DNA of 25,265 nucleotides. Source: Deltaproteobacteria bacterium (GTDB lineage: Bacteria; Desulfobacterota; DSM-4660; Desulfatiglandales; B25-G16). The notes under the pieces are model-generated. The model made no database searches. It was not told where the DNA came from and saw only the letters and a program-made list of their open reading frames with translations. The stretch is from the NCBI GenBank assembly GCA_020348625.1, contig CP070752.1, forward strand, positions 2,275,588-2,300,852. The letters are read 5' to 3'. Shown in pieces: positions 1 to 25,265 of the stretch (its first letter is position 1; every line of letters begins with the position of its first letter). The position numbers and the translations under genes were made by a program.

Positions 1-521
1 TCGCTGGCGCCGGGATCCATATTACGCCCAAATACCACATGTTCCTGTATATCGGAGCACAAGAGATACCCCAATTCGTCTTCGAAGAAGGCCATGAATT
101 TCTGGGCGGTAATGATCGTTGGGCCGGTGGCTTCGTGATCCAGCCGATCATCACTGCCAAAATAGAGCCCAAAGGCAATGAGGCTCCCGGTTACGCCCCC
201 GCACATCTCGCCGGTCCCACCGATGCCGGGAAATGGCGTTAAGGCTTTGATGATCTCCATAGTGCCGAGGCCAAATTCCTCCATCAGGGCAAGAGCGGTA
301 CCTTGGGGACAATTCTTAAAAATGAAGTTATATTCCTCGGCCCGCTGCTGAACGCGATCGAGGATTTGCTTCCTGTTGGCCAGGATTTCATCCCGGTTGA
401 GTATCTTCTTGGGGATCCCTTCCTTAGACAGTTTCTTTATTCTGGCTTCAATGGCCTGTACATCCCAGGCTCGTTCCGACAGTTCCTGTACTCTTGCCTT
501 TAGCGCCTCATAGTCTGCCAT
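1..521 (-). CDS. C_GCAxxG_C_C family redox protein (3' end cut by window edge)
   Basis: Reading the minus strand from the ATG at 521 gives an open frame of 173 residues that runs off the left edge without a stop, so the C-terminus is missing. The start has a clear Shine-Dalgarno GGAGGTGA just upstream. After a charged helical N-terminus (about residues 1-60) the protein shows NCPQGTALALMEEFG, then GGTGEMCGGVTGSLIAFGL, then a further Cys in YLLCSDI. This spacing of cysteines is that of the C_GCAxxG_C_C family (PF09719), small proteins thought to be redox active or metal binding, common in strict anaerobes. The first block lacks the usual alanine after the Cys. It lies 134 bp downstream of the GldA-like gene on the same strand and may be co-transcribed with it or driven by a local promoter (see the inverted repeat at 583-607). 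Biochemical function is unknown; the family call is firm. Confidence 0.8.
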   Translation of the reverse strand, partial: MADYEALKARVQELSERAWDVQAIEARIKKLSKEGIPKKILNRDEILANRKQILDRVQQRAEEYNFIFKNCPQGTALALMEEFGLGTMEIIKALTPFPGIGGTGEMCGGVTGSLIAFGLYFGSDDRLDHEATGPTIITAQKFMAFFEDELGYLLCSDIQEHVVFGRNMDPGAS

Positions 522-582
522 GGGTACAGTCACCTCCTCTTCATTTTTGTTTGAGAAGCAAGTATATTATGATTCGATCTCT

Positions 583-607
583 CTTTAGAGAGTCAATTTC
601 TCTAAAG
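583..607. promoter_or_regulatory. Perfect 8-bp inverted repeat, operator candidate
   Basis: CTTTAGAG at 583-590 is the exact reverse complement of CTCTAAAG at 600-607, with 9 bp between. On the minus strand the centre contains TTGACT, a -35-like hexamer, with CATAAT or TAATAT further downstream, though the spacing (19-21 bp) is longer than ideal. It lies upstream of the C_GCAxxG_C_C gene and after the stop of the GldA-like gene. No T-run follows on either strand, so a simple terminator is less likely than a protein-binding site. Its role is inferred from position only. Confidence 0.4.
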
Positions 608-655
608 TGCCTGGAGTTTCAAACTTCTTGCATCTCGGCATCTTCTGCCAACCTT

Positions 656-1783
656 TCATGGAGTAGATTTTTCCACAGACTCCTGCGAGCGCTTTAGGCT
701 GGCCTCGCCCAAAGCGTTAGCTCCAATGATGGCCCCCAAAGCCAGCTCGGGATTGATTTCGAAATAGGAATTGTGGGTTGTAAGGCCTTCCATGCAGGCG
801 ACTTCTGCGGCCTTCATGAGGTTCTCCGGCGATGCATCCGAAATACCCAGCTGCCTCAAGGTAACAGGCAGTCCCACGGCATTGCAGAAATCCAGCACCC
901 TGTCTATTTCCTCTCTCGAATAATTTTCCATTACGAGCTGCGCAATGGTTCCAAAGGCAACTAATTCTCCGTGCAAAGCGCCTTCCGCTCCCTCTAGGGC
1001 AAGGAGACCTTCGTGAATGCCGTGGGCGGCAGCCAACCCGGAACTTTCAAACCCCAATCCGCTCAACAGGATATTGGCTTCGATGACCCTCTCAACCGCC
1101 GGAGTTACAGCATTTTGGTCAACAGCCAGTCTTGCGCTGACACCGTAGTCCATGAGCGTATCATAACAAAGTCTTGCCAGGTTAAGAGCGGCAGCGGTCG
1201 TTACACCGCCGGGGAGGTTCTTTGCGCCCGATTTCGTGCAGGTAAACGCTTCAAACCAGGTCGCAAGGGCATCACCCATGCCTGCAACAAAATACCGCGT
1301 CGGCGCTTCGGCGATAACCTTTGAGTCCACCAAGACAACATCCGGATTTCTTTGAAGTATCAGGAACCGATCAAGCGTGTGGTTCTCGTTATGTTGAACG
1401 GACAGGGCACTGCACGGTGCATCGTTCGATGCCACAGTCGGTATTATGACAAGGGCTGACCCCAACTCATGAGATACGGCCTTTGCCGTATCGATTGCCC
1501 TGCCACCACCGACTCCTGCAACAACATCTGCCCCAAATGTGCGTGCTTTTTCCGAAAGCTTTGCTGCGCCAGCGCGGGTACATTCTCCTGAAAACGGCTC
1601 AAACTGGTACTCGATGGAATGCCTTTTGAGGCTTGCCGAAACTTGATCCTGCACAGTGGCTAGTGCAGTGGGGCCGCCAACAAAGAAAACCTTTGATCCC
1701 AAATGACCGATATATTTGCCCGTCTCACTGAGAACCCGAGACCCCTGTATATACCGGTTTGGCGCGATCAGTATCTTAGCCAT
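656..1783 (-). CDS. gldA: Glycerol dehydrogenase-type, metal-dependent polyol/alcohol dehydrogenase (GldA family)
   Basis: A 375-residue member of the iron-containing alcohol dehydrogenase superfamily, closely resembling bacterial NAD-dependent glycerol dehydrogenase along its whole length. The N-terminal Rossmann part holds GVGGGRAIDTAK (about residues 90-101) and the APCSALSV block; the helical C-terminal half holds the metal ligands Asp171 (GMGDALATWFEA), His254 (AAAHGIHEG) and His271 (LHGELVAFG), all intact at the positions seen in characterised GldA. It would oxidise glycerol or a related vicinal diol/2-hydroxy compound to the ketone with NAD, in the cytoplasm. A GTG at 1819 would add 12 residues; I prefer the ATG at 1783 because it matches the family N-terminus (MAKILIAPNRYIQG), although neither start has a good Shine-Dalgarno. 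It follows the DUF169 gene on the same strand. The true substrate may differ from glycerol. Confidence 0.88.
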   Translation of the reverse strand: MAKILIAPNRYIQGSRVLSETGKYIGHLGSKVFFVGGPTALATVQDQVSASLKRHSIEYQFEPFSGECTRAGAAKLSEKARTFGADVVAGVGGGRAIDTAKAVSHELGSALVIIPTVASNDAPCSALSVQHNENHTLDRFLILQRNPDVVLVDSKVIAEAPTRYFVAGMGDALATWFEAFTCTKSGAKNLPGGVTTAAALNLARLCYDTLMDYGVSARLAVDQNAVTPAVERVIEANILLSGLGFESSGLAAAHGIHEGLLALEGAEGALHGELVAFGTIAQLVMENYSREEIDRVLDFCNAVGLPVTLRQLGISDASPENLMKAAEVACMEGLTTHNSYFEINPELALGAIIGANALGEASLKRSQESVEKSTP

Positions 1784-1897
1784 GGTACTTGTTCGTATGT
1801 GGCTCCATGTTTGCTTCACTTCTCCATAGATCTTCGATCATTTATCGAGGAGCGCATGGTTTCGGCTGCCACTTGGCCAGCGGGATTATTTCAATTG

Positions 1898-2659
1898 TCA
1901 GGGATTCTCAGACTCTTTGACTAAGTCACCGATTATCTTCCCGAATTCTGAGAGATACTGTTCCTTGCTGGCATGCGACGGAAGATGCGTTTTCATCTCA
2001 TTCAGATTTTTCGCTATAATCGGTATCCAATGATAGGGAATGGATATCAGTATCGATCCCTCTTCAAACAACTCTCTCCCTTTCATCCCGTGGACCATCT
2101 CCGGTATTAGGTAATTCACTTTGCCGCTTTGATATGGATAGATACAAGTCCACGCGCATCCCATGACAGGTGTCGTTTTGGAGACATATAACTCCCCGGT
2201 GGAATAGGTCATGGCCCTCATCACTATTTCTGCCTGGCTCGGAAAGGCGGTAATGATTAGTACGTCAGGCTCGAATTTTAGTCTGTCTAATGGAGAGAAA
2301 ACCACGTAGTTTACAATGCCTTTTTCAAATTTGGGAACGTATTGATAAAATACATAATTTGCACGTGGTTCCTGGAAGATACCCAATCTGGCTCCAATCT
2401 GGCCGCTTTCTGCGAATGGCTCCATATCCTCCATTCCCAAAAGGATTTTCCCGACACACGCCTCGTTATTCTCCTTACCGAAGTAAAACGGGGTTCCGGT
2501 TTCCTGGGCTTCTTTCAGCATTTCACAGAAGGACAGATTCTTGTCTATCGGTAGCTGGTCAATTCCTTCTGGCCTGAAGAACAGGAAATTGATACCTACC
2601 GGTGGCCTCTCAAGATTTAATTTGTTGAATATGGAAAGATCTTGTGTGAGTGGTCTCAC
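1898..2659 (-). CDS. DUF169 family protein
   Basis: A 253-residue soluble protein of the DUF169 family (PF02596, COG2043). The family signature is visible as RPPVGINFLF near residue 20, a Cys in LSFCEMLKEAQ, a second Cys in EACVGKILLGM, and the central YVVFSPLDRLKFEPDVLIITAFPSQ block. No signal peptide or membrane segment is apparent. The start is a GTG at 2659 with AGGTG five bases upstream. DUF169 proteins are widespread in anaerobes and have no established activity. Here it sits between livF and the GldA-like gene on the same strand, with 159 bp to livF, so it may be the distal part of the transport operon or separately expressed. I assign no function. Confidence 0.82.
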   Translation of the reverse strand: MRPLTQDLSIFNKLNLERPPVGINFLFFRPEGIDQLPIDKNLSFCEMLKEAQETGTPFYFGKENNEACVGKILLGMEDMEPFAESGQIGARLGIFQEPRANYVFYQYVPKFEKGIVNYVVFSPLDRLKFEPDVLIITAFPSQAEIVMRAMTYSTGELYVSKTTPVMGCAWTCIYPYQSGKVNYLIPEMVHGMKGRELFEEGSILISIPYHWIPIIAKNLNEMKTHLPSHASKEQYLSEFGKIIGDLVKESENP

Positions 2660-2818
2660 CTCTTCACCTCATCTGATGTAGCTCATGTGACCAGAAAACA
2701 AGGGCTCAAAAGCAAGGTGAGATCATGCTTGCGAAAACCGCTGTAACGTGGTGTATCATTCTTCGTCAATGAGAGCGCTCTATTTCTCGTATTCGCATCC
2801 TTAGCAGGACGCACTACC

Positions 2819-3523
2819 TTAAAGCCCCAAATATGCCTTTCTGATGAGTTCTTCTTTCAGAAGCTCTTTACTCTCTCCCTCCAAGACAACACGCCCGTTT
2901 TCTAACACGTAGGCACGATCCGCTATCTCAAGGGTTTGTTGCACATTCTGCTCGATCAAGAAGATGGCAATTCCCTGGTCGCGGAGGCCTAGAATGATCC
3001 CGAAGATTTCATCCACAATGAGCGGTCCCAGGCCACTTGATGGCTCATCAACAATGCACAACCTGGGCTGTGACATTAAACCCCGGCCCATGGCTACCAT
3101 CTGCTGTTCGCCGCCACTTAACGTACTGGCCAGTTGCCCTTGTCGTGCCTTTAATATGGGGAACAGCTCATAGACCCTGTCAAGGATTTGCTGCTTATCC
3201 TTCCATACACGTTTTGTATAGGCACCCATCTCCAGGTTCTCACGGACCGACATGTCGGGAAAGAGCTTTCTGCCTTCGGGGATATGGGACATGCCCAGCT
3301 CCACAATGGCATGAGGCGTCAGTCCATCGATTCTGGTGCCCAGAAACTCGATGCTTCCTGAAGCCGGATGGATCAAACCGGATATGGTATTAAGCAGGGT
3401 TGTTTTACCGGCCCCGTTTGAGCCAACCAGAGCAACTATCTCCTTATCATCGATTCTGAGAGAGACGCCCCATAATGCCTGAATCTTGCCATAAAAGGTA
3501 TCAATGTCCCTAACTTCTAGCAT
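2819..3523 (-). CDS. livF: Branched-chain amino acid-type ABC transporter, ATPase LivF
   Basis: A 234-residue ABC ATPase of the LivF type, one of the two nucleotide-binding subunits of a HAAT-family importer. Walker A is GSNGAGKT (residues 34-41), the signature is LSGGEQ (135-140), and Walker B is LCIVDEPSSGL (about 155-165). The Q-loop segment contains MSHIPEGRKLFPDMSV, typical of LivF. The switch region reads FLIEQN, again the LivF form. The reading frame is open to 3631, but the ATG at 3523 with a GGGAGA ten bases upstream gives the standard N-terminus MLEVRDIDTFYGK. That start lies inside the end of livG (14-bp overlap), which implies translational coupling. Confidence 0.93.
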   Translation of the reverse strand: MLEVRDIDTFYGKIQALWGVSLRIDDKEIVALVGSNGAGKTTLLNTISGLIHPASGSIEFLGTRIDGLTPHAIVELGMSHIPEGRKLFPDMSVRENLEMGAYTKRVWKDKQQILDRVYELFPILKARQGQLASTLSGGEQQMVAMGRGLMSQPRLCIVDEPSSGLGPLIVDEIFGIILGLRDQGIAIFLIEQNVQQTLEIADRAYVLENGRVVLEGESKELLKEELIRKAYLGL

Positions 3524-4247
3524 GGGCCTTGTCTCCCAGATATACTTTGATAACCTCTTCGCTTGTGGCGATTTCCTGGGGCGTACCTTCGGCAATCTTC
3601 TGACCGTGATGGAGTACCATAATCCGTTCACACACGTTCATAATGGCCTTCATGACGTGCTCGATCATGATGATGGTAATCCCCTTATCACGAATCCTGG
3701 CTATTAGCTCCATGGCCTGGGCGAGCTCGGTGGGGTTTAAGCCTGCCATCATTTCATCAAGGAGCAAGAGTTCGGGATCCGTTGCCAACGCCCTGGCCAC
3801 TTCAAGTCGCTTCTGGTTTGCCAGGGTCAGGTCTTTCGCTGGGGTGGCTTTCAGTGCTGACAAGCCCACAAATTCCAACAGTTCGGTGGCTTCCCGAACA
3901 GCATCCTTCGAGGAAAGGCCCGGCGACATTCCGAAATGAAAGCCCAATGTAACATTGCTTAGGGCCGGCAGATCCGGGAAAACCTTAACTGTCTGAAAGG
4001 TCCTTGCGATTCCCATCCTGCATATCTTGTAAGGCTTCAGCCCCGTTATGTTTTCACCCTTGAATTTTATTATCCCCGACTTGGTGGTAAGGGCGGCCGA
4101 AATCAGATTAAAAAGTGTTGTCTTACCGGCGCCATTCGGACCTATCAACCCAAAGGCTTCCTTCTGTTCCACGCTAAAATCCACGTTTGATACGGCGGCC
4201 AAGCCTCCGAAATACTTGGTTACTCCTTTACCTTCAAGTATCGGCAT
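3510..4247 (-). CDS. livG: Branched-chain amino acid-type ABC transporter, ATPase LivG
   Basis: A 245-residue ABC ATPase of the LivG type. Walker A is GPNGAGKT (residues 36-43); the MGIARTFQTVKVFPDL Q-loop block is typical of LivG; Walker B is LLLLDEMMAGL; the H-loop is IIMIEHVM. The signature segment reads LTLANQKRLEVARAL instead of the textbook LSGGQ, a deviation common in LivG subunits. The ATG at 4247 has GAGGAA seven bases upstream. It overlaps livM by 14 bp and livF by 14 bp, so the three are tightly coupled. It would power uptake through LivH/LivM. Confidence 0.93.
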   Translation of the reverse strand: MPILEGKGVTKYFGGLAAVSNVDFSVEQKEAFGLIGPNGAGKTTLFNLISAALTTKSGIIKFKGENITGLKPYKICRMGIARTFQTVKVFPDLPALSNVTLGFHFGMSPGLSSKDAVREATELLEFVGLSALKATPAKDLTLANQKRLEVARALATDPELLLLDEMMAGLNPTELAQAMELIARIRDKGITIIMIEHVMKAIMNVCERIMVLHHGQKIAEGTPQEIATSEEVIKVYLGDKAHARS

Positions 4248-5187
4248 GTTTCCTCACAGAGAATCGTTTCCATGATGCTTGAATCAATCCGACCAGCCCG
4301 TCGGGAAGATATAGTATAGAAATCACTAATATGATTCCGAAGATGAGCATATATACCTCCGGGAATCTGGTTATCAGTAATTCTTCAACGTAGGTAAAGA
4401 TTGCCGCGCCTATTACCGGGCCGTAAAGCTGACCCATGCCGCCGAATATGGCCATCAACACCGGCATAAAAGAGTATAGCATATAGAAGGCAATACCCGA
4501 ATCTATGTAGGTCCATTTTGTCGCCATAACACTCCCGGCGGCACCCATAAAAAAGGCGCTGACGGCAAAGACGATCACCTTCACCATGACCACATTGACG
4601 CCGGTATGTTCGGCGGCCTCCTCTTCCTGGCCGATGCTCATCAAGGCGAGGCCGTATTTGGAATGTTTAATGATGGTAGCGGTAATCATCAACAGCACAA
4701 AAATGCCGAGCATAAAAAGATAGATCGTGTCATAACCCTTGACCATGACGAACCTGCCGCGCGTGCCCGTAAAATGGATTTCGTAATAATTGAAGGAATT
4801 CGCGATAAGCATAAGGAGCCCGAAAGTGAATACGGCGAAATAGATGCCCCTCAGCCTCAGGGTGAGGGCGCCCACGATGAGCGCGAGACAGAAACTGGCA
4901 GCACCACCGATGGCGACAACTACAGCGAAGGGTATGGCTTTCCCTATGATGGCCGAAGTATAGATGCCGAATCCGAAAAAGGCGGCAGGCGCCAGGGAGA
5001 TATATCCGGTAGGGGCGGAGAAGATAACCCAGCCCACCGTCAGGATCACATACATGAGGATACTGCTCAGCAGGATTACGGGATAACCCGGCCCGTAGAG
5101 GGGCAGGGTGGCCAAAAGGACCAGTATGACAAGGAGGATCGCCCCTGTTATTAGATTTTTCGGTGTTTTTAACATGGCAATATCCAT
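4234..5187 (-). CDS. livM: Branched-chain amino acid-type ABC transporter, permease LivM
   Basis: A 317-residue polytopic membrane protein whose sequence is a succession of hydrophobic helices. The LivM signature appears in the middle as SIGQEEEAAEHTGVNV followed by KVIVFAVSAFFMGAAGSVMA, the cytoplasmic coupling segment that contacts the ATPases, and later GGMGQLYGPVIGAA. It forms the translocation pore with LivH. Two in-frame starts (5187 and 5175) are possible; the first has GGGGA nine bases upstream. It begins four bases after the end of livH and overlaps livG, so it is part of the same operon. Confidence 0.92.
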   Translation of the reverse strand: MDIAMLKTPKNLITGAILLVILVLLATLPLYGPGYPVILLSSILMYVILTVGWVIFSAPTGYISLAPAAFFGFGIYTSAIIGKAIPFAVVVAIGGAASFCLALIVGALTLRLRGIYFAVFTFGLLMLIANSFNYYEIHFTGTRGRFVMVKGYDTIYLFMLGIFVLLMITATIIKHSKYGLALMSIGQEEEAAEHTGVNVVMVKVIVFAVSAFFMGAAGSVMATKWTYIDSGIAFYMLYSFMPVLMAIFGGMGQLYGPVIGAAIFTYVEELLITRFPEVYMLIFGIILVISILYLPDGLVGLIQASWKRFSVRKHADT

Positions 5188-5191
5188 TTCC

Positions 5192-6061
5192 CTATTTCCC
5201 CAAGATCCCTTTGGGTCTCACTAAGAGCAGGAGTGAGAAAATAAAATAGAAGACAACCATGTACAGGCTCGGCTCTATGTAGCTTACTATGCTGCCTATA
5301 AGACCTAACAGAAAACCGCCAACAAAACTGCCCACAATACTCCCCAAACCGCCGAGGGTGACCACGATAATAGCAATTACCGTATATTCCAGACCCATGG
5401 TCGTTTGAATCGGATAGCACATACTAATGAGCGCCCCGGCAAAACCGGCCATCACAGCTCCAAAGCCGAAACACAAAGCCAGTACCTGGTTGATGTCTAC
5501 CCCCATGAGCCCGGCGGTCCTCGGGTCCTGCGCCGCCGCTCGAATCGCCTTGCCAAGGCGGGTAAAGGCCAAAAAGAGATAGAAAGCCGTACCTATAACG
5601 ACGGCATACAGAAGAGTTACCAGGCGATTGGCGGCAAATACCGCCCCCCCAATATTGACCCCGACATTTAAATAGGAATATCCCTTAAAATCAGTGCCCC
5701 ATATGAGCATGGCAAGATTTTGGATGATAAAGAGAAGACCGAAGCATGCCAGCATGGATTTGCTCTCAAAGATGTCCATGGATGGGGAAGAACTCAGGAG
5801 ACTTCTGAAAAGGGTTTTGTGCAGGAAAAAACCGATCAAAAAAACAAAAGGGCCGCAAATAATCAGAGAGATCAGGGGGTTTATATTGGCCGTTGCATAC
5901 AGGATCCAGGTGGCAAAGGCCCCCAACATAATAAATTCGCCATGGGAGATGTTAAATACCCGTGCCACACCATACTGCAGGCTCAGCCCCACCGCGATCA
6001 GGGCATAGATACCGCCCAACAGCAGACCGGCGATTATGATATCAAGGAGTTCTACTATCAT
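5192..6061 (-). CDS. livH: Branched-chain amino acid-type ABC transporter, permease LivH
   Basis: A 289-residue integral membrane permease of the LivH family. Diagnostic segments are GGIYALIAVGLSLQYGVARVFN near the N-terminus (residues about 17-38), NISHGEFIMLGAF, the coupling loop GKAIRAAAQDPRTAGLMGVDIN, and the GGLGSIVGSFVGG helix near the C-terminus. The ATG at 6061 has GGAAG nine bases upstream. It is separated by 137 bp from the upstream binding-protein gene and is followed immediately by livM. Substrates of such HAAT systems include branched-chain amino acids, amides and aromatic acids; the permease alone does not say which. Confidence 0.93.
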   Translation of the reverse strand: MIVELLDIIIAGLLLGGIYALIAVGLSLQYGVARVFNISHGEFIMLGAFATWILYATANINPLISLIICGPFVFLIGFFLHKTLFRSLLSSSPSMDIFESKSMLACFGLLFIIQNLAMLIWGTDFKGYSYLNVGVNIGGAVFAANRLVTLLYAVVIGTAFYLFLAFTRLGKAIRAAAQDPRTAGLMGVDINQVLALCFGFGAVMAGFAGALISMCYPIQTTMGLEYTVIAIIVVTLGGLGSIVGSFVGGFLLGLIGSIVSYIEPSLYMVVFYFIFSLLLLVRPKGILGK

Positions 6062-6198
6062 AGTGAAAGCTTCCTGATTTTTGGAAACTACGATTGCAGG
6101 CTGTCCAAAGGGTGTCCATAAAAAGGCGATGTTTACACCCTTTGAGACAGCCTGCCTGTTAATTCTAATAGTGAACTATTAGAGTCAAGTCTATGTCA

Positions 6199-7446
6199 TT
6201 ACTTCTTTGGCTTTGGAGGCGGCCATGCTGGCTTCGGATATATAGGCGCCGCAGTGCGTTTGGGCCCGGGATCAATGACTTCAAATATCCCGTTTTGCCA
6301 CTGTCCGATCTGACCCGCGTAACACTCCTTTGCCAGCATCTGGTTCTCAAACCAGGTCTCTCCCAGGATCGTATTGAACTTTTCAGTAGCTATACATTTC
6401 CTCAGCTTATCGTGGTTAAGGGAGCCGGTCTTCAGGATAGCCTGCTCTAAAACCTCCAGGGAGCACCAGTATACATCATGTCCCCACCAGTCAAGTTGAC
6501 TTTCCTTATTACCCGCCGCCAAGAAGTCTTTGACGAATTGCGCGTGAGCCGGGGAGGATTTGGCATTCCATGCGCCTTCACTAATGATACCCTCGATCAC
6601 TTCCGAACCACCGCATACGTATTTTATAACCTCGAAATTACCACCAGGGCCGAGCCCAAAGACCTTGGGGTTATAGCCGATGGCCTGTGCCGTCATGACC
6701 GTGGGGAAGGTGACCGGGGGGTAGGTCTGGGACCAAAAGGCATCCACATTGAGCCTCTGGGCCTCCTTCAGGATGGGCGATACATCCTTGATATCCGGAG
6801 GCGTGCTCTTGATCATCTTTACCTCAATACCCTTTTTGGAGAATTCCTTGGCAGCCTCGCCGGAGTACTCTATCCCGTGAAGGTCCTCGATGAAGATGAA
6901 GGCCACGGACTTGACGCCCATTTCCTCAAAGACATCGGCCAGGACCGGCATCTGGTAGTGGTTGGAAAATTGCAGGACCATGAAGAAATAGGGCACCGTA
7001 TCCATGATCTCACTGAGACTCGTGGCACCGCCCTCGGCACCTATCATTACATACTTATGCCTGTTGGCGACCGCACTTGCCGCGAAGAGGAAGGCCGTGC
7101 TAACGGGGGGAAATATTAAATCGACCTTATCCTGTAAGATCAATTTGTCCAGGAGCCTCGTCATGGTTCCCATATCGCTCTTATCATCATATACCTTCAT
7201 CTCTATTGGCAGTTTTTTGCCGTACTCTTTCACATAGATTCCGCCCTCGGCGTTTTTCTTCTTAACCCACATCTTATAGAGTGGCCCGAAGGCATTTTCC
7301 TCAAAAAATGCATGCATGCCTGATAGAGATCTTGACGCGCCGATAACGATTTTGTCCTTGGCCAGTGAGTTTGTGGCAAAAACACCGACCATGAACGCCA
7401 CGCTCACTATAAACATGAAGCAACCGAACAAGACTTTGTTTTTCAT
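6199..7446 (-). CDS. Liv-type ABC transporter periplasmic substrate-binding protein 1
   Basis: A 415-residue periplasmic binding protein of the LivJ/HAAT family. The reading frame extends to 7509, but the ATG at 7446 has a strong AAGGAGGG directly upstream and opens with a Sec signal peptide (KNK, then a hydrophobic core, cleavage expected after NSLA). The mature part begins KDKIVIGASRSLSGMHA, the family's first strand and ligand loop, and continues with MTRLLDKLILQDKVDLIFPP. The C-terminus FEVIDPGPKRTAAPIYP is shared with the next upstream protein, so the two are paralogs (also visible in the DNA, 7146-7237 against 8650-8752). It delivers ligand to LivHMGF. The ligand cannot be read from the sequence. 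Confidence 0.9.
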   Translation of the reverse strand: MKNKVLFGCFMFIVSVAFMVGVFATNSLAKDKIVIGASRSLSGMHAFFEENAFGPLYKMWVKKKNAEGGIYVKEYGKKLPIEMKVYDDKSDMGTMTRLLDKLILQDKVDLIFPPVSTAFLFAASAVANRHKYVMIGAEGGATSLSEIMDTVPYFFMVLQFSNHYQMPVLADVFEEMGVKSVAFIFIEDLHGIEYSGEAAKEFSKKGIEVKMIKSTPPDIKDVSPILKEAQRLNVDAFWSQTYPPVTFPTVMTAQAIGYNPKVFGLGPGGNFEVIKYVCGGSEVIEGIISEGAWNAKSSPAHAQFVKDFLAAGNKESQLDWWGHDVYWCSLEVLEQAILKTGSLNHDKLRKCIATEKFNTILGETWFENQMLAKECYAGQIGQWQNGIFEVIDPGPKRTAAPIYPKPAWPPPKPKK

Positions 7447-7608
7447 TTTATCCCTCCTTTCGAGAACGAGTGGAATGATTCTAAGTCTCGTTATCATAAA
7501 ACCTCTCATTACCTCTCAACTGCCTGGAAAACATATCTTTATTTATCTCCTCCTTTCTTATTCTCTGTGCGACTATTGATCTCACCTCCCTCCTGCTTCA
7601 GGTTCGGG

Positions 7609-7655
7609 GGACATCGCAAAAAAGGCACCCACCATTATCATATTTGCCGATGTCC
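7609..7655 (-). promoter_or_regulatory. Intercistronic stem-loop between the two binding-protein genes
   Basis: GGACATCG at 7609-7616 pairs exactly with CGATGTCC at 7648-7655, and the adjoining CAAA (7617-7620) can pair with TTTG (7643-7646) across one bulged C, giving a stem of about 12 bp with a loop near 22 nt. It lies between the stop of binding protein 2 (7741) and the start of binding protein 1 (7446). On the minus strand a run of six T falls inside the structure after TGCC, which could pair with an upstream GGCA, so an alternative short terminator-like fold exists. A role in differential expression or mRNA stability is inferred. Confidence 0.4.
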
Positions 7656-7740
7656 TCGTATCTATGCTTAATCAGTCAAGACCTATTCCTCGGCCAGCAG
7701 TGGTCTTTTCAGTCTATAGTGCAGTCGCCAAACTCAATGT

Positions 7741-8961
7741 CTATTTCTTCTTTGGCCAATCAGGCTTTACGATCGGTGGGGCCGTACGCTTCGGCCCAGG
7801 GTCTATTACTTCAAAAACCCCCTTTTGCCACTGGCCCCATTCACCGGGATGATTCACGAAAATTCGCCTCTCATCGTACCAGAACGGGCCCAGAGCTGTA
7901 TCGAACTTCTCTTTAGCCATTATATCCCGTATCTTTTTCTGGTTCAGGGTACCAGCCTTCTCGATAGACTGCTGAAAGTGCTGCAGGGCAGAGTACCAGT
8001 ATAGCGCGCCCCAGTAATTATTTACAGGTTTTCCCATGACCTCTTTGAAATGCTCGGCGAATGCTTTGGCCCCAGGAGAAGTCTTCTCGTTCCAGGCACC
8101 ACCACCGATTACTCCCTCTGCAAGCGGACCAAACGCCTCTGGATAAAACGTAAAGGCGGGGCCCACCGTGAATCCGAAGACCTTGAAATTGATGCCGAGC
8201 TCAATCGCCTGGCCGGTAGCAAGCATAACCTCACCAGGATAGCTAAAACCAATAAAGGCATCCGCGTTAAGCGACTTCGCTCGCTTCAGCAGTGGAGATA
8301 AATCCTTAACGCCCATCGGGTAGCTCTCATTTATGACAACCTCAAACCCCCGATCGGTCAATGCTGGAACCGCTGCCGCACTATTTTCAGCACCATGGAG
8401 GTCATCATGGCAGATTGTTGCCACCTTCTTCACGCCGAGTTCCTCAAGGATGTCAACCAGGGCAGGCACCTGAGTTTCGGCAAAATTCAAGGTCTGAAAG
8501 TAGTAGGGTAGGTCAGCGGCGAAATCCTTGAGCTTCATCGCGCCAGCGCCATTGCTGATGAGTATATACCCGTGCTTGTTGGCAACAGGGGCGGCGGCTA
8601 AGGTAAATGCAGTGCCCCAGGGGCAGAAGACGAAATCGACCTTCTCTTCTAAGATCAATTTTTCCAGCAGCCTCGTCATCGTGCTGATATCGGATTTATC
8701 ATCATATACTTTTAGCTCTACCGGCAATTTCTTGCCGTACTCCTTTACATAGATCCCGCCTGCGGCATTGACATCCTTAACCCATACATGATAGACTGGA
8801 GCACATGCGAATGTGTAATCGCCACCAAGTGGGCCTGAGAGAGAGGCTGCCTGACCAATGACGATTTTATCCTTCGCGTGAGCAGCCAAGGGAAACGCCA
8901 TAAGCAAGGCAAACAGCACTAGGCACACTGCAAGTTTTAAGGATTTTTCTTTACTATTCAT
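7741..8961 (-). CDS. Liv-type ABC transporter periplasmic substrate-binding protein 2
   Basis: A 406-residue periplasmic binding protein, paralogous to the one encoded just downstream. The frame is open to 9147; the ATG at 8961 is chosen because it has GGGAGGAG upstream and opens a Sec signal peptide ending FPLAAHA before the mature start KDKIVIGQAASLSGPLGG. Shared blocks with the paralog include IYVKEYGKKLPVELKVYDDK, MTRLLEKLILEEKVDFVF and the C-terminal FEVIDPGPKRTAPPI. The two differ clearly in the ligand-facing middle part, so they may bind different compounds and share one permease. It is the first gene of the transport operon, with a predicted promoter at 9273-9301 and a leader of about 300 nt. 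Confidence 0.9.
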   Translation of the reverse strand: MNSKEKSLKLAVCLVLFALLMAFPLAAHAKDKIVIGQAASLSGPLGGDYTFACAPVYHVWVKDVNAAGGIYVKEYGKKLPVELKVYDDKSDISTMTRLLEKLILEEKVDFVFCPWGTAFTLAAAPVANKHGYILISNGAGAMKLKDFAADLPYYFQTLNFAETQVPALVDILEELGVKKVATICHDDLHGAENSAAAVPALTDRGFEVVINESYPMGVKDLSPLLKRAKSLNADAFIGFSYPGEVMLATGQAIELGINFKVFGFTVGPAFTFYPEAFGPLAEGVIGGGAWNEKTSPGAKAFAEHFKEVMGKPVNNYWGALYWYSALQHFQQSIEKAGTLNQKKIRDIMAKEKFDTALGPFWYDERRIFVNHPGEWGQWQKGVFEVIDPGPKRTAPPIVKPDWPKKK

Positions 8962-9331
8962 GGTTCTCCTCCCTTTTAGAGATTCAAAAAAAGCCAAACC
9001 CTCAAAATACGCCGTGGCTATCACCAGCGCCCTTTGTGGATGAAATGTGAGCATCACCTCCCTTTTTGGCTCAAAGCTATTGATCCTCGGGACTGCTAAA
9101 CGATGAACTTTGCGGATACGAGAACTGATTCCCCCACCCAACCGCAATCAAGGGAATCATGAGGAGCTCATCTCCTTCCTGAAGCATCTTGTCCATACTG
9201 TTGAGACATTCTATGGGCCGCCCATTGTGCGGAAGAAGACGGTCGCTTGTCGGGCGAAATAAGTTAGGGGCAACTATACCTTAATCCCTCCCCATTATCA
9301 AGAAATCAATTCGGAAAAAGGAACAGACGCG
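8962..9331 (-). other. 370-bp leader/intergenic region upstream of binding protein 2
   Basis: No convincing gene. It holds the predicted promoter at 9273-9301 and then a 5' leader of about 300 nt. Within the leader the minus strand has GGGAGGTGATG at about 9054-9064, a strong Shine-Dalgarno-like sequence far upstream of the real start, and a 27-codon frame starting at 9160 preceded by AAGGAG. On the plus strand a stop-free stretch of about 50 codons ends with the TAA near 9261; it has no start signal and I do not recognise it. Confidence 0.5.
9273..9301 (-). promoter_or_regulatory. Predicted sigma-70-type promoter for the binding-protein/liv operon
   Basis: On the minus strand TTGATA (9296-9301) and TATAGT (9273-9278) are separated by exactly 17 bp; each hexamer matches the consensus at five of six positions. 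It lies between the end of the MoaD-like gene (9332) and binding protein 2 (8961). Transcription would start near 9266, giving a 5' leader of about 300 nt. It would let the transporter be expressed independently of the upstream ADH-AOR genes. Confidence 0.55.
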
Positions 9332-9571
9332 TCATCCGCCGTGAATAGCATTAAAGATTTGCACAGGGACCCCGTGCCGTATTGTATCATCCCCTTTTAG
9401 TATTCGCCCTTCCATGGCAACCACAGCCTTTTTGGATTCGGAGATTCCAAGACGGGTCAGAAGGTCTTTGACCGTGGCCCCATCCGGAATCTCAACCTCA
9501 ATACCCTCCGAATGCCGGTAATCGGGGAACTGTTGGCTCAAGGTCCCGTATAGTTTTGCCGTTATGCGCAT
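9332..9571 (-). CDS. MoaD/ThiS-family ubiquitin-fold sulfur carrier partner of AOR
   Basis: A 79-residue protein with the beta-grasp pattern of MoaD/ThiS: MRITAKLYGTL at the start, EVEIPDGATVKDLLTRLGI in the middle, and a C-terminal Gly-Gly (NAIHGG) that in this family is adenylated and thiocarboxylated. Such small proteins are typically encoded next to tungsten aldehyde oxidoreductases and are thought to supply sulfur for the dithiolene of the pterin cofactor, or to act in its maturation. It starts 12 bp after the AOR stop, with only a weak AAGG before the ATG, so its translation is probably coupled to AOR. A generic ThiS role is less likely because no thiamin genes are near. Confidence 0.85.
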   Translation of the reverse strand: MRITAKLYGTLSQQFPDYRHSEGIEVEIPDGATVKDLLTRLGISESKKAVVAMEGRILKGDDTIRHGVPVQIFNAIHGG

Positions 9572-9583
9572 CCTTGATTTCTG

Positions 9584-11305
9584 TCAGAAATCAAAGACAC
9601 TGTCAAGCTCATCGTCTCCGATAACAAAGACCGTATTATGCGGAGGCAGGGGCTCTTCATAGAAGAACTTGGGAAGTCGATCGTCCTGACTCGTAAACCC
9701 CGCCTTTCTGTTGAATTCCCGCTCTGCCTTTAACACCCGAACACCCAGGGCGCCGGGGAAATCGTCCGGCCCAAGTTCCTTGCCTAACTTGGCACTGAGC
9801 ACCTTCCGAAATGCTTCGCCGGGTTCGGGATCAAACGCGGCAACAGTCGCCATGAAGCATTGGCCCGTGCAGTCAAAAGCCGCCATGGCGATTTGTAGGT
9901 TTCTGGAGATCTCAACCACCCCTTCTGCTTGCATTGGATCGAGCTTTCCTTGCAGAACCAACCCAATCAGGTTACCGGCAGTGTGATCGGCCCCCATTGG
10001 TGAGGTAGCAAAGGTAACGCCATTGCCCCGCATGGCCCTTGGATCATAACCGGCAATGGCCTGACCCTTGACCACCGGAACCCGGGAATGGTTGAAGTGC
10101 TTGCCCACCGCAACAGGGCCGTTTCCGAGTATCCTACCGAACTCCGTACCTGTGCCTATCTCTTTCACCATCTCGATGGCTGCCGCGCCATCTCCAAACT
10201 CCTTATACCCGGCGTCCATGGCAACGCCAACGGCCACCCCTGTGCTCATGGTGTCAACGCCAATGTCATCGCACAGAAAGTCCAACCGAGCAATGGTATC
10301 GAGATCAGCGATTGCGGCCATGCCGCCCATGGCCCAAATGGTTTCATATTCCAGGGAACTGGTGACGTAGTTTCCCTGTTTATCCACAAACTCATTGGAG
10401 CAGTGGACGATGCACTGGGCGCAGCCCACGTGGGTCGTCTTTCCGCCCCGTTGCTTGATAAGCTCGGCCATGGCCTCCCCGCTGATCTGCTCCCACCCGT
10501 CCATTACGCCCTTTCGAGCATTGTAGCAGGGAAAGGCGCCCATTGAATTGAGGGGAGCTACGAGTGCAGCCGTGCCAAGGGTGGGCATCAATTGGCCGGG
10601 TTCGGGATGCTCTTTTACGGCTTTGGTGAAGATCTTGGTCGCCTCCTTAAAGGCCTTGGGGTCCGCTATGGCATCGGCGCTCTTGCCTCCCTGATCCACC
10701 ACCAGCGCCTTAAGCCCCTTGGCACCCATAACCGCACCCAAACCGCCTCGGGCCGCGGCGTGGCAGGGATGACCATCCACATCGGAAGACTGTATCGATG
10801 CTGCGGTCAGCCGGTACTCACCAGCTGGCCCGATGCAGAGTATTGAGGTCTTCTTTCCGTAGATCTCAAGCATCTTTTCCACGAATTGGTAGGTGCCCAT
10901 TCCCTTGTAGTCTTGGGCCGGGATCAGGCTCGCATTTCCTGCCTTGTCGATCACGAGGATGCTGAGGTCTCCTTCCGGCGCATGCCCCTCGATTATAATC
11001 GCAGTAATTCCCAAACGGCCCAAAGCCGCGGAAACGGTGCCCCCTGAATTGCTCTCTTTGATTGTCCCCGTCAAGGGGCTTTTTGCCCCTATGGATATCC
11101 GGCTGGTATTGGGCAGAGGGGTACCGCTTAAAAGGCCCGGGGCAAAAATGAGTTTGTTGTCCGGTCCCAGGGGATCACATGTGGGCGGCACCTCTTGGTT
11201 GATCATGATTGATGTAAGGCCCCTGCCACCAAGCCCCTTGTATTTTTCTGGCACATCTTCAACACCAATGGTTTTGTTATTCATATTAACCTTGATAAAC
11301 TTCAT
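9584..11305 (-). CDS. aor: Tungsten-dependent aldehyde:ferredoxin oxidoreductase (AOR family)
   Basis: A 573-residue cytoplasmic enzyme of the AOR family, which oxidises aldehydes to carboxylic acids (or the reverse) with ferredoxin using a bis-tungstopterin and one [4Fe-4S] cluster. The N-terminal domain shows KYKGLGGRGLTS; cluster ligands are GCAQCIVHC in the middle plus a distal Cys in FDCTGQC. Tungstopterin and active-site blocks are SLEYETIWAMGG, CDDIGVDTMSTG and YDPRAMRGNG followed by SPMGADH, whose His matches the AOR catalytic His. The frame is open to 11338, but the ATG at 11305 with AAAGGAGG upstream gives the standard start MKFIKVNMNNKT. It lies downstream of an alcohol dehydrogenase and upstream of a MoaD-like gene, suggesting aldehyde oxidation. 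Aldehyde specificity is not readable. Confidence 0.92.
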   Translation of the reverse strand: MKFIKVNMNNKTIGVEDVPEKYKGLGGRGLTSIMINQEVPPTCDPLGPDNKLIFAPGLLSGTPLPNTSRISIGAKSPLTGTIKESNSGGTVSAALGRLGITAIIIEGHAPEGDLSILVIDKAGNASLIPAQDYKGMGTYQFVEKMLEIYGKKTSILCIGPAGEYRLTAASIQSSDVDGHPCHAAARGGLGAVMGAKGLKALVVDQGGKSADAIADPKAFKEATKIFTKAVKEHPEPGQLMPTLGTAALVAPLNSMGAFPCYNARKGVMDGWEQISGEAMAELIKQRGGKTTHVGCAQCIVHCSNEFVDKQGNYVTSSLEYETIWAMGGMAAIADLDTIARLDFLCDDIGVDTMSTGVAVGVAMDAGYKEFGDGAAAIEMVKEIGTGTEFGRILGNGPVAVGKHFNHSRVPVVKGQAIAGYDPRAMRGNGVTFATSPMGADHTAGNLIGLVLQGKLDPMQAEGVVEISRNLQIAMAAFDCTGQCFMATVAAFDPEPGEAFRKVLSAKLGKELGPDDFPGALGVRVLKAEREFNRKAGFTSQDDRLPKFFYEEPLPPHNTVFVIGDDELDSVFDF

Positions 11306-11471
11306 AATCGGCCTCCTTTCATTGGTATTATCTCCCAATCCTTATATAAAGTGTTACGCTCTGGTTCCTCAGACACCGCACCATTGCTTCTTTCATATGC
11401 CCAATCGACTGAGCAGTAGCCCACCTGCATGAGGCTAAAAAACTCATATAGGAAGACACCTGTATTCCCTG

Positions 11472-12569
11472 TTATAGCCGCAAAACCGGCTTCATCACGC
11501 GTCCCTTTTCCATGTCTTCCACCGCCTTATTGATGTCGTCGAATGGATAGAACGTGATCAAGCGGTCAAAGGGGAACCGCCCCTGGCTGTACAATTCAAT
11601 GAGTTTGGGGATAAACAGATCCGCGATGGCGTCGCCTCCGAGGATCCCCATAACCGTCCGGCCATTCATGATCAGGTCCATATCCAGGCTGACCTCCGTG
11701 CCCGGTGGCACAACCCCGAGGAGTCCGCAAACCCCGAGGCGGGGCAGGACATCTACGGCCTGTCGAAATACTGCAGGATTGCCGATACACTCCAGGCTGA
11801 ATTCCGGGCCCCCGCCCGTAATCTCCAGGATGGCCTCAACAGGGTTAACATCACCGGCGTTGACGGTATGGGTGGCGCCAAATTCCTTGGCCATGTTCAA
11901 ACGGTCGGAATTGATATCTACGCCGATAATGGTGGTACAACCGCACACGACCGCAGCGAGAACAGCGCTCATCCCCACATTGCCGACACCGAATACGGCG
12001 ATGGAAGATCCGGGCTTAGCCCGAAACGAATTCATGACCGCGCCGGCACCGGTCATAACGCCGCATCCCATAGGGCCCAGGATCTCGAGGGGAACGTCAT
12101 CCCGCACCTTGACCACGTTCCGTTCGTTGGCCAGCGCGAAGTTGGCAAAAGAGGACTGGCAAAAAAAGGACCCATGGATGACTTGATCGCCCTTTCGCAA
12201 GGTGGTTGTACCGTCCGGGCGGGCGCCGTTAAAATTGTGCAGGAAGAAATTCAGACAATAGAGTTCCTTGCCTGATTTGCACGCAGTACACGCCCCGCAG
12301 TAGTCCCAGGCCAATACCACATGATCGCCCGGTTTTACCTTGGTCACCCGGGAGCCCACCTTTTCAACAACGCCGGCCCCTTCGTGTCCGAAGACACTGG
12401 GCGGCGGCGGAATCGGCAAATGCATATCCCGGGCGGCCAGATCCGTGTGACAGATGCCAGCGCCGACTATGCGAACCAGCACTTCATCGTCGTTCGGATC
12501 ACTGAGTTCCAGTTGTTCAATGTTGAACTTTCCCGATTGCTCATAAACGACTGCTGCCTTAGTTTCCAT
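11472..12569 (-). CDS. Zinc-dependent aryl/benzyl-alcohol dehydrogenase-like enzyme (MDR family)
   Basis: A 365-residue NAD-dependent medium-chain dehydrogenase. Catalytic zinc ligands are Cys40 (GICHTD), His62-Glu63 (FGHEGAG) and Cys169 (GPMGCGVMTGAG); the structural zinc site has Cys91, 94, 97 and 105. The Rossmann motif is GVGNVG (194-199) and Asp218 at the end of the second strand predicts NAD over NADP. Along its length it resembles XylB-type benzyl alcohol dehydrogenases, including RDMHLPIP, the SSFANFAL block, GCTTIIGVDIN and the C-terminal FPFDRLITFYPFDDINKA. It would interconvert an alcohol and its aldehyde in the cytoplasm. The start has GGAGGAAAC upstream. AOR lies 166 bp downstream, so the pair could carry an alcohol to an acid. 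Aromatic preference is inferred from similarity. Confidence 0.88.
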   Translation of the reverse strand: METKAAVVYEQSGKFNIEQLELSDPNDDEVLVRIVGAGICHTDLAARDMHLPIPPPPSVFGHEGAGVVEKVGSRVTKVKPGDHVVLAWDYCGACTACKSGKELYCLNFFLHNFNGARPDGTTTLRKGDQVIHGSFFCQSSFANFALANERNVVKVRDDVPLEILGPMGCGVMTGAGAVMNSFRAKPGSSIAVFGVGNVGMSAVLAAVVCGCTTIIGVDINSDRLNMAKEFGATHTVNAGDVNPVEAILEITGGGPEFSLECIGNPAVFRQAVDVLPRLGVCGLLGVVPPGTEVSLDMDLIMNGRTVMGILGGDAIADLFIPKLIELYSQGRFPFDRLITFYPFDDINKAVEDMEKGRVMKPVLRL

Positions 12570-13095
12570 TGTTTCCTCCAGAGTTTAGATTATTTCCCAT
12601 CAACTTGTGCCGACAAGCCCCATGATCGGATCTTGCTTTACACTGAGTTTAACCTCGCTTATAGCCATCAGACTGTCAAATTCCTTGGCGATATTCTCTA
12701 GTCGGAAAGTTACAGTATTGGCGACGCTGCCCATTTTTTTTCGCTTCACGTTACGAAGTCGCTTTTGCTGATGAGGAAGGGTTCTGTCAAGAGGGAGTGG
12801 TATTCTGACCTACTGAAAATGCTTTCTTGTTTGACAAACAGTCTCGTTTTTAAGCAGAGGCATTGAGAAACTTGACAGGAAGTAACTTCTTTGAGCAAGA
12901 GCATAAAAGAACCCCCCTGTAAGTCAATGAGATGGACTGTGTTGCCCAAGTTGGTCAATACGTTAACCATCAATATTGTAGATATTGCGTCCTGTCAATA
13001 GTTTCCTGGCTAAGCCACAATCTTTTTTGGAACTTCAGCAGGCTGAGCAAGGTTTCACAAGTAGGTCAGCAAAATGCGACAGCGTATCTGAGAAT

Positions 13096-13127
13096 CGAAG
13101 CACCCCTTCGACTGGGTTCAGGGTCGA
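13096..13127. repeat. Compact inverted-repeat cluster, possible dispersed repeat remnant
   Basis: CGAAG (13096-13100) pairs with CTTCG (13106-13110), and TCGAC (13108-13112) pairs with GTCGA (13123-13127), so two overlapping small hairpins share the central bases. The stretch CCCTTCGACTGGGTTCAGGG looks like the short palindromic elements found in many copies in some environmental bacteria. Only one copy is present in this window, so repeat status is inferred. Confidence 0.3.
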
Positions 13128-13214
13128 TCGAATAGCGTGACCTCCCCGCCTTGCACTGGGATGAGGGGTTTTTTCCGGATCTTCGCGAGAAGTGGTCGTA
13201 TGCCGCAATGGCCC

Positions 13215-13243
13215 TTGACTCGCATTACGAGATAGAATATCAA
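13215..13243 (+). promoter_or_regulatory. Predicted sigma-70-type promoter for the HAD operon
   Basis: TTGACT (13215-13220) and TATCAA (13238-13243) are separated by 17 bp on the plus strand, matching five and four of six consensus positions. It lies about 165 bp upstream of the GTG start of the HAD gene. It is a modest match and could be chance in AT-rich DNA. Confidence 0.35.
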
Positions 13244-13409
13244 AGTAATATAGACGTGCTTTTTGCCCTCCTAAATCATGCATCAGAGTTTTTGACTCTC
13301 ACTTCGTTAGACATGCTGAGTTTCCGGAGGAGACAGCAAGGGGCTTGAGTTGTGATCTAAAAAGAGAGGAACTAAGGAGCCCTTAAAACCACAAGAAGGA
13401 TCTGATATC

Positions 13410-14126
13410 GTGACACCTCCCGCACGGAAAATAAAGGGCGTTATTTTTGACTTGGACCAAACACTCATTGATTCTTTACAGGCGTTCACTGAGGCCTTTA
13501 ATAAAGGGATAGAGCACTTGGGGTTGGACCCTGTCGGTAAGGAGATGGTTGCTTCTTTTTTGGACAACGGCTGGCGGATGGAGAAGATGCTTTCTGAGGC
13601 TTTCCCTTCTGTCTTCTTTGAAGAGGAGACCCGGAAGCAATGTCAGGATGAGATACGGAAGGCATATTTAGAATTGGAGCCCACAAAGGTTATATTGAAG
13701 TCGGGAGTAGAACGAACGCTCCGATCACTGAGAGAAAAAGGAGTCAAGATAGGGATAGTCACTGGAAGAATGACTAAAGGTGACGGTAAGTGGCTCGAGC
13801 TTCGCAGGTTGAACATTCATCAGTATATAGACGCCATGGTTACTGCAGCCGAAGCACCCAGTAAGCCAGCTCCCGACGGTTTAATTTCATGTGCAAAAGC
13901 GTTAGGGCTTTCTACAGGGGAATGTGTCTATGTCGGAGATTCCCGGCTCGATATCAGAGCCGGAAAGGAAGCAGGGTTGTTAACAGTGGGGATTCTGACT
14001 GGCGTTGCTGGTAAGGAGCTGCTTATCAAGGAAGGGCCCGACTATATTCTAGGTGAGGTGAGTGAACTCTTGAATTACCTCAGTGAATGGGAGACAAATG
14101 GGGAGGTTTATCATGGGAGAATATGA
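13410..14126 (+). CDS. HAD-superfamily phosphatase (phosphoglycolate phosphatase-like)
   Basis: A 238-residue haloacid dehalogenase hydrolase. Motif I is DLDQTLIDS with nucleophile Asp14 and acid/base Asp16; motif II is the VTGR segment, where threonine replaces the usual serine/threonine plus asparagine pattern; motif III is the Lys in SKPAPDG; motif IV is VGDSRLDI. A helical cap of about 80 residues follows motif I, as in subfamily I (Gph/PGMB-like) enzymes. The start is GTG at 13410 with AGGA eleven bases upstream. It overlaps the next gene by 14 bp and the third gene follows six bases later, so it is the first of a three-gene operon opposed to everything around it. Substrate unknown; because the third gene resembles a riboflavin kinase, a flavin-pathway phosphate ester is one possibility. 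Confidence 0.85.
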   Translation: MTPPARKIKGVIFDLDQTLIDSLQAFTEAFNKGIEHLGLDPVGKEMVASFLDNGWRMEKMLSEAFPSVFFEEETRKQCQDEIRKAYLELEPTKVILKSGVERTLRSLREKGVKIGIVTGRMTKGDGKWLELRRLNIHQYIDAMVTAAEAPSKPAPDGLISCAKALGLSTGECVYVGDSRLDIRAGKEAGLLTVGILTGVAGKELLIKEGPDYILGEVSELLNYLSEWETNGEVYHGRI

Positions 14127-14373
14127 AGCACTTTTCAAGTTTGCCGCCAAGGCAGGTTCCCTGGAGGGATATCTGTATGAAAGGGAGACAATAGAGCCCC
14201 TCTCTAACTGGGTGAGCAATTTAGAAACGATGTACGCGAATCTTCCAGAGGAGGTAAAGGCCCAAATCAGAAACGAATTGAGCGCTGTCTTGGAACGAAC
14301 TCTCAACTATGGCGGAACACGCCTGGAGGAAGAGATAAGAACAAGGCTCAACAACTTACGCTCCTCGCTCTGA
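14113..14373 (+). CDS. Small helical protein of unknown function
   Basis: An 86-residue protein that I do not recognise. The ATG at 14113 is preceded by GGGGAGGT five bases upstream, a better start than the in-frame ATGs further up. The sequence is acidic/basic amphipathic with little proline or glycine after residue 25 (SNWVSNLETMYANLPEEVKA, then ELSAVLERTLN and RLEEEIRTRLNNL), so it is probably all alpha-helical. No signal peptide, cysteine pair or known motif is seen. It overlaps the end of the HAD gene by 14 bp and ends six bases before the DUF120 gene, so the three are almost certainly translated from one message and the small protein may be an accessory to one of its neighbours. Confidence 0.72.
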   Translation: MGEYEALFKFAAKAGSLEGYLYERETIEPLSNWVSNLETMYANLPEEVKAQIRNELSAVLERTLNYGGTRLEEEIRTRLNNLRSSL

Positions 14374-14379
14374 AAGGCT

Positions 14380-14802
14380 ATGAAGCGTTCATCTTCTATG
14401 AATGTCGTAATAAAGGGAACACTGGTTGAAGGCATGAAGGAATCAGGCCTTTTCATGAGTATCCCTTGGGTCAGGGACCAATTCATGGAGAAGCTGGGTA
14501 TTGATCCCTACCCAGCGACTCTCAACCTGGAGGTAAAGAATCCTCAAGACCTCGACAAACTCAAGGAGGTGAAAAACCGGGCAGGCATCGAGATACTCCC
14601 TATGGATCAAGGATTCTGTTCGGCAAAATGCTTTCATGTGTTGATATGCGGAAAGGTAAGGGGAGCAATCGTCCTTCCCCTTGTTGAGGGTTATCCAGAA
14701 TCCAAATTAGAGATCATCGCCTCAGAAAGGCTCGTGGATCTCTTGTCGCTCGAGGTTGGCGACATAGTGCCGATAGAAATCGATTTAAGAAGTAGGCCCT
14801 AG
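14380..14802 (+). CDS. DUF120 domain protein, CTP-dependent riboflavin kinase-like
   Basis: A 140-residue single-domain protein resembling the archaeal CTP-dependent riboflavin kinase (RibK, PF01982). Shared features are the opening strand IKGTLVEG, the LGIDPYPATLNLEV segment, whose Thr and Asn match the metal-binding pair of the archaeal enzyme, AIVLPLVEGYPESKLEIIAS, and the closing LLSLEVGDIVPIEI. The glycine-rich nucleotide loop (GLGEGRYF-like in the archaeal protein) is altered here to GMKESGLFM, so CTP use or kinase activity may be lost or changed. An ATG at 14380 or at 14398 could serve as start. The domain is mostly archaeal, so its presence in this otherwise bacterial context suggests old lateral transfer. 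It ends the HAD operon. Confidence 0.75.
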   Translation: MKRSSSMNVVIKGTLVEGMKESGLFMSIPWVRDQFMEKLGIDPYPATLNLEVKNPQDLDKLKEVKNRAGIEILPMDQGFCSAKCFHVLICGKVRGAIVLPLVEGYPESKLEIIASERLVDLLSLEVGDIVPIEIDLRSRP

Positions 14803-14851
14803 GATAGCTGCTTTAGAAAAAGAGATATAATAAACTGCTAAACCAAGCTAT

Positions 14852-14887
14852 TGGGGGAGTTTATAGTGGGACGTCCCATGTCCCCCA
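14852..14887. terminator. Nested palindrome in a convergent intergenic region, probable bidirectional terminator
   Basis: An outer pair TGGGGGA (14852-14858) and TCCCCCA (14881-14887) encloses the perfect 12-bp palindrome TGGGACGTCCCA (14867-14878). Further out TAGTG (14864-14868) could instead pair with CACTA (14891-14895), so alternative folds exist. It lies between the stop of the DUF120 gene (plus strand, 14802) and the stop of the LhgO-like gene (minus strand, 14960), where a two-way terminator is expected. No T-run follows, so intrinsic termination is not certain. Confidence 0.45.
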
Positions 14888-14959
14888 TTTCACTACTGGA
14901 TAAAGCTTCCTGCACAGAGCTGCCCGGCCCGGATATGCCTCTGAATCTGCAGGGGGATA

Positions 14960-16123
14960 CTATGAGCTGTCAATCACCCGGCGGACGTGATCTGCCACAG
15001 CCAGACATGAAGTCAAGGCGGGACTCCCCATGCCGAGCAAATGGATGCAGGAAGGATATTTCTCCTCTCTTTGTATAAGCCAGTCCAGATGCCCTGATAG
15101 GTAGCCTAGCACACCGGTCTGATAGGGTTCTAGATCGTTTGCCCTAAGCCCCGGGAAATAGGATGAGACTGTATCAAAGTACTCGGACATGGGTCGGAAT
15201 TCTCCTGCGAAATCCTCCTTGCTTTTCGCGGGAAAGGAGATCGGGCCAACCGCCATAATTGGTGCTGGTTTCCAATCCCCTTCAGGCCCTGGTTCAATGG
15301 TGGGGGTGAGGTGTGTGCCGACGGTCCAGTAGCTGCCGCTGGGCAGACTCACCTTGAAGGGGGCGGGATATATGTTCATATGGCACAACAGATTGGACCG
15401 TTTGGTCCGATAGAATCGGGCGAACTCGCAGCGCATAGGGTCCACCAGATAGGGGGACGCCGGATTAAGCATCCGGGCTACCTGATCAGCGTAAAGACCG
15501 GCACTATTGATCACCTCCTTGGTAAGGAAGGTGTCCTCGCTGCTGTCCCTGTTTCGGACCGTCAATTCGAGCCCTTCGGAGCGGGGCCTAATGTCCACCA
15601 GTTCGGTTTCGGTCAGAAAACGGACGCCATGATTGGATGCCAAAGTGAAAAGTCTGTAAACCAGCCTTGTCGGATCGACCACACCGGCACTGGGCAGATA
15701 GATCGCGGCAAGGACCTGGACATTGGGTTCTTTAGCGCGCACTTCTTCGCGGTTCAGCATCCGGGCTTCTACACCGTTAGCGCGGGCCCTGGCCAGATAA
15801 AGTTCTAGATTAGGCAAATCCCTTTCGGAGGTGGCCACAACCAGTTTACCGCAATGAAGGTGGGGGACTTCATGTGCCCGGCAAAAAGCATAGAGCATAC
15901 GGTTACCTAAGGCACAGAGCTTTGCTTTAAGAGGACGAGTCTCCTGATCGTAATACAGGCCTGAATGGATTACACCCGGGTTTCGGGAAGACTGGTTCTC
16001 GCCTCGGGTGACACCAGGGTTTTTCTCAATAACAAAAACCTCTCGCCCATTCTTGGACAGTTCATGGGCGACCGCTGTTCCCACAACCCCGGCCCCTATG
16101 ATCGTGGTTTCGACAACTTCCAT
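14960..16123 (-). CDS. lhgO: L-2-hydroxyglutarate oxidase-like FAD-dependent oxidoreductase
   Basis: A 387-residue flavoprotein of the DAO/GlpD-like superfamily closest to LhgO, which oxidises L-2-hydroxyglutarate to 2-oxoglutarate and passes electrons to the membrane quinone pool. The dinucleotide motif is IIGAGVVGTAVAHEL (residues 8-22) with FVIEKN at the second strand. The LhgO-type block RNPGVIHSGLYYDQ follows at about 47-60, then HCGKLVVATSERDLPNLE, and the C-terminal MGSPALTSCLAVADHV contacts FAD. Length and domain order are normal for the family. The start at 16123 has only a weak purine-rich GAAGAGAC upstream. It has its own predicted promoter at 16319-16347, 450 bp after the Mo enzyme gene. 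The substrate could be another L-2-hydroxy acid; the gene symbol is by similarity. Confidence 0.85.
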   Translation of the reverse strand: MEVVETTIIGAGVVGTAVAHELSKNGREVFVIEKNPGVTRGENQSSRNPGVIHSGLYYDQETRPLKAKLCALGNRMLYAFCRAHEVPHLHCGKLVVATSERDLPNLELYLARARANGVEARMLNREEVRAKEPNVQVLAAIYLPSAGVVDPTRLVYRLFTLASNHGVRFLTETELVDIRPRSEGLELTVRNRDSSEDTFLTKEVINSAGLYADQVARMLNPASPYLVDPMRCEFARFYRTKRSNLLCHMNIYPAPFKVSLPSGSYWTVGTHLTPTIEPGPEGDWKPAPIMAVGPISFPAKSKEDFAGEFRPMSEYFDTVSSYFPGLRANDLEPYQTGVLGYLSGHLDWLIQREEKYPSCIHLLGMGSPALTSCLAVADHVRRVIDSS

Positions 16124-16574
16124 TGGTTTCGTCTCTTCAGCACCTTAATCCCGAAGTTCCCTGAGGGCTTTTGTTTCGATTCCACAAACGGAATGCCAAT
16201 ACCCGCCCTTTGATTAATAGTACACTGGCACGAAATCGCTCAACAGTTTGAAATGCGCAGACCCACTGAAGGTCGGGAGACCTCTTTAGAATTGTATCCT
16301 TCTTCCTCATTATTGCAGGTAATAATTGATGGAACAGGAAATGTCAAAGTGCAAGCAGATGTGTTTCGTGAAGATTATTTTGCTAAGTCAAGAAGATCGA
16401 TCGGTGCATGATAGCAAAGTGCAGCCGGCGGCGTCAGCGCCTATAGTTGATCACCATGGGTTGCCGAGCGCTGCTATTTAATTGCCGGGGTGGTCACTGG
16501 TTGAGCTGCACGGATGAAGACGGGATAGCCTTACCGGCGAATTCACCGTGTAGAAAGGTTGTTGTGTCGGAGTT
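16124..16574 (-). other. 451-bp intergenic region between the Mo enzyme and the LhgO-like gene
   Basis: No gene is supported on either strand. It holds the predicted LhgO promoter at 16319-16347. Downstream of the Mo enzyme stop there is a near-palindrome CGGCGAATTCACCG (one mismatched pair) close to 16537-16550, and a small GGCG/CGCC hairpin near 16430-16441 on the minus strand. Neither has a T-run, so termination of the Mo operon here is not demonstrated. Confidence 0.45.
16319..16347 (-). promoter_or_regulatory. Predicted sigma-70-type promoter for the LhgO-like gene
   Basis: On the minus strand a perfect TTGACA (16342-16347) is followed after exactly 17 bp by TATTAC (16319-16324), four of six matches to the -10 consensus. 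Transcription would start near 16312, about 190 nt before the ATG at 16123. It suggests that the flavoenzyme can be expressed separately from the Mo complex upstream. Confidence 0.5.
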
Positions 16575-19235
16575 TCAGGTCTGTTTGGCCACCTTGTAAA
16601 CCTTTACCCTCACCGCAGTCTCAATGGATAAGGTCACGGGGCACTTGTGTTCCATATCATTGATCAAGAGGTTATTAAACATCACACCCTTGTTCTTGGC
16701 TATTGGTCGCCCCTTGGCCCAGCCTCCGCCACCGGCGACTGAAGCAACCGCCTGGGGGTGGATGCCGGTCATGAGCTTGGCCCTGCCGGTCATTCGCCTG
16801 CCCCTTAGGTTCTCCACACAGATCATATCCCCGTCTCTAATGCCCTTCTTCTTGGCTGCCTCGGCGTGTAAGCAGATATTGTAGGTAAAGGGGTTATTCC
16901 TGCTCATCTCATCGATCATCGGGTTCTGATAGGTAGCAGTCGCTGCGTGCAGGATATCCCGATAGGAGAAGGCGACAAATTCATAATCGGGATGGGCCTG
17001 TCCTTCCTCGTAGATAATGGAAGGGAAATAAGTGAGCAGAGGCGTGTAGTGGTTCCAGTCCACCTTGATACCCAGTTTTTCACCGATCGGCATTGCCTTC
17101 TCTTTGGTGTTCAACAGAAACTCGAAATAGATGGGACCTCTTCCGGAGCAGAAGGTCCGCCAGTAGGCCTCTTCCGGTCGTTTCTTCCAGGTCACGAACC
17201 CTTTTTCCCGTAACCATTGCAAACCGCATTTTTCGCCGAACATGTGTTTCAGGGTCCTGTCTATGAATTCCTCGTTCGACAGCCTTTCATCCGGTCCTAT
17301 GATGGGGAACTCTTTGTCCTGTTGTTCCATTTCAGCAGCCCCCCACTTGGTAAGCTTTCCGGAGAAATAGGTATCCAGAAAGGTGTTGTAATGAGCTCGT
17401 CTCTCCGGCCCTAATCTGTCTGCCAGATCGAACATGATGTCTAATACGTCCCTTTCTTCATACCGATTCTTCACCACAGGTTGCCGCATATGAAAGGACC
17501 AGTCGTCCATGCCGGTCGGCCAATTGAAAAAGTATCCGATAGAGCCGCTTATGTCTAATTGTTCCAGCGGATGCTTTTCTGGCAGAACGATGTCGAGATA
17601 GGCCTCCGTGGTTTCGTTGTGCTCGGTGAATACCCCCCAGGAAAAGGGGACTTTTGAAAGGTATGTCCCCGTAGATTCGATATCAGCAGTGCTTTTAAAG
17701 AGGTTGCCTCCCATATAGGCAATAATCTGGCAGTCATAGGGACGGCCCGCTCTTTCCCATATCTCTTCAAAATCCTCGGAATACGGGTGCCCTGATGTGT
17801 GGGAATGAACAAAGAAATCTTGCAGTGTCAATCTCTCGGGCCATTTTGGTTCTTCTGGAGGCCACGGATCGTGCGTGACCCACATGCCGGGGGTGAGCAT
17901 CCCGTCAACCCCTGCATATGGTTCGTATCTGGGATATCCCGTATCGGGGTGGCCAAACCCCCGGGCCGGCCAGCTGATCGTGCCGCCAACAGCTTCCACA
18001 TTTCCCACGAGCTGGTTCAAAACGCATATGGCAAAATACTGGTGAAAGCAGTTCGAGTGTCCTTGTCCGCCTCTAAACATGCAGGTGGCAACGGGCCTGT
18101 AGGGCAACCGGACCCCTTCGATCTCAATGGTGGCGCCGATTCGCGCCTCTTCCAGGAACTCCCTGGCAATCCGGTCGATCTTTGACGCCGGAACGGTACT
18201 TACCTTTTCGGCCCATGCCGGTTCATACTGTTTCAGATGTTCTTTCAGAAGCTGAAAGGAAGGCCGGCATTGTATGCCATTCACTTCAAAATCCCCCAGC
18301 AGTGCACATTCCGATGACAATGTGGGATCGTCCCATGTCTTCGCCTTGGAGTCGGATTCATCCCATAAGAGGGGCTGACCGGTCTCCCTGTCTCTGACGA
18401 ACTTCAGATCAGGTCGCACCAGGTAAGGGCCGTTGGTATATTTCTTCAGGAACTCTTCATCATATTTGCCCACCGTATTAACAATGATGTTGCACATGGC
18501 CAGGATAACGGCCAGATCCGTTCCGGGGAGAATGGGGATCCATTCCGTGGCCTTACCCCCGGCAAAATTGCATATAGGGTCGAACACGATATTTCTCATA
18601 CCCCTTGCCCTCGCCTCGGCGGCAAGCCTCATGTTATGGGCTGGGCTGTGTCCGGATCCCGTGCCCTTGTTCGAACCGAATTGAATCGCGTAATTGCAGT
18701 ATCTGTAGTCCGGTAACACCGACCATGAGCAATGTATCAAGCCGGCCCCAAAATGGGCACCATTACCGCAATGCAAACCCACGCCTCCGGGGGCAAAACT
18801 GCGACAGCCAAGGGTCAACAGGAGACCGGACAAAATGGTCGAGAATTTCTTATTAGTACCCGGCGAGGGTGTGCCGGCAATAATAAGGGCCCGGGGATCT
18901 TTCTCTAAAACTTTATTGTGCTTCTCCGCAATGGTGTTCATCGCCTCTTCCCACGAAATCCGCTCCCATTTGGGATCTTCGCCAAAGCCCTTTTTAGGGT
19001 TTGTCCTCTTCATCGGGTATCTTATCCGGTTGGGGTCATAAAGACTTATGATGCTTGAGGCACCTTTGCCGCAAAGTCCCCCTCTGCTGCCCATAAAGCT
19101 ATCCGGCTCACCTTCAACCCTTACCACGACGCCATCAACCACATTAACGGCCATGCCGCAGGAGCCATAGCACTGGGCGCAGACCGTATGGTACCAACGA
19201 TCGTCTAGGGTATCTTTCTCAGTATCCTCGGCCAT
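16575..19235 (-). CDS. Molybdopterin oxidoreductase, catalytic subunit of a CISM-type complex (DMSO reductase family)
   Basis: An 886-residue molybdo/tungsto-bis-pterin enzyme. The N-terminal [4Fe-4S] site is Cys19-x2-Cys22-x3-Cys26-x28-Cys55 with the electron-relay Lys57 (LCGKG). Cys156 in GGVGLHCGNGAH is the best candidate metal ligand, as in Psr/Phs/Arr-type enzymes. Later blocks include PILPGTDLAVILAMCNIIV, MFRGGQGHSNCFHQYFAI, VLPEKHPLEQLDISGS and the C-terminal pterin-binding barrel (MTGRAKLMTGIHPQAVASVA). No twin-arginine signal precedes the first Cys; the protein begins MAEDTEKDTLDDRWYHT, so it should stay in the cytoplasm. The ATG at 19235 has AAGGAGAAG upstream. It is third after the FeS and NrfD subunits. 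The substrate cannot be assigned; it is not obviously formate dehydrogenase (no Sec/Cys-His formate motif) or transhydroxylase. Confidence 0.88.
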   Translation of the reverse strand: MAEDTEKDTLDDRWYHTVCAQCYGSCGMAVNVVDGVVVRVEGEPDSFMGSRGGLCGKGASSIISLYDPNRIRYPMKRTNPKKGFGEDPKWERISWEEAMNTIAEKHNKVLEKDPRALIIAGTPSPGTNKKFSTILSGLLLTLGCRSFAPGGVGLHCGNGAHFGAGLIHCSWSVLPDYRYCNYAIQFGSNKGTGSGHSPAHNMRLAAEARARGMRNIVFDPICNFAGGKATEWIPILPGTDLAVILAMCNIIVNTVGKYDEEFLKKYTNGPYLVRPDLKFVRDRETGQPLLWDESDSKAKTWDDPTLSSECALLGDFEVNGIQCRPSFQLLKEHLKQYEPAWAEKVSTVPASKIDRIAREFLEEARIGATIEIEGVRLPYRPVATCMFRGGQGHSNCFHQYFAICVLNQLVGNVEAVGGTISWPARGFGHPDTGYPRYEPYAGVDGMLTPGMWVTHDPWPPEEPKWPERLTLQDFFVHSHTSGHPYSEDFEEIWERAGRPYDCQIIAYMGGNLFKSTADIESTGTYLSKVPFSWGVFTEHNETTEAYLDIVLPEKHPLEQLDISGSIGYFFNWPTGMDDWSFHMRQPVVKNRYEERDVLDIMFDLADRLGPERRAHYNTFLDTYFSGKLTKWGAAEMEQQDKEFPIIGPDERLSNEEFIDRTLKHMFGEKCGLQWLREKGFVTWKKRPEEAYWRTFCSGRGPIYFEFLLNTKEKAMPIGEKLGIKVDWNHYTPLLTYFPSIIYEEGQAHPDYEFVAFSYRDILHAATATYQNPMIDEMSRNNPFTYNICLHAEAAKKKGIRDGDMICVENLRGRRMTGRAKLMTGIHPQAVASVAGGGGWAKGRPIAKNKGVMFNNLLINDMEHKCPVTLSIETAVRVKVYKVAKQT

Positions 19236-19300
19236 AATTCTTCTCCTTCGGAATACACTTGTGCCTCCGGGGCAGTTCCCTGCTTCTGGGATACCCCTCT

Positions 19301-20203
19301 TTACCTGAAATCGTTAGGCCTGGCCGGAAATAGACCAGGATAATAACCACTTTTTATCAAACTGTATCGCAGCAGCAAATCCCCAAGCAGTTGCAGGATC
19401 GCGGCAATCAGCAACATTACTGTTCCGATTTCATTAACCCCAACAGCAAAACCGTATACAGTCACGACCAGGGGGATTATCATGCCGCCCGCAATTACCC
19501 AGGGCCAGAATATCCATTTCAGTGATCCTTTTGCCATCATAGACAACGAGAGCTTCTCCTTGCCTTCTTCAAACCCGAGGCTGACCAGACTCAGGGCAAA
19601 AAGACAGACGTTAATCAAAAAAGTAACGAGCAGCCACTGCCTCATGTTGATCATGGAGGTATTCTGTCCAAGCAAAAGGTTGATGACCAGCACGATGGCC
19701 AGCCCGATAAAGAAACTCCGTGCCAACATCTGGATAGGAAGAAAACTCGAGTTCCATGTCAGTATTGGTTTGACATCAGCGATTTCATAACCGCCATAGA
19801 GGATGGTTGCTACCGCCATAATGTTGGCTACAATCAACACCCATGCTACAGGCGTTGAAAAATAAGACAATGCCAGGTGAATAAAACCGAAGAGCTGGAA
19901 CAAAGAGATGATCAAAAGGCCCCGCGATATCCAAGCACTGCTGGGCCTTAGAATGGCTTTATAGATTCGAAAGGGGCGGCCCAGAAAAAGTAAATGGCAG
20001 CCTCCCCCCAGGGCTCCCGAGATCAACCATCCCGCTGTCTGGCCCCACAGGCTGTGTAAAACGGAGGCCGCCAGAAATATGCCGGCGCCAAATTCCACGA
20101 GAAACAGTCCGGAAAAGAGCAATGCCCCTTTCCCTTGAATCCAGGCTGTTTGTAGCGTGGGATATACCATGAATTCGTATGGTTCCATCTTTTCGCTTAA
20201 CAT
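19301..20203 (-). CDS. NrfD/PsrC-type membrane subunit of the Mo complex
   Basis: A 300-residue integral membrane protein with eight predicted helices, the number of the NrfD/PsrC family, beginning at about residues 28-50 and ending around 260-285. It anchors the complex and exchanges electrons with menaquinone. Family-like features are the N-terminal WIQGKGALLFSGLFLVEFGAG segment, LFLGRPFRIYKAILRPSSAWISRG between helices two and three, and the polar YGGYEIA after helix four. It has no heme-binding histidine pattern. The ATG at 20203 has AAGGGG upstream. It starts 23 bp after the FeS gene and ends 65 bp before the catalytic subunit gene. Confidence 0.88.
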   Translation of the reverse strand: MLSEKMEPYEFMVYPTLQTAWIQGKGALLFSGLFLVEFGAGIFLAASVLHSLWGQTAGWLISGALGGGCHLLFLGRPFRIYKAILRPSSAWISRGLLIISLFQLFGFIHLALSYFSTPVAWVLIVANIMAVATILYGGYEIADVKPILTWNSSFLPIQMLARSFFIGLAIVLVINLLLGQNTSMINMRQWLLVTFLINVCLFALSLVSLGFEEGKEKLSLSMMAKGSLKWIFWPWVIAGGMIIPLVVTVYGFAVGVNEIGTVMLLIAAILQLLGDLLLRYSLIKSGYYPGLFPARPNDFR

Positions 20204-20225
20204 GGAGAATCCCCTTACTGATTAC

Positions 20226-20873
20226 CTATTTGGTAATATAATAAACACACGGATCCGTGCCTGCCTCAGGTTTTAGTTGATATCCCTTTCCGATCCGGAT
20301 TGCAGTGGAAACGTCACTTTCAAGATCATCGATGTCTCCGAATATCCTGGCATTAGTCGGGCAGGCATTCACGCAAGCAGGGGTCACGTGGCGATCAACT
20401 CCTGGTACCCCTCCATTATTCAGTGCCTTATCCACCCTCTCCTTGCAGAAGTTGCATTTTGCTACCGTGCCCAACTGCAGGGGATACATCTTCTCTCTCA
20501 TCTCCTCATACGGCGTGAGACCCTGCCCAGGAAAATATTCCCGTGGACTTTCATTGAACACCCGAACCTGATATGGACAGGCCATCATGCAGGACCGGCA
20601 ACCAATGCATTTGTCGGGGTCTACGCACACGATGCCGTCCTCGCGCTGCTCTGTAGCCCCGGTGGGGCACACATCTACACAGAATGGCTCTTTACAGTGG
20701 TTGCACAAGGTAGGGTAGATCTGCTTGTTAATCCCTTCTGCCTCAAATATTACCACCCGATTCCAGACAACATCGGGTGGTAGAAAATGCTCTGTCTTGC
20801 AGGCAATAACACAAGCATAGCACCCCACACACCTCGTCAGATTGATCGCCATTCCCCATCTCATCTTACTCAT
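20226..20873 (-). CDS. Four-cluster ferredoxin-type electron transfer subunit of the Mo complex
   Basis: A 215-residue iron-sulfur protein of the PsrB/DmsB/NrfC type. Sixteen cysteines form four [4Fe-4S] sites: C15, 18, 21 and 25; C57, 60, 65 and 69; C89, 92, 95 and 99; C140, 143, 167 and 171, in the usual crossed arrangement. It would relay electrons between the molybdopterin subunit and the NrfD-like membrane subunit. The N-terminus MSKMRWGMAINLTRCVGC has no signal peptide, consistent with a cytoplasmic complex. The ATG at 20873 has GAAGGGA close upstream. It opens the three-gene cluster, 132 bp after dctM on the same strand. Confidence 0.92.
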   Translation of the reverse strand: MSKMRWGMAINLTRCVGCYACVIACKTEHFLPPDVVWNRVVIFEAEGINKQIYPTLCNHCKEPFCVDVCPTGATEQREDGIVCVDPDKCIGCRSCMMACPYQVRVFNESPREYFPGQGLTPYEEMREKMYPLQLGTVAKCNFCKERVDKALNNGGVPGVDRHVTPACVNACPTNARIFGDIDDLESDVSTAIRIGKGYQLKPEAGTDPCVYYITK

Positions 20874-20921
20874 TCCCTTCTGTCTTGGTTATGGGCTCAT
20901 ACTCTTTGCATTACCCTGCTG

Positions 20922-20948
20922 TGAGTTCCACAAGAAAGGGACCTCACT
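20922..20948 (-). promoter_or_regulatory. Small stem-loop between dctM and the ferredoxin-subunit gene
   Basis: On the minus strand GTGAG-G-TCC pairs with GGA-A-CTCAC around a nine-base loop, a stem of eight pairs with one mismatch. It lies in the 132-bp gap before the ferredoxin subunit. No T-run follows. It may modulate read-through from the TRAP genes or RNA stability; the role is inferred. Confidence 0.3.
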
Positions 20949-21005
20949 GTTCATTATCCATTCATTGTTTAGTTGATGAGAGTTCCGTTTTTTCGCGCAT
21001 AATTG

Positions 21006-22304
21006 CTACATCAAACTGGGCAGGAATAAGGAAAGTTGGGGGACAGCTATGAGCAGAGCTATGTGGCACACATCAGCCATGAGGAAAGGGACTATCCCCC
21101 TGAATATGGTATACATGGGAACGTCCGGCGCCACCCCTTTGATGACAAAGACATTTAGACCAACGGGGGGAGTTATCAGTGCCATCTCACACATTCTAAC
21201 GATAATAATTCCAAACCAAATCGGGTCAAACCCAAGCTTTTCGGCTACTGGATAGAAAATGGGCGTGATAAGGAGAATCATCGCGGGCGCGTCAATAACA
21301 GTACCGAGAAATAGAAGGAAGACCAGTATGAAGATAAGCATAATGTATCTGTTAATCTCAAGTCCGACTATAGTATCTGCTATCGTAAAGGGAACCCTGC
21401 TTATGGCAAGGAAATAGCCCAGGATAAGGGCACCTAATACGATAATAAGTATCATTGCCGTATTCCTGAGTGTTTCAAAAAGACTCTCCTGGATGGCCTT
21501 TCTGTTAAGCTTTCCTCTCAGCAATGCGGAAAAAAAGGCTCCGAAGGCGCCCACCCCAGCCGCCTCCGTGGGAGTGAAGATACCGAAGTAGATCCCTCCG
21601 AGAACGAGGATAAATAGAAGCAAAATGACCCATGTATTCTTGAGCGATACTATTCTCTCTCTCCAGCTCGATATAGGCCCAGGCGGACCTAACCGGGGAT
21701 TGAGCTTGCATATGATGAAGATGGTGATCATATAAAAGACAGCTTCGAGCACGCCCGGGATAAAGCCCGCAAGAAAAAGCCTGCCTATAGATTGCTCGGC
21801 TATAATACCATAAACAATAAGGCCCACACTGGGCGGTATGAGGATACCAATAGTACCGCCGGCTGCCACTGAGCCCGTAGCCAAGGCAGGATCATAACCG
21901 TATCTCTTCATCTCCGGCAAGGCCACCACTCCCATGGTAGCCGCCGTAGCGGTACTGGAACCGCTGACAGCGGCAAAGCCGGCACAGGCACCCACATTCG
22001 CCAACGCCAGGCCGCCACGGAAATGCCCTAACCATCTATAGACCGTATTATAGAGATCTTTGCTGAGTCCGGCATGAAAACAGAATGCCCCCATAAGGAT
22101 AAAAAGGGGGACGACGCTGAAGTCGTATGAGGCAAAAGTTCTGTAAGGAACTGTTGTCAGTACGCCGAGGGCCGAGTCCAAACCCCTGAGAAAGGCGAAA
22201 CCGGCAAAACCCACCAACCCCATGGCAATACCTATGGGCATCCCTGAAAACAGGAATATGAAGAGAATGCCTATGCCAATAAATCCGGTGGTAAGGGGTG
22301 TCAT
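21006..22304 (-). CDS. dctM: TRAP transporter large permease DctM
   Basis: A 432-residue membrane protein of the DctM family, the ion-coupled translocation subunit of TRAP transporters. Hydrophobic helices run through the whole length. The family signature is seen as GVVALPEMKRYGYDPALATG followed by GTIGILIPPSVGLIVYG, repeated in the second half as ILLITPIFYPVAEKLGFDP and ITPPVGLNVFVIKG, reflecting the internal duplication. The ATG at 22304 overlaps the dctQ stop as ATGA, so the two are translationally coupled. It works with DctP and DctQ to import organic acids driven by a sodium gradient. Confidence 0.94.
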   Translation of the reverse strand: MTPLTTGFIGIGILFIFLFSGMPIGIAMGLVGFAGFAFLRGLDSALGVLTTVPYRTFASYDFSVVPLFILMGAFCFHAGLSKDLYNTVYRWLGHFRGGLALANVGACAGFAAVSGSSTATAATMGVVALPEMKRYGYDPALATGSVAAGGTIGILIPPSVGLIVYGIIAEQSIGRLFLAGFIPGVLEAVFYMITIFIICKLNPRLGPPGPISSWRERIVSLKNTWVILLLFILVLGGIYFGIFTPTEAAGVGAFGAFFSALLRGKLNRKAIQESLFETLRNTAMILIIVLGALILGYFLAISRVPFTIADTIVGLEINRYIMLIFILVFLLFLGTVIDAPAMILLITPIFYPVAEKLGFDPIWFGIIIVRMCEMALITPPVGLNVFVIKGVAPDVPMYTIFRGIVPFLMADVCHIALLIAVPQLSLFLPSLM

Positions 22305-22807
22305 CTGGTCACAAGTTGAGAAAGATATTCCAGAAAATCCTTTAGAAGCACCAATGTGAAAACCAGGCTGCCTAGAGCGAGCGCAGCGACAAAAGGGAAA
22401 GTAGGTATGAGTAATACGGCGGATACCAGGTTGCTTTTAAATATAAGCTTTATATAAAGTATGCTTTGCCACGTTACTAACGAAAAAAAGAGAAAGCTAA
22501 GAAAATAGGTAATACAATTGAAAACCGCCTGAGCTCTGGGCGAAAACCGGGAGGTCAGCACCTCTACGCTAATGAGACCTTTTACCAAAGCGCAATAGGA
22601 AAGCCCGAAACCGACCACAACTGCCATCATATATGAGGTAAGCTCCCAGGTGCCGCTTATGGGCCGGTTAAAGATATAGCGCAGCAGGACATCCGCCGCC
22701 GTGATGAACATCATTAGGGCGAGGACGCCTGCTGCCACATAAGTGATGACTCGGACTATAGGGTTTGCCGCCCTTGTTAGAGCACGAATAGTTTTGGTCA
22801 GTAGCAT
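22301..22807 (-). CDS. dctQ: TRAP transporter small permease DctQ
   Basis: A 168-residue membrane protein with four predicted helices, typical for DctQ. Recognisable segments are MFITAADVLLRYIFNRPISGTWE in the first half, with the family's R-x-x-F-x-x-P-I-x-G-x-x-E pattern, and the VVGFGLSYCALVKGLISVEV helix with its cytoplasmic loop. It forms the membrane complex with DctM and starts nine bases after the dctP stop; its Shine-Dalgarno is weak, so coupling to dctP is likely. Confidence 0.92.
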   Translation of the reverse strand: MLLTKTIRALTRAANPIVRVITYVAAGVLALMMFITAADVLLRYIFNRPISGTWELTSYMMAVVVGFGLSYCALVKGLISVEVLTSRFSPRAQAVFNCITYFLSFLFFSLVTWQSILYIKLIFKSNLVSAVLLIPTFPFVAALALGSLVFTLVLLKDFLEYLSQLVTR

Positions 22808-22816
22808 TCTTACATA

Positions 22817-23881
22817 CTATGGTTCTGTTTTTACCAGTCGAAGAAGCTCATCAAGCACGGCTTGCCCTGGCAGTCCTTTTGCAGTGACCCTTTTCACCCA
22901 GGCATCCCATAATGGTTTGCCGCCCACTTCCTGCCACCTGGCAAGTTCCTCTGGAGTGAGAGTGTAATCTATCAGTCTATGGCCCGTCTTTGCCGCGTAT
23001 TCGTCCATCTCCTTCAAACCGGCATCGTCAAGTGCGTCGGAATAGTGTTTGCCCAGCCATCTGCACGCATCATAACCGCATTCACTATCTATAGCCTTCT
23101 GGATGTCGGGCGACAGACTGTTCCACTTGTCTTTATTCATGATAATGGCGAAAGGTGCCGTGGCAATAATCACATGAGTCATGTATTTTCCAACCTCATG
23201 GAAGTTGAAGATCTCACATGCACCAATGGGCGTTAACGTGCCGTCGAGAACACCTTTTTGCATGGCAAGGTAGGTTTCAGTAAAAGGCACCAAGGTCGGA
23301 ACAGCCCCTAACGCCTTCATTGCGTCCGTTTGAGGTCCGCCTAGGGCCCTTATCTTCAACCCTTTCATGTCCTCAAGGGTTTTGACCTGCTTTTTGGTGG
23401 TAAGCAGTCTATACAGACCAGCAGTGTAGTTGACAAGTACGTGCACCTCCTCGTACTCCTTCTGAAACTCCGGAAACTTAGTATATAGTTTCCTTAAGAT
23501 GCCGCTGGCTTGCTGAGCGTTCTTAAAGGGGACAAAGGGGAGTTGCATGATTTCAGTGAGAGGTGCCATTCCCGGCCAATAGCCCATGGCGCACCAGGCC
23601 ATATCTGCGACGCCGGTTTTTGCGGCATTCCACGCATCCATCCCCTTGACCAGGGTACCACCGAAATAACGCTCTATTTTAATCCGATTGCCAGTAGCCG
23701 CTTCAAGCCTGTCGAGCCATACGGCATTAGCATGGATGGTACCATAGGAAGTTGGGGGGTTGTGGTCAGTATAGACGAGTTTTATTGGTTCGGCTTGTGC
23801 CAGCGCGGGAAGGCCAACGAAGATCAAAAGGCACACTGAAACTACGATTGTTGGGATTAAGGAAAATCTCTTCTCTTTCAT
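22817..23881 (-). CDS. dctP: TRAP transporter periplasmic solute-binding protein DctP
   Basis: A 354-residue solute receptor of the DctP family. A Sec signal peptide ends at PALAQA before EPIKLVYTDH. The receptor signature GLKIRALGGPQTDAMKALGAV carries the conserved Arg that binds the carboxylate of the ligand, and it is followed by VPFTETYLAMQKGVLDGTLTP. Ligands are therefore probably organic acids. The start has AAAGGAGG upstream. It is the first gene of the TRAP operon, and its leader holds further strong Shine-Dalgarno-like sequence at 23946-23956. The nature of the acid cannot be read from the sequence. Confidence 0.94.
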   Translation of the reverse strand: MKEKRFSLIPTIVVSVCLLIFVGLPALAQAEPIKLVYTDHNPPTSYGTIHANAVWLDRLEAATGNRIKIERYFGGTLVKGMDAWNAAKTGVADMAWCAMGYWPGMAPLTEIMQLPFVPFKNAQQASGILRKLYTKFPEFQKEYEEVHVLVNYTAGLYRLLTTKKQVKTLEDMKGLKIRALGGPQTDAMKALGAVPTLVPFTETYLAMQKGVLDGTLTPIGACEIFNFHEVGKYMTHVIIATAPFAIIMNKDKWNSLSPDIQKAIDSECGYDACRWLGKHYSDALDDAGLKEMDEYAAKTGHRLIDYTLTPEELARWQEVGGKPLWDAWVKRVTAKGLPGQAVLDELLRLVKTEP

Positions 23882-23918
23882 TTTTTTCCTCCTTTCTTGG
23901 CTTGGCTTTTTCAGTTAG

Positions 23919-23948
23919 TCAATCTTCTATCCATGCGTCAATAGGCAT
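23919..23948 (-). CDS. Possible 9-residue leader ORF upstream of dctP
   Basis: On the minus strand GAAGGAGGTG runs directly into an ATG at 23948 that opens MPIDAWIED and a TGA. The Shine-Dalgarno match to the 16S tail is very strong, but it is only about two bases from the ATG, too close for normal initiation. A TTG slightly downstream is an alternative. It may be a leader peptide or a ribosome standby site instead of a gene. Confidence 0.2.
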   Translation of the reverse strand: MPIDAWIED

Positions 23949-23991
23949 CACCTCCTTCATACTGTTATAATTTTATTATCCAGGCCCACGG

Positions 23992-24018
23992 ATTATCATG
24001 TACCGATATGACTGGCAA
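23992..24018 (-). promoter_or_regulatory. Possible proximal promoter for the TRAP operon
   Basis: On the minus strand TTGCCA (24013-24018) and GATAAT (23992-23997) match five of six consensus positions each, but with a 15-bp spacer, shorter than the optimum. Transcription would start about 100 nt before dctP. Confidence 0.3.
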
Positions 24019-24275
24019 TATTTAACCATTTTGTTTTTTTTGTTCTTTTTTGTCGATTCTTTTATTTCTGCTATAAGATGATAGGACTGATATCCTGGAT
24101 GAACTATTTCGAGAAGTATTTTATTGTTTTTCTGCGCGAATAAGCCTTGTATGAGATAAGCCGATCAGTATTACCATGATGCAAGGTTCTCTGAATCTCA
24201 CAAACCATAGTAAAACCATTTAGGAAAGACGTTTTGTTATTAGGATTGGTGGTTTGGTTTTGGCTAAGCCCTTTA

Positions 24276-24302
24276 TTTATAGAACATTATCGAGTATGTC
24301 AA
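24276..24302 (-). promoter_or_regulatory. Possible distal promoter for the TRAP operon
   Basis: On the minus strand a perfect TTGACA (24297-24302) precedes TATAAA (24276-24281, five of six) with a 15-bp spacer. It would give a leader close to 390 nt on dctP. The short spacer lowers confidence; it competes with the proximal candidate. Confidence 0.35.
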
Positions 24303-24410
24303 CTTATACTTTCATCGCCGTTTAGGGTTATGTAACCTCGTCAACCGGAGGCCCAAGATTTCCCACCCCTGCCTAGCCTAGCAATCGCATAGGTTGTGGA
24401 CGTTTTTCCC

Positions 24411-24439
24411 TTGACACACAAGGCGGTTGTACCCATACT
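24411..24439 (+). promoter_or_regulatory. Predicted sigma-70-type promoter for the AprA-like flavoprotein
   Basis: A perfect TTGACA (24411-24416) and CATACT (24434-24439, four of six) are separated by exactly 17 bp. Transcription would start near 24446, about 67 nt before the ATG at 24513. It is divergent from the TRAP promoters. Confidence 0.5.
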
Positions 24440-24512
24440 TTTCATCCAACAAGGAAAATGCTTATCGCTTGAAAACCGTGAGTTTCTTGCGACTCTCTGA
24501 TGGAGAATGAGC

Positions 24513-25265
24513 ATGAAAGAACAATTAGTTCAGGCTGAGGTCTTATGTATCGGAGGTGGCATAGCAGGCCTCATGGCTGCTATACGAGCAGGGGAACTCG
24601 GGGCAAAGGTCATTGTGGCTGAGAAAGGCAATACGATACACAGCGGCCGTGGCCGTGCCGGAAATGATCATTTCTGGTGTTACATCCCTGAGGTACACGG
24701 CTCGGATATGGATGTCTTTTTGAAAGAATGTTTGAAAGGACCGAAGCTAAAATTGATGCAAACAGGGACCAACATGAAAGTCCTGCGTACTTTCTTGGCA
24801 AGGTCCTTTGATATTGTAAAGCTGTGGGACACCTGGGGAATTCCCATGAAGTACCAGGGACGATGGGAGTTTGCAGGCCATTCCTTTCCGGGGGATGTGC
24901 TCACTCACCTGAAATACGGGGGACACAAGCAAAAACGTGTTTTGACCGAGAAAGCCCTCGAACAAGGGGCAGAGATCCTGAACAGAGTGATGGTATTTGA
25001 TCTGCTGCGCGACACTGAGGGCATTGTGGGTGCTGTAGGCATTGATACGAGATCGGAGCTGGTTATTGTGTTTCAGGCAAAGGCTGTTATTTTGGGGACC
25101 GGTTGTCTCGACAGATTATATCCCGCCCCTGTTCCTGCCTGGATGGCCAGTATACCGGGAAATCTAACGCTCACCGGTGACGGACGGGCGATGACATACA
25201 GGGCTGGAGGTGTCATCGTTGGCCCCGAGATCCCCAAACGACATGTCGGTCCACGATATTTTTCG
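24513..25265 (+). CDS. AprA/FrdA-like FAD-dependent oxidoreductase, N-terminal part (cut by window edge)
   Basis: The first 251 residues of a flavoprotein of the succinate dehydrogenase/fumarate reductase superfamily; the frame is open to the window edge. The FAD motif is GGGIAGLMAAIRAGELGA (residues 14-31) followed by VIVAEKGN and SGRGRAGNDHFWCYI. The order LWDTWGIPM, then EGIVGAVGI, then FQAKAVILGTGCLDRLY, then TGDGRAMTYRAGG resembles the APS reductase alpha subunit (AprA), more than classical FrdA. The catalytic region lies beyond the window, so the reaction is unknown: it could be an APS reductase paralog, a fumarate reductase-like enoate reductase or a dehydrogenase. GGAG eleven bases before the ATG serves as ribosome-binding site. 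It is divergent from the TRAP operon and may act on the imported acid. Confidence 0.78.
   Translation, partial: MKEQLVQAEVLCIGGGIAGLMAAIRAGELGAKVIVAEKGNTIHSGRGRAGNDHFWCYIPEVHGSDMDVFLKECLKGPKLKLMQTGTNMKVLRTFLARSFDIVKLWDTWGIPMKYQGRWEFAGHSFPGDVLTHLKYGGHKQKRVLTEKALEQGAEILNRVMVFDLLRDTEGIVGAVGIDTRSELVIVFQAKAVILGTGCLDRLYPAPVPAWMASIPGNLTLTGDGRAMTYRAGGVIVGPEIPKRHVGPRYFS

Follow-up and report, generated by a model that had tools for sequence, protein, structure and literature searches.

We examined a window of 25,265 nucleotides (the whole stretch of DNA analysed here), in which TRAP transporter genes adjoin genes for a Mo/FeS/NrfD complex, and asked what this complex does, on which side of the membrane it works and whether the transporter serves it. 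The six genes lie on the minus strand in the following order: DctP, the TRAP solute-binding protein (22817-23881; PF03480); DctQ, the small membrane subunit (22301-22807; PF04290); DctM, the large permease subunit (21006-22304; PF06808; TIGR00786 with 361 bits against a cut-off of 268); a PadC-like 4Fe-4S electron-transfer (FeS) subunit with Fer4 domains (20226-20873); a PadD-like, NrfD-like membrane anchor with 8 predicted helices (19301-20203; PF03916); and a PadB-like molybdopterin catalytic (Mo) subunit of 886 residues (16575-19235; assigned by Pfam, trees and alignment columns). The open reading frames and Pfam confirmed the gene set and positions of the preliminary description. We propose, with a probability of about 0.68, that the complex is a PadBCD-like arylacetyl-CoA (or closely similar acyl-CoA):quinone oxidoreductase fed by the TRAP transporter. 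This reading is based on gene content, upstream frames without room for an export signal, predicted topology, trees that place the Mo subunit next to PadB, and recurrent POR and TRAP neighbours of its relatives.

The DctM and FeS genes are separated by 132 bp, FeS and NrfD by 22 bp, and NrfD and Mo by 65 bp, with a Shine-Dalgarno-like GAAGGAG upstream of the Mo subunit ATG. The best NCBIfam model of the FeS subunit was DsrO, below its cut-off (173 vs 200). The closest solved chains to DctP were 4n6d, 4pgn/4pgp and 4nap (144-147 bits), and no ligand data for 4pgn/4nap were found in the literature examined; by eye, the DctP N terminus resembles a Sec signal. An FAD oxidoreductase of the L-2-hydroxyglutarate-oxidase (LhgO) type (14960-16123; minus strand; PF01266; PRK11728 with 200 bits, below the cut-off of 299) lies on the same strand, 451 bp downstream of the Mo gene. 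We rejected it as a part of the system: among the loci compared this label occurred in the window alone, and the gene is probably an outsider because it was not seen beside relatives. An AprA/FrdA-like flavoprotein starts at 24507.

We placed the Mo subunit in trees where true PadB was anchored by synteny, through the pad operon at locus L092. In FastTree the window clade (95 rows) was sister to a 37-row clade comprising 32 true PadB and 5 other rows (joint support 0.889), and in IQ-TREE both fell within one clade (SH-aLRT 99), apart from the PhsA, TtrA, FdnG, DmsA, ArxA-like and ArrA-like rows. The firm references in these trees are annotated PhsA, TtrA, FdnG and DmsA genes; the rows named PHSA (L197-L202) and ARRA (L205, L206) are best NCBIfam matches, yet below cut-offs, and these models exceeded their cut-offs in 0 of 59 genomes. 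The Mo subunit itself had 22 NCBIfam matches, none of which reached its cut-off (best PhsA, 184 vs 694). Membership of the PhsA, TtrA, ArrA, DmsA and FdnG families was rejected by cut-offs and trees; the PsrABC/PhsABC, TtrABC, ArrABC/ArxABC and DmsABC systems share the complex iron-sulfur molybdoenzyme subunit make-up, but the window scores far below their NCBIfam cut-offs, has no Tat signal and falls outside the reference rows. The comparison sets the window protein beside true PadB (27-29% identity), in a separate clade. The preliminary description held that the catalytic subunit matches no substrate class that can be named; this is not supported, as its clade adjoins PadB and some relatives lie within arylacetate alpha-oxidation clusters.

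The alignment columns both join and separate the two clades. The candidate Mo ligand, C156, lies in a C-x4-H motif found in 93/95 window-clade and 32/32 true PadB rows, compared to 2/5 of the other PadB-clade rows and 2/34 of the remaining rows. The 4Fe-4S motif is C19-C22-C26-C55; its third Cys is present in 89/95 window-clade rows and in none of the 32 true PadB rows, where Asp replaces it in 31 (one row has a gap), giving Cys-Cys-Asp-Cys. Pyrogallol transhydroxylase and resorcinol hydroxylase, which have a Ser ligand to Mo according to the partial text of PMC10100899, were rejected, as the residue aligned to the ligand is Cys156; a search of solved structures with the Mo sequence on its own gave 34 matches, none of them transhydroxylase, which reached 69 bits with the profile.

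PadBCD is reportedly the phenylacetyl-CoA:acceptor oxidoreductase of Thauera and Aromatoleum. This enzyme starts O2-free phenylacetate breakdown. The window shares with it a Mo/FeS/NrfD-type set, the C-x4-H motif and the lack of a Tat motif, and some window-clade relatives lie beside PadE-I-like genes and TRAP. The anchor was also related to PadD: hhalign against the PadD of L092 gave probabilities of 95.5 (local) and 97.1 (global), with controls at 87.2/42.7 for DmsC, 60.3/42.0 for TtrC and 2.8/0.1 for ArxC-like. In contrast, the gene order TRAP-FeS-NrfD-Mo is unlike that of PadBCD, and the phenylglyoxylate dehydrogenase and arylacetate-CoA ligase of the PadBCD operon occur beside some relatives but were not recognised in the window.

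We then considered the orientation of the complex. The frame above the Mo subunit ATG is open for 26 codons up to a stop and holds no ATG, GTG or TTG, and the one above the FeS subunit ATG is open for 5 codons only; a missed upstream Tat start was rejected, since these frames leave no room for it. A Tat-like RRxFL within the first 70 residues was found in 0/95 window-clade Mo subunits, 0/32 true PadB rows, 1/37 rows of the wider PadB clade and 16/34 other rows, and in none of the 121 true PadB proteins (P0121-P0241). Its absence is not peculiar to the window clade, as 18 of the 34 other rows also lack it, six PhsA-like rows among them. Both ends of NrfD were predicted cytoplasmic in the window and in 11 aligned relatives (K+R 16 vs 1 in the window prediction). 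The lack of room for a Tat signal together with this predicted topology indicates that the complex probably faces the cytoplasm, and both parts of the original proposal, signal-less subunits and an inward-facing complex, are supported. An inward-facing Mo/FeS/NrfD complex with an inverted anchor has been proposed earlier for SoeABC (PMC8076601, partial text). No solved structures related to the window NrfD were found, and the predicted inverted NrfD offers a test case for anchor orientation.

According to the proposed mechanism, the TRAP transporter would import an aryl-acetic or similar carboxylate, which a CoA ligase encoded elsewhere in the genome would activate. The cytoplasm-facing Mo subunit would oxidise the alpha carbon, and electrons would pass from its 4Fe-4S cluster through the FeS subunit to quinone at an NrfD inverted relative to the Dms or Ttr anchors. 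The 2-oxoacid product would be decarboxylated to aroyl-CoA by a phenylglyoxylate-dehydrogenase-type enzyme. We infer that the substrate is a CoA ester, that it is oxidised and that the electrons reach quinone, and likewise which acid this genome handles. It is plausible that the acid is imported and then oxidised intracellularly, one of the options first suggested for this locus. The substrate in this genome is a proposal, because no CoA ligase or phenylglyoxylate dehydrogenase, and likewise no PadE-J genes, were recognised among the window ORFs scanned (a part of all ORFs).

Whether the transporter belongs to the complex was addressed by counting TRAP genes near 79 loci, a set that excludes the window, loci without a genome DctM count, loci with 1.5-kb flanks and near-identical rows. 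With DctM at no less than 150 bits, TRAP was found near the complex at 7/79 loci vs 2.9-3.6 expected (p 0.02 to 0.06), where the P-values treat placement as random and loci as independent, which those of related genomes are not. With fused permeases included, the count was 12/79 against the same expectation; this recount was chosen after the 7/79 result was known, and fused permeases were counted because Pfam identified a long fused permease near one complex as DctM and the PF06808 background includes such proteins. L234 is in neither count, its DctM being cut by a contig end. The DctM counts of several genomes end at a ceiling of 33, and for six genomes first-look candidates served as an upper background. 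It is rather unlikely that the TRAP genes and the complex are mere neighbours with separate substrates. That reading would fit the strict count, the abundance of TRAP genes in relatives (at least 33 DctM matches each in genomes G743, G754 and G746), a minus-strand promoter-like and a terminator-like match within the end of dctM, and an 82% relative (L213) whose TRAP lies 8 kb off, behind a TctC receptor gene and Fe-ADH; against it stand the count of 12/79, the contiguous same-strand sets of TRAP and complex at L214, L165, L166, L167, L171, L234 and the true pad operon L092, and the 132-bp gap, in which neither a promoter nor a terminator motif was matched on the minus strand. The claimed TRAP link thus recurs in other genomes, but its strength is moderate. 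In gene arrangement alone, the set resembles TarP-type TRAP, a DctPQM-type set adjoining catabolic genes.

The other neighbours bear on the substrate. A phenylglyoxylate-dehydrogenase-like POR alpha gene was found within 8 kb at 17/79 loci (1.4 expected); the other 62, many with short flanks, had no POR neighbour. The true pad operon comprises PadB, PadC, PadD, POR gamma, POR alpha, PadH, PadI (847 bits vs cut-off 700), ligase (PaaK, 695 vs 646) and TRAP. In two further genomes (L167/L240 and L166/L241), TAXI-type TRAP, PadB-, C- and D-like genes and PadE/G/I-like genes lie in one run, in which POR gamma, a small ferredoxin, POR alpha and a PadI-like gene follow the PadD-like gene; the run ends in 4-hydroxybenzoyl-CoA reductase alpha, which exceeds its cut-off of 994.55 bits in both genomes (1020 and 1029 bits). 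These clusters lend themselves to direct tests as 4-hydroxyphenylacetate pathways. L234 has Mo, FeS, PadE-, G-, H- and I-like and TRAP genes in a single run, with the PadI-like (418 vs 700) and PadH-like (317 vs 475) genes below cut-off, while at L227 an indolepyruvate:ferredoxin oxidoreductase alpha gene (789 vs 651) shares the run of the complex.

The same chemistry could act on an acyl-CoA without an aromatic ring, whether fatty, branched or dicarboxylic, with the product passing to other enzymes. L171, which carries on one strand an AMP-binding ligase, acyl-CoA dehydrogenase, TRAP, Mo-FeS-NrfD, a B12-binding protein and a methylmalonyl-CoA-mutase-type protein, points to such a substrate at that locus; an ORF there also looks enoyl-CoA-hydratase-like by eye. 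The 11 Mo-subunit matches in G746, read as nine genes, suggest that substrates are probably many, and no POR was recognised in the window. For the window complex we nevertheless consider a non-aromatic substrate unlikely, given that POR genes recur far above background and that two clusters end in 4-hydroxybenzoyl-CoA reductase. Tentatively, and with less than even odds, the window clade may be a broad, unnamed family of inward-facing, quinone-linked enzymes for O2-free alpha-carbon hydroxylation or oxidation of many imported CoA-activated acids, in which a paralogue frequently comes with an importer of its own, the acid here being other than phenylacetate and handled without phenylglyoxylate dehydrogenase.

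Enzymes of the Mo superfamily run in both directions, and a profile search puts chains labelled ArrA and thiosulfate reductase nearest to the Mo subunit among solved structures. Both points would fit a reductase that uses menaquinol to reduce the imported acid, as electron acceptor, in the cytoplasm; this is very unlikely considering the position next to a catabolic phenylacetyl-CoA oxidoreductase in the trees and the catabolic neighbours (POR, IorA) of relatives. Most improbable is a SoeABC-type sulfite dehydrogenase or other sulfur-cycle complex with sulfonate import by TRAP: SoeABC shares the proposed orientation and has a Cys ligand to Mo (PMC10100899, partial text), JGI labels 2/111 NrfD homologues SoeC, the best sub-cut-off models are PhsA (Mo) and DsrO (FeS) and the AprA/FrdA-like flavoprotein is nearby, but no such NCBIfam model, sulfite families included, reaches its cut-off (a matter of scores, not of a tree), and relatives adjoin CoA, POR and Hcr genes.

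Phenylacetyl-CoA is a known substrate of O2-free acyl-CoA alpha-oxidation, and this chemistry would be far more widespread if the large clade adjacent to PadB were alpha-oxidising. In the partial texts available, the main text of the superfamily phylogeny PMC10100899 does not contain 'phenylacet', and the NrfD review PMC8076601 contains neither 'phenylacetyl' nor 'PadBCD'; a literature search found nothing joining TRAP transporter, phenylacetate, anaerobic and molybdopterin. The window complex belongs to a little-studied clade next to PadB. No close relatives were found at E 1e-250 in the class of G260 (0/148 genomes), nor on plasmids, where the best match had 28% identity over 98% (Sporomusa). 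The spread was patchy at E 1e-100, with matches in 11/297 genomes of one phylum sample and 15/197 of one class sample, and the contig titles of the window clade included Chloroflexi, Deltaproteobacteria, Rhodospirillales, Betaproteobacteria, Acidimicrobiaceae and others.

We detected a minus-strand gene set running from 23881 down to 16575 in the order DctP, DctQ, DctM, FeS, NrfD and Mo (molybdopterin catalytic) subunit, each open reading frame being confirmed by Pfam. The FeS, NrfD and molybdopterin proteins of the window comprise 215, 300 and 886 amino acids; their genes are tightly spaced (gaps of 22 and 65 bp) and lie 132 bp from the end of the TRAP set. None of the 22 NCBIfam matches of the Mo subunit reached its cut-off, including any named molybdoenzyme model, and the best was PhsA (184 bits vs 694). 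A SoeABC-type sulfite dehydrogenase or another sulfur-cycle complex would agree with the JGI name SoeC, given to 2 of 111 homologues of the window NrfD, and with DsrO as best NCBIfam model for the FeS subunit, though this scores 173, below its cut-off of 200; we regard such an identity as highly improbable.

The preliminary description placed the Mo subunit in no nameable substrate class, and this has to be revised. One of its 120 listed homologues is named padB2. We anchored true PadB (phenylacetyl-CoA:acceptor oxidoreductase) independently of names by searching PadI in 23 genomes, 5 of which exceeded the curated cut-off. The locus around the Sulfuritalea PadI (L092) contains, in order, a PadB candidate, FeS, PadD, POR (phenylglyoxylate-dehydrogenase-like oxidoreductase) gamma, POR alpha, PadH-like, PadI, a phenylacetate-CoA ligase that passes its cut-off, DctP, DctQ and DctM, and 28 of the 120 listed homologues of this PadB are named phenylacetyl-CoA:acceptor oxidoreductase. 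In a FastTree phylogeny of 166 Mo subunits, the clade of the window (95 rows) was sister to a 37-row clade holding true PadB (32 rows), with a joint support of 0.889; IQ-TREE with a mixture model recovered window and PadB rows as one clade (SH-aLRT 99), its inner order partly open. Added PhsA, TtrA, FdnG, DmsA and ArxA-like references stayed outside the joint clade, the TtrA, FdnG and DmsA branches being long. The candidate Mo ligand Cys156 with its C-x4-H motif was present in 93/95 window-clade and 32/32 true PadB rows, and in 2/5 other PadB-clade rows and 2/34 others. The third Fe-S Cys is kept in 89/95 window-clade rows, whereas true PadB has Asp there (31/32, 1 gap), so the first cluster of true PadB (L092 3499-6261 and others) may be unusual. 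Given the tree position adjoining PadB, the common motif and the differing third Cys, the window Mo subunit is predicted to work like PadB, yet is not PadB.

The absence of a Tat signal on the Mo and FeS subunits was borne out, also with regard to a missed upstream start: the Mo frame above its ATG is open for 26 codons without any start codon, and the FeS frame for only 5. The Tat-like RRxFL motif was found in 0/120 listed homologues of the window Mo subunit, 0/95 window-clade rows, 0/32 true PadB rows and 16/34 rows outside both clades; as the other 18/34 also lack it, absence alone does not define the window clade.

Eight helices are predicted for the window NrfD, the side that holds both termini carrying 16 Lys+Arg and the opposite side 1; with helix borders transferred through an alignment, all 12 anchors in it, the window's included, show 12-20 vs 0-3. 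Without alignment, 75 window-clade tree loci gave 35 picks (some probably not NrfD), 31 of them oriented like the window, including 21/21 eight-helix picks. Beside true-PadB-clade genes, 5/6 picks were oriented like the window, at least two of the six resembling other proteins. Fifteen Tat-type loci yielded four anchors, all opposite to the window, as were the named controls TtrC (6 vs 12) and DmsC (3 vs 10); an ArxC-like protein with ten helices (14 vs 6) was not opposite, and a Sporomusa anchor was undecided (8 vs 9). The anchor of the relative with 82% identity (L213) appeared opposite at the default threshold (seven helices, 4 vs 18); the aligned count revises this to 20 vs 1. The window anchor profile scored 95.5 local and 97.1 global against PadD of L092, 87.2 and 42.7 against DmsC, 60.3 and 42.0 against TtrC, and 2.8 and 0.1 against the ArxC-like protein. 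The helix 2-3 loop of the window anchor aligns with the TtrC loop and contains more Arg/Lys. The predicted inward orientation, as first proposed, is thus well supported. Inward-facing Mo/FeS/NrfD complexes are an already known type, and SoeC is expected to be inverted on the same grounds in the excerpted text of a review (PMC8076601).

Relatives were collected from contigs with titles and from further genomes, and we examined the neighbourhoods of 79 Mo genes for whose genomes the numbers of DctM and POR genes were known. POR alpha lay within 8 kb in 17/79 loci (1.4 expected), a DctM-type permease in 12/79 (2.9-3.6 expected), and both in 3/79. The proposed TRAP association therefore recurs in other genomes, at a strength tempered by a first, stricter count of 7/79 (p 0.02; 0.06 with the upper background). 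Given how common TRAP genes are in these genomes, an isolated co-occurrence carries little weight; more telling are uninterrupted runs of TRAP and complex genes on one strand, as in L214 (DctP, DctQ, DctM, NrfD, Mo, FeS), L165, L166, L167 and L171. Locus L234 has a plan like the pad operon (Mo, FeS, PadE-, PadG-, PadH-, PadI-like, DctP, a DctQ probable by eye, DctM), contig ends cutting both its Mo gene and DctM. In the closest relatives, Mo and NrfD matches fall on equal-sized contigs (e.g. 9631, 57910 and 25077 bases), so the genes are probably together there too.

An arylacetate pathway is readable in two genomes (L167/L240 and L166/L241), where one strand bears a TAXI receptor, a fused TRAP permease, PadB-, PadC- and PadD-like genes, POR gamma, a small ferredoxin, POR alpha, a PadI-like gene and a three-subunit molybdenum hydroxylase. 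The large hydroxylase subunit exceeds the 4-hydroxybenzoyl-CoA reductase alpha cut-off (1020 and 1029 vs 994.55 bits); in L167 the middle and small subunits are below the beta and gamma cut-offs (127 vs 405; 183 vs 258), and an AMP-binding ligase also lies upstream. From its annotation, this gene set is that expected for 4-hydroxyphenylacetate, which would be imported, converted to its CoA ester, alpha-oxidised, oxidatively decarboxylated to 4-hydroxybenzoyl-CoA and dehydroxylated. Among solved structures, the three closest to the window DctP were 4n6d, 4pgn/4pgp and 4nap (144-147 bits); 4pgn, 4pgp and 4nap presumably contain indole pyruvate, indole acetate and D-tryptophan, ligands that, if right, would fit an aryl-acid importer. 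In L227, indolepyruvate:ferredoxin oxidoreductase alpha exceeds its cut-off within the gene run of the complex; enzymes of this type make arylacetyl-CoA from arylpyruvates, according to the portions consulted of PMC9765128 and PMC5109826. The latter portion also describes a TRAP system of Desulfococcus multivorans whose formation is specific to phenylacetate and phenylpyruvate, and gives this organism as being without PadB.

Other results speak against a uniform arylacetate reading. In the window itself, no CoA ligase and no PadE-I (phenylglyoxylate dehydrogenase) genes were recognised among the ORFs scanned. In L213, the closest relative with a neighbourhood seen, FeS-NrfD-Mo is kept after an IclR regulator, but the gene 2.2 kb downstream is for a TctC receptor and the TRAP genes lie at a distance of 8 kb. 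In L171, a window-clade complex occurs with TRAP, an acyl-CoA dehydrogenase and a methylmalonyl-CoA-mutase-type enzyme, and in L055 such a complex has a glycyl-radical enzyme (2-2230; PF02901, PF01228) roughly 9 kb upstream. Substrates within the clade are therefore probably diverse. In L055, we also observed an apparent activating enzyme (by reading) after the glycyl-radical enzyme, and TRAP genes near the complex.

TRAP-linked aromatic uptake is known from TarPQM (PMC3610893, in part), and the section seen of a genome paper on Dehalococcoidia mentions phenylacetyl-CoA oxidoreductase as well as aromatic-type TRAP genes, not linked to each other in a gene cluster (PMC4959651). In the openly licensed papers searched, neither this large clade adjoining PadB nor the importers paired with it seem to have been described.

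At E 1e-100, the window Mo subunit matched genome G746 (L216, L225-L230) 11 times, read as nine genes, some of which adjoin genes for POR, AOR-like proteins, TRAP or, by eye, UbiD-like proteins. In L218 (4903-13893), a PadE-, G-, H-, I-like run, preceded by a xanthine-dehydrogenase-type enzyme and an amidohydrolase, is directly followed by genes for a Mo subunit that branches deeply and for an NrfD protein.

Within the window, 9584-12569 (minus strand) encodes a protein resembling aldehyde:ferredoxin oxidoreductase (judged by eye and from its likeness to the L097 AFOR protein) with an adjoining zinc-type alcohol dehydrogenase. AOR-like genes also occur near several window-clade complexes, and such neighbours would suit aromatic aldehyde oxidation. 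The first part of an AprA/FrdA-like flavoprotein occupies 24507-25265 (plus strand), divergent from the TRAP genes and truncated by the window end. Branched-chain-amino-acid-type ABC transporter genes occupy 2819-9147 (minus strand) and include two LivK-like receptors that differ from each other (6199-7509 and 7741-9147, by eye). Finally, a stand-alone CTP-dependent riboflavin kinase domain (PF01982), a mainly archaeal type, was found at 14380-14802 (plus strand) in this seemingly bacterial genome.
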